A stretch of DNA of 64,000 nucleotides from the NCBI RefSeq assembly GCF_026210795.1, contig NC_089430.1:5580001-5644000 (forward strand), in the 5' to 3' direction. Position 1 is the stretch's first letter. Each line of letters opens with the position of its first letter. The notes below the pieces were generated by a model, which worked only from the letters and a program-made list of their open reading frames with translations, did not search any database and was not told the origin of the DNA. This DNA comes from Rhizophagus irregularis (Eukaryota > Glomeromycota > Glomeromycetes > Glomerales > Glomeraceae). Below, in pieces: positions 1 through 64,000 of the stretch. The translations under genes were made by a program, and so were the position numbers.

Positions 1-3000
1 GAAGTAAGTAAATTTCTAATATCTGAATACCATTTTGTTTCTTTCCGTTGTGAAAAAATAGGAATATAAGCCTTAATAAGAATTTCTTTCCATAATAATA
101 AACGAGATTTATCACCTGAAATAATTTGATCTAAAAATAAAATATTCTTTTCACGAAGTCTCTTCCTATGTTTAGAATAATATGCATTATCTACCACGTC
201 TTCCAAAGGAATTTTACCTCCTTTAATTAATGGAAAAGTATTATCATCTAAAGTTTTTAACGAAATATTATTATCATAGCATAATAAAAGCATATTAAGA
301 ATATAATTATTTTTTCGTGTATGCGGAACACGATTATAAGGAAGTTTTTCTAGCAATGGACGCGATGTCCATAGTTGATCCTGTAAGGATTTTAAACGAA
401 TTTCAGTAACTTTTCCTAATAGACCATTGTTGTTAAGTTGAATACAAAAATCCGTAATTTTGGCTTGAAGTTGATTATCATAAAAATCTCTATATCCATA
501 TATGTAGGGATTATCAAGTATAGCGTTAGGCGCAGAGCGAGCAAATTTCAGTTTGTTTTTAAACATCCTTCGAAAAGGAATAATTAAAGCTTCTGTCTGA
601 GTTTTTGATAAAGCCATAACTTGAGACCAGTATTCAACTCTAGGAACGATAATTCTATTAAATATATATAAAATATGTTTATCAGTAATCTTCTTTTTAT
701 ACATAAGATTAACTAAATGGTCTATTTCATTCTTGATCTTGAACATTAAATAATTTCCATCATGTTCAATATTAAAATACACTCCCAGGATACGCATAGG
801 TTCGTGTGGATGTTTGGCTTTAATATTAATTACTTTACGACCAAACTTGATTGAAATTTTATCATTGTAATTATGAGAGTATTTACGCTTCTCAGTAGTA
901 GTCCTCATCATAAGCTCAGATTTTTCTTTGTTGATTTGAATATCGTTAAGACGATAAAATGTATCAGCGATGTATAACATCTTTTCCAATTTTGATTTTT
1001 CATCAGTAATCCATTGAGTATTATCCATATACGCCATAATGGAGACATTTTGTTGATTAATAACACCTTCTTCTTGAACAACTGATTTTGATATGCAAGA
1101 AATATTATATCCTAATTGTTGTTTATCAATTTCTGCTAAAAGAGGATCGTAATAAATACACCAAAGCAACGGTGAAATTACTTCTCCTTGATCAATTCCT
1201 GTAAGAACATCATAAGGTGCAGTTTTTCCATATGCAGTGATTACTTGATTTTTTCTATCTTTAAAAGTTCTAAAATGAGGGATGAAAAATCGTTAGGAAT
1301 TTTAATTCTATCCATTGCTTTTTTGAGTTGAAAGATGTTCACACGATCATAAGCCTTTTCCATATCCTGAGAGAGTATCCATAATTCATTATTATTATCG
1401 ATTGAATCTTGAATAACTTCGTTCATAATCCTTATCGGTTCAAATGTTGATTGTTTAGGCAGACCAGCGAATTGGTTTGCCTTTAATACATTATTATCTT
1501 TCAAAATAATTGCTAAACGACGATTTAGCAAGGAAATGAGTGCTTTTCGAGTGGTTTCTAAAAGAGTAATAGGGCGAGAGTTTGATAATTCACAATTAAA
1601 AGGTTTAGGTTTAGCAATAGGAAAGACCGTCGCTTCTTTCCATTGTTTTGGTAAATATCCCAATTCTATAATCTTACAAATCAAATAATATAAAATATGA
1701 TTACAATCATCACTTAAATGTTTCAACATTTCATTCGACACGCCAGAAGGTCCTGTTGCTTTTCCATTAGATAATTGTCGAATAATATCTAACCATTCAT
1801 CAAAAGATGGAGCGTCCATAATGCTAGAATATATATTTTCGTTAACATGAGGCTGTGGTTTATATTGATCTTTCCATCTGCCTTGTATTGGTTTCTTTCT
1901 ATTAACAGAGCCTGCTACAGTTTGAAAATGATGATTTGTTTCTTCCATCACCTGATACTCATCTGTAATTAAAACTTCATTACCATTATGATCTTTCTTA
2001 TAAATTTTTTCAATTGAAATAGAAACCATTTCTTTTTCTGTAATAGATTGAATCATTCTCCCTTGATCATCTTTATAATTATCACATCGCTTCTTGATGT
2101 TAGAGATAATTTGTTCTTGTTCCATAATGTTAAGTTCAAGTTTAAAAACAATTCTCAATTGTTTCCTGATTTCATTAAGTTCGTCAAGATATCTATGGAA
2201 CTGATCATTATCTAAGAAATTAAAAATATTATCAGACGTAACTAACTCATACTTGTCTTTTAATTTAATTATCGCGTTTTGATAATTAATCCATTTGTCG
2301 ATCATTTCCTGATTCAGATAGTTTCTTAATCCTGTGATACATGAGCGAATTTCTTGAATACGATTAATGATATATCTTAAATCAAAGTAAACTGACAACT
2401 TTTTCTCAGGAGCACATTTGAATTTCCGTTTAATAATCTTTTTGTTTCTAATATTTTTGTTAGCAGATTTCATTATAAGTTGTCTAAGAGAATCCCACAC
2501 ATGATCAATATGTTTTCTTTTCGTGATCACTCGATCTTTTAATTTTATTCTTTCAATTTCATGATCCAAACCAGCACGGAAATTATCCCATGTAAATTCA
2601 TCATCATCCTGATCCATTTCATCATATAAAAACACAGTACGAGTTAGTTTCTTTTTATTTTTGTTAATCTTAGGTAATGTTTTTCTGATAAACAATTGTG
2701 TATCAAGTGATAAAGTGACAGTATTATGATCCGTAGTAAAATGATCATTTTCTATTACAGTACTATTCAAACTTTGTCCAAGTATCGGTAATGAAGCCCA
2801 AATATAATCAATTCGTGATTTTTCATTTGAATTATTTGGCGGAATATAAGTATATATATTTTCGTCATCTTCATTAAATATTGGAATTGTATCTAGGAGG
2901 TGTCTGTTTTCTAGCATTTTGAACAATTTGAAATACCATCTATTATTAACAAATGCCATCAAATATTTTCTATAATTAATATTGAAATCACCCATAATGA

Positions 3001-3544
3001 TTATTTCCATATTCTTGTTTTTCGCGTCATCGATAATATATTCGATATATTGATATAATTCCTCAATTTATGTTCTTTCTTTTTTGTTAGCATTAATGTA
3101 CACCTGAATTAATCTAACGTTTTTCTTTTGACTAAAATTTAAGTCTAAATATATAACACGGCCTTTATGACCAACTGCTTTATGAACAAATATATCGTAT
3201 TTATCGCTAACGATAATTCCTACGCCTTGACCTTTACCCCCTTGTTGTGAATAATCAAAATAACCATGGAAACCAAATTGTTGTTGCCATATTTTCGATT
3301 GTCTAAAAAAAAGATTAGTCTCGGCTAATCCATATATGTCAATATCATTATTTTTCATCGCATCTAATGTAAAAATTAATTTATCTTTACTAAGGGTACG
3401 AATATTCGTAGTAGCTATTTTCGTTATTGAAGAATTTTTTAAAGAATTTTTTGTAATAATTGGGTTGTTATTTTCTATTTGGGGGAAATTTTTTTGTTGT
3501 TGTTGAGAAGAAGAAGGGAGAAAATTATTATAATTGTTCATCAT
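1..3544 (-). pseudogene. LINE ORF2: endonuclease + reverse transcriptase, broken
   Basis: ORF2 would nick target DNA and copy the element RNA at the nick. The start codon at 3544 follows the ORF1 stop by 9 bp. The endonuclease part shows the family signatures in order: GLAETN (metal-binding Glu), MGDFN, SRIDYIW and TTDHN. The RT part shows motif A SQDMEKAYDRV (1330-1380), motif B GIDQGEVISPLLW (about 1155-1195) and the catalytic box as AYMDN near 1030. There are three lesions: an in-frame TAA at 3068-3070 with homology continuing in the same frame; a one-base frameshift near 1256-1268, after which the frame runs openly to position 1; and Asn for the second catalytic Asp of YxDD. Downstream, a basic RT/thumb-like region continues to the edge. 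The family call is firm; the clade is undetermined. Confidence 0.88.
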
Positions 3545-3553
3545 AAAAAATAA

Positions 3554-5707
3554 TTAAACAGCAGAATCATCAAAAACTTCATCATTATCCCCCAATAATG
3601 ATGAAGCTGAAGGGCCGCCAGCTAACATGTTGTAAAGTGATGAAAGTAAGGATTTAGTTTCCTTGTGGTTTTCTTGTATTTGTTTTTGTTGTGCAACAAT
3701 ACTTTGGATATTTTGATCAGATTTCTGAAATTGTTGTGATTGAAGAATGGATTTTTTTGCTAGTTCATCTTCATCTTCACTTGATTCAGAGTCACTTTTA
3801 CAGCGTTTTTTCGCTGCTTTTACTTCTGCACCAGAAACAGAATGTTGATTTTTCTTTTTCGTACTAGTTGGGACTGGATGCGCTTTATCACATTTAAGCG
3901 CTTGTTGTGCAGTAACAACTTCACTAATTTGCTTGCCAGTGTCACCAATGAGTGATTCCATTTTAAGCATTTTGTCTTCCACCTTTCTTATAGTGGCAAT
4001 AATTTGTTCCTTGAATTTTAAAAACATCGGATGATTATTGAAATCTTCACTATCGTCATCATCATTGTCATGATTGCTGCGAGCTTTTCCTTGATCACGT
4101 GATCCAGATGGAATATTATTATTAGATTTAGAACTATTTCTGGGCTTTTGTTTAGATTTAGCCGCATCTGCATACGACTTTTTCAAATTTTTCCAATTAT
4201 CAGCGCCACTAACAAAACGTTTAGATTGAGATTTGTTAATATCTTTGTTAGTACAGTCTTTGGCCATATGAGTGGGATTACCGCAAATATTACAAATGCG
4301 ATCTTCCTCTTTACTCCAGTATAATTGTCGAGTGCCTGCGTCACCCTTTTTGAATTCAATTTTCATTTGTCTGGCTGCCACCAAATCATCTTGTGAAGAA
4401 AAATGAATGTAAGCGTAGCGACATCTTTGATATTTACCTCGAATCATAACAGCTGGGATGAAACAAGTTTTCCCTTTACATTGTGTCATGACTTCCTTAA
4501 GATCATAACCACTAGTTTGATAATGTAACCCTGATAATCTTAACGAGAATTGCTTCCTTTTCTCACGTTCCTCCTTGCTCAATAACAGGGGTAAAACTCT
4601 AACTATGTCTTTATTAATATGATAGCTCCATTGTTCATGGAAATAATCAATAGAATTAGCATCCTTATACGTAATGAAAGCAACTTGGTAAAGACCAGCA
4701 CCTCGTGTATAAATTTTTTCAATTTCGCCAAGATCTTCAAAGGACTCACGAATTTTGCGTACCTGCCTATACGCAGAAATGTCGATTACTTGAATTGTAC
4801 GACTATTGGAATTTTGTGACGTATCACTATTCTTATCATTTGTAGCAGGCACCTTCTCAGGCTTCAATGGGGTAGGTTGAAGTTTCACATTAAACACTTC
4901 ACCTGAATCACCTTCTTTTTGCTCCTGAATAATAATTTCCATTTTAAGAAATTGGTCAAATTTTTCTTTATCCAAAAACGATACCTTTGCCCCTTGTTTA
5001 CTAAGTTGAACGATAGGTAATTGTGTGTTGTATTGGATATTATACGTCTTCAAAGCCTTTTTAATTTTAGTAAGTTTTGTAGTTTTTCCCCCAAGAAGTT
5101 CACCATAAGGGACGATTGCAATGTGCTCCTTAACCTTTTCAATAGTAATGATCGACGGGTCTTTGTTTGAATTACTAGGATCGACATCCATGGGCTGGGA
5201 CCCTTGATCGGCTTGCAGATTAATCTTATCCTGATTAGGCAAAACAACAGATTGTTGTTGATCCTTATGAGGAGTTGAAGGAATTTCTTTGTTAAGGGTC
5301 GGAATTTTATTGGTTCCATTTACGTTGTTTACAATATTCTGCGGAGGTAAGGGAGGGTCACGTGACAAATCTTTCGCGACCACCTTGGACTTTTCAGTAG
5401 CTTTCCCTTTGTCTATACCAGAAGGAGTTTTGGAGTTTGGGCCATAAGTATCTTGAACAATATTTTTTTCCATATCCATAGCACGTTCAGTTTCCATGGC
5501 CTCTGTTATTTTTTTATCAGAAGTTGGTTGCGGCTTCTTTTGATACGTTTTCCAAATACTCTCGTGATGAGAAGCATTTTCCTTCGGTGCACTGAAGGTG
5601 AACTGGTTTTCAGGACTAGTTGGCCTACTTCCACCGGCTTGGGAATTACGGCTTGAGCTACGTGTTTGTCTACCACCTCTACCACCTCGTTTAGCGTTTC
5701 CAGACAT
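3554..5707 (-). CDS. LINE ORF1 protein (RRM-like, CCHC zinc knuckle)
   Basis: A 717-aa protein expected to coat element RNA. Residues 1-190 are low-complexity and basic/polar (RGG-type N-terminus). Residues about 303-375 and 387-465 resemble two RRM-like folds (VAFITY and YAYIHF look like RNP1-like strands). A CCHC knuckle CNICGNPTHMAKDC lies at 472-485. The tail has an acidic patch (550-556), a possible coiled coil (565-600), a basic/acidic stretch (625-650) and a Gln-rich segment (655-695). The frame is uninterrupted. ORF2 begins 9 bp after the stop, which would suit termination-reinitiation. The RRM assignment is by eye; the zinc knuckle is certain. Confidence 0.88.
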   Translation of the reverse strand: MSGNAKRGGRGGRQTRSSSRNSQAGGSRPTSPENQFTFSAPKENASHHESIWKTYQKKPQPTSDKKITEAMETERAMDMEKNIVQDTYGPNSKTPSGIDKGKATEKSKVVAKDLSRDPPLPPQNIVNNVNGTNKIPTLNKEIPSTPHKDQQQSVVLPNQDKINLQADQGSQPMDVDPSNSNKDPSIITIEKVKEHIAIVPYGELLGGKTTKLTKIKKALKTYNIQYNTQLPIVQLSKQGAKVSFLDKEKFDQFLKMEIIIQEQKEGDSGEVFNVKLQPTPLKPEKVPATNDKNSDTSQNSNSRTIQVIDISAYRQVRKIRESFEDLGEIEKIYTRGAGLYQVAFITYKDANSIDYFHEQWSYHINKDIVRVLPLLLSKEEREKRKQFSLRLSGLHYQTSGYDLKEVMTQCKGKTCFIPAVMIRGKYQRCRYAYIHFSSQDDLVAARQMKIEFKKGDAGTRQLYWSKEEDRICNICGNPTHMAKDCTNKDINKSQSKRFVSGADNWKNLKKSYADAAKSKQKPRNSSKSNNNIPSGSRDQGKARSNHDNDDDDSEDFNNHPMFLKFKEQIIATIRKVEDKMLKMESLIGDTGKQISEVVTAQQALKCDKAHPVPTSTKKKNQHSVSGAEVKAAKKRCKSDSESSEDEDELAKKSILQSQQFQKSDQNIQSIVAQQKQIQENHKETKSLLSSLYNMLAGGPSASSLLGDNDEVFDDSAV

Positions 5708-5760
5708 TTTCTATAAATTGTTAGATATTTACTGCGGATTTTAAGCGTTTTTAACAATTT

Positions 5761-6480
5761 GTAAGAAAGAGAGTTTTTTTTTTAGTCCCGCAAATCCAAA
5801 TTTTTAAAACAATAAAAAGATATTATTGGGCGTTTTTTATAAAACTAGTAACGATTTTGTTGATCATTTGTTGATCATTTATTTTAAATTTATTATAAAT
5901 TTTGTCACGAGATTTTCTATGGAAATCATTTCTCAATTTGTTATTAAAACACCTGCTGAATTGCCTCGAAATTGAAAATCATTTCCCTTTTTATAAAAAA
6001 ATTTCCTTTTTGGTAAAAAACTCTCAGATTAATCTTATATAACTTTATGTAAATGTCAATGACAATGTCAATGTCAGTGACAATGTCAATGTCAATGTCA
6101 ATGTCAGTGACAATGTCAATGTCAATGTCAATGTCAATGTCAATGTCAATGTCAATGACAATGAAAAAAACTTCTAATGCCAACTTTTCGCAAAAACTCT
6201 TCCTGTGCCACTAAAAGTCCCTTTAAATTGTTGCATCATTCAATATTTGCATAATTTCATTTTTTTTTGTTGATCATTAAAATTTCATAAAATATTGCAA
6301 AAAAATAAAAAAATTGTAAAAAAAACGTTTCAGCGTTTTTTCATATAATATTATTAAAAAAAATGCCAAAAACTTTTTTTTTGCATTACTATTAAGAAAA
6401 AAACGTTTTAGCATTTTTCCATATAAAATTATAAAAAAAATAACACAAAAATGTTTTTTCTTCATTTTTTATTTTTTTAA
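5761..6480. repeat. AT-rich spacer with TGTCAA microsatellite
   Basis: Positions about 6053-6163 hold a hexamer microsatellite, (TGTCAA)n with TGTCAG variants, about 18 units. At 6290-6480 a roughly 100-bp AT-rich unit containing AACGTTT(C/T)AGC(G/A)TTTTT is present twice in degenerate form. I see no gene. Short reading frames here are by-products of the repeats. Confidence 0.85.
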
Positions 6481-6485
6481 CAAAA

Positions 6486-7440
6486 AATGTCAAGACTGAC
6501 GTCGTTTTTAATTAAAAAAAACCAATATTTTTTTGATTTTTAATCACAAAAACGTCAAGTCTGACGTTTTTAACTAAAAAAATCAATTTTTTTGATTTTT
6601 AATTACAAAATTGTCAAATCTAACGTAAAAAATAATTTTTTGAATCATAAAAATGTCAAATCTGACGTTTTTAATTAAAAAATCATTTTTTTTAATTTTT
6701 AATCACAAAAATGTCATGTCTGACGTTTTTAACTAAAAAAATCATTTTTTTTTTGATTTTTTAATTAAAAAACGTCAAGTCTGACGTTTTTTAACTAAAA
6801 AAGTCATTTTTTTGATTTTTTAATTACAAAAACGTCAAGTCTGACGTTTTTTAACTAAAAAAGTCATTTTTTTGATTTTTTAATTACAAAAACGTCAAGT
6901 CTGACGTTTTTTAACTAAAAAAGTCATTTTTTTGATTTTTTAATTACAAAAACGTCAAGTCTGACGTTTTATAACTAAAAAAGTCATTTTTTTGATTTTT
7001 TAATTACAAAAATGTCAAGTCTGACGTTTTTTAACTAAAAAAGTCATTTTTTTGATTTTTTAATTACAAAAATGTCAAATCTGACGTTTTTAATTAAAAA
7101 AATCATTTTTTTTATTTTTAATCACAAAAATGTCATGTCTGACGTTTTTTAACTAAAAAAGTCATTTTTTTTTTATTTTTTAATTACAAAAACGTCAAGT
7201 CTGACGTTTTTTAACTGAAAAAGTCATTTTTTTTTATTTTTTAATTACAAAAACGTCAAGTCTGACGTTTTTTAACTGAAAAAGTCATTTTTTTTTTATT
7301 TTTTAATTACAAAAACGTCAAGCCAGACGTTTTTTAACTAAAAAAGTCATTTTTTTGTTTATTTAATTACAAAAACGTCAAGTCTGACGTTTTTAATAAA
7401 AAAATCAATTTTTTTTATATTTAATTATAAAAACGTTTGA
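6486..7440. repeat. 60-bp tandem satellite with CRE-like palindromes, 16 units
   Basis: About 16 head-to-tail units with a period of exactly 60 bp in the centre (6772-7020) and 55-65 bp at the edges, where copies have diverged. Each unit carries AACGTCA-AGTC-TGACGTT, a 7-bp perfect inverted repeat around a 4-nt spacer, in a T-run/A-run background. Central copies are identical over whole units, which indicates recent expansion or homogenisation. TGACG is the half-site of CREB/ATF-type bZIP factors (established); binding here is conjecture. Confidence 0.93.
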
Positions 7441-8845
7441 TGACCCGACCCAAAATTTTCGAGTCAATCTGACAGTATAATGATTATAACTCACTAATAA
7501 TTACCAAGTTACTCTAGTTTTTAATGAATGATTTTGTTGATCCAATTTCTAACAATATTTAAAATAATTTGTATCTAATAAAAAATAAATAAAAATAAAA
7601 AAATAAAAAAATACTATAAATAAAAACAAAACAAAAATTAAGTATTAATAAAATAATTTAAATATTAAATTCCATTAAATAGATATGTTTATTCAACTTC
7701 TATAGATATAATAATATACTAATAATTAAAAGAATCAAATCATTTAATTTTCTAATAATATTTAAAATAAATTATATTTAATTAAAAAAAAGAATAAAAC
7801 TAAAATAAAATCAATGGCCTATTAATAAAATAATTTTTCAATTGCTAAATTGCATATGTAATGTACTAATAATTAAAAAATCTAATTTTTTGACAATTTT
7901 TAAAATAATTTGTATCTAATAATAAAAAAAATATTTTAATTAATAAAATAATTTTAAATACCAAATTACATTAAATACCAATATGTTTATGTAACTTTCA
8001 CATATATTTAATTTACTACTAAATACTAGATAGGTATATTTATATATGTAATTTCCACATATATTTAATATACTAATAATTGAAAGATCCAATTTTTTGG
8101 CAATTTTAAAAATAAAAAAACCAAAAGTCAATATTTTTTCAATAAACCAATTTTTTAAATGCCAAATAACATTAAATAAAATAGTATATTTATTATCTAC
8201 AAAGATAGTATATAATGAATTGGATAATTAAATAATTTATTTATATATTCTTAATGTAATATATATATATTATATTAAAGTAAACTTCTATAAATAGCAT
8301 GTGATGTATTATTTTATAACAATTAGAATAATAAATTAAATTATTAATTAATTATATCAATTATAAATTTTTGTAAATTTTCTTTACAAAATTTTCGTAT
8401 AATATTTATAAAACACAATGTTCATATAACTTTTATATATTAAATAAATAATAAAACAATATCTAGTATTCTGATTTAAAAAAAAACAAATGTCTATTAT
8501 CTGATTAAATATTTACATTAAATTGCTGAAAGCTAAACTGCTTTAGCTTGAAATCAAGTAATTACAAATAGAAAGATAAAATATATATAGCTTGTTGGAT
8601 TGTTTTTTTGAGATATTTTAAATGGTAGCAGTTTTATACCTTTAGGATTAATAAATAAATAATAAAATATTAACATTTTCTTGAAATAATTTTTAATATT
8701 TTTAAATATTTATAAATGCTAATAACTTTTATTTGTTGATAATAGAAATTCCACTATTTAGCATATTTTGATGAGACAAAGACAACAAAATATAATTTAT
8801 TTATTTATGATTACTGAATAATTAGTTAAAATATTTACATTCATA
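7441..8845. other. AT-rich intergenic DNA, nothing recognised
   Basis: Very AT-rich DNA with short reading frames only. I see no domain, RNA gene or element boundary. Confidence 0.6.
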
Positions 8846-8847
8846 AT

Positions 8848-9010
8848 GCTGGCCAAATTTACAAAAACGGACATAAATGTCCGTTTTTATAATTCCGGCC
8901 AAATTTATGTCCGTTTTTATAATTCTGGCCAAATTTGCAAACGGACATTTATGTCCGTTTTATAATTCCGGCCAAATTTTGCTGGGCGAAATTATCTTAA
9001 TTCTGGCCAA
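8848..9010. repeat. Inverted/tandem repeat cluster (GGCCAAATTT, GGACATAAATGTCC)
   Basis: Four copies of AATTC(C/T)GGCCAAATTT or its CTGGCCAAATTT variant alternate with perfect palindromes AAACGGACATAAATGTCCGT and a TTTATGTCC variant. This looks like the remains of a small palindromic MITE. Related CCGGAATTA/CTGGCC pieces recur near 27313, 37850, 59054 and 59190. Confidence 0.65.
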
Positions 9011-10426
9011 ATTAATGTGTAACCTTGAAAAAATTTTGCCTTTTTTATAGTTACAAGGTGGTACAAAATGTACATTAATGCAATCCTTGACCATGAGTTT
9101 ATAAGTAAATATCCGGTCAAAAGTTATAAATTTGCCTTATTTGTAATTAAATGTTGGTAAGTTGTTTGGACCAATCAGATCTCGTGGGCTAATCTGGCCC
9201 ATGGGCAGTTTATAAGCTAGGATGTAGTGCACGCCCACTTAGATTAGAAACTATGCCGATCATTTGGCTGGGGTGAAAAAATCTAACAATATTCAATATT
9301 AGAATAATGAGTCCATCATTACTTGCCTTATGGTTGAGAACCGTGAAGAAATAACTATTATTAATTCCACTTGAATTGTGTTATTAAATTATTAACCATT
9401 CAGTGTATTCAATACTATAATTAATGTAACTAGTTATATGACCTTTTTTTTAAAAAAAATAAATAGAAAGAAAGACTGGGAATGACTTGATATTTAACAT
9501 GGCAAAATATATTCAAAACTATTAATTTATCCACGTCTGAAATCCCAATTTTAAAAACAAGAATCGCAAACAAAAATTTCAATATTTACTATGATATATT
9601 ATTTACTTATTTAATGACTTTTTATATAATGAGACGTAAAATATTCTGGTAAATTCTGAGTATTATACCGAACACATGTAATATTTAATTTTAATCATAA
9701 CTAATATTTTTTTACTTGATGAGTAAGTATACGCTAGAAGTTGCTAGAAACTACGAACATCTTTGTAATATAACTAATTTATCAAATTAATATTTTAATA
9801 ATGGTCGATATTAAGTCATAGTAAAGTACGCTCTGTTATATATGACCTTTCTTTCTCTATTCTTGGTTGTCCATCTCCTTCTCTTTTTATCCTCTTCGTT
9901 ATTCTTTCATTTTTGTTAAATGTAAGGTACAACCGACATGTATTAAAATCATACTTTTAACAGAATAAATCTAAAGTTCCTGTGTTTAATCCTTAGTTCT
10001 TTATTATTATTGTTATTATATTATTATTACTGTTATTATTTGTTATATTCCTGATCTATAGGTAAAATAGGAAAGTTTATTTTCAAAAATAATTTTTTTC
10101 TTATTTTAGTGCCACGGTGCAAAGTATTTGACTTTAGCGGAGCATAACTAAAAAACACAGTCTTCAAAAAAAGTTTCTAATTAATTTTTCTTAAATAAAC
10201 CTCAATTATTATTTCCCAAATTCCCTATTTAATTATAAACTTGGTTGTAATCTTTTATGGTTTTCTTCTTTAATTCACAAGAAATCCATAACAACCTTTG
10301 TGATTATAGCGTGGTTATTTATTTTTTACGTTCCGGTTATTTATTAACTTGAACAAATATAAAAACTGCTTGATTTCTTTTAATCTTTATTTTTATTTAA
10401 ATATTTCAAGTTCAAAAATTTAATAA
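9011..10426. other. Intergenic DNA, nothing recognised
   Basis: AT-rich. A short GC-richer patch at about 9165-9280 contains CCAATCAG and paired CCCATGGGC/CGCCCAC strings, but no coding frame or element ends could be defined. ATT trinucleotide runs occur at about 9998-10040. Confidence 0.5.
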
Positions 10427-12520
10427 TTATACAATTTGTGGTATTACAGTGAATGTTTCTATAGTTTTAAAATGTTTTATCTTGTCGTTTTCAACTTCTA
10501 GTTCTACGTCTGTATTACTATCGCTATCTTCAGCGTTTATTTCTTCATTTAAATTGTTTACATTTGCCTCATTTATAATTTCTTCTCCTTTCTTATCCTC
10601 TTTATTTTCTTCTTTATTTTTGTCTTTAACACCCTCCTTAATTTCATTAACATCTTCTTTCTTAAATTCATCTTTAACATCCTCTTTCTTATCCTTATTT
10701 TCATCTTTAACTTCCTCATTCTCACCTTTAACATCTTCTTTCTCATCGTTATTTTCATCCTCAACTTCTTCCTTCTCACCTTTAACATCATCTTTCTTAT
10801 CCTTATTTTCATCCTTAACTTCCTCATTCTCACCTTTAACTTCTTCTTTCTCATCATTTTCGTTCTTAACTTCTTCCTTCTCACCTTTAACTTCTTCTTT
10901 CTCATCCTTATTTTCATTCTTAATTTCTTCCGACTTTGTTTCATTCATTTCCGTTAAATTAGCAGATGCTGCTTCTTCAGATTTTACGTCTTTGTATTTT
11001 GCGACTAATTCATAAATCTTTTCTGGGATAAGATCAATTTCACTGCGATATAAGATCATGGTCATCATAACTTCACAAGGAGGTAATAAATTTTCAGGAA
11101 TTTTTTCAAGAATATCATGAGGAAATTCAGCTTCAGGATTTTCAACGACACTCTTATACATTTTTTCAATTTGATAATGAGTGCAATAACCAAGATTAAG
11201 TTGTACGTCCATACGACCAGGACGAATACAAGCAGGATCAAGATGTTCAACATGATTTGTTGTCATAATAATTATATTTCCTTCGGCCAAAATATGACCA
11301 TCCAAGCATCCCAAAAAAGTCGATAAACTAAATTCAGCAAATGCATCAATTTTAACTTTATTATCATCATCTGAATTATCATCACTTTTATCGAAAGATT
11401 TCATTAAAGATGATAACGAGGAATTAAATGAACCAGAATTACTTGTACGTTTATGAAGAACTTTTGATTGTGTATCAACATCTTCAAGTACAATAATTTG
11501 ATTTCCTGGAACACCACTAAATGCAGCATTTAATTCATTATCATTTTTAATATCTTTAAGATTTAAATAATAAATATCACGAGATAATTGGGAAGAAATG
11601 GCATTTATTAAACTAGTTTTTCCAGTTCCTGGTTTACCATATAATAAAATACCACGTCTATAAGGTACTCCAATTCTTTCATAAAAACTTTTATCATTCG
11701 CAAATGTTTCCAATTCTTTTTTCAATAAATTTTCTTGTGATTCATTTAATGCAACACTATCTAACCCTCGAGAAGAAGATAATGTTTGAACGAAATTCCA
11801 ACGATTTTTACTTCGTTCATATCTTGAACGTACTTTTGATTTTTTCAGAGTTTTTAAATAAGATCTTACAATTTCATTTAAAAATTCAGTTGTAACAGTA
11901 ACATTTTCTTCCTCTGAAACTTCAACGGTTGTTAAAAAAATTGAAGGTTTCGATTGTTTACTTCTAGATATTGAACCACTACCTTCATCATCAACATTCT
12001 CTTGTCCGGGAATTTTATATGTAACAGAATATTTTTTTTCTTTATATTCAATTGTAATTCGATGATTTTTTTCTGGAAGAACGTTAATATTTGGAGGAGC
12101 GCAATCATCATCAACACCATCATTTTTGATAGTATCGACAGTCTGAATAACGAATGAACCATCATTTAATTCTTTTGTTTGTTGGGAAATTAACCAAGAC
12201 AATGCTTCATAAAATACATTTGTATAAGAGTAACCATATTTTCCTTGAGTATAATATTCAATTTGCATTGTAACATTTTTTTTATTTCCCCATTTTCCCC
12301 ATGGAGTTCCTGTATTTGAAAGAAATTGAACCAATGCAGGAATTGAAGTGGAAATTGTAGATGCTATAACAGTCGTTATAAACATATCAACCGCGATAAT
12401 TCCAGTCAAATAAAATTCTAATTTTGATGGGAGATACGCCAAAAGAATTGTATTCAATTGCGTTTGAGTAAATAAAATAGTCAAAGGTTGAAAAATTTGG
12501 GAGTAATTAACTTTAGGCAT
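10427..12520 (-). CDS. BCS1-like AAA ATPase with Lys/Glu-rich repetitive tail
   Basis: A 697-aa single-exon protein. Residues 1-70 are hydrophobic with a probable membrane segment (about 35-65), as in BCS1-type ATPases. A BCS1-N-like region follows (70-250), then the AAA module: Walker A GKPGTGKTS (295-303), Walker B IIVLEDVD (342-349), sensor-1 MTTN (419-422) and arginine-finger region RPGRMD (433-438). Yeast Bcs1 inserts the Rieske protein in the mitochondrial inner membrane, but fungal paralogues have other, mostly unknown roles, so bc1 assembly should not be assumed. Residues about 530-640 are degenerate 11-12-residue KEEVKGE/DEN repeats absent from typical BCS1, and an Asp/Ser-rich insert lies at 355-395. 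The core motifs are intact. Confidence 0.9.
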   Translation of the reverse strand: MPKVNYSQIFQPLTILFTQTQLNTILLAYLPSKLEFYLTGIIAVDMFITTVIASTISTSIPALVQFLSNTGTPWGKWGNKKNVTMQIEYYTQGKYGYSYTNVFYEALSWLISQQTKELNDGSFVIQTVDTIKNDGVDDDCAPPNINVLPEKNHRITIEYKEKKYSVTYKIPGQENVDDEGSGSISRSKQSKPSIFLTTVEVSEEENVTVTTEFLNEIVRSYLKTLKKSKVRSRYERSKNRWNFVQTLSSSRGLDSVALNESQENLLKKELETFANDKSFYERIGVPYRRGILLYGKPGTGKTSLINAISSQLSRDIYYLNLKDIKNDNELNAAFSGVPGNQIIVLEDVDTQSKVLHKRTSNSGSFNSSLSSLMKSFDKSDDNSDDDNKVKIDAFAEFSLSTFLGCLDGHILAEGNIIIMTTNHVEHLDPACIRPGRMDVQLNLGYCTHYQIEKMYKSVVENPEAEFPHDILEKIPENLLPPCEVMMTMILYRSEIDLIPEKIYELVAKYKDVKSEEAASANLTEMNETKSEEIKNENKDEKEEVKGEKEEVKNENDEKEEVKGENEEVKDENKDKKDDVKGEKEEVEDENNDEKEDVKGENEEVKDENKDKKEDVKDEFKKEDVNEIKEGVKDKNKEENKEDKKGEEIINEANVNNLNEEINAEDSDSNTDVELEVENDKIKHFKTIETFTVIPQIV
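10573..10944 (-). repeat. Coding minisatellite in the BCS1-like tail
   Basis: Degenerate in-frame units encode KEEVKGE/KDENKDKK-type charged repeats at the end of the BCS1-like gene. The opposite strand and other frames also stay open here because of the repeat composition; those frames are artefacts. The array can change length without shifting the frame, since its units are multiples of three. Confidence 0.85.
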
Positions 12521-13334
12521 GATTGATTTAATTTACTTTTGAAAAAAGTATAAAAAATTGGTAATTGATTGTTATAAAAATTTGAAAAAAAAAAATTTTT
12601 TTTAGAAAATTTTAATCTTTTTTAATTTGTGTTTATATATTTTTTTTTTTATGTTTTCAAACAAAATTTATTTTATTATTTTTTTTAAAAAAGTGCGATG
12701 TAAGCGATGTATATATGTGTGTTTATAAATAAATAAATATATTTATTTTTTATAAAATTATTCAAATTGAATGATCAATTTTTGAATGATCTAAAAGCCA
12801 TGAAATTCTTCCTCCATTATTTATACGTTTCTTTAACTTTCCGCAGTCCATCTTTCGAAAAACAAAAATTAGATAAACTCCGGTAGTATTAATCGATGAT
12901 CATTTATGGGTCTTTATATCCCCGTATGTAAATGATCGACACCATTAAAGATTCATTTGTCACTGCGGCTTTTGAGAATTGTGCATATCCGTAATTGATA
13001 AATATGGTAGGTCTAGCTTTTTACCGTTCGACTTGGTTGTTAGAAATACATTTTAATAGCTATTGTTCTTTGGTTCTAATTAATATTTCCAAATAAATAC
13101 TTTTTAGATAACACTCAAAGTATTATATTCAAATTTGAAATAATTATATAAGGCAACATTCTCGTAATATTATATAAAACTAAGAAGTTTTCAATCGGAT
13201 ATTTGACAAAAAAGGCTGCATGGTTGTTTATTATGTGAATATCGGCTTGGCCATATTTGGGAAGCACATTTTGACAGTTTTAACAATTGCGGTAAATGAC
13301 ATGAAAAAATGACCAAATGATAGCGTCATTTTAG
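12521..13334. other. Upstream region of the BCS1-like gene, nothing recognised
   Basis: AT-rich DNA with T- and A-runs next to the start codon at 12520, presumably holding the promoter of the minus-strand gene. No specific site can be assigned. Confidence 0.45.
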
Positions 13335-13560
13335 ATTAATTCTGAGTCATTCCCGGACTTTTGATTTTAAAATCATGTGATTAATTCTGGATCATTCCCG
13401 AACTTTTTCAATTAAAATCATGTGATTAATTCTGGATCATTCCCGAACTTTTCAATTAAATCATGTAATTAATTCTGGATCATTCCCGAACTTTTCAATT
13501 AAATCATGTGATTAATTCTGGATCATTCTCGAACTTTTTCAATTAAAATCATGTGATAAG
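13335..13560. repeat. 42-46-bp tandem repeat, 5 units
   Basis: Five direct units contain ATTCTGGATCATTCCCGAAC, then a T-run, AATTAAA and TCATGTGATTA. The first (from about 13339) is the most diverged (GAGTCATTCCCGGAC). Spacing is 42-46 bp. I see no coding content. Confidence 0.88.
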
Positions 13561-13629
13561 ATGTCAACCAATCAAAATAAACAACTAAATGATTATGAGG
13601 CGAAGCACGAATATTAAACTCCGTGATAA

Positions 13630-14110
13630 ATTACAGAGAATTTTTTCAATAAGATTTTTTTTTTGACGGATTATTTGTCAGAAAAATTATTTTTAAGAGG
13701 AGAGATTTTTTTTTTTTTGATACAATGAATTTTTTGAAAATTTTTTAATAGAAAAGTTTTTTTTTTGATGGATAATTTCATTAGAAAATTTTTTTGACAA
13801 GGGAGATTTTTTTTAATAGAGAATTTCGTTAAGAATTTTTTTTTAATAGGAGGGAATTTTTCTTGATAAAGAATTTCTTTTGAGAATTTTTTTTTTAATA
13901 GGTGAATGTATTTTTTGGCGGAGGATTTATCAGAGAATTTTTTTTAATAGGGGGTTTTGCTTTCGAGAGAATTTCATTAAAGAATTTTTCTTTAATAGGG
14001 AGATAAATAATTTTGCTGAGAATTTTTTTTTTTTGATAGAAATTTTATTATAGAATTTATTTTCTTAATAGGTAAGAAATTTTTTTTTTTTAATAATTTT
14101 TTTTTCCAAT
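13630..14110. repeat. Degenerate T-rich minisatellite
   Basis: Long T-runs (8-11) alternate with GAGAATTTC/AATAGGGAG/GATAGAG pieces at irregular spacing of about 30-45 bp, giving strong strand asymmetry. No gene. Confidence 0.7.
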
Positions 14111-15480
14111 GGATATTATAAATAAATGATTTGTTAGTAGTATAAAAATGCGCATTCTGTCATGGTTTTCTCAATTTTATCTTAATCTTATTAATTAATT
14201 TTATTCTTAGTATTTGATTCAGTTTTTTTTTTCTAATAATTTCAGATTTTTAAAAATTTATTTTATGGTATTTTTTTTTTACTTTATTTAATAATTTTCT
14301 TTAATTTGGTATTTTTGATTTCATTTTTAACTTTAATTTTAGCATTTTTTTTTTAATGTTAATATTTTTTTAATTTTATTAAAAATTTTTTATAAATTTC
14401 ATATTATATAATTATATAATATACATATGTATTTTAAACATATAATATGCATTAAGAAAAGTTTTTAAAATAAAGCTAACTATAAAAAAAGTATATAGCA
14501 AATGTATTTTTATTTATTTTAAAATTTATTTCCCTTTTTTTTGATTAGTGAAACTTAAAGACAAGTTTCTGGCAGTATAAAAATAATATTAACAATACTT
14601 CGCTATTGTATTTTATTACCTGGTTAAAAGATTTATTATAAATCGTCTGTATATCTGCAAATTAATTAAATTAATTCTAAATTGTAGAATTTATTATGCC
14701 AGAAAATGTCTAAAAAAGGCAGTAATTTCTGGCTGACATCATCTATCATATTAAGGAAAGATGTTGTATTTTTTAAGTTCGAAGTTTACTCTTGTACAAA
14801 ATAAATTCTCTTATTTATTGTTGTAGTTTATTCTTAAAAGCTACCATTACAATACTTCAATTTGTGTGAATTTATGTGAATTTTTTGATACCAAAAATAA
14901 ATCACATTGAAAGTAAACCTCTTATAAGCTCCTGAAAACAAAGAAAAATTATAAAAATCTGTATCCTTTGAATGAAATTATCTGTCGTAACTACATTAGA
15001 GGCGGAAAGTTTCAAAGGGTTGAAATAAATCAAAAGAAATAACTTCTCAAATGTATTCTTTATCAAAAGTATTATGATTGGTAACGCTAAAAATTTTAAA
15101 TAATATTTTAACTGTTATAATTTCTATGATGATAATATTAATACGACTTTATTAAGTTTATTTAATAGCATCATTCCTTATTGATCTATAAATTATAATT
15201 ACCCTTCATTCTTCTTTTATTTGATCGGTTTGTCTTATTTAAAAAATTTAATTGATTAAATTGGGTAGAAAAATTAACTTTATGCGAAAGACTATATACA
15301 CGTATGTTTATTAACATATAAGATCACGCGTAATTTGAAATTTTGTGCTACATCAAAAGATAAAGGTTTATGGAAAGCAACACGTCGATCATTAAACCAA
15401 AAATTTAGCTAAAGGATTTCTCTGACAAAACTTTTTTTCTAACAATTTTACAACACTTAAAAACTAAATATTTGAACTCC
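14111..15480. other. AT-rich intergenic DNA, nothing recognised
   Basis: No domain-bearing reading frame, RNA gene or repeat boundary was recognised here. Confidence 0.5.
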
Positions 15481-15960
15481 TCGACATGTTTTACATGTAA
15501 AATGAGTAGAAACACCCGTTCTAAATCAAAGACTATGTCAAAAAACGCAGAAGCTGATATAATAGCAGGCTCATTTGCTACCAACGACTCTACTTCATAA
15601 GATACTACTGTTCAAAGACCTAATAAAATCAGAGCTACCCAAGCCACAAACCTATGGATAAAATAGATAATGGGTGCATTTACAAATTCATTTAGATCGG
15701 ATTGAGCCGACGCCTCAATCCAACCCATATTTACAAATTACAAAATCGATTTGGATCGAATTGAGTTGATCAACCTGACTCATTTAGATCGGATTTTACT
15801 ATTAAATTTCCAATCCAGGGTGTACCCCACGATTAAACATACCAGTACTACTATCCACCAACCTACCACCACATGTTACCCCCTATGACCCACCTATATA
15901 ATTTTTTTTGATGAAAAATTTTTTTTTCATATTAAATTTTCTTTCATATTTCGTTTAATA

Positions 15961-17048
15961 ATGGAAACAACCCTTCATGACCGTGAAAATTTTACTAAGG
16001 CGGACATTAAAAACAATAAAAAAAAATCATGCCAATGGAACGATGATAATATTAAGCTTTTACTTTCATTTTTAATAGAACGGAAAGAAGAAGTAAACCA
16101 ACTAAGTACCAAACGAGGTGGCAGCGGTAATACAAAAGCAAAGCTTTGGCAAGACGCGTCAAATATATTTCTTGACAGTCATTGCCAATATTCTGCTGAA
16201 CAGTGCGCGGTTAAGTGGAAAAACATTAAAAAAAAATATAAGGTACTACTTAAGAAACTACTTTTTAAAAATTCTTATTCACACCTTTAATTAAAAAATA
16301 TTCTATTTAGGATGACATGGATCATAATAAAAAATCAGGTAATGATTTAATTGAAGTAAAATATAAAGCAGAAGTTGAAGAAATCCTTGATGGAAATCGT
16401 CCAAGTTTAACTCCAAAACTACTAGAAAGTAGTTTGGACCAAAATGATGAAGTTATTATTGAAAAGGAAGCTCTATTTAATGAAATTACTGGTCGAAGTA
16501 AACGAAAGAACAGGTCTGATGAATCTATCCAAGAAGATGAACCGCGAAAAGCTAACAGGTCCGAAGTAAGAAAAGTTAAAAATATGTTGGAAGATCTAAT
16601 TTATCAAAGAAAGGAAGAACAAGAAAATAGAAAAATAGAACGAGAAAGAAGAGAAGTTGAACGAAAGGAAAGGGAAGAGCGAAGGCAACAGGAGTTTAGT
16701 TTACTAATTTCTGCTTTGAATTCTACAAATAGAAATATGATGTTTTCTCAAAATGATGGTATGTAATTTATTAATATAATTACAAATTATCTTTAATATC
16801 TTTAATATACTAATTATTTTATAATAGTTCCTTTTTATTATCAATCTAGTTCATTTAATACAATGCAATTCATGGATACTTCGTATACTGATACTCCACA
16901 AATTAATCGTACTCATACTCCACAAATTAATCGTACTCATACTTCGCAAATTGATCGTACACGTACTTCGCAAATTGATCGTACACGTACTCCACAAATT
17001 GATCGTACACGTACTCCACAAATTGATCCTACTTTGCAATTTGAATGA
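15961..17048 (+). CDS. Harbinger Myb/SANT-like DNA-binding protein (3 exons)
   Basis: The spliced model is exons 15961-16242, 16311-16758 and 16828-17048, with introns of 68 and 69 nt that have GTACTA/TTTAG and GTATGT/TAATAG borders and frame-consistent joins, giving 316 aa. Residues about 23-94 form a trihelix/MADF-like Myb/SANT domain (WNDDNIKLLLSFLIER ... AVKWKNIKKKYK). The middle is charged, with an Arg/Glu-rich coiled coil in exon 2 (ERERREVERKEREERRQQE). The C-terminus is an 8-residue repeat (TPQINRTH / TSQIDRTR), about six copies of a 24-bp unit. In Harbinger elements this partner imports the transposase into the nucleus and directs it to the ends (family knowledge). It converges with the transposase gene, leaving 135 bp between stops. 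Confidence 0.85.
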
Positions 17049-17183
17049 ACTCTACATTACATATTTTCTCACCTCAAGATTTAGATGAAATTTAATCTGT
17101 TGTAATTGTAAAAAAATATAACCAAAATAAAGTCAATTATTCAAAAAAAAAATTGAAATTTTTTTTATTCTGGTGTTTATCAT

Positions 17184-18532
17184 TTATTCTGATACTTCAA
17201 TATCAATTTCATCTTCACTATCACTAATAATGTTATATCTGCTTCTTCTGTTATCTCGTAAAATTTTTTTATTCCACAAATAATTTGCTAAATTATCTCT
17301 AATGGTGTTGGTTACTTCAGAAGCATTATTATTATTTGATAAGGTGTGAAAATTATTTTGGTCATCAAAATATTCATCATCATCTAACATATCTTCCTCC
17401 CTTTCTTCACAGATATTATGTAAAATACAAGATGTTGTTACAATCAGAATAGCTGTTTCTAATGATGTTGCTATAGGATTAATGAGGCATCTAAATCTTG
17501 ATTTCAATTTTCCAAAAGCTTGTTCAACACTTATCCGAGTTTGAGAATGTTTGGTATTATAATAAGTTTGTATTTGTGTTAACCTTCCATTATCACGGTA
17601 TGGTGTAAGTAACCAATTTTGGCAAGGATAACCAGCATCACCAAGAATGTACGAATTTGAAGGAATAACAGAAGAAGAAGAACTAAGCATATAATATAAT
17701 GGAGAATTATGAAATATTCTACTATCATGAGTTGAGCCAGGATAACCAACAAAAATATCAATAAATCTTCCATATGAATCAACAACTGCTTGTAAAACAA
17801 TTGAATAAAAACCCTTTCTATTATAATAATCCATAGGATATTCTTTAGGAGCTTTAATTGGTATATGACTACCATCAATAGCTCCTATGGCATATGGGAT
17901 ACCAGCTTTTCTTTTAAATTTCTTTGCAATATTACTAAATTCAGTATAGTTATTGGGAAATCTATTAAAAATCATAATAATTAATATTTATTTATTAATT
18001 CATTAAAACTTTAATTACTACTAAACTCTTACCTAATTTTTGATGAGAGAAAATGACATTTAATTGCATATAAGACTGATCTGATAATAAAACATATAGT
18101 TGTTTCTCCTAATGCAAACAATTGTCCAAGTGTCCTATAGCTTTGACCAGTAGCTAAAAACCATAAAGTTACTGAAACTTTCTGTTTAATTGGAAGTCTT
18201 GGAGCGCCTCTTGAGTTGTTTCTTTGCAATAATATAGGTGCTATCTCAGTACACAACCACTCAAATGTAGTTTTTGTTATTCTAAAATGGCGCTTAAACT
18301 CCATATTTTCCCAACTGCTACATATATTATTAAACCAACAAAAGCTTCGGGCTCTTCTTGCTTGCCTGTGAACTGCTCTTAAAGAATTATTCCTTTCAAT
18401 AACGTCTATACACTCATAATAAAATAGTAAATCATTATTCTCATCAGATGTTTCTTCGGAGGATGAATCAGTTTGGTCCAAAAAAATTAAATATATAATT
18501 GAAACAAACAAAGAATGTCTTTGAATATTCAT
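17184..18532 (-). CDS. Harbinger DDE transposase (2 exons)
   Basis: Exon 1 is 18532-18033 and exon 2 is 17961-17184. The 71-nt intron has a GTAAGAG donor and an AATAG acceptor, and the join restores Arg. The product is 425 aa. Catalytic residues sit in GAIDGSHIPI (D), YILGDAGYP (D) and EQAFGKLKSRF (E), the DDE_Tnp_4 signature. N-terminal to these, a helix-turn-helix-like stretch (RLPIKQKVSVTLWFLATG ... TLGQLFALGETTI) matches the family's DNA-binding part. No stop or frameshift is seen. The far N-terminus from 18532 is hydrophobic and atypical, so a slightly later start is possible. Confidence 0.9.
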
Positions 18533-19332
18533 TATTATTCAACTTTTAGGTCTAAACTAAAATGTGTTAAGGTGGTATACGAAAATTCAAAATCCGACGC
18601 TCGTATTTGTAAACACAGATTGGATTTTATAAGAATCTGGTTTAATCCAAATGGATCGGCAATCCGATCTAAATCCGATCTAAATGAATTTGTAAATGCA
18701 CCCAATATATTTCCTTTTCACGCTATGGATATAGACGAAAACGCTTTGCCTCCTCACGCACTATCCTATATTTCATCACGTGATACACTAAATCGGGATA
18801 TCCAAATCTAACAAAGAAAAAACGACCCATGTCACAAAATAGAAGAACAAGAACTAGAAAAAGCTTCTCTAATTTTGTATATTCAAATCCGTTTACTGGC
18901 CAATTTCGCAATTATAACAATTGCATGGATCTGATGTTTATTATTTTTTCTTCATCCGATTTCCTTCACAGTGGAACTTTTTTTTACCATACAGATTTTA
19001 GTTTATCTTCTGATGTTCACAATTCTAATTTTAATAATCATCATGTAGCTTTTAATGTATAGTCACCTAGTAGTACAATTTCATCACCCACCGATCTCCT
19101 CATATATACCACTCCTATTTAGACTTGGTTGGAGTCCTAGATAGTTCTTTTTTTTACCAGTAAGGGTCTGTTCTAGTAGACTTAGGTTTGCTGTTGTGGG
19201 CGAAGTTTATAATGCTTTCCAGTTTATTCGTTAGAATAGTTTTGTGATTTTCATTGTATTACTCCTCGCTATCCATAAAATAAAATAAATAAAGGTTTAT
19301 TCTGATAATCTTTTTTTACGTTTCTTTTTTAG

Positions 19333-19640
19333 CGTTAGGTTTCTGCTTAGTGGAACGAACTGAAATGGTGAGTATTTTTTTTCTAATTGACTTTCAAAGA
19401 AATGTTTTTAACATTTCATTTCTTATTCTTTTTCAGTAACATCAAATTTCTTAGACACCGAATTTTTAGAGGTAAATTGGGAAGATGAAGTTTTTTATTT
19501 TTGACTTTAAAGAAATGTTTCTAACGTTTCATTCCATATTTTTTTTCTAGGGCGCTAGCTAGGTTACTACTTGTACACACTGGACTTTTAAAGGTAAATT
19601 GAGAAGGGATGTTGTAAAGTTTTATTTTATTTTGTTTATT
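19333..19640 (+). other. Micro-exon/intron-like units with hairpin branch-point region
   Basis: Short segments of 35, 35 and 43 nt (19333-19367, 19437-19471, 19551-19593) are bounded by acceptor- and donor-like sites: TTTTTTAG, GTGAGT, TTTCAG, GTAAAT, TTCTAG, GTAAAT. The intron-like pieces (69 and 79 nt) each contain a hairpin around an AAC branch-type site: GAAATGTTTTTAACATTTC at 19399-19417 and GAAATGTTTCTAACGTTTC at 19512-19530. The T-to-C change in the second arm makes a G-U pair, so pairing is kept. The same design occurs in the array at 27.9-29.3 kb. No long coding frame results from joining the pieces. Transcription is unproven. Confidence 0.45.
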
Positions 19641-20009
19641 TGACGTTTTATTCCTTATTCTTAACTCTAAAAAACATGTGATTTAGAATTTAACTGCATT
19701 TTAAATACAAAATTTTTTGCTCTGGACTTACAACGGTTTCTGTTTGCGTTTCCTATTTTTTTTTTAAAAAAAAGGAGATTGGTTTTAACCAAATTTATAA
19801 AAAAAAAAAAGTTTGCATGAGCGTTACTAAATTAAAATGAAATTAATGTTTCATAAATAAATTTATTTTGACATACCGTATCTAGTGATTTTTTATCAAT
19901 TTTCAATAAACAATTCGTTCATATTTTTTATTCATTAGAATAATAATAATATATTTTAACTTAAATGTGAAAACTTTAAAATGAAATTAAAATCCTTTTG
20001 TTTTTTGTA

Positions 20010-22604
20010 CAGTTCACCCTCGCTATAGTGAAACTCATGGGCTGAAAACTAAAATTCACTATAGTAAGGGAATTCACTAATCACGTATAGTAAATAAAGA
20101 TAAGATTTTCACTATATTAAAAATCCATTATTATCACGTGATGTATATTATATAGTAATAATTAAAAGTCACGACAACTAAGCTTATTTTTATAAAAAAC
20201 ACATGCAATAAAATAAATTTTCTTTGTTTTTTTGTAAACCTGCGCATAAATACTTTTTATATTTATGTCACTCAAAGATTATTACTTTATTAAGTATGAT
20301 AAACGCAATACTGCAAATCTGTAATACAATCATTTATAAAGACTATCCTGATCGATTTGGTATTCAATAAAACCTTCACACTCTTCATGATTATAAAAGT
20401 CCCCTTCGTTAAAATATAAAGTTTCAAAATTAATATTATCAACGTCCATAATATTATCTTTATCACCTATTCTATTCATATTATTATTATCAACACCATC
20501 AACGCTATCATTAGTTTTAACAAATAGGTCTAAACTCATTTGCTTCTTTGAAAAAAAATTATTTCTGTAAACTTCCCTTCTAGCTTTTTTCATAGCTTTA
20601 AAAGCACCTTTATCAATAATATCTTGACTTTTATTTTGTTCTAAATAAATAAAAATTTTATCAAACGCGGCCAAAACTTCAGAGCTAGATACTGAAGTAA
20701 TTTCCCTATCACTTTCATCATCAGAAATGGAGTTATTTTCTTTAAGAATGGCAACTATCTGTTCTTCAGTTAGTGTCTCACCAGTAATTTCATTCTCCTG
20801 ATCTAATTTAATATATTCTTCAGCGGTAAGGGGATGTATATATTCAAGTTTATCAATTAAATCTTGGATTTCTTTACGTTCATTCTCTTCACGTTCATTC
20901 TCTTCTATTTCATCTTGAGAATCTGTATCATTTAATGGCAAAATTCCTGCATCTCTCCAGCAGTTAAATATAGTTTGAGAAAGAACTTTATCCCAGGCTG
21001 ATACCACATACTTAATAGCTTTTTTGATATCAATTGGTGACTTACTATTGCCTGTTTCTTGTTGATAATCAAAGGCCTTGATATGATTTTTAAGGAGCAA
21101 TTTTCGATAGTGTGCCTACAAATATATAAATATGGTAAGTTTAATTTCGTAATAATTAAAAAATTGCATTAAAATTTTTCAGAATTAATTACCTTAAAAC
21201 TATTAATAATACCTTTATCACAAGGTTGCAGATGCGCGGTTGTGTTAGAAGGTAAAAACTTAATTTCTATATTAGTCAATTCTACACCTTCGTATAAAGC
21301 ATGAACAGGAGCGTTATCTACAAGAAGAAGAATTTTTCTTCCTTTTAATCTCATTGTTGCATCAAATTGACGAATCCAATCATTCCAAATGGAGACTTGC
21401 ATCCAAGCTTTTATATTCCAGTAATATTCTACCGGTAAAGATGACTTGGGTAAGTTTTTCAAGGGACGAGGGTTTTTGTATTTATGAATAAATACTGGTT
21501 TAAGCTTTTCTCTACCAGTTGTATTAGAACAAAGAAGAATTGTCACACGATCTTTTGATTGCTTTCGTCCAGATATAGGTTTATCAGAAATCGTTCTTTT
21601 AGATTCCATTTTCCAATACAAACCAGTTTCATCACAATTGAAAACATCATCAAGACTATATCCACGAATCAAATCTTGAAGCTCTTTCCTAAATTCATCA
21701 AGTTTCTCAAGTGGTGCACTTGCAGCCTCTCCTTGCTTTAAATAACAAGAAAGATTGTGCCTTTTTTTAAATCCATTAATCCAACCATTACTTCCTTTAA
21801 AATTTTCAATCTTATATAAAGATGCAAACATCATAGCTTTTTTATGTAAAACTTGATCACTAATATCAACACTATTTTCCAAAGCTTTTAATACCCATAA
21901 CGTAAGTGCTTCTTCAATTTCTGGAAAAATCACCCTAACTTGTCTTTTACCTTTAGCTTCAGGTACTTGGGGATCAATTTCAAGCCATTTTTGTGAATTT
22001 TTTAACGTACTACTAATACATCCTTCACTAACATCAAATAATTTCGCTAGTTCTTTATTTTTTAGAGAAGGTTCAGTAACTTTTTTAAGACATATTTCAT
22101 GTTTTTGGGCAAGAGTCAAGGAGGCTCTTTTTGGCAAAGTTTTTTCTTGGGATATTATACCTTTGCCTATAGTTATTTGAGTACACGAAGTTCTTTTATT
22201 TTGAGTTTTGGGCATAGTGTGTGAAGAAAATAATTAACTAGATCAGGATTACTTTTATTATAATCAAAATAAAATATGATACTTTTCCTTTTTAGTTTAA
22301 ATCACGAAAAAATTCTAGCTTCTAAAGGCAAATTCAAATTCAAATAAATTATACGTGATAAAAAATTCACTAATTAATTGTGTAACATTTGAAAAATTCG
22401 TTATAGCAAAAATCTTTACTATATCAAGGGTCATTTTATTAACACTGGTTCCAGTATTTAAATTCGAATTACGAGATACAGAAAATTTATTATAAAATTC
22501 ACTATATCAAGAATTATTATTTATAAAAAAATCCGTACCTAGACTTTTCTTCATTATAGTGAGTTATTCACTATATAAAAATTCACTATAGCGAGGGTGA
22601 ACTG
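20010..22604. mobile_element. pogo/Tigger-type Tc1-mariner transposon, apparently complete (2595 bp)
   Basis: Perfect 23-bp inverted ends begin CAGTTCACCCTCGCTATAGT, and a TA sits on each side (20008-20009, 22605-22606), as expected for this superfamily. Both subterminal regions hold several copies of TTCACTATA-type motifs in both orientations, likely transposase binding sites. One spliced transposase gene fills the interior on the minus strand. Ends and gene are intact. Confidence 0.93.
20330..22215 (-). CDS. pogo/Tigger-like transposase (CENP-B/DDE_1 type, 2 exons)
   Basis: Exon 1 is 22215-21193 and exon 2 is 21115-20330. The 77-nt intron (GTAATT...TTGTAG) joins phase-0 codons ...INSFK and AHYRKL..., giving 602 aa. 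Residues about 30-85 are a CENP-B/Psq-type helix-turn-helix (LTLAQKHEICLKK ... NKELAKLFDVSEGCIS). A Tc5/CENPB second HTH follows (about 95-165, ending GWINGFKKRHNLS). The DDE_1 core shows FNCDETGLYW, LLLVDNAPVH and LQPCDKGII, the three acidic residues of a DDD triad. The C-terminal 200 residues are acidic and not conserved. No lesion is visible. Confidence 0.92.
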
Positions 22605-22606
22605 TA

Positions 22607-23985
22607 CATCATTTTTTTCATCATCACTTTTTCTTCAATATATATTAACCTACCATCATGCATAAAGCTTAACATATTTTAAACTTAAAAGTAAGCGTAA
22701 GCTTTAAGCTTAATATGTAATGTTATAAAAATGCTTGCATTAAACTAGCCATATATTGAATTTGGTTAAAGTTAGACATACACAGACTTTTCAGTATTCA
22801 TTTCTCCATGCTAAAGAGTTCGCCAATTTTTAAAATATAAAAATAATGAGGAATAATTACTTTGAACATTATTCCTACAACGAATAACCAACCAACAAGA
22901 GTATTTATAACTCTGCTTAGCAGTACTTCAAATAATCAAATTTTGACAAGTTCCTTCAGACATAAGATTCAAACAATTCCTGTTTGATATTGCAAAGCCA
23001 ATAATTGGGTTAACCTACTTCTTTTACTCCAACTAGATAAACTAATTATTAGAAAAAACTATTTGTATACGATTTTGAAGAATATTGTATTTGTTTTTTA
23101 TGTATTTGTGTTAAATATTATTTATAAACATAAATTGAGATATATAGTAAACTTTATTTGACAAAATAAATATATTATTAACTTTAGACGAGTTGTTTTA
23201 TAATATATAGTAAATTAAAAAAGGAGACATTCTCAATAAAAGATGTTAATATTTTTTCATCAAAAAATAAAAATTATAAATTTTATTTGCAGAAGAAAAT
23301 GAATATGATTGTTGAACATGGTAGTAGAATATTTGTTTATTTGTATTGATATATATTTTTTCATCAAATAAAAATTTTCTATTTTATAAAATTTATTTTT
23401 TTTAGAGAAAATAATGGGTGGTATGACTAAATAGTGATGATCGATAACAGTGCCTAAGAGACAAGAGAGGTGGAGAAGAAAATTATGATAATTTAAAAAA
23501 TAATAAAGAGATTTTTTTGTTCTAAAATAGTATAGAATAGATAGTATAGAATAGATAAGAGTAGTGTATGCAATATACTGATAACAATGATAAATTAATT
23601 TAAGGTGAATGATGATAATTGATATGTCAGATAGGTCATATTGACAAAAGTTGAGTTGTTTGTTAAACATAAATAAGATATTGAAGTTATATTACTATGA
23701 CTTAAAAAATTAGACAAGTAGATCAATTTGAGTAACAATATTATAATAATCATTAATTATCATAATTTTAATCAAAATTATACAATATTACACCACATAA
23801 AATGGACAAATATGAAACATTACAATATTGTTCTATTTCATAATAATGAGTTAGACTGACAAGTTGTGAGCCATATCACATAGATTTTCTTGTATTTTTT
23901 TATCCCATATTTTATCATTCCATATATGGAAAAATGATTCAGTTTTTGTCAATGATTTTTCACTTTGATATCTCAATGTGTCAGT
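22607..23985. other. AT-rich intergenic DNA, nothing recognised
   Basis: No gene or repeat could be supported. A minus-strand frame at 23260-23670 is Ile/Tyr/Phe-rich, as random AT-rich DNA would be. Confidence 0.5.
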
Positions 23986-23986
23986 C

Positions 23987-25031
23987 CAAGGGCGTTCTCA
24001 AGCATCTCCCTCAATTAGACCTGATAGTGATGTCATTGTGCTCAAGTATCACAATCAATGGCGAGATCAATAGAATTATAAGCTCGATTTAGCTTGAGCA
24101 TGCCTCTTTTATAGTTTAACATAAATTTTTTAAGCAACAGTTTTTTTTTATGATAACCAATTTTATAGTTTTCGACATGCCTAATAAAAAATTCAATAAA
24201 AAACCTCAACCAGTTGCTGAAGTTTCAAACCCAATTTTTAATGCAACCACTTTAAATGATTTTACGAACTTGCAACTTTTTTGCAACAGCAAAGTCAAAT
24301 ATTGGCTCTAAATGAAGCTATACGACAAGAAAAAGTAAATACATATTCTTTTTAAATGTAATATAGGTCTTTATTGATTTCTTTTTTATAGGCATCTTCT
24401 TCCATTGATTGTAATAATCCTGTCGCTATTTCTCCTGATTATGCAACTTCAACTTCAATTCCACCTACACCAATTCGTGCTAGCAAGCCATCAAATCGAT
24501 GGACATCAACAGAAATTCGGATACTTATTAAAGAGGTTAAAGAACATCAACAAGCTTTGCAAAAAGTTAAAGATCCAAGGGAAAAAGGCCGAATTTGGGA
24601 TAATATTGTTTCTAATATACAATCTTCTAATGTTGCAAGTCTCGTTTTAAAAGAACGTTCTAAAGCTTCTATTCAACAAAAGTGGGACACAGTTTTTCAA
24701 AAATATAGAGAGTACTTTCTATAATTTGAGTAAAAGTTAAAAGATAATTCATATTTGTGTCAAAGCCTCTATTATTTCTTTTAAAATTTTCTTGCATTAA
24801 GAATAGAATAATAATTTTTTTATATTGTGAAAGAGCTTGCTGAGAACTCATTTTTGTCATAAAAAAATAAAGTAAATTATTGAGCATCATCTATCAATTG
24901 AAGATCATTGAGGAAAAAAGGTGGTTTTTAGCTCGCTTGTTGATCATCAAAATAAGAAACTCTTTGAAACTTTTTTGACCAATCAGATCATTCATCAGTC
25001 TATCAATTGAGGTGTTTGAGAACGCCCCAAG
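23987..25031. mobile_element. Decayed hAT-like element or MITE around a Myb/SANT pseudogene
   Basis: The left end CCAAGGGCGTTCTCAAGCAT (23986 on) and the right end, read on the minus strand from 25031 (CTTGGGGCGTTCTCAAACAC), are inverted and about 80% alike over the first 25 nt. No flanking direct repeat was found, so the superfamily is a guess from GGGCGTTCTCAA-type ends. The interior contains a Myb/SANT-like pseudogene and no transposase. Confidence 0.4.
24178..24723 (+). pseudogene. Myb/SANT-like DNA-binding protein, frameshifted
   Basis: Exon 1 starts at ATG 24178 (MPNKKFNKKPQPVAEVSNP). A T-run near 24277 appears one T short: the frame breaks there, and the next frame continues as LQQQSQILALNEAIRQEK up to a GTAAATAC donor. 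After an acceptor (TTTTTTATAG) the second exon encodes a Myb/SANT-like domain, SNRWTSTEIRILIKEV ... SIQQKWDTVFQKYRE. It then runs into a possible donor (GTACTT) with no recognisable continuation. This could be a sequencing error in a homopolymer rather than true decay. Confidence 0.6.
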
Positions 25032-25720
25032 TTATACTATTTACAAGAGATATTTTTTTATTTAAGTCCCTCCTAAACCATTTTACCAATTTATTGTTAC
25101 TAATTTATTTTTACCATCATTAATTAACTATTTTTACCATCATAATTAACATGAATACATCTGAGAACTACCCTGGTCAAAATAGTAAGCCTTACTTTTT
25201 AAGTTCTTAAAATTTCTTTGGAATATTATATTATTTTCTTGCTTTTTGGAATTATTTTGACCAGTAATATTATATCTAACTACTATTGTAACTCAATGAT
25301 ATTTTTAGTCCTTATTTCTTATATGACAAAAAGTAAAAAGGTATCATATTGTGGGTTTTTGAAAAGTTACCGTGATATTATTGTTACTTTAACTTTCTCA
25401 GACAAATGGGAAGAGCTTGATAATACTTGGATTACTCGTTTTTTGCATGAAGGAATATATTCCCCTGGCTTTAAAGATAAGGTGCATTTTTTTTATTTTG
25501 CAATGGGTGGACAATCCCTATGTTAGATTTATTTGATTTTAGGGGAATTACTGTTTCTGACAACCTTGGTAACCACCCCAAGCTCTCAGTTCAGGTGTCC
25601 TAACATTGTTGTTGATTAAAGCCTGCTAATTCTGGAGGAGGAGTTGGCTATGTACCTTCTTTTGTCACTAAATAAAAAATCTTAATGCACTACTAACAAT
25701 CTCTTTCTTATAACAGATAA
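25032..25720. other. Gene-poor stretch with a possible exon remnant
   Basis: A 102-residue open frame at 25218-25526 is hydrophobic at first and then reads DKWEELDNTWITRFLHEGIY, less random than its surroundings. It may be an exon of a neighbouring decayed gene. No family was recognised. Confidence 0.3.
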
Positions 25721-26720
25721 CTACAGAACATTCACGTTATGCAAAAACATTGCAAATATTCTGGAAAGGAATTATTAAGGATTATGAAAAAGAAAAAGAA
25801 AATCTAATTTCATCTCATCCAGAAGCAATAATTGAGATTCCTGCCACCATTTCTGTTAAAGAAGAACATTGTAATAAGACTACTAAGAAAAACATTAAAC
25901 TAACTAACTACTGTTGTGATATTCTTAAAGAACTTGATAATAAATCTAATATCCATCCATTTTACAAATATTATGAAATGGAAGTTTCAGATAAGACTAT
26001 AAAAAATCCAATGGATCTATTTACTATAAATTCAAAATTAGAAAATAATCAATACAGAAGTACAGAAGAATTTGAAAAAGATATTCGTCTTATATTTCAC
26101 AATTGTTATACATATAATGATGTAGGAAGTGAAATATATTGTTTGGGAGAAGAATTAGAATCAGATTTTAATAAAATATGGAATGAAAAACAAAGGGAAA
26201 GATTAAAAAGAGTACGAGATACTGATACTAATTCATCTGGTAAATTAAAATATTTTCATGATTTTTTTGCATTTACAATATATTATTAATTCTTTATATA
26301 TAACAATTATTTATTAGAACTTGTAACAAAACAAATTCGAATTTTAGACCAAAATAAAGATAAATTAGTATATAGGCAAGTTGTAAATGATGCTTTTCTT
26401 ATTGCTTCAGCATATGAAAATCTTGTTGCAGGTAATCTTATACCTTTTATTGAAATTATAAAAACATTTCTATCAACAAGATCACAAATGTCATTATCAT
26501 CTGCAGATGAACCTGTTCTTCAGGCAATTGTTGAAAGCCTTTTACCACTGAAATATCATATTCCTGGACTTTCACTTGTAATGGATGGCACAAAACCAAA
26601 AGGATTTGGCCATTTTGGATATTCTGACATTTTTGTTTTTAAAGAAATAGGAGATAGTATGTTAGTTTGGAATTGAAGTACATATCATTATTATTTATTT
26701 ATTTTTTACTAAAAATAGAA
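25721..26720 (+). pseudogene. Bromodomain protein with PD-(D/E)XK-like C-terminus, frameshifted
   Basis: An exon opening after an acceptor (CTTATAACAG, 25711-25720) encodes ITTEHSRYAKTLQIFWKGII and then a bromodomain (about 25905-26200). Its acetyl-lysine-pocket Asn lies in NCYTYN and its ZA loop in NPMDLFTINSKL. An intron at 26240-26317 (GGTAAATT...TTATTAG) restores the frame, and exon 2 carries QAIVESLLPLKYHIP, LSLVMDGTKPKG and GYSDIFV. A small indel just before 26671 shifts the frame; past it the other frame reads LELKYISLL. An Asp in a strand followed by E-x-K fits a PD-(D/E)XK nuclease core, but this is inference. Bromodomain assignment is confident. The upstream exon(s) were not found. 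Confidence 0.7.
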
Positions 26721-27071
26721 ATGATTAGTTAATAAAAATATTTTATAGACAAAAAAAAATAAATTGACAAGATATTTAATGTTCAAAAACAAATTTTGTT
26801 TTAAAAATAAATGATTGACAAATAATTGATTAAAATTTCAGCCCACATTATAATCATGATGATTGACCAGCAATACACATCTTATATATCATTGACACTT
26901 GACAGAACAGATATTTATTATAGTATTAGCTTTATAACTTTATAAGCATAAGTATCTATGTATATAACACTAGTCGAAAAAGGAATATTCGGCCTTAATA
27001 CAATTTGGCCTATATTCGACTAGAATTAATAAAATTCGACTTCAATTAGTAAAGATTTACGATTAGACATA

Positions 27072-27595
27072 CACAGTGAAATTCGATAAACCGGATATTT
27101 GATAAACCGGATTTAGGCCTAAACCGGACTTTTTTGCTGGAACCAAATCACGTATATTAAAATAGGCTCGATATACCGGAGTTTACTAGTAAAAGCTCGA
27201 TATTCGCTATAACGGATCAATTTTCTAACCAGCTATAGTAAAAATGATTCGATGAACCGGATCACGTGACTTGTAACCAATAAAATTTAAGTAACGTGAT
27301 TCGGTAAATCTTAAATTTGGCCGGAATTATAAAAATCTTAATTCCGGCTGAAGTTAAGTATTACTTATATATTCAATTAAAATATTTTATATTCATTTTC
27401 ATGACCTCTATAACTTAAAACTAGATGAAAAAATCAAATTATAGTGTATATTAGTTTTATTAGCATGAAAATTTTTTAAAAATTCAATACAATAGATTTT
27501 CAATATATCGAAATTTTTTCGCTAAACCGGATATCCCGATAAACCGGATATTTTTAGTGGAACCGATAGATCCGGTTTATCGAATTTTACTGTGT
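27072..27595. mobile_element. Pogo-like MITE nested in the CACTA-like element
   Basis: The ends are CACAGTGAAATTCGATAAAC (left) and CACAGTAAAATTCGATAAAC (right, complement). Both continue as CGGAT, and both are flanked by TA (27070-27071, 27596-27597). Subterminal copies of GATAAACCGGAT repeat inside each end. Length is 524 bp with no coding frame. It is probably mobilised by a Tc1/pogo-type transposase, but not the one at 20-22 kb, whose ends differ beyond CAGT. Confidence 0.8.
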
Positions 27596-27694
27596 ATATT
27601 CAACCTAGTTGAATTATGTTAATCAAACGTTATGCGTTACACGATACGCGTATTAAAATAAAAGTTTAAAAAAGGATGATCCTTTTTTAAACTT

Positions 27695-27855
27695 TTTTAA
27701 TTTTCTTCCTTCCCTCCTCGCCCTTTCCCTTCCTTCGTTCCCCTTTTCCTTCGTCCCAGTTTCTCTTCTTCCCCTTTCCCTCCTTTCGTTCTCCTTTCCC
27801 TTCCTTCGCTTTTCCCTTCCTTACCCTTTCCCCTTTTCTTTCGTCACTTATCTCC
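27695..27855 (+). promoter_or_regulatory. CT-rich (polypyrimidine) tract before the micro-exon array
   Basis: About 160 nt of nearly pure C/T on the plus strand, with recurring CCTTCG/CCCTTTCC. CT-rich tracts often precede fungal transcription starts, so it could be the promoter region for the array. It also has the composition for triplex (H-DNA) formation. A second CT-rich block lies inside the array at 29336-29400. The promoter role is inference. Confidence 0.4.
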
Positions 27856-29330
27856 TTCGAAGGTATACATATACCTTCGAATTTTTACTTTTTTTAACGA
27901 AATGTTTCACTAACGTTTTCGTTTTTTCTTTTTTAGATTCAAGACGCCCATTTAAAAGGGTCGGGTGGGCTTTCGAAGTATGGAAAAACCAAGTTTCGTA
28001 AGTACGAAACTTGGTTTATTTATTTATTTGTTTAATTTAGTATGAATGGTTACTAACCGTTCTTTTATTACTTTTTTTTAGATTCGGCCATTCGGGTGGG
28101 CTTCCGAAGTATGGAAAAACCAAGTTTCATAAGTACAAAACTTGGTTTATTTATTTATTTTTTTTTTTAATTTAGTATGAACGGTTACTAACCGTTCTTT
28201 TATTACTTTTTTTTAGATTCGGCTGTTCGGGTGGGCTTTCGAAGTATGGAAAAACCAAGTTTCGTAAGTACGAAACTTGGTTTATTATTTTTTTTTTAAT
28301 TTAATATGAACGGTTACTAACCGTTCTTTTTTTACTTTTTTTTTAGGTTCGGCCATTCGGGTGGGCTTCCGTGTTCCGAAGAACGGGAAAATTCCAAAGA
28401 TTCGTAAGAATCTTGGATTTTTTTTTTATTTTTTAAAAAAATATTATAAACGGTTACTAATAACCGTTCTTTTCTATTTTTTAGGATCGGGTGGCTTCCG
28501 AAGAACGAAAACCCAAAGATTCGTACAAATCTTCAATCTTTTTTATTTTTGATTATTACGAATGGTTTACTAACCATTCTTTCTTTTTTTTTATAGGTTC
28601 GGGTGGGCTTCCGAAGAACGAAAACCCAAAGATTCGTATGAATCTTCAATATTTTTTATTTTTGATTATTATGAATGGTTTACTAACCATTCTTTCTTTT
28701 TTTATAGGTTTGGGTGGGCTTCTGAAGAATGAAAACCCAAAGATTCGTAAGTACGAATCTTCAATCTTTTTTTATTTTTGATTATTACGAATGGTTTACT
28801 AACCATTCTTTCTTTTTTTTATAGGTTTGTGAGCTTCCAAGGATCGGGAAAAGGAGAACTGAGGTTCGTTACAAACCTTGGATTTTTTTTTAATATTATG
28901 AACGGTTTCTAACCGTTCTTTTTCTTTTATTTTTATAGGTTCGGTTGGCTTCTGAAACCAAGATTCATAAGTACGAGTACGAATCTTGATTTTTGTTTTT
29001 TTTTATTATTTTGGAACAGTTTACTAACCGTTCCTTTCTTTTTTTTATAGGTTCGTCCGTTTGGGTGAGTTTCCGAAGAACGAAGAATGGAAAAAACTAA
29101 GATTCGTAAGTATTCCGTATTACGAATCTTAGTTTTTTTTTCTTTTTTTATTCTTATTATTATGAACGGTTACTAACTGTTCTTATTCTTTTTTTATAGG
29201 TTTCGGTGGGCTTCTAAAGAACGAAAAAGAACTAAGATTTGTAAGTATTACGAATCTTAGTAGTTCTTTTTTTTAAAAAAAAGAAACGTTATACTGTATT
29301 AACGTTTCTATTTCTTTATTTTGTAGGAAC
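27855..29330 (+). repeat. Tandem array of about 12 micro-exon/intron-like units with paired hairpins
   Basis: Units of about 105-150 bp each hold a GC-richer core (TTCGGGTGGGCTTCCGAAG...) of 28-61 nt after a T-run ending in AG, then a 5'-splice-site-like sequence in the loop of a hairpin (arms ACCAAGTTTCGTA / TACGAAACTTGGT in the first units), a T-rich stretch, a second hairpin enclosing a branch-point-like string (GAACGGTTACTAACCGTTC), and the next T-run-AG. Core starts are 27937, 28082, 28217, 28347, 28485, 28597, 28708, 28825, 28939, 29051, 29200 and 29327. Donor-like strings after the cores are GTAAGT (5 units), GTAAGA, GTACAA, GTATGA, GTTACA and ATAAGT (2 units). The cores are not multiples of three and give no sustained protein when joined. 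Confidence 0.85.
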
Positions 29331-29410
29331 TCCGGGGCTTTCTTTCTCTCTTCCCTCTCACCTTCCCTCTCCTCTTTCGTTATTCCCCACCATTCCTCTA
29401 TCTCTTACTT

Positions 29411-29960
29411 TTGTAGGATATTTTCTTGGAATTTTCTTCAGCTTCAGTAGATTTCTTTAGTAGAACGTGTAGATCAACGTCTTTGAATTGGTAAGTTTTT
29501 TTTTTTATTATTAATTTTGATTTTTTTTTATTGATTTTTTTTATCTTATAATTTGTAGAAATCAACAGTTTCGCACTTTCCGGATCGAATTGGTAAGTTT
29601 TCACTTAAAAACTTTTTTTAAAAATTTTTTTTTTATTATTAATTAATTTTTTTATTATCTTATTTTGTAGTTTCGGCTTCCTTATCCTGGATGATAGGAT
29701 CGATTAGTAAGTTTCAAAACGGTTTGTTTTGAAACTTTTTTTTTAAAGTTTTGTTTTTCCAAATTTTTATTTCAAATCGGACTTGGACTTTATTTTTTTT
29801 CTTTAGTTATAGTAAGACGACTTTTAACATTCGTTCTTTTCAAGATGCGATCATGTGATTGTGAAATTGTGTATAATTATTTTATTTATACATTAGATAG
29901 ATGCTAATATACATGTACTGTATATTTAAGTGTTTTAATAAATTAATAAATTTGAAATTG
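29411..29960 (+). ncRNA. Candidate 3' exons of a spliced, probably non-coding transcript
   Basis: After the array come segments with strong splice borders: 29417-29490, 29559-29592 (34 nt), 29671-29706 (36 nt) and from 29807. Introns are 29491-29558, 29593-29670 and 29707-29806, with GTAAGT donors and TTTGTAG/CTTTAG acceptors. The last intron again folds its donor: arms AAGTTTCAAAAC / GTTTTGAAACTT around GGTTT. Joined segments have stops in all three frames within about 110 nt. AATAAA-type signals occur around 29936-29950. I infer a multi-exon RNA driven from the CT tract at 27.7 kb; there is no proof of transcription. Confidence 0.35.
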
Positions 29961-30543
29961 AACTAAATTAATAAATAAATATTGAGACAAAATTTTGTGT
30001 CGAATAATCATCCGAACTGCACCTCAATTTGACGCCACTATTAGACCTAAATTCAACCTAAATTCAACCTAAATTCAACCTAGTCAAATTTAGGTCGAAT
30101 GGTAGTGTAGTGATGGCCGAATTTTCTTTCCAAATTTGAGACGATTGGCACCCTAAATGCGCCCAAAAATTCGACCTCAATTTGACACAGGTTAGATCAT
30201 CATTCGACCTATATTCAACCTGGTCAAATTTAGGCCAAATTGTCTTTTTTCGACTAGTGTAATAATGAACATATAATGTTATAGCTCAAAAAGTTTCACC
30301 AATTTTCTTAATATTCGTTGTTATTTAAAAAAATTCACACATGTTTAAATTGAATATGATCAGCAAATAATTTTTATAAAAAAATTCAGCCCACATTACA
30401 CAAATCACTAATTAGTCATGATCAACATAATTATGCATAAATATTGTTCTTCCATTTATAAAGCATCAGGCGAAATTTTTTTTCTTACCACTGCAAATTT
30501 TTTTTTAATTTCTTCCTATGAATTTTATTTGAAAAAACTCTCA

Positions 30544-33500
30544 ATGGATTCTTTTATCAAAAGTGCTAAAAAGCTGGTTAATTCATACGATTGTAATTGT
30601 GATAATGAATGTAATGCAAAATGGTTTAAACGAAATTTTAAAAATTGGACTAGTGGTAATAATAATATTGATAAAGTTATTCAAGATACTCAGCTATCAG
30701 AACATAATAATTATAGTGTAAAAAATGCATTAGAATGGATACCTTATGATAAACTTTATGATATTAAATATATCACAGAAGATAATAAGTTTGGTAAAGT
30801 GTATAGAGCAAATTGGATTGATGGATGTATATATAAATGGGATAATGATAATCAAAATTTGATAAGAAAAGATCAAAATATGTTTGTAATTCTGAAAATT
30901 TTAAATAATCCAGCAAGTATTACATTAGAACTTATAAATGAGGTATAATGAATTTATTAAAAGTTTCGTTTTTTGTTGAATTGTAATATAAATGATCACA
31001 TTATACTGTGCCCCATTTGATGAAAAAAAATTGCTAGTCGTTTTAAATAGTAAAAAGTTGAAAATTTTATTTCTACTAATATCCCTAACTAATATATTGT
31101 AGATTGCAGTATTTTATAAAGCCTATGAAGTTTATGGAATAACTCAAGATCCAGAAACCAAGAACTATATGGTAATTTTGGATGATATATGTGAAAAATG
31201 TAATGAAATGTGTAATTCAATACATTTTCAACGAAATTTTAAAAATTGGATTAATGGTAATAATGATATTGATAAATTTATTCAAAATACTCAGCTATCA
31301 GCTCATTATTATAATGTAAGAAATGCATTAGAATGGATACCTTATGGTAAACTTTATGATATTAAATATATCACAGAAGATAATAAGTTTGGTAAAGTGT
31401 ATAGAGCAAATTGGATTGATGGATGTATATATAAATGGGATAATGATAATCAAAATTGGATAAGAAAAGATCAAAATATGTTTGTAATTCTGAAAATTTT
31501 AAATAATCCAGCAAGTATAACTTCAGAATTTATAAATAAGGTATAATAAATTTATCAAAAGTTTCATTTTTTTTTTGTGAATTATAATATAAATTAATCA
31601 CATTTTACTATGCCATTTTATGAAAAAAAAGTTGTTTTAAGAAACAAATGGTTAGTAAATATTTTATTTTTACTAATATTTCTAACTTTAATATACTGTA
31701 GATTGTACCTTATAAAGTTTATGGAATAACTCAAGATCCAGAAACCAAGAACTATATGGTGGTTTCGGATATCAATAAATGTGGAATATGTTATAATACA
31801 TGTAATTCAATACATTTTCAACGAAATTTTAAAAATTGGATTAGCGGTAATAATGATATTGATAAATTTATTCAAAATACTCAGCTATCAGCTCATAATT
31901 ATTATGATGTAAGAAATGCATTATAATGGATACCTTATGGTAAACTTTATGATATTAAATATATCACAGAAGTTAATAAGTTTGGTAAAGTGTACAGAGC
32001 AAATTGGATTGATGGATGTATATATGAATGGAATGATGAAAATCAAAATTGGATAAGAGGAGATCAAAATATGTTTGTAATTCTGAAAATTTTAAACAAT
32101 TCAGCAAGTATTACATTAAATCCTATAAATAAGGTATATTTTTTGTGAATTATAATATAAATTAATCATTGTACTATACCATTTGTGGAAAAAAAACAAA
32201 TATTTATTTTTACTAAGATTTTTATCTTTAATTATTACATTATAGATTGCAGTATCTTCTAAAGTTTATGGAATAACTCAAGATCCAGAAACCAAGAACT
32301 ATATGGTAGTTTTAAAAGATGTATGTAAAAAATGTAATGAAGCATGTAATTCAATGCATTTTCAACGAAATTTTGAAAATTGGACTAGTGGTAATCATGA
32401 TATTGATAAATTTATTCAAGATACTCAGCTATCAGAACATAATAATTATAGGGTAGAAAATGCATTAGAATGGATACCTTATGATAGGCTTTATGATGTT
32501 AAATATATTACAGATGATTATATGTTTGGCAAAATATACATAGCAAATTGGATTGATGGATGTATATATAAATGGGATAATGATAATCAAAATTGGAAAA
32601 GAGAAGATCAAAATATGTTTATAATTCTGAAAATTTTAAAAAATCCAGCAAGTATTACATCAAAATATATAGATTTAAATAACCCAGCAAGTATTACATC
32701 AAAATATATGGATAAGGTATAATAAATTTATCAAATGTTTCATTTTTTTTTGTGAATTATAATATAAAATAATCACATTGTACTATGCCATTTTTGTGAA
32801 AAAAAAAAGTTGTTTTAAGAAACAAATGGTTGAATATTTTATTTTTACTAATACTTCTAACTTTAATATATTGTAGATTGCATTATCTCATAAAGTTTAT
32901 GGAATAACTCAAGATCTAGAAACCAAGAAATATATGGTAGTTTTAAAAGATATATGTAAAAAATGTAATGAAGCATGTAATTCAATGCGTTTTCAACGAA
33001 ATTTTGAAAATTGGACTAGTGGTAATAATGATATTGATAAATTTATTCAAGATACTCAGCTATCAGTTCATAAGGATAATGAAATATCACATGCATTAGA
33101 ATGGATACCTTATGATAGGCTTTATGATGTTAAATATATTACAGATGATTATAAGTTTGACAAAATATACAGAGCAAATTGGTTTGATGGATATATAAGT
33201 TGTTGGTACAGTAGTTATAATGGAAATCAAAATTGGAAAAGAGAAGATCAAAATATGTTTATAATTCTGAAAATTTTAGATAATCCATTAAAATTTATGA
33301 ATAAGGTATAATAAGTTTCATTTTTTGTGAATTACTATAATGTACCATTTGTGGAAAAAAAATTGCCAGATGTTTAAAAAAATAAATAGTTGAAATTTTT
33401 ATTCTTACTAATATTTTCTAACTTTAAATACATTATAGATTGCAGTACCTTCTAAAGTTTATGGAATAACTCAAGATCCAGAAACCAAGAACTATATGGT

Positions 33501-35293
33501 AGTTTTGGAAAATATATGTGAAAAATGTAATAAAGTGTGTAATGCAATTCATTTTCAAAATAGATTCATACATTGGACTAGTGGTAATGATGATATTGAT
33601 AAATTTATTCAAGATACTCAGTTAACAGCACATACTTATAATGAGGAACAAAATGCATTAGAATGGATACCTTATGATAGATTTTATGATATTAAATATA
33701 TTGCAAAAGGTGGGTTTGGAAAAGTATATAAAGCAAAATGGGATGATCATAATCAAAATTGGATAAGAAAGGATCAAAACATGGTTGTAGCTCTGAAAAG
33801 TTTAAATAATTCAAGAAATGTTGCATTGGAATTTATGAATGAGGTAAGCTATTTAACTATTCTTAATAAATATTTAATTTAAGTATTAATACTTATTTAT
33901 AATATTTATAGATTACATTACATCATAAAGTAAATTTGCATAAACGCTTTATTAAACTTTATGGAATAACTCAAGACCCAGAAACGGAAAATTACATTAT
34001 GGTTTTAGATTATGCAGAAAATGGAAGTTTGCGAAATTATTTAGACACAAATTATAGTAAATTGAGTTGGAGTGATAAGATTAATTATTTACATAGCATT
34101 GCACATGGACTTAAAGATATTCATGAAATAGAATTAATTCATCGGGATTTGCATATTGGTAATATATTAAGGCTCAAAAATCTCACTTGTATAACTGATA
34201 TGGGATTATGTAAACCTGCTGATTGTAATACATCGGAAAATGCAAAAAGCAAAATATATGGTATTTTACCTTATATTGCCCCTGAAATTTTACGTGGACA
34301 AAATTATACAAAAGCTGCAGATATTTATAGTTTTGGTATAGTAATGTATGAAGTAATTTCTGGATTACCTCCGTATTATGATGTAGGTCATGATATAAAT
34401 TTAACAATGAAAATTTGTAAAGGACTTCGACCAAGATTTAATATTAAAGTGCCTCATTTGATTGTGCATTTAATTAAAAGATGCTTGGATGCAAATCAAT
34501 CAAAACGACCAAATGCAGAAGAAATTAAAAAAACTTTAAGTAAATGGCTTAAAGAATCAAGTGATTTATTATATATTAGTAATCTTAGTAATTATACAAG
34601 TATTCAAAAACAAATTAAGGAAATAGATGAAAGTTCATCAAATAGCAGTATAACTTCGACAAATTTAGGAATATCTTATGTAACAAATTCAGAAGCTGTT
34701 TATGCCAGTAGATTGCTTGAATTTAGTAATCTTCCTGAGCCAAAAAATTCCGATGATTATTATGAAGTAAATGATAATATAATTAGCATGAAATTTTCAG
34801 GTATTCATTAATAAAAAAAATTTAATACTAATTGTAAAAAATACTGATAAGGTTTAATTTTTTGATAGAATCCTTACAAATTGATATTTCTCAGCTGAAA
34901 AATAGTAATTCTTTTGAGCTAAAAAATTCTGATGATAGTTATGAAAAGAATGATAATATTAATATGAAACCTTCAGGTATACTTTTTAAATAATTAATAA
35001 AATCAATTATAAATAATTAATAAATTTTTAATTCATTGAATAGAATCCTTACAAATTGATATTTTAGTACAGTCTCCTGAACCAGATAATTCTGATGATT
35101 CTTATGAAAAAAATGATAATATTATTAGTATGAATTCTTCAGCAGGTATTGATTAATAAAAAATATTTATACTGTTATTTAAAAAAAAAACACTAATTTC
35201 TTTCATTAAATAGAATCACTACAAATTGATATTTATCAATTGAACACTAGTAAAGATGGTAATTATTCTTTAGATATGTATAAAAAAAACTAG
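30544..35293 (+). CDS. Protein kinase gene with tandem duplicated N-lobe exons
   Basis: Exons: 30544-30942, 31103-31540, 31702-32133, 32246-32716, 32877-33305, 33439-33843, 33912-34800, 34869-34976, 35044-35145, 35214-35293; all joins keep frame. Exons 1-6 each encode a Cys-ribbon-like segment (CxxC pairs, e.g. CKKCNEAC), WTSGNNDIDKFIQDTQ, LEWIPY and kinase strands with the VAIK-type Lys (ILKIL). Only exon 6 keeps a good glycine loop (GGFGKVYKAKW). Exon 3 has an in-frame TAA at 31924. Exon 7 holds the C-lobe: IHRDLHIGNIL, DMG for DFG, APE and DIYSFGIVMYE. Exons 8-10 are a duplicated tail. A plain kinase needs exons 1 or 6 plus 7. The ATG at 30544 was chosen because the preceding 42 codons look non-coding. 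Confidence 0.75.
31103..33843 (+). repeat. Five tandem copies of an intron-plus-exon unit in the kinase gene
   Basis: Units begin at 31103, 31702, 32246, 32877 and 33439 (spacing 544-631 bp). Each exon starts ATTG(C/T)A..., reads KVYGITQDPETKNYMVVL, and fuses directly to the ribbon and N-lobe segment. The first part is otherwise found only at the start of exon 7 (LYGITQDPETENYIMVLD). So the unit is a chimera of the exon-7 start and exon 1, later amplified. All exons are phase 0 at both ends. Five of the six N-lobe exons end in GAG/AAG followed by GTATAA or GTATAT, while the one next to exon 7 has GTAAGC. Confidence 0.9.
34869..35293 (+). repeat. Duplicated phase-1 tail exons of the kinase gene
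   Basis: Exons 8 (108 nt), 9 (102 nt) and 10 (80 nt) all start AATC(C/A)(T/C)TACAAATTGATATTT, giving ESLQIDI after the join. Exons 8 and 9 end in NSDDSYEKNDNI...S, as does the end of exon 7 (DDYYEVNDNIISMKFS). Each is bounded by ATAG acceptors and GTAT donors in phase 1. The last ends in TAG at 35291. A further AG-bounded piece from 35332 may be an alternative end. Confidence 0.75.
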
Positions 35294-35399
35294 TCAATTG
35301 TATAATATACTTATTTTGTTTATTTTTTTAGACCAGGATAGAAAATCTAAAGGCAAAGAAAAAATTTAGACCAATTATAACCTTTTGCTATTTTAGTAA

Positions 35400-36130
35400 T
35401 TAAATTTTTAAATTTTTATTTTTTTTTCGCTATTATAGTTTAAAATTTTAATTATTATTAATCTTCAGTGGAAAGGTAACAAATTTATACTTTATTATAG
35501 TTTAAAAACGGTCTTATTTTTGCTTTTCAATAATTAGTAAATTACAATTTTGATTAGTTTGATAAAGTTAAGAAGAAGAGGAATGATGGGAAGTTAAAAG
35601 TCGAAAAGGAGTAATGGGAAGATAAAGAGGAGTAATGGAAAGATGAAGAGGAGTGATGGGATATGAAAAGGAGTGATAAGAAGATGAAGAGGAGTGAGGA
35701 GTGATGGGAGATGAAAAGGAGTGATAATAAAATTTAAGATAAAAATGGAAGAATAGGAGTAGGAATAGAAATAATGATAGTTATAATTTTAAATTATACT
35801 AGCCTTATTGATTAACTTTTACGTATTTATTCATTTATTTTATATTTACTCTATTCATCAATTATATAAAAACTTTTTTAAAATCAAAATATAATTTAGT
35901 TTTGTTCTTAATGAAATTGTAATAAAATATCTATAATTATATTACTGGTAATATCTTATAATTTATCTATTTAGACCGAATTTACATAAAACTAGTAATC
36001 CATAAATTTAATAGTTCTTCAATAATACTAATTCTATATAAATACTGTATTAAACTCTTTCCGACGATCATCTTGTCCACAAATTTTTAGGAAAAAGATG
36101 AAACAAAAAACGGAAGAGGTTTTATATTAA
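35400..36130. repeat. AT-rich spacer with purine-rich minisatellite
   Basis: At about 35570-35750 the plus strand is almost all purine with GT interruptions: repeated GAAGAGGAGTGATGGGA-type units of 17-28 bp, several degenerate copies. Nothing else was recognised. Confidence 0.75.
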
Positions 36131-36271
36131 AATGTTTTTCGGAGCCAGACAAACGTCACCAACTGAATATTCTCTCTTTTACGGACGTTTCGAGACGAGT
36201 TTCGAGCAAGGACAAGAAGTACGAAGTCCGACACTTACAGAAATAGTAAAAATGCGGTTAGCGATTAAAAA
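36131..36271 (+). pseudogene. Possible retrotransposon integrase fragment
   Basis: A short GC-richer frame reads ARQTSPTEYSLFYGR. It resembles the conserved ...SPF.LLYGR segment near the end of Ty3/gypsy-type integrase cores. Flanks are unrelated AT-rich DNA and no LTRs are visible. The match is short and made from memory of the motif, so this is tentative. Confidence 0.35.
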
Positions 36272-37760
36272 TAAATAAATAAATAAATACTGTATTATCT
36301 CAATTTAATTCTGACAATTTTTTTTAAAAAATTTTATATTAGGAAAAGTTTACAAATTTTATTGAAATTGTTATTTAGTTAATTTTTTTTTTTTTTTGAT
36401 CTACTAGCGAAAATTCCATATTCAATAAAACTTACCGAAACATAAGTCATTGACATATCATCAACTTTTTATTGTAAACGTTTTTTTAGCAATATTGAAA
36501 AGGAAATTCAAAAATATTTTTCATCCCGAATTATTAAAAATAAATAATACCTTGATTGCAATATTCACGCTACATTATAAATAAGCAGGAATCGAATTTC
36601 TATAATAAATTATTTTTGGTGTACTTCAGTTAATTAAACTTTCTGAAGAAGTAAAAAGTAAAGAAATCATAATTTTAAAAAAAATAACTAGATTTATTTA
36701 TTTATTTTTTTTGATAAAACATTATTATTCAATATGGAATTAAAAAAATAATAATGATTCTCAAATAATTATTATGTAATGATCAATTTAAAGACTTACC
36801 TTAAAAATTCAAGAAATTTTTTCCCATTAATGTAATATTCGGTTACGATTAAAAATACTTAAAAATATAATTGATTAATAATAATTGTCACTTCACTTTA
36901 AACAAATAAAATTGAATTGAATATATTTTGTTACTTCTTAATGATATTCTAAATAAATAAATAAACTGAAAATATTAGTCAAATTTACAATCATATTCTT
37001 TTATTTCTTTGATAATTTAAATAGCTTGGCTTAATAGAAAAAGTGAAACGAAAGGAAGTTCAAAGATAATATTTTTTTTTAAGAAATACGAATTATATGA
37101 TTGACATATAATAATTTAAATGTATATTCACTATTTCATTGCCTCCATGCATCATAATAATCGACATCTAATTTCTAATAAAAGATAATACAAATTTCGA
37201 CAACAGGAAAATGTAATTACTGTTTTTGCATTTGTGTGAAAAAAACAATTCAACGTCACAACTTAGTATTTCTTAGGGCTATTAATAACTGTCGTTGTTC
37301 TGTTTGGCAAAAAATAAAAATATAATATCAGTTTGTTATCTAATCAAAATTTAGACACTCTTTCAATATTACAATTGTATCACCTTATAATTCTTTTTTT
37401 ACATCATCTAAAATCACATTGTTTCTTTCTATTTTTTCTAAACTTGATTCTCGCTGTTGATACCGTTGTTGCTACCATGGTCCATTAGACCATGTAGGTC
37501 CTGCAAAATTTCAAAATTACTAAATCCTCCTGGATATTAAACTGATTTATGGGAAGCTCTTTAAATACAAAGATTTAAAAATGAAAGTGGAAAAAACGAA
37601 TCTTGTCGCTAGATAAAGAAATTTATTTGATCGACATTTGCAACAATTCAATATTATCATGAACTGTATAATAACAAATGGTCCAGAAGAATCAAAGTCT
37701 AGTAAGTAATATTATATAAACATTATTTTAAACATAATCAAAAAAAAAAGAATTAAGTCA
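36272..37760. other. AT-rich intergenic DNA, nothing recognised
   Basis: No coding, RNA or repeat feature could be supported. Confidence 0.5.
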
Positions 37761-37768
37761 GATACATT

Positions 37769-38002
37769 AGGACCCCGAACAATATATAAATAGGTCATAG
37801 GAAATTGGCAAAATTTTACTATTAGCTCTACGCATTTTTTCAGGGCCGGAATTATGATAATGTCAGTCAGTTACTAAATAAAGTAATATATTTCTTACCA
37901 ACGTTATCAAAATTTATCTAAAAAAGGAAAGATTTTCATGATTATTTTAGCCTATTCTACGCGTTATTTCTTGTTACCTATTTCAGTATTGCTCGGGGTC
38001 CT
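37769..38002. mobile_element. MITE, 234 bp, with 8-bp target duplication
   Basis: The ends AGGACCCCGAACAATA and AGGACCCCGAGCAATA are inverted copies, and similarity continues to AAATAGGT. A perfect GATACATT flanks both sides (37761-37768, 38003-38010). An 8-bp duplication points to hAT-type mobilisation. No coding content. The interior carries GGGCCGGAATTATGA, a string shared with other repeats here. Confidence 0.82.
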
Positions 38003-38010
38003 GATACATT

Positions 38011-39403
38011 ACATCGATCTTGACGTTACTTTCAACAAACCTAAATTTCATCATACAGAAAAAAATTTATAATGATTACCAGAATTTTAATAAGATTTTA
38101 ACATTAACAAAATCAAATAATTTTATTTATTTTCTTTTTATTTTATATCTTAGAAGTGATGATAATTTAAAGCAATCACTCTAATAGAACTATTTTAGTC
38201 ATTTAAATAAAATCTTCTGTAATTAAAAAAAAAAGGTATTGATAAAGCATTAAACACAAGAAATTGAGCATGGATAAAAATCCATTGATTGGTTCAATTT
38301 CAAACATTGATCAGCCAATAAATTGTAAATTGTCGATCTCACGTGATATAAGAAATTACGTGGACGAAAAAAAAGAAAACTTTATTTTTCATAAATTTAC
38401 AACATTTACAATAAACAAAAAATTATTACAGTTTAACCACCAGTAAAAATAACTGTGTATATTCTCACAATATATAAATCATCCAAATTAAATCATAGAA
38501 TAATGAGAAATTATGAAAAATATAGATAATTAATTATCGTTTTCTTAAAAATTAATAGCTAATTTTTCTGTGATTCAATTTGAACAATCTTCGATTTTCT
38601 GAAAGAGAAAATGACGCTCTTTCCAATAACTAAAAATTATCATGATTCAATACGTCCATCTATAGTTATGGATATTTAAAGATACATAACCTTATTATTA
38701 CATAAATAACAAAAATATTCAGTTTGATTTATAAAACCTATTAATAATTAATTAACTAATTAATAATTAATGACTTATAAATTCTATGTAGTTATTTAAA
38801 CAATGAAAATTTATATTTTAAGGGGTTAACTTTCCTGTTTTAAGGTAATAAACTTACCATACAAAAATATTTCCACTATCTTGTTAAAAAGTCTCTTATA
38901 AAACCTCTTCATTTATTTTTCATAATTAGCTGTATCAACTGGATGAGACAACTGAATCTGTCGCTCGAGACATTAAAACTTCAGAAGGTTTAGCTACGTG
39001 AAATTAGTGAGGTATGCTGTCGTATATATGACATAACAAATTTAAATGGAGGATAAAATGATTAGCAAATTGTAACGTTTGAGATTAGTCTATGATAATG
39101 AGATGCTTAAAACTGATGCGTACGTAAGAAGCTAAAAGGTTTAGGAATTTATATGTTAAGGATTATAATTTAAAAATGATCTGCAAAATGGTAAGATTAA
39201 CGATTTGGCGATTTGACGATTTGTCCTAAATGTCCATAAAATCTTAAGGATCTTAAGGGGTATTTAATTACGTCATTATTGCTTCTATTATTTGCATCAA
39301 CTTCTAGAGAAACATATTCAGGTTTCACAACGTCATTTATCAGGATCTATAAAAGATAATCCGAAATCGAATCTCATTTGTCGTAAGAAATTGTAATTTT
39401 AAA

Positions 39404-39441
<38 letters not shown>

Positions 39442-40225
39442 TAATAATAGTAATCTATTTATATACGAATATTCTTTCGTATTCAAACAGAAACTTTTAC
39501 GAACCAATTTGTTAAAAGATATGTATAAAGCTCAAAAAAAAAAATTTCATTTAATATCAAAATTGTTAAATTTAAATTCAATATTTGCAGAACAACAACA
39601 ATATAGCAATGGAACGTAAATTTGTCATTTATTGTATGTAAATTGGTCATTTGCTTGTCATTTTTTTAAATAAAACTGGGATAATAATATAATGTAAATC
39701 AGATACTTATTTGAATATTAACTGATCGAAACTAGTACAAATTGTTTAATTTTCGTACAACTTTATACATACAAAAAATGTGCCAAATGAGCTAAATTTG
39801 AGAATGAATATTATATGGATTTTTTTGTTGATTATATATTGGATAAATTTCGGATGGAAATTTTTCATAGAGGCAATTTATATTTTTAAATATTTTAAAC
39901 AATATAAATGTAAATTTTTGTAATAATACTTTTGATAAATTAGCAGAATATTCTTATTTCATATAACACATTTTGAAAAGATTCCAATATGTTGTTGTAA
40001 TGATTATGGTAGGGATCATTTATTCATTTTATTTAAATAACGTCAACCTTTATAACGAATAAAAAATTTGATTTTTATCAAGAAGAGATTTATATATATA
40101 CTCTGTAAATAATTATGTGACTTATGTACTTTTAATATATTCTTTCTACGGTACGACATTTATTAATAATATTGTAATAATTTATAGTAATATTTTTTTT
40201 CAAAATTTATTGATGACGTCTTATA
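38011..40225. other. AT-rich intergenic DNA with a 34-nt T-run
   Basis: An uninterrupted run of about 34 T lies at 39407-39440, which could be the poly(A) tail of an old minus-strand retrocopy, but I recognise no coding sequence beside it. A short frame at 38264-38446 has no recognisable features. Confidence 0.5.
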
Positions 40226-40267
40226 TAAGTGAAAATTACACTAACCCAGTGGCATCGACAAAATTTA

Positions 40268-43200
40268 AACTACCCCAGTGGCACCGACAAAAATTTAGCG
40301 ATCACGTGATTTTTCTCTGTCACATGACATTTTATCATCACATCGTAAATTTGTAATACGTTAATTACTGATTGTCACTAATTACTAATAAATGATAACG
40401 CAACCGTAACACTTAGAAAAAAAGGGGGGGGGGGGTTTTTTATAACAACTTAGAAAAAAAAGGAAGTTTTTTTTATAACGACTTACAAAAAAAAATAAAC
40501 TTCCTTTTTTTTTCTCTGACAATTATAAAAGAACAAGGTAATATAATAAATGAATTTTTTAAATTTGTTTTTCGCATTTTTTTAAGAAAAACTTAACGTA
40601 TTTATTTTATAGGAACAGCATACATTAATTATGAGAAGAAAAAAAACATTCTAAACGAAAGTATGTACAATACATACATTACTCATAAAACATAGTATTA
40701 TTATTATGTTCTTTCCAAGTTTTTGGATTGGTAATTCTATTATTATATCTATTAATATCATTAACTATCTTTCTAACACCTTCTATATTTTTATTAATAG
40801 ACTTTGCCCATCGAATGTTTGATAATGCATGTTGTTCCCGAATGATTTGCAGTGCCCTTTCTAACGTATTTTCAATCTCAACAAAAATCTCTGTTGATTC
40901 TTCTTCTTGAAAATTATCTATAATTAAATTTAATTTAGTTAGTTAATTGTATCTATTTATCATTTTTTATTTAATAAATCTTATACCTAAAGAATTAGAT
41001 ACTCTTGTAGTTCCAGTCGTGATATAATCTATATTATTTTGATTTAAAGGGAAATCATGAGCCTTCATTCCAAGCAAAGGATAAACTCCTTGCCGTTGTA
41101 CTTCCTTAAAAAATTTGGGTGAAATATTTTCTTTTACAATATTAATCAAATGTTTACAAATAAAAAATCTATTTGTTAAAAAATATGGACAGCTACATAT
41201 CCATTTTTCTGAATCAGTTAAATAATTAGATGTTTGTGAAGGTTTTCTTTTGGATAATTCTTTCCAATTATGTTTGAAATCCTTTCTCCAAGAAGGTTCT
41301 TGTCTACCCATAAGATATTTATTTAACGTTGCTTCATTATGTGGAATAAGGCGGGTAATTGTGATATAAGTTACTAGATCAAGGCGAGGGCGGAAGAATT
41401 TTGGTAAATAATCTCTCTTGATAACCTTCCAGTGGGATTCTGTGAGCATTGTAGTTTTAAAAACGCAGATCTTTTCAGGTGAAGCAGAACGAGCCCAAAG
41501 AATCCACATATCATCTTGATACCAGTTAGTCCATAGATAAGCCCATAAATGAATTAAATTATGTTTATAACATAATAAATACATTTCCTTAACTGCACTT
41601 TCTTGAATGGTTTGAAATGATAAAAATTCATTTTGGGAAAAAGGGATGAGAGGATGTTGATGATAATGTTTAACAAACAAATCCAATACTTCAGAACGCA
41701 AATTTTTAGGACAAAAGGCAACATTATTTAAAGAATTAGTAGTTGTTGATGATACAAATGAAAGAATCCATTGTCTATCTATGAAATCATATTGTTGATT
41801 AGAATTAAGTAAAGAATGATGACTAAAATTTTTGAGTTCATTATCTGATAATTTTTTTTTAAGAGCTCTTTTAGCATGCCATAGACAAATTTGAATTTTT
41901 GCATCTGGCCAAGTAGATTGAGCTGCATTAATTTGTGAAAAGTCTTTATCAGTAAGAAAATATTCAATATTTTTTAATCCAATTTTTTTCAATTCTTGAA
42001 AAAAATTAGTTAAAATAGATGTTCTAATTCCATTGTTTTTTTTTGCATTATCTAGAAAAAGATATGCCGCTGAAAATCCAGCTCCATCTATTTGTCCAAT
42101 GATGGCATATAATTCATATTTGAGTGCATTTGTTTTATCTATAAAATTAGTAAACATATCAAATATATTAAATAAATATGAATGCCAAATACAGATGCTA
42201 GATATAAAATATTTCAAACTATACTTACAAGTAGCATCAACTAATATTTCATTATTATTGATTAATTTCTGAAATGGTGGTGTAATAAAACCTATGTATT
42301 TGACGTCCCCATTCAAATCCATGAATATTATGTTATAATCATTTTCATTTAATAATAAATGAGTTGAAATTAATTGGTTTTGATTTCTTTCATACTTTTT
42401 TTTCATTAATTTAGTCCACCAATAATGTATTTGCTTTTGAGTAATATTTGGATTTCTTAATTCTAGTTGTCCAAATATTTCTGCTGGTGAAAGATGTATT
42501 TGGGAATTAATAAATTTTGTTATCTATTCGTCAATTAGATACCTTTCTGGCCTCTTATGAAGTATACTATGCGTGGCGTTGATCGTTGCCTGTTGATCAT
42601 TAGTATTGATTATGATTTTGATTGCGCTATCACAATCAAACCTTTCTATTGGTATTTTATCTCTATTTTTCTCCTCATTTACATTTTTTCTAGGTCTTTT
42701 TGCTAAAGATCTGTCTTGAGAACATTTATACCAATAAGTATAAATTTTGTCATCTTTCTTTGAATGATACTCTTTGCTATAACTATATAGATATAAAAAA
42801 TAAGTTAATTACAAATAATAAATAATTAACTGTTAACATAAAAGCCATTTAAAAGAAACTAGTACTCACATATAATAATATCCATCCACCTCGCCAATAA
42901 AATTCTTTACGTTGTCTGCCATTTCTTTTGGTGTTTTATTTGATAGAAAAGAAATATCAATAATACAAGAAAATTCTATTCCAGATTCACAATTTTCTAA
43001 ATATTCCTCTTTCCCAATATCATTAATCATCTCAGATAAGCGTTGATCTAATTCTTTATAACTAAGAATCAAAAAATTTTCGTCTGGAATCAAAATATTT
43101 TTGTCTGTTTTTTTTCTTTTACTATTATATTCATTATTTTGTTTTCTACAAGTAATACATCGTTTATAGAAGTTACCTTTTTGATTATTAATAAAAAGGG

Positions 43201-43457
43201 ACTGATCAAAAGATTTATAACACTTTACACAAGTAATCAATGTCATTTTATTTTATTTTATTGGAAAAAAGTGAAGAAAGAGAAAAAAAAAGAAATTGTT
43301 ACGCGTATTACATATTTATTATTATGATCCAATAATTAGTGAAATCATTTGTCACAGTAGTCACGTATTACAAATTTACGATGTGATGATAAAATGTGAT
43401 GTGACAGAGAAAAAATCACGTGATCGCTAAATTTTTGTCGGTGCCACTGGGGTAGTT
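40268..43457. mobile_element. MULE (Mutator-like) transposon with long inverted ends
   Basis: About 95 bp are nearly identical in inverted orientation at 40268-40361 and 43363-43457. They begin AACTACCCCAGTGGCACCGA, contain the palindrome ATCACGTGAT, and end ...AATTTGTAATACGT. The left end has a further partial copy outside (CCCAGTGGCATCGACAAAAT, from about 40244) and the right end extends to about 43488, so true outer limits are uncertain. No 9-bp duplication was identified. The interior is filled by a MULE transposase gene with one stop codon. Confidence 0.85.
40679..43246 (-). pseudogene. MULE transposase, four exons, one internal stop
   Basis: The model is exons 43246-42870, 42782-42229, 42138-40987 and 40917-40679. 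Introns of 87, 90 and 69 nt have frame-consistent joins, giving 773 codons. The 90-nt intron lies inside an open frame; removing it yields VDATYKTNALKYELYA, the expected MULE core strand with the first catalytic Asp. Next come FLTDKDFSQINAA (second Asp) and the CLWHAKRAL C-H motif. A SWIM-type zinc finger follows (CSCPYFLTNRFFICKHL). Exon 1 has four Cys in two CxxC pairs (CVKC, CITC). A TAG at 42524-42526 interrupts exon 2 with homology continuing in frame. No other lesion is visible. Confidence 0.85.
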
Positions 43458-43696
43458 CAAAATTTACTGCATACTGCGGTGCCAAAGTTGAGCATCGACT
43501 GATTGATTGGTAACAGGTAATACAGGTAATACTAAATGACGCTGTACGCTTGTACGACTATCATCGGAGAAAAAAAAGTATAAAATAGGTATACACAATA
43601 AAACTTTAATAATTTTTACTTTTTCACTTTTTCCTTAACTTTATTGTTATCATTATTCAATAATCAATACATTTGATAACGCTCAATAATATCAAA

Positions 43697-44725
43697 ATGC
43701 AAGATACCGAGTATACAAATGAACAAGAATTTAATGATATTTCTTTAAGTACTAATAATTCAGAATTACAAGGAGATTTATCTCAACTTATTCAAAATTT
43801 TGATAAAATGAATATTAAAGAAATTGATCCTATAGTGATATTAAATAAACAAGAAAATTTTGCAATTGAAGATTTTAACATTATAGTTGATCTAATACAT
43901 GATTTTATTTTTAAATTTATAAATAAAGGACTTGAAATATATTCAGTGAAACAACTAGTTATTGAATATTTTAATAATTATAATTTAAATTCACAAAAAT
44001 TTTATAATTGGTTATTAGATAATCAAAATAGTTTAAATTCTATTTTTATTCTTGGATATTTTGATTATTATGGAATTGAAATAAATAAAAATTATGAGAA
44101 CGCATTTAATTTGTTTATTAATGCGTCAGAAAAAAATCATATTTTAGCACAATATTTTGTTGGTGAATGTTATTTTTATGGAAAAGGAACTATTAAAAAT
44201 GGTAAGTTAGCTATTGAATATTATGAAAAAACAGTTGATAAAAATTTTACACCTGGACAAGTAAGCGTTGGTTATTGTTATGGAGAAGGAATAGGTGTTG
44301 AAAAGGATTTAAAAAAGGCTTTATATTGGTATGAAATAGCTGCAAATAATGGTAGCCTAATGGCAATATTTAATCTTGGTAATTGTTATATAAATGAAAG
44401 TTGTATTGAAAAAGATTATAATAAAGCTTTTAAATTGTTTAAGCAATCAGCTGAAGGAGGATATTCAGAAGGAATAATGATGCTAGGATATTGTTATTAT
44501 AATGGTATTGGAACTAAAATTAATGAGCAAAAAGCATTTGGATTATATCAAAATGCTGCAAATTTGGGAAATATTATAGCACAACATAATCTTGCTTTAA
44601 TGTATGAAACGGGAGATGGAATTACAAAAGATATAGGTAAAGCAATTTATTGGTATGAAAAATCTGCCAAACAAGGATATAAAAGTGCACAAAAAAGATT
44701 AAAGAAACTTCAAAAAAATCAATAA
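43697..44725 (+). CDS. Sel1-like repeat protein
   Basis: A 342-aa protein. The start was placed at ATG 43697, after a pyrimidine-rich leader (43613-43650). Residues about 35-105 look like the helical N-terminal segment often seen before Sel1 arrays. From about 110 to 335 there are six Sel1 repeats of 36 residues with the usual A-x-x-x-L-G-x-x-Y-x-x-G...A-x-x-x-Y-x-x-A-A pattern, e.g. AIYWYEKSAKQGYKSAQ. Sel1 solenoids act as protein-interaction scaffolds. No kinase domain is attached, and the repeats are diverged, in contrast to the homogeneous array at 49-54 kb. It begins 240 bp after the MULE's right end. Confidence 0.9.
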   Translation: MQDTEYTNEQEFNDISLSTNNSELQGDLSQLIQNFDKMNIKEIDPIVILNKQENFAIEDFNIIVDLIHDFIFKFINKGLEIYSVKQLVIEYFNNYNLNSQKFYNWLLDNQNSLNSIFILGYFDYYGIEINKNYENAFNLFINASEKNHILAQYFVGECYFYGKGTIKNGKLAIEYYEKTVDKNFTPGQVSVGYCYGEGIGVEKDLKKALYWYEIAANNGSLMAIFNLGNCYINESCIEKDYNKAFKLFKQSAEGGYSEGIMMLGYCYYNGIGTKINEQKAFGLYQNAANLGNIIAQHNLALMYETGDGITKDIGKAIYWYEKSAKQGYKSAQKRLKKLQKNQ

Positions 44726-44996
44726 TTTATAATAATTTTCCCTTAATTATTAAATTGTAAAACTTTAAATCATTTATTTACAGAATTACAGTATTTTTTT
44801 TTACAAGGTTATAAATTTAAAAATATAAATAAATAGATTGTTATAATTTTAGCTATTTTATATATATAATCATTTTTATATATAGTAAATTTCTTTTATA
44901 TTTTTTTGTAATATCATAATATCTTTCTTTTTAAATTAAAATTTCTTTCAAATATTAAAAATTTTAAAATGCAAAAATTTAATGCTTACATTCTTT
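44726..44996. other. Spacer, nothing recognised
   Basis: AT-rich DNA between the Sel1 gene stop and the F-box pseudogene, which converge. ATTTA/ATAAATA strings occur but no definite polyadenylation site. Confidence 0.4.
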
Positions 44997-45815
44997 CTAT
45001 ATGTGGAAGTTGTAAATTAGCAAATCTTCAAAAATTCTATCATTACTAGATGATATTTCAAGTTCTTGTGAATTTACTAATTTAGTAAGAAATGAATCTG
45101 AATTTTGGTTCTGTCCAGCATAAATTTCTAATTTGACTAAAGTATCAGGAAGTTTTGACAATATTAAAGTTAACCTATGCAATATTGTACCAAAATATTT
45201 TAAATTTTTTTGAACAGGAATAAATTTTCTGAAATTAAATATGAGAAATGATCTATGTATAATAATACAATATTGTGACATATTTTTATAGTTGAATAAA
45301 AATTTCAGATGTAAATTTCGAATCACATTGTAATTCTGAGATTTTTAAATCAATCTTTAGCTTTAGGATGAAGAATAAAAATTGGCGCATTATGACCATA
45401 TTCAAATAAAAATAACTCCTTTAAAGCAGAGACCTGATTCTCATAAGCATTTTACAAATTTTTTGCATCACTATTTGTTTATGTGTACTACTGTAAAAAA
45501 TATGTAATAGAATAATTCTTTGTTTACTAATTAGGCTTGAAATCCTTTTTAAATATGTCTGATTGATAAAACTATACAAAATGATGCATAATTAAATATT
45601 GGAAATTTTGTAGTTGGGTTAAAATTTTGATTCCATTTTATATAAAATTTCTTTTGATTCACTTGGAAGACAAGAAGCTAAAGTACTAATATTTGAAATA
45701 TAATTACAACTGAAGCCTCACACCAAGTTGATTAACTAATAAATATGAATATAAAGTGAATCGACCATCAGTCATCTAAATATTCAAAAATATCATTCAA
45801 GCAATCTGTCAGAAG
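44997..45815 (-). pseudogene. F-box/leucine-rich-type protein, heavily decayed
   Basis: Read on the minus strand, an F-box start DCLNDIFEYLDD (45771-45808) is followed, after an in-frame stop and frameshifts, by LYSYLLVNQL, WCEASVVIIFQILV, STLASCLPSESKEILYKM, ALKELFLFEYGHNAP and finally LPDTLVKLEIYAG within the last open piece (44997-45326). The order matches fungal F-box proteins with an LRR-like C-terminus. At least two frameshifts and several stops are present. Confidence 0.6.
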
Positions 45816-45945
45816 TTGAGACATTTGTTTTATATGATAAACGACTATAATTTTTAAAATAAGATGAAAAGTCGCTTTTTATGATTGAAATAAACTCCTG
45901 ATCAACAAAGGATCTAACCTTGTCTCAAGTCTCTTGATTAATACC

Positions 45946-46256
45946 TAGCCATGGCGCAGCGCATAAAATTCATGTGCACATTTTTTTTAGGGAGCATAAT
46001 TTTAGTTGTGTGAAGTTTTATTAATGTGCACAAATGAATTGTTCAGATTTTATACACTGCTATAGTAAAAAAAGTGGCTATCATGTGATTTTTGGCCTGC
46101 ATTGCGCCGTTATGATGAAATTTTATGTGATGAATAACTTGTGACGAATAAGTTTTCTCCTACTTGAAAAAAAAATAGTGAAACGCGGAGGGTGAGGCGC
46201 CGTGATGAATAAATGGCTGTCATGTAACAGCCATATTTTTCGCTATAGCTAGGTTT
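45946..46256. mobile_element. Possible MITE (ACCTAGC ends)
   Basis: Ends ACCTAGCCATGGCG (45946) and ACCTAGCTATAGCG (complement, ending 46256) are inverted and similar over 14 nt. An internal hairpin ATGGCTGT...ACAGCCAT sits near the right end. No clear target duplication. The interior is GC-richer than the flanks, with GCGCCG/GCGGAG strings. Confidence 0.4.
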
Positions 46257-46259
46257 TCT

Positions 46260-49200
46260 AATTACTTGATCATTACCATACTCTAAGAAATTTAGAAACC
46301 CTTGATTTATCATAGGAAGTACATAGCCAGAGAATATCCAAAAAATTGTTCAGTTTGTTATTAAAACATACAATAAAAGTACAACGTAAAAAAACTAATA
46401 ATTCAAAAACGTTCTTTTTTTCTTTAATGAACATACATAAAAAAGAAATGCTATCAAAAACTATAATTGCTCCTTTTTATAAAATTTTTTTTTTGAAACC
46501 AACTTTATTATAGAAAGAATATATTATCTTTTTATTTTATTTATTTATTTATTTATTTTTGCATTATTATTAATTACTATAAATACTCGCATTGTAAATA
46601 CAGTACATTAAATAATTACTGTATTGAGAAAAAGAGATTTCCAAATAACAATCCAGCCATAATTACATTGACTAATTTGACTATGAAATCGTTTAAGATT
46701 TCTGGAGAAATTCATTTAATTATATGAAAAGGATATCAAATACTAACCTAATCCGCAATAACATTTCTATCTAAAAAATAATTAAAATTGAAAAAAAATT
46801 ATTTATTCAATTTTTATTACATTATATCGTTCTGTAATTATTTACAAAAATTTTGTGAGCAGTATATTATACTTGCATATTTTATCATTTCTTTTTCGAA
46901 TTATATGAAGAATTTATTAGCAGATGGTCTTTATAAAACTGCAATTTTAAGAAGATTAAAAGCCGAACTTTTTAAATTAAAAGTGAAAATGTTGATTAGA
47001 TAACATCTGATAATAAAAATTCAGGCAATGTTATTTAAACTTTTTAAGGAATCACCAAAACTCTATAATAGTATAAACTAGTTGCACTGCCATATTGTGC
47101 CCGTGTTAATACTCTAAGATTGAAAACTTAGTTGGAACTTGGAAGGGTATAGTATATTTGAGAATCCTAATTAAAAAATAGGTTAGTAGTTATGCATACT
47201 ATATTGCCTTCAACGAAATAGCACTTAAAACATATTACTAATTAAATTAAGTATAAATAAAGTGCAATGATATTACACGAAGATTTCATTTATCTGGCCT
47301 TTAATATTGTCAAACACAAATCTGAAATTTATCTGATAACGTGTTTTACCTAATTTGAAATACCGAAATAGTGTAGAAGTTGTAATTTAATTGTAAGTAA
47401 ATTAAAAAGAAAGGTAAAAATCAATATTTAATTTACGTGGAGAATAATGAAAGTAGGATTATTAACTAAAGGAAAGAGAGAAATTCAGATAATACTTTAT
47501 TAATTGCAAACTGTATGAGACATACCGACAGAAATACGAAAATTTAATAAAGAGATTGTTAATTAAGAAATTTAATATGAAAATTGATGTAATTGATTAT
47601 TTGATAAATAAGAATGGAGAAAAAATTACCGAAATTAATTATGGAAACTAATAGAGACGAAGGAATAGTCTTAGTATGCAATGATAAACAAGCGTGTAGC
47701 TACTACAATTAATATAGATGAAATTAATATTGATAGAGCAATATTGACCTGTAAAATATTAGATTTATATCATCCACTTTTTCTCGTCAGCATCTACAAT
47801 TTTGACAATTAATTGGAAGTCACGAACTATACTAAGTAAACGGAAACTACTGAAATCCGTCGTTTATTATGATTCTCTGTAAAAATAATAAATATAAATC
47901 ACATATTACAAATGAATAACAAGTAATACAAAAATTGTTTTGATGAGCAAGGCAATTTTATTTAGTACATAGCAATAGAATGTCCATCGCTATGCTTTAG
48001 AAAATAAAAAAAAATTATCTAAAAAATAAAATTTAAAATAGAATATAGTACTACCTTCATGTTTTAAATAAAATTAGAAATTCTGGATTATTAATTTTTA
48101 GGCCATATTTTTTCTGATGCATTGATCTCATCAAATTGTAATACTGTACAATGAATGACATACTCTATCATAGAAGAAAAGACACTTAAATAAAAAGAAT
48201 TTTTTGTTTAAACGTTTATTTAATTATATTTTTATTGCAAAAATAGTGACGTGGCAAAATGATGTAAAATAGAAACTAAAAAATGAAAATATTAAAGTAC
48301 TCAATCAAGAATCGAAGATATTATTCAATGTGTGGGACAAATAGTACATATATATATATATATATATAATACAGTAGACATAACTAATAAAGTTATTCTA
48401 TCTAGCTACTAACTCGTCTATGACGGAAGCAGGCAAACTACACCTACTTACTAAGTCTACTGCTAAAATATACTAAATACATAAGAAAAAATAAAGCTAA
48501 TTAATTTCCATCCGATAGAAATGTTTTGACGTTAGGCAATATTGCCATTTGACTACGTATTTTAACCCTCACTCGCGTCCAGAAAAAACAAACCTTACTT
48601 TTCCCATTTACCAATGGATCCCTTTCAATTCGAAAAATATATTTGTTATTCAATTGTCATTGTTACCCGCTTATAAAGTGCTCGATTTGTCCAATACGAA
48701 TGTCAATATTTCCTCACATGATTTGCTGCGATTCTGCCAATCGAGTGAAAAATTGTCCTCTGTTGATGTTTTGTGTAACCACAAATCACCTCATTTCCCG
48801 TAAATCTAATTGGTACCTCAAAAATTCTTCATTACCATTTTGATTTACGATCACGTGATAATCTGATGCTGACTGCCACAAGGGAGATTTGTTTAAGCCA
48901 CAACCGCATAATCCTTATTTTATTTGCTAATCTTATTGGAGCAAAATGCTGAAAAAAATGCTTCTCATAATCTTGATGTGAAAAATAAACAAGTTTATTT
49001 TTTTTTCTTATCATAGAAAAAATCTGTATGGTGGAATACGTGATAATAATAAAGCACTGATCTGCATTGGAAATTCCAACAATGGGATCGTTTAAATTTG
49101 GACAGTATTACAGCATTAAGAAATTATGCCAAATAAGGAAATAGTTTTCACTAACTGAATAAATTCTAATTCCCCAGAATACTTACTAAAAATGAGGACA

Positions 49201-49353
49201 TGTTGCAACCGAAATTTTTTTTTTTATTGTAATTTCTACTTTTGCTTAAAATATTCCTTTTTATAGTAAATAATAAAAAAATTTTTTGTCTAAAAAATTT
49301 GTCTATAAAAAATAAAATTTTTTTTTTCAGTAAAACAAATTTCTTAATAACCA
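46260..49353. other. Intergenic DNA, (TA)n tract, no gene recognised
   Basis: A (TA)n tract of about 22 bp lies at 48347-48368. At 48540-48900 base composition is more balanced and overlapping frames exist (e.g. MDPFQFEKYICYSIVIVTRL from 48615), with shifts and stops between them. This may be an old pseudogene that I cannot name. The last 330 bp before 49354 must include the giant gene's promoter, but no site stands out. Confidence 0.4.
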
Positions 49354-52300
49354 ATGGAAACTGTATTTAACAAATTAAATATCTCGGATAAATATACTGA
49401 TACAATAGGTACCAAAAATTGCTCATATTGCAATATACCTTTTACTGATGAAGAATTGTGGTGTAAGGAATGTATTAATTCTTTAGAAAAATTAGCAGAA
49501 AATGGTGATAAAGAAGCAATGTTTAATTTAGCCAACTGTTATAAGAATGAAAAAGGTATGGAAAAGAATTTAGAAAAAGCCTTTAATTGTTATCAAAAGG
49601 CAGCAGAAAAAAATCATGTTGATGCAATGTTTGGTTTAGTTGCATGTTATAGAAAAGGAGTAGGAACAGAAAAAAATTTTGAAAAAGCATTTCATTGGTG
49701 TCAAAAAGCAGCAGAAAGAGATCATATTGATGCAATTTATCGTTTAGCTGCATTTTATAGAAATGGAATAGGAACAGAAAAGAATTTAGAAAAAGCATTT
49801 CATTGGTGTCAAAAAGCAGCAGAAAAAAATCATATTGATGCAATGTTTGGTTTAGCAATATGCTATGAAAATGGAGAAGGAATAGGAAAGAATTTAGAAA
49901 AAGCCTTTAATTGTTATCAAAAAGCAGCAATAAAGGATCATATTGATGCAATGTTTAGTTTAGCTAACCACTATTATATTGGAGTAGGAACAGAAAAGAA
50001 TTTTGAAAAAGCATTTAATTGGTGTCAAAAAGCAGAAAAAGATCATATTGATGCCATTTATTGTTTAGCTGCATTTTATAGAAATGGAATAGGAACAGAA
50101 AAGAATTTAGAAAAAGCCTTTCATTGGTTTCAAAAAGCAGCAGAAAAAAATCATATTAATGCAATATTTGGCTTAGCAATATGCTATGAAAATGGAGAAG
50201 GAATAGGAAAGAATTTAGAAAAAGCCTTTAATTGTTATCAAAAAGCAGCAATAAAGGATCATATTGATGCAATGTTTAGTTTAGCTAACCACTATTATAT
50301 TGGAGTAGGAACAGAAAAGAATTTTGAAAAAGCATTTAATTGGTGTCAAAAAGCAGCAGAAAAAGATCATATTGATGCCATTTATTGTTTAGCTGCATTT
50401 TATAGAAATGGAATAGGAACAGAAAAGAATTTAGAAAAAGCCTTTCATTGGTTTCAAAAAGCAGCAGAAAAAAATCATATTAATGCAATATTTGGCTTAG
50501 CAATATGCTATGAAAATGGAGAAGGAACAGGAAAGAATTTAGAAAAAGCCTTTGATTGTTATCAAAAAGCAGCAGAAAATGATCATATTGATGCAATGAT
50601 TGGTTTAGCTGTATGTTATGGGAATGGAGAAGGAACAGAAAAAAATTTAGAAAAAGCATATCATTGGTATCAAAAAGCAGCAGAAAAAGATTATATTGAT
50701 GCAATGTATGGTTTAGCTACATTTTATAGAAATGGAGTAGGAACAGAAAAGAATTTTGAAAAAGCCTTTCATTGGTTTCAAAAAGCAGCAGAAAAAGATC
50801 ATATTGATGCAATATTTAGTTTAGCTAATCACTATTATAATGGAGAAGGAACAGAAAAGAATTTAGAAAAAGCATTTCATTGGTATCAAAAAGCAGCAAA
50901 AAAAGACCATATTGTTGCAATGTATAGCTTAGCTGCATTTTATAGAAATGGAGTAGGAACAGAAAAGAATTTAGAAAAAGCCTTTTATTGGTTTCAGAAA
51001 GCAGCAGAAAAAAATCATATTAATGCAATGTTTGGCTTAGCAATGTGCTATGAAAATGGAGAAGGAACAGAAAAAAATTTAGAAAAAACCTTTCAGTGGT
51101 GTCAAAAAGCAGCAGAAAAAGATCATATTAATGCAATGTTTAGTTTAGCTAATCACTATTATAATGGAGTAGGAATAGAAAAGAATTTAGAAAAAGCCTT
51201 TTATTGGTTTCAAAAAGCAGCAGAAAATGATCATATTGATGCAATGATTGGTTTAGCTGCATGTTATGGGAATGGAGAAGAAACAGAAAAGAATTTTGAA
51301 AAAGCGTTTCATTGGTGTCAAAAAGCAGCAGAGAAAGACCATATTATCGCAATGTATTGTTTAGCTATATTTTATAGAAATGGAGTAGGAACAGAAAAGA
51401 ATTTAGAAAAAGCATTTCATTGGTTTCAAAAAGCAGCAGAAAAAGATCATATTGATGCAATATATAGTTTAGCTACATTTTATAGAAATGGAGTAGGAAC
51501 AGAAAAGAATTTAGAAAAAGCATTTCATTGGTTTCAAAAAGCAGCAGAAAAAGATCATATTGATGCAATATATAGTTTAGCTACATTTTATAGAAATGGA
51601 GTAGGAACAGAAAAGTATTTAGAAAAAGCCTTTCATTGGTGTCAAAAAGCAGCAGAAAAAGATCATATTGATGCAATGTTTAGTTTAGCTAATCACTATT
51701 ATAATGGAGAAGGAACAGAAAAGAATTTAGAAAAAGCCTTTCAGTGGTGTCAAAAAGCAGCAGAAAAAGATCATATTAATGCAATGTTTAGTTTAGCTAA
51801 TCACTATTATAATGGAGTAGGAATAGAAAAGAATTTAGAAAAAGCCTTTTATTGGTTTCAAAAAGCAGCAGAAAATGATCATATTGATGCAATGATTGGT
51901 TTAGCTGCATGTTATGGGAATGGAGAAGAAACAGAAAAGAATTTTGAAAAAGCGTTTCATTGGTGTCAAAAAGCAGCAGAGAAAGACCATATTATCGCAA
52001 TGTATTGTTTAGCTATATTTTATAGAAATGGAGTAGGAACAGAAAAGAATTTAGAAAAAGCATTTCATTGGTTTCAAAAAGCAGCAGAAAAAGATCATAT
52101 TGATGCAATATATAGTTTAGCTACATTTTATAGAAATGGAGTAGGAACAGAAAAGAATTTAGAAAAAGCATTTCATTGGTTTCAAAAAGCAGCAGAAAAA
52201 GATCATATTGATGCAATATATAGTTTAGCTACATTTTATAGAAATGGAGTAGGAACAGAAAAGTATTTAGAAAAAGCCTTTCATTGGTGTCAAAAAGCAG

Positions 52301-54982
52301 CAGAAAAAGATCATATTGATGCAATGTTTAGTTTAGCTAATCACTATTATAATGGAGAAGGAACAGAAAAGAATTTAGAAAAAGCCTTTCATTGGTGTCA
52401 AAAAGCAGCAAAAAAAGATCATATTGATGCAATGTTTAGTTTAGCTAATTTCTATTATAATGGAGAAGGAACAGAAAAGAATTTTGAAAAAGTTATTCAT
52501 TGGTATCACAAAGCAGCAGAAAAAGATCATATTTTTGCAATGATTGGTTTAGTCAATCACTATTATGATAAAGAAGGAACAGAAAAGAATTTAGAAAAAG
52601 CCTTTCATTGGTGTCAAAAAGCAGCAGAAAAAGACTATGATATTGCAATTTATTGTTTAGCTACATTTTATAGAAATGGAGTAGGAACAGAAAAGAATTT
52701 TGAAAAAGCATTTCATTGGTGTCAAAAAGCAGCAGAAAAAGATCATATTGATGCAATGTTTGCTTTAGCTAATCACTATTATAATGGAGTAGGAACAGAA
52801 AAAAATTTAGAAAAAGCATTTCATTGGTGTCAAAAAGCAGCAGAAAATGATAATATTGATGCAATGTTTAGTTTGGCCAATTACTATTATAATGGAGTAG
52901 GAACAGAAAAGAATTTAGAAAAAGCCTTTCATTGGTGTCAAAAAGCAGCGGAAAGAGATTATATTAATGCAATGTCTATTTTAGCTAATCACTATGGTAA
53001 TGGAGAAGGAACAGAAAAGAATTTAGCAAAGGCCTTTCATTGGTATCAAAAGGCAGCAGAAAAAGGTCATATTGATGCAATGATTGGTTTAGCTGCATGT
53101 TATGGGAATGGAGAAGGAACAGAAAAAAATTTAGAAAAAGCCTTTCATTGGTATCAAAAAGCAGCAGAAAAAGATCATATTATTGCAATGTTTGGTTTAG
53201 CCAATTACTATGAAAATGGAAAAGGAACAGAAAGGAATTTAGAAAAAGCCTTTCATTGGTATCAAAAAGCAGCAGAAAAAGGTCATATTGATGCAATGAT
53301 TGGTTTAGCTGCATGTTATGGGAATGGAGAAGGAACAGAAAAAAATTTAGAAAAAGCCTTTCATTGGTATCAAAAAGCAGCAGAAAAAGATTATATTGAT
53401 GCAATGTATGGTTTAGCTGCACTTTATAGAAATGGAATAGGAACAGAAAAGAATTTAAATAAAGCCTTTCATTGGTATCAAAAAGCAGCAGAAAAAGGTC
53501 ATATTAATGCAATATTTAATTTAGCTGCATGCTATAGAAATGGAGAAGGAACAGAAAGGAATCTAGAAAGGGCCTTTTATTGGCATCAAATTGTAGTAGA
53601 AAGTAACAAAACCAATCCTAAAAATAAAGTTGAATTTTGTAATGAATGCAAGCTACCGAACTCTGATTATCAATGGTGTCAACAATGTAATACTAAACGA
53701 TTTCAACAAGATTTTTCAAAGTGGACTAGTAACAATAAATTTATTGATGAATTTATCCAAGAAGCACAGTCAAATGCTAAAAATAGTTATGAAATTTTAG
53801 AGTGGATACCTTATAATAATTTATCAAGTATTGATTATTATGATAGAGGAGGATTTAGTGAAATTCATAAAGCTATCTGGTTAGATGGACCTATTTTTAG
53901 TTGGAATTCTGGCAAACAACAATGGAATAGACAAACATGTTATGTGGTTATCCTTAAAATACTTAATAATTCATCAAGTTTAAATAATGAATTTCTGGAT
54001 GAGGTATAGTATTTATACTATTTAATAGCAAATTTTATTTCTTGTGCAAAAATTTAATGATTTTTTTTTGTTGTTTATATAGTGGAAATATCATTATAAT
54101 TGTCAGAAAAAATCATTTTCGAAACTTATTCAGTTCTTTGGTATTACCCAAGATCCAAATAATTTAAATTATATAATAGTAATGAGTTATGCAAAAAATG
54201 GAAGTTTAAGAAAATGTTTATCTGATATAATTAAATTCAAATGGCAAGATAAGTTACAATTATTGAAAAAAATTATATTAGGGCTTAAAGTAATTCATGA
54301 ATCAAATTTAATTCATGGTGATTTTCATGATGGTAATATTTTAATGTCAGATAATTACAATGAATTATTTATTATTGATTTAGGATTATGCAAACCTACA
54401 AGTGTTTTACAAAATTCCGGTAATAAAGTTAATGAAATTTATGGAGTTTTACCTTATATGGCGCCTGAAATATTAAGAAAAAAACCTTATACTCCAGCAA
54501 GTGATATTTATAGCTTTTCAATGATAATGTGGGAATTAACATCCGGCATTCCTCCATTTAACCATGAAGCACATGATCATCACTTTATCTTGAGTGTTTA
54601 TGAAGGGAAACGTCCTAAAATTATGGAAAATACTCCAAAATGTTATATAGATTTAATGAAAAAATGTTGGGATTTAAATCCTTCCAATAGACCAACCATA
54701 ATAATGCTTGAAAATATTATATCTGAATGGGTTGGATGTATTAATAAATATTATGAAATAAACAAGAATGGAAATTATAAATTTTTAGTGCCTAATATTG
54801 ATAATCAATTAAAAAATGATTTGATAGAATTTATAGAAGCAAATGAATCTTTAATGCAAAATCAAGCAAATACTTCTATTATCCAATATCATCCACAAGC
54901 ATGTTATACAAGCCGCAAACTTACTGAAATTTTAGTTCAAGAAGAGTCTCAGGGTTTTGATTGTAAGATTGAAGATGATTAG
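49354..54982 (+). CDS. Giant Sel1-repeat protein kinase (2 exons)
   Basis: Exon 1 is 49354-54003 and exon 2 is 54083-54982; the intron (GTATAG...TATATAG, 79 nt) joins phase 0, giving 1849 aa. A Cys ribbon (C23-C26, C37-C40) opens the protein. About 38 Sel1 repeats of 36 residues follow (about 47-1412), nearly identical (consensus TEKNLEKAFHWCQKAAEKDH). A second ribbon (FCNEC...WCQQC, about 1428) leads into LEWIPY (about 1481), a glycine loop RGGFSE and the Lys in VILKIL. Exon 2 is the C-lobe: IHGDFHDGNIL (HRD changed to HGD), IDLGL for DFG, APE and DIYSFSMIMWEL. The catalytic Asp, Asn and metal-binding Asp remain, so activity is possible. The two ribbons flank the array, as if Sel1 repeats expanded between duplicated copies. 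Confidence 0.92.
51091..52386 (+). repeat. Recent 648-bp segmental duplication inside the Sel1 array
   Basis: 51091-51738 and 51739-52386 are adjacent direct copies of 648 bp (six 108-bp Sel1 units, 216 residues) with no difference seen by eye across the block; divergence starts at the borders (CAGTGG versus CATTGG). A smaller two-unit block (about 49850-50040 and 50170-50360) is also repeated. Unit size is a multiple of three, so length changes keep the frame. Confidence 0.9.
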
Positions 54983-54984
54983 TT

Positions 54985-57377
54985 CTATTCATTTATTGGA
55001 TTATTTATCAATTATTACTGTAATATAGAAAGCATTATCATTAGTATGTACTTTTACAGTTTTTGAAATATTAAATACAAGTATGACAATTATTGAAACA
55101 ATTTTTATTTATATTTATTATATTTTTATTTTATTTACAATTTGCTTAGATCCTCAGAAAAAAAGGTTTCGTTGTTTGATATATAATAAATGTGCGAATC
55201 AATGATAAGTAAATACTGTATATTTATTGATTAAGTTATAATATTGAACTATTTAATATTATATATATAAAACTTATATAAGATATAAAAATTTGTATTT
55301 AAACTAATTTACTTATTTTCTGTTGGATATTATGACCTATAATAATATATTATTGAGACTGCAAAAGGTGTTATTTATTTAGGAAATATAAAGTTTAACT
55401 CCTGGTATTTAACAGCAATAAATTGGGGACTACTTGATCCCTTGACCAAAATTTTTGCAAAAGAAAAAAATTTAACTAAAAAATAACAATTTTTTATAAC
55501 AAAAGCACAAAAATATGGAGTCATATCCTAGAACTGATTTTCTCAATATGGTTTTAATGAAAAGTTCCAAAGAAACAGGACGACTTTCAAAAAAAATTTT
55601 ACACACAAAATAGACCACTTTTATTTATAAAGACAAACCAAATTCTTCCAAGATATAAGTCTTCCTACTTCATTAAGTTCATTAAGTAGTGAATTTTTGA
55701 ACTAATAATAAGAACTTGCGAAGAGGTGGCTTTACATCATATGAGTACTATATGAGAAAACTTGAGAAGAATAATTACAATCTGGCTGTTGGAAGCGTAG
55801 CAAAAACTGCGGACGTATGACAACAATTCAAAAAAGGCAAATAAACCATAATTAGTTGACAGAGAATAATATAAAATTATATAAAGACGGAACTGTATAA
55901 ATGGGAAAGATGTATATCAATAAAAATAAAGAAATTCCATAATATAATTTTAGGGAAATAGATGAATAATTATTGTTTGTGTGTGTTGGAAGAAAAATAT
56001 TATATATGAGAATTATTAAAAATTGTGTCAAACCAAAGCCAATATAAAATATAAAACAGAAATGTTAATATGTAGCAAATTAGAAGATATTTTGCTAAAA
56101 ATATACTTCGAGGTTGGCCCAAAACAATACAATCATCAATAAAATTAAAAAAACGTAACAAATCAAGAAGGTAATTTGAAAGTGTATAAGATTAAAATTC
56201 TACTAGAGAAATTACCTACGTGCAGTATTTTATTTGAATGCAAAACAAATAAGATTGATTCAAATTTATGCTCATAGAAGATTGGGGAACATACGGATTT
56301 GCGAAGATAATGAATATACAGAATTGGATAATAATTAAACAATGATAGAGTTAGAAACTAGTATGTATATTGACGCAGGGAAAAAGAGATATTTAAATTC
56401 TAATGACTATTAATAGTAAGTTCGAAAAGATTGTTCAATACTAGTTGAAAACAATAATAAGAAATCATGTGAAATTACGTGGTTTGTTTAATGGAAAATT
56501 TAAAAGCAACGCAACAGGTTACTGGTTACAGCTACTAGTATATTACTATAATTAATATAATCATAAATTATTAAATTAATTTATTCTCATCGAATTTTAT
56601 TCCAACTTACAAAGAAAACAAATTCTTCCTGACATAATTCAATTTGTACTAACTACGATTATTTTTATGTGGATATGACATTCCAATTCAGTTGTATTTC
56701 TGACCCACCTCTCTGAATAATGGTAATAGTTATAAAAATTCATGAAATGTGGAACCAATTGTCTTTTCAACAATTGTAATACTACTAAATCTGAAAATAG
56801 TTACATTGCAATTTGTAAATGATCACAAGAACATTATTCAAATATTGAAGAAATCAAGAAATCTTTAATAATAAGAATATGTGTACGTAACGTTCAAAAA
56901 CTAATAATCGAGTGAAGTTGAGCTTATATTGTTTTTTTGTGTCATAATAATCATGTCTAGTCTTTCAAAAGTATACTGCGGACTGATATAAATATTTCAT
57001 ACTTCTAATAAATATTGTGTATCAAAATAAAAATATTTAAAAACAATCTTGAGGAATTACGAACTTATGAAATTATCAAATAATAAACAATTTTTATTTT
57101 AATGTAACTAGTTTGCTAAAACATTGAATCTTTCTAACAGTAATGATGAAATTTTTATACAAAGATAATATATGACGATAAAAAAAACTACGTAATTTAC
57201 TATCTGGAGGAATATATTTATATCAGGATAACCATTTGACCATTATATCACTACTATTACCATCGTACCTTGCGCCAAACTGTAAATTATTTTAGAACAC
57301 CCATGCTGCATAATGTGGATTAATGATATCAATATTTTATGATTGTCGAATAAAAATATAAAACTTTCTGTAGCATG
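54985..57377. other. AT-rich intergenic DNA, nothing recognised
   Basis: About 2.4 kb without a supportable gene. Codon-like stretches exist but are broken every few dozen bases, and no motif was recognised. Confidence 0.5.
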
Positions 57378-57480
57378 CATAGGTAGGGTTCCAATAATTG
57401 AATGCGCACGTGTTTCTTTAACGTTTTCATTTTGACCAATATAGATGATAACATGATATCCTTCTCCTGTTTAAGTAATT
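57378..57480 (-). pseudogene. BTB domain remnant
   Basis: The minus strand encodes GYHVIIYIGQNENVKETRAH followed by SIIG, matching the first strands of the local BTB family; compare YNVIIYAGEEPNVKELHAHS in the intact gene at 59.7-61.1 kb. No start codon or downstream BACK/TLDc part is seen. Confidence 0.6.
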
Positions 57481-57804
57481 TCTCATTTTATAATGAAAAT
57501 TCATAATGGTTTTTAGTCAAGTGCTCTCTAATGTAAGAAGTTAATGATTCAAATTTTAAATATTTCAAAAGTGTTAATTCGAGACTTGTTAATAATTTTA
57601 AGATATATTTATTATGGGAATATTGACTTGGAGAAATTGCAAAGTAACGATGAGGAATATAAGGTATTCATTCTTAAAATAAATTTTCCGTCATTTTTTT
57701 TCAACAATTTCTTTAGATGATTCTTCATCATTTTTTTCTTTAGATAGTTCTGACACGAAAATATTTTCACCTAGTTCGTAAGGTAATTGAATGTATACGT
57801 ATTA

Positions 57805-57935
57805 ATCATATTATGTCAACATTTTTATTTTGACCGGCATAGATAACAACATCATATTCCTTCGCCAGTTTCAAGTATTTTTTCAAAATCATTAACAATT
57901 TTTTGTTAACTTTCATAAGACATTTCTTCAAAGAA
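57805..57935 (-). pseudogene. Second BTB domain remnant
   Basis: The minus strand reads MSYES, a stop, QKIVNDFEKILETGEG, then after a one-base shift YDVVIYAGQNKNVD, ending at a TGA. It is the N-terminus of a BTB protein like the intact downstream gene. One stop and one frameshift separate the pieces. Confidence 0.62.
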
Positions 57936-58081
57936 CGATAAATTTGGTATTTGAATCATAATTCGGCCGTTAACGTCTACGAAGTGACATAAACTGCTAC
58001 TTTTTATTTGTCACGCATTATCTGTCACATGATTAATTCTTAATGTGACGCAGAATGAATAGACAAAATGCTCGTTGAAAC

Positions 58082-59377
58082 TAGAGGTTAGAACCGGAAT
58101 CGGTTATCGGATTTATAACCGGGTTTAACCGATTTGAAATTTAACCGGTTTACGATTCGGTTAACCGGTTATATTCAAACCGGTTTAAACCGATTAACCG
58201 GTTATTTCAAACCGATCAAAACCGATTTTTAATTTTTGTGAATGGTGACATGCCTCCACCTGATCTATTTATCCCCAATCAACTAATACAATTTCAGTTA
58301 ATGAAATTTTAGAATTTTTTTTTTGATTAATAATTTTAAATTTTTCGTTTTTTTTTTCAAACTGAAAAAAAAATTTTCTTCCTTTCTTCTTTCGGTTTAG
58401 TTTTTTTTCAAACCGAAAAATTTGTTTTTTCTCATTCTTTTCCCGTTTAGGTTTAATTTTTTTTCCCAAACTGAAAAATATTTTTTTTTTTGAATTATTG
58501 TCCTTTTTTTTCAGAATTTTTTTCGGTACTTATTTTTTTTTAGATTCCTTTTTTTTTGGAAATTTCCCTTTTTTTGAACCGATTCCTTTCTTTATCCTTT
58601 TTCTTTCCCCCAAATTATTTTTAATTTTTTTTTCTTTCAATTTTTTTTATAACATGTAGGAAAGATGATTAAGATTTTCAAGTTTGATTTTCAAATTCAT
58701 AAAAATCAAAAAAAATTGATATTTTTACAATATTTTACAATTAATTAATTAAAGAAATTATTGATTTAATAATAGACTATTGTAACCAAATCCATATTCG
58801 AAATTCTCTAAATAATCACCAGATTTTTGAATAAAAATTTTAATTCAAATGGTTTAGTTAAATTGATAATTTATTGAATAAAATGAGTATCAAAAGAATA
58901 ATAATAAATGAAATGAACAGATTTCTAATATATTTGATTGTTCAAATATTTTTCCTAAGTTGATTATAAGTTTAAAATTGACGTAATATAAAATAATAAG
59001 AAATAATTATAAAATTTATAATTAATTAATAAAATATTTGAAACTTTATAGTGCTGGCCCGAATTACGAAATTTAAATCACGTGACTACGGCTAAATAGT
59101 TTAGCCACCGGGTAAGTTATGTTACACAAAATTTTATTATAGATATTTGTGTCCCACAAAATTTCGAACTGTGTTACACAAGGGATGTAATTCCGGCCGG
59201 AATTATAACTTGGCAGGATTTATGCCGATCACATTTAATTCTGGCCAGAATTATCAAATATATACGAATCGGTTATTCGGTTTCAATCGGGTTTTGCGAA
59301 ATCGGTTTGAAACGGATTGAACCGGTTGCGCCCGTTTTAAATTCGGTTTTCGAAAATAGAACCGGTTCTAAACTCTA
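58082..59377. mobile_element. Non-autonomous hAT element with CCGGTT-rich ends (1296 bp)
   Basis: A perfect 8-bp direct repeat GTTGAAAC (58074-58081, 59378-59385) flanks inverted ends TAGAGGTTAGAACCGG / TAGAGTTTAGAACCGG. TAGAG-type ends and 8-bp duplications define hAT elements. Subterminal regions are packed with AACCGG, CCGGTT and AACCGATT copies in both orientations (58090-58230, 59265-59365), likely transposase binding sites. No transposase. The interior is T-rich filler with a nested MITE at about 59054-59248. Confidence 0.9.
59054..59248. mobile_element. Nested small MITE with CTGGCC ends
   Basis: The left end CTGGCCCGAATTA and the right end (complement) CTGGCCAGAATTA are inverted. Inside lie ATCACGTGAC and CCGGCCGGAATTAT, so the element is partly palindromic. 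Similar CTGGCC/CCGGAATTA pieces occur at 8.85-9.0 kb and 27.31 kb. Confidence 0.5.
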
Positions 59378-59654
59378 GTTGAAACATTATTAATGTCAAT
59401 GTATGACGAAAAATTTCTTTGCCTCATCAGCCAATCAATAATGTCATTTCTTGTTATCATTTAAAAATACTAGCAATATGTTTCGTAAGTCTGATTAAAA
59501 AAAATTAATTAACCTCTGACACAAGAATATTATAATTTCAACAGTCTACCCTCACTCTCGTCTATGTTCCACAGAGAAAAAAAAAATATTTCGAGAAAAT
59601 TTAGAAAAAATTTTTATTTAAAACATGAAAAATTACATTTTAAACTTTCTAATA

Positions 59655-61121
59655 TTAGAATTTTCTCTTCAAAATTTGAAATACTTCATAATCATCAATT
59701 TTAAAATTCCTTGGTATGTTAATATCAGGATATGAATTTGGAGAAGAACTCCATTCACCATTTGGAGTCATCATAATATCATTACTATAATTATTAATTT
59801 TACCAAATAATGGACCCCATTTCTGAATACATCTTATAGCACATTGTTTTTCAATTACTCTTCCAATTTTACCAGTATTAATATCTTTATAATCATTAAA
59901 TAAAAATATAAAACTATTCAAAGTATTTTTAAAATCATTACCATCCCATCCTAATGGATTATACCCTCCAATCAATTTATTTGAATCTTTAATTTTAACT
60001 ATTGTAATGGTCTCTTTTTTATTATCACATTTATTATGAAATACTTCACCATCAAATCCATCCCTACTTCCACGTAAAATAAGTTTGAATTCATATTGAA
60101 GAAAATTTCTAGTCTTATAAATAATATTATCTTCATTATTTATCCAATTTAAAAAAAGTAAAGGATAAAGATCTTTTTGTACAGGTATAATAGAAGAATC
60201 AAGTTCGAATGATTTCATATTTGAAATTTGTAAAATATCAGACATTAAATTTTTTGGTAATAATTTTTTATAAGGACTTATTTTATTAATATAATCTTCA
60301 ATTGAAATGTTTTGAAATCTAATTAATTTAATTAATTTGTTTATTGTTTCCTTCATTATTTTAATATCCTCTTCGGTCCATTTTAGAGGATCATGTCCAA
60401 TAGTAGGATTTTGTGCGTGAGCCCATTTAATTAAGTAATTCCAAATATCAATTTCATCTAATGCAAGTTCATCTTGTTGTAATAAAAGCTCTAATGTATG
60501 TGCTGGTACGGTCAAAAAATTTTCACCTTCAAATAATATTTTTGTTTCTTGACAAATTAATTTTAAACAAAACTCTTTTAATAATATAAGTTGTTCAAAT
60601 AAAAAAACTATTTGAAGTATTCCAATTGGATCACTTTTTAAATAATCTTGTTGATGATTAATTAAGTATAATTGAAGATTTTCAATTATCTTATCAAATC
60701 CAAGTTCATCTGCCGCTTTTAATAATTCCAAATATTTTGTTTGTTCGATTTGACTAAAATTTATCGTTCCACTATAAATATAACTTTTTTTTTTAAAAAA
60801 AGGTAAACTAAATTAATAAAAGATGAATATTAAAAAAAAATTTTGTGTTAGTTTTATAATATAATTACTTTACCTAAGAATAATTTGGAATATGTTTCCC
60901 GTAATATTTGGTTTTTTTAAAATATACATTCCATCCTTTTTTTCTGCCCAATTAGAAGAGAAAGCCGTACGAAAATATTGTGATCGACATCGTAAAATTA
61001 TTGAATGAGCATGAAGTTCTTTAACATTAGGTTCTTCCCCAGCATAAATTATAACGTTATAATCTTCCTCAAAAAATTGTTGAAAATCGTTAGTAATATT
61101 TTCTTTATAAATTTCCATCAT
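59655..61121 (-). CDS. BTB-BACK-TLDc domain protein (2 exons)
   Basis: Exon 1 is 61121-60874 and exon 2 is 60783-59655. The 90-nt intron has a GTAAAG donor and an A-run-AG acceptor, and the join gives ILSYIYSGTI, giving 458 aa. The BTB fold is at about 15-105 (YNVIIYAGEEPNVKELHAHS), a BACK-like helical region at about 115-215 (LLLQQDELALDEIDIWNYLI) and TLDc at about 280-458 (FKLILRGSRDGFDGEVFHNK ... IGGYNPLGWDG). BTB-BACK proteins are commonly Cullin-3 substrate adaptors, and TLDc domains are linked to oxidative-stress protection and V-ATPase interaction (family knowledge); the exact role is unknown. The acceptor follows an A-run rather than the usual pyrimidine tract. The start could be either of two adjacent ATGs (61121 or 61118). 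Confidence 0.88.
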
Positions 61122-61124
61122 GAA

Positions 61125-62989
61125 TTTTTAAATTAAAAATGATTTATATATTGATTTAAAAAGATTAAATCTAATTAAGGAAAAATAAAATAAAATAAAA
61201 TAAAAAAATAATTAATTGTGTTACACTTTTTTTTTTGTTGATGTTGCATCGCATATCAAATGAGTTCTCAGATAAGGAAATTCTATAGACTTAAATACGT
61301 GATATTAAAACTTTGTTCAATTTTTTTAAGAGTAAAATAATAATAATTATAAATAAATAAATAAGATAGTATTTAGAAGGCTTATCTCCGTACATTTTTC
61401 GCCAGTTTGCTGTGTAAAAAAAATACAACCGAATTTTTGTACAACATTGAACAATTGTACCGTAATACAAATTATTCTATTTAAACAATTATTAATAAAA
61501 TAAAAAATTATTATATTAATGTTTGATTATATTGCGAAAATCATTATTTGTGCTAACGAATTTTTTTTTTTTAATAAAATTTTGTTAAATATTTATTTAC
61601 GAATACATTTGTCACGTTCAAATTGGCTGAAGCTTTTTCCATAATAGGAAATGCATATGACGATGATTGCCACGTGAATTATAACGATTGACGTATTGCT
61701 TGTAAATTATGATATCAGATATGATAACTGAACCACTTATTTATCATCTGTGGCTTAGCACATCTGGTACTTTTTAAGAGCAAAAATTGTTTTACGAAAT
61801 AATCAAAGGTCTGGTACCAAACTGGATAGACTTCTAACAAAAAAAGTTAATTTATTCATAATGAATTAATTTTCACGATCAAAGATATGATTTAGAGATC
61901 AAATTGAAAAAAAAGTTGTGAATGTTGCAATTGCAGATTCTAAATAAATATAAAATAACTTAACATACCGATCATGAATTGTTCCAAGAACGTTAGTAGA
62001 CCTCAGATAGAATCGGCACATTAGCTCTCTTGAGAGTTCACCCGCTGCTATTATCCAATAAAAAATGGAAAAAAAGTTATGTAAATTAACGTTGCAAATC
62101 AAGGCACACTTTATCGAATATTTTTCAATGCTCTTTCTTTTTTCATAACATATTCAGAAACTAAAATTGAATAATTCCTTCTATATTATATATTAAATAT
62201 AGTTAAAAAAAATATTCATATACTAAAAGAAGTAGGAATATTAATAATATATCAAGATATTAATTATTGAAAATATATTTATAGTAATAAATAATTTTAA
62301 CAATATCGATGGTAAAAAAAAATAATTTTTTTCATGAATAATTTTAACAAATTATTTGTGAAAGAATTGCTTTGGATATTTTGAATTATTATTAATAATC
62401 CAATTTTGTGTTTAATTAAATCAGTGTAAGTTATATAGTACTATGGATTATTTAGCAATTAAATCCAAACGGTTGGTCTGAAACTTTTTTTTTTTACCTC
62501 CCACAAATCTTGATTTGCCAAAGTTAATATTCTAATTCCGAAAAAAAAAAATTTATTCTACTTAGGTAAATAAGTTTAAACCTGATCAACTGATCGAATT
62601 TTCTTTTTTTTTTATACTATATAATAAACATTTTAGGTTATTTTTCTTTTTAACAGTATATAAATTACTTCATTAAAATTCGGTAATTATTAAAGATCAT
62701 ATGTCAAAAGATAATAGGCGCATCAATAATAAATATTACTAATATTTACTTTATTGAATAAAACCGGTTCTTAATTAATCTACTACGTTAATTGATTGTA
62801 GGAATGGACATAATTAAATATATTAGACATATATTTTAAGATAATTAAGTTATCATTCCTAAAATTAAAGATCTTTATATCTAAATAAAAGATACCATAT
62901 CAAATTTTTTATTATTAAGACATCCGGTTTTGTATTTTGATTTAATACTTATTACAAATCTGTCAAACCTATTATAATACTAGTATTAC
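61125..62989. other. AT-rich intergenic DNA, nothing recognised
   Basis: This includes the presumed promoter side of the BTB-TLDc gene. No gene, RNA or repeat boundary could be supported. Confidence 0.5.
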
Positions 62990-63110
62990 TTATCTCCTGG
63001 CTAATTAGGAATAAGTAAAATTTTACTAGGATTGGATAAATGATCGGCCGAAGGCTGATCATGTTCCGATTCTAAGTAAAATTTTACTATTCCAATTAGC
63101 CAGGAGATAA
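62990..63110. repeat. Palindromic MITE-like element
   Basis: TTATCTCCTGGCTAATT at the left and its complement at the right frame an almost complete 121-bp palindrome. The arms continue through GGAATA and AGTAAAATTTTACT, and the centre contains GATCGGCCGAAGGCTGATC. It would extrude a long hairpin. Confidence 0.8.
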
Positions 63111-63115
63111 TTGAT

Positions 63116-63519
63116 TTATCCCCTGCCATTTACACAATAGTAAGTGTTTTATAGTATATCGTGAGTATAATATAGTATATTTAATTGTTGAATCTTATTT
63201 TTCTTTTGCTTGGTTTTTTTTTTATTTTAAGAGATTTTAAAAAAATAATTGAATTTTAAAAGCTTCGGAACTATTACTATTACACTTGAAAAATAATATT
63301 GAGATTACAAATAAATTAAAAGAAAGATTTTCTCATTTGGAAAATGCAAATCTTTCTGAATTACTCAAATTTTCAAATCAGTCCATTATAGTATAATCAA
63401 TAGTTAATTTTTACCGCAAAATTTCCTAGAAACGGATAAATAAATACATATAAATTTTACTACCCAGTAGGTATAACTAAAATTGCATAATCGTGTAAAT
63501 GGTGCCGATCAGGGGATAA
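63116..63519. repeat. Inverted-repeat element with TTATCCCCTG ends
   Basis: Left TTATCCCCTGCCATTTACAC and right (complement) TTATCCCCTGATCGGCACCA followed by TTTACAC are related inverted ends about 400 bp apart, the right with an 8-nt insertion (ATCGGCAC). It abuts the palindrome at 62990-63110, so both may belong to one composite element. No coding content. Confidence 0.55.
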
Positions 63520-64000
63520 GAATTAATACACTCTGCTTGTATGAATCTCTGCTGAAAAATTCCAAATGAAATTATAACAATATCTCAATAGCATAATATA
63601 TAAACTCCAATGAAAACCGTTTTCATATTTGTTCTAGATTTTATAATCATTGGTTATGGTTCACTATAAACATATTCTTGTTTATAATAATCACTTTGCT
63701 TTGTTTGAATCCATCAACTAATTGATGTCAGAGATCTCAGTTATAGACATTAAAAATCTCCTTTGTACTTCGCAAGTTATTTCTCATATATTCATTATAA
63801 TTTGGCTTACAATAGGTTGGTTTTCTTTTTAAAAAATATTTGAACTAAACATGTCATTTTCATTATGTAATTTGAATATTGCTTATTGTTTATGCTATGC
63901 CACAGGGCTTTGGTAATAAATCAACAAAGAAAATGTGTAACAAAATTGAACTCAGCCCAAATCTTTTTTTTAAGCCATATCATTTTAGTGTGCCTTTTAT
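63520..64000. other. Intergenic DNA to window edge, nothing recognised
   Basis: No supportable feature. Confidence 0.45.

Follow-up and report, generated by a model that had tools for sequence, protein, structure and literature searches.

The window, by which we mean the whole 64,000-nucleotide stretch of Rhizophagus irregularis DNA analysed here, carries a non-autonomous CACTA-type DNA transposon filled by an array of 12 intron-like units (27856-29326; hairpin strings read by eye and then placed by script), with the features collected in Table 1. In every unit, a donor-like string is covered by a first hairpin (A) and a branch-point-like string by a second (B), after which comes a T-rich tract that ends in AG. 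The units show the element order of U2 introns, i.e., GT donor, branch point, polypyrimidine tract, and AG. The donor begins with GT in 10 of the 12 units and with AT in units 3 and 10, being exactly GTAAGT in five, and the branch point reads CTAAY in 11 units and TTAAC in unit 12. The preliminary description of this DNA had reported about 12 tandem units at 27855-29330, with cores of 28 to 61 nt, the donor string in one hairpin, and the branch-point string in another. The number, the two-hairpin layout in all units (some arms being imperfect), and the lengths of the 11 internal exon-like cores are all borne out. Of the borders it gave, a T-run with AG and a GTAAGT-like string, the AG is present throughout, and the donor fails at the two AT sites. 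What it missed was the host, the array being the inside of a multicopy CACTA-type transposon.

The splice-like strings are confined to one strand, with 5 GTAAGT, 10 ACTAAY, and 11 poly-T-AG strings on the plus strand of the array and none of any kind on the minus strand; 1,000 mononucleotide shuffles gave means of 0.55, 0.87, and 0.51 and maxima of 3, 4, and 4, respectively. RNA folding of four window stretches (introns 4, 1, 8, and 11) resulted in z-scores of -5.3, -6.2, -2.4, and -6.7, the second belonging to a unit whose stems (GAAGGTATACATATACCTTC, AACGAAATGTTTCACTAACGTTTTCGTT) are unlike those of the other units while its layout is unchanged. Three further GTAAGTTT donors lie 3' of the array at 29491, 29593, and 29707, one of the three having a hairpin beyond shuffles. 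Spliced-leader (SL) RNAs carry their donor in stem-loop I, and the units resemble them in having a donor in a hairpin, then a U-rich stretch, and then a second hairpin. An array of such RNAs donating exons in trans is nevertheless hardly credible and was ruled out, since a branch-point-like string, a T-tract, and an AG precede the next exon in each of the 12 units.

Table 1. Features of the transposon copy and its intron-like array, in window positions
Feature	Position	Strand	Remarks
Whole non-autonomous CACTA-type copy	26968..30259	+	Terminal inverted repeats CACTAGTCGAAAAA / TTTTTCGACTAGTG, 14/14 matching; duplication TAA; ~2.77 kb without nested insertion
Left terminal inverted repeat	26968..26981	+	End search and locus comparison
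Right terminal inverted repeat	30246..30259	+	End search; contig C2 5610246-5610259
Nested insertion	27072..27594		523 bases; missing from compared copies; ends CACAGTGAAATTCG / TTTTACTGTG; outside array system
Possible promoter and CT-rich leader	27620..27855	+	Also in L014 (other ends), match from 27620; promoter role putative
Intron 1	27863..27936	+	Hairpin A 27856-27881, B 27896-27923; stems differ from other units; fold z -6.17
Intron 2	27998..28081	+	Hairpin A 27988-28015, B 28044-28062
Intron 3	28129..28216	+	Donor ATAAGT; hairpin A 28119-28146, B 28179-28197
Intron 4	28264..28346	+	Hairpin A 28254-28281, B 28308-28326; fold z -5.32
Intron 5	28404..28484	+	Hairpin A 28393-28417, B 28449-28468; donor set by reading
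Intron 6	28523..28596	+	Donor GTACAA (set by reading); hairpin A 28515-28533, B 28560-28579
Intron 7	28636..28707	+	Donor GTATGA (set by reading); hairpin A 28628-28646, B 28673-28692
Intron 8	28747..28824	+	Hairpin A 28739-28761, B 28789-28808; donor by reading; fold z -2.44
Intron 9	28868..28938	+	Donor GTTACA; hairpin A 28859-28881, B 28900-28918
Intron 10	28967..29050	+	Donor ATAAGT (set by reading); hairpin A 28958-28988, B 29013-29034
Intron 11	29106..29199	+	Hairpin A 29095-29134, B 29164-29182; donor by reading; fold z -6.65
Intron 12	29241..29326	+	Hairpin A 29230-29265, B 29283-29308 (GAAACGTT stem family); donor by reading
Downstream intron-like stretch	29491..29558	+	No clear hairpin; donor by script, acceptor by reading
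Downstream intron-like stretch	29593..29670	+	Short donor hairpin (AAGTTTTCACTTAAAAACTT), also in L011
Downstream intron-like stretch	29707..29806	+	Type 2/3 donor hairpin (AAGTTTCAAAAC / GTTTTGAAACTT); acceptor by reading

The window copy has two marks of the CACTA / EnSpm group, namely terminal repeats starting with CACTA and a 3-bp target site duplication. The element borders are sharp when loci are compared, with collinear copies at loci L009, L011, and L013, and exact matches to the left repeat number 70 genome-wide, compared with 1 for the reversed control. Target duplications of 3 bp, read by eye, flank the elements of seven other loci (L009 to L013, L015, and L016), being AAC, TTT, ATT, TAT, TGA, GGC, and AAA. 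The automated end search recovered all four of the duplication-bearing loci supplied to it; it returned no ends in 10 of 17 loci and a chance pair for L029, and 3 of 85 shuffled loci gave a match. Both ends (at most two mismatches) are present in 13 of 21 sequences (the window and L009 to L028), one end in six, and neither in L014 and L026. By eye, at least 22 left-right end pairs with a spacing of 1.4 to 4.3 kb were found among the best 40 candidates of each end search. A second end family (CACTGGTC), with the duplication ATA, bounds the element of L041, and the outer ends of L014 belong to the same family. The end search of L040 and L042 to L045 found no ends; among the matches listed, L043 covers the L041 element from base 12 through the final base. 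Inside the elements, the layout is a CT-rich leader, introns, and a last exon, with AATAAA near the end in several.

Several other features were observed at these loci and in the window. The nested insertion of the window copy, where the alignment of other copies breaks between 27071 and 27595, is MITE-like, and empty copies, when compared with it, point to a TA duplication like that of Tc1/mariner-type elements. One branch-point hairpin of the L017 array is interrupted at ~1442-2638 by a long insertion with inverted repeats, and a 9-bp duplication is suggested by the repetition of TTACTAATA around it. L016 (~1124-1675, reverse complement) and L018 (~670-890) each contain a single large purine-rich exon with GAAAGGGGAAGC-like repeats, complementary in kind to the initial CT-rich leader of the elements. 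The type 2/3 array element of L041 (334-4342) appears, from the flanking frames read by eye, to interrupt a kinase-like host gene. On the minus strand of L014 (4789-7548), frames 3' of the arrays and inside the outer ends match a MULE transposase, with weak matches to FAR1 and a zinc knuckle, this stretch probably being a nested Mutator-like element. Elsewhere in the window, an open frame of 1551 aa (49354-54009) has 38 Sel1 repeats, and the DNA that encodes them is a tandem array with 38 copies of a 108-bp unit.

A profile search of the genome with tnp2 (PF02992) yielded at least 155 matches in the best 150 of 393 candidates. One of the loci, L029, contains an apparently complete CACTA element of 7.1 kb (464-7572), with TCA on both flanks by reading, whose left 97 to 112 bases are 79-80% identical and whose right 131 bases are 91-93% identical to the ends of the array elements. 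It encodes an 814-aa frame with a Transposase_21 match (PF02992, E 9.3e-12) and, by reading, a second gene in divergent orientation with a repetitive start and five introns. A search of the window copy for a tnp2-type frame found none. The window element would stand to the L029 element as non-autonomous CACTA elements usually do to their autonomous relatives, and from the ends that they have in common we infer that a transposase of the L029 type may mobilise the array elements.

The genome-wide search for further two-hairpin arrays proposed in the preliminary description, covering 146.7 Mb in 32 contigs, found many, some with the donor hairpin placed differently. One array unit as the query gave at least 226 matches in the best 40 of 526 candidates, forming about 37 clusters by eye, and a type 2/3 query gave at least 99 matches in the best 40 of 608 candidates. 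The branch-point hairpin GAACGGTTACTAACCGTTC occurs with at most one mismatch at 517 places, a count not restricted to transposons, against 0 for the reversed control. Dozens of arrays were seen, and the candidate counts suggest hundreds. Apparently lone matches lay in arrays in all 8 cases inspected (only 8 were), and introner seeds in genes were rejected on these eight.

These arrays follow three designs. Type 1, the design of the window, has its donor at the apex of a hairpin spanning the exon-intron border; counted by script with imperfect donor picking, L016, L017, L018, and L020 have 16, 17, 18, and 22 introns of this type. In type 2, the hairpin lies inside the intron from +3 (GTAAGTTTCGAAG...CTTCGAAACTT), a branch-point hairpin not being clear by eye, and type 3 combines the +3 donor hairpin with a branch-point hairpin, with stems such as GAAGAAACATTAAACTAATTGTTTCTTC. 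L014 contains all three types by reading. Types 2 and 3 have their donor hairpin in common, and CGGTTTACTAACCG is common to the branch-point hairpins of type 1 and some of type 3, so the designs are not fully independent. The layout also recurs with different stems, i.e., in intron 1 of the window, the branch-point hairpin of unit 12, the first intron of L018 (read), and the short-intron array of L014.

The placement of the hairpins was compared with dinucleotide shuffles, counting those with p<=0.05. Donor hairpins are beyond chance in 73 of 89 distinct type 1 cores, in 7 of 10 aligned window units, and in 46 of 69 type 2/3 donors, compared with none of seven introns of a host chaperonin gene and none of five of the second gene of the autonomous element, these 12 control introns coming from two genes only, named by reading. 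Branch-point contexts for which a hairpin was not required reach the threshold in 60/112 and 24/40, compared with 1/12 for the last 60 nt of the control introns; the 243 branch-point-hairpin units were preselected for that hairpin and are therefore uninformative on its frequency. CTAAY is found anywhere in 3 of the 12 control introns versus 11 of the 12 introns of the window array.

The joined exons are open from end to end in L012 (202/202 codons), L021 (151/151), and L040 (83/83), and nearly so in L015 (192/193), which would agree with a spliced gene whose short exons join into a long frame encoding a repetitive protein. In 11 joined transcripts, with script borders wrong for several units, the longest stop-free runs span 80 to 219 codons. 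These runs rarely exceed those of shuffled exons, however: at p<=0.05, one of the 17 type 1 loci and none of the 24 type 2/3 loci do so, and against exon-order permutations the respective numbers at the same threshold are 0 of 17 and 3 of 24. The exon lengths of the window leave all three remainders by three, so that one exon would be read in differing frames. We therefore regard a repeat-protein gene as very improbable. As the shuffled exons are about equally stop-free, the exons being simply stop-poor, the array transcription unit is probably non-coding.

The evidence for selection on the hairpins at the RNA level is mixed. The preliminary description had claimed that pairing is largely kept while the sequence changes between units, and the covariation test on aligned units that it proposed came out as not significant. 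Of 243 units, 38 were dropped for length; 185 combined a usable length with a predecessor, and 182 of these were distinct type 1 units. No column pair is significant under a tree-based null that allows for the relatedness of the units, the top pair belonging to hairpin A with E ~0.18, and many hairpin columns are little changed, the test having low power. One hairpin B pair changes from C-G to T-A in 28 units, which are mutually related, and the paired changes fall into few classes. An RNA stem would tolerate G.U rather than A.C on the transcribed strand, and the two mismatches were compared as a strand test; in the stems of type 1, A.C is as frequent as G.T, indicating no G.T preference. The donor G at +1 shows about the same loss as the CpG bases next to it (of the 182 units, 16 have A at +1 and 15 have T at -1), giving no sign of purifying selection on the donor in present copies. 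Both the mismatch pattern and the loss of G+1 fit neutral decay after insertion. Substitutions between the 182 units in the type 1 hairpins fall mainly on CpG, as C-to-T and G-to-A changes, which suggests cytosine methylation and deamination of the type 1 elements.

For the type 2/3 donor hairpins, a first set of 91 was reduced to 72 selected and 64 distinct hairpins, and a replication, stated beforehand, started from 174 hairpins, of which 140 were selected and 116 were distinct, 103 of them new. Counted over all positions, G.T outnumbers A.C by 43 to 16 in the 64 distinct hairpins and by 62 to 38 in the 103 new ones, with 13 loci up and 5 down. Because part of the 5' arm was predetermined by the search pattern, which favoured G.T, pattern-fixed positions were removed; at the free positions, the counts are 39/15 in the first set, 54/38 (p 0.12) in the second, and 93/53 jointly, the cells not being independent. 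Covariation between +3 and its partner had a p of 4.6e-4 in the first set and did not replicate in the second (p 0.71). As a control in the exons, C-to-T versus G-to-A changes were counted, giving 132 to 72 overall, a difference confounded by other differences at some motifs; at the motifs judged cleaner, there is no plus-strand C-to-T excess.

The results for type 1 speak for a different origin, that of a transposon with a palindromic minisatellite in it. Slippage would have amplified one exon-intron unit together with its splice strings, and the hairpins would be DNA palindromes that template switching or gene conversion keeps perfect and that have no function in RNA. The covariation that is not significant, the lack of a G.T preference, and the donor G+1 that is not specially conserved all point this way, as do hairpin changes mainly at CpG, which neutral decay predicts. 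Palindromes also need no splicing, as palindromic tandem arrays that lack donor and branch-point strings exist both in L014 and in the same window. The latter (6465-7436) is a 60-bp palindromic minisatellite (AAAACGTCAAGTCTGACGTTTT) with 9 poly-T-AG strings on the minus strand. The G.T/A.C counts of these two control arrays are 7/2 in the window, leaning as types 2/3 do but on few cells, and 11/13 in L014. On the other hand, that both are free of donor and branch-point strings counts against such an origin for the intron-like arrays. Further, the coincidence of hairpins with donors is seen in three kinds of array, and that with branch points in two, introns with differing stems among them, and types 2/3 tend to have more G.T than A.C. 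Weighing both sides, we consider this origin unlikely, though by no means far-fetched.

Hairpins could also serve as a source of RNA for silencing or as a decoy, feeding or titrating small-RNA enzymes, with splicing being incidental. The many stable hairpins per unit length would suit such a role, but the stems of ~7-20 bp are short compared with usual Dicer substrates, which are longer, and the position of donors and branch points inside hairpins is left unexplained. No Rfam match reached the gathering score in window 20000-40000, and a known RNA family was rejected on the same search, the six matches there being weak. RNAi and AGO proteins are raised as a transposon control in R. irregularis in the accessible part of PMC11075540. 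We judge a silencing source or decoy to be improbable.

The reading that we favor, with barely better than even confidence, is that a non-autonomous CACTA-type element carries the array as its cargo and produces from it a spliced, multi-intron, probably non-coding RNA with hairpins at its splice sites. A tnp2 transposase from a relative with similar ends would move the array-bearing transposon, and its cargo would be a transcription unit in which very short exons, ten to twenty or more in number, alternate with short U2-type introns. Most of these introns hold the donor in a local hairpin, at its apex in type 1 and, in the other two types, in its 5' arm from +3, and a second hairpin contains the branch point in types 1 and 3. 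RNA polymerase II would transcribe the array, and the transcript would then be spliced. The hairpins probably gate or insulate the splice sites; they might gate or slow donor recognition, and the self-folding of near-identical introns might prevent pairing or splicing across repeats. A gene-like, spliceosome-engaged transcript may keep the element expressed or let it escape silencing, a benefit through gene-like splicing which is a guess.

A spliced transcript is the best reading of donor hairpins in three array kinds and branch-point hairpins in two, all on one strand, and of the order of leader, introns, last exon, and AATAAA. It is further supported by the layout kept with differing stems, by the other placements of the donor hairpin, and by the 0/12 control introns. 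It is weakened by the covariation that is not significant, the absence of a G.T preference in type 1, the G+1 loss, and the non-splice palindromic arrays nearby, and also by the type 2/3 G.T excess, which shrank on replication, and the failed +3/partner covariation. The non-coding part of the reading is weakened by the joined exons that are open from end to end in some loci, though not beyond shuffles. The preliminary description had left the choice between a structured multi-intron RNA and splice-like DNA palindromes; the former fits the sequence best, and the covariation on which it had been based is not significant once the relatedness of the units is allowed for. We further put forward, as a doubtful extension, a class of selfish transposon whose cargo would be solely a spliced non-coding RNA, with dozens of self-folding introns presenting or gating their own splice sites, in several designs spread through one genome, and which would be kept by a gene-like transcript escaping silencing or by tying up spliceosomes.

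If the arrays are spliced, one genome would offer hundreds of natural introns differing mainly in the strength of the hairpins and in their placement over donor and branch point, and the effect of RNA structure on splice-site recognition would become directly measurable. It would also mean a transposon with splicing itself as the payload, in a fungus whose transposon load is large, and would be relevant to the ways in which mobile elements evade silencing and introns multiply. If they are not spliced, palindromic minisatellites can mimic structured introns, which is a warning.

The literature on introns and transposons of R. irregularis, introners, multi-intron transposons, structured splice sites, and introns versus silencing (including the accessible parts of PMC11075540, PMC10234402, and PMC7789003) gave no account of intron arrays in CACTA elements. 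What would be new here is a CACTA derivative whose intron-array inside was not found described, the CACTA family itself being known. The elements share with CACTA / EnSpm (CMC) transposons the CACTA ends, the 3-bp duplications, and a tnp2-encoding relative with similar ends, but their inside is an intron-like array and not a deleted transposase gene. According to the accessible part of PMC11075540, CMC-EnSpm is among the superfamilies with more expressed families in colonised roots. The array introns are short, AT-rich, and bounded by GT...AG, like the U2 introns of R. irregularis genes, from which they differ by the donor hairpin and the frequent CTAAY described above.

Introner elements are found in Micromonas, Amoebophrya, and also Dothideomycetes, and resemble the arrays in being repeated introns. 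In Amoebophrya, the introners lie within genes and have inverted repeats that can form hairpins joining the intron ends (PMC7789003, accessible part). Introners are single introns scattered in genes, whereas here the whole array is the mobile unit and its introns carry one or two separate local hairpins; single intron copies in genes were not seen among the eight lone matches. Regulatory stem-loops at 5' splice sites likewise enclose the donor in a stem or have it at the stem base; they occur at single sites within genes, whereas a mobile element carries the present arrangement many times over.
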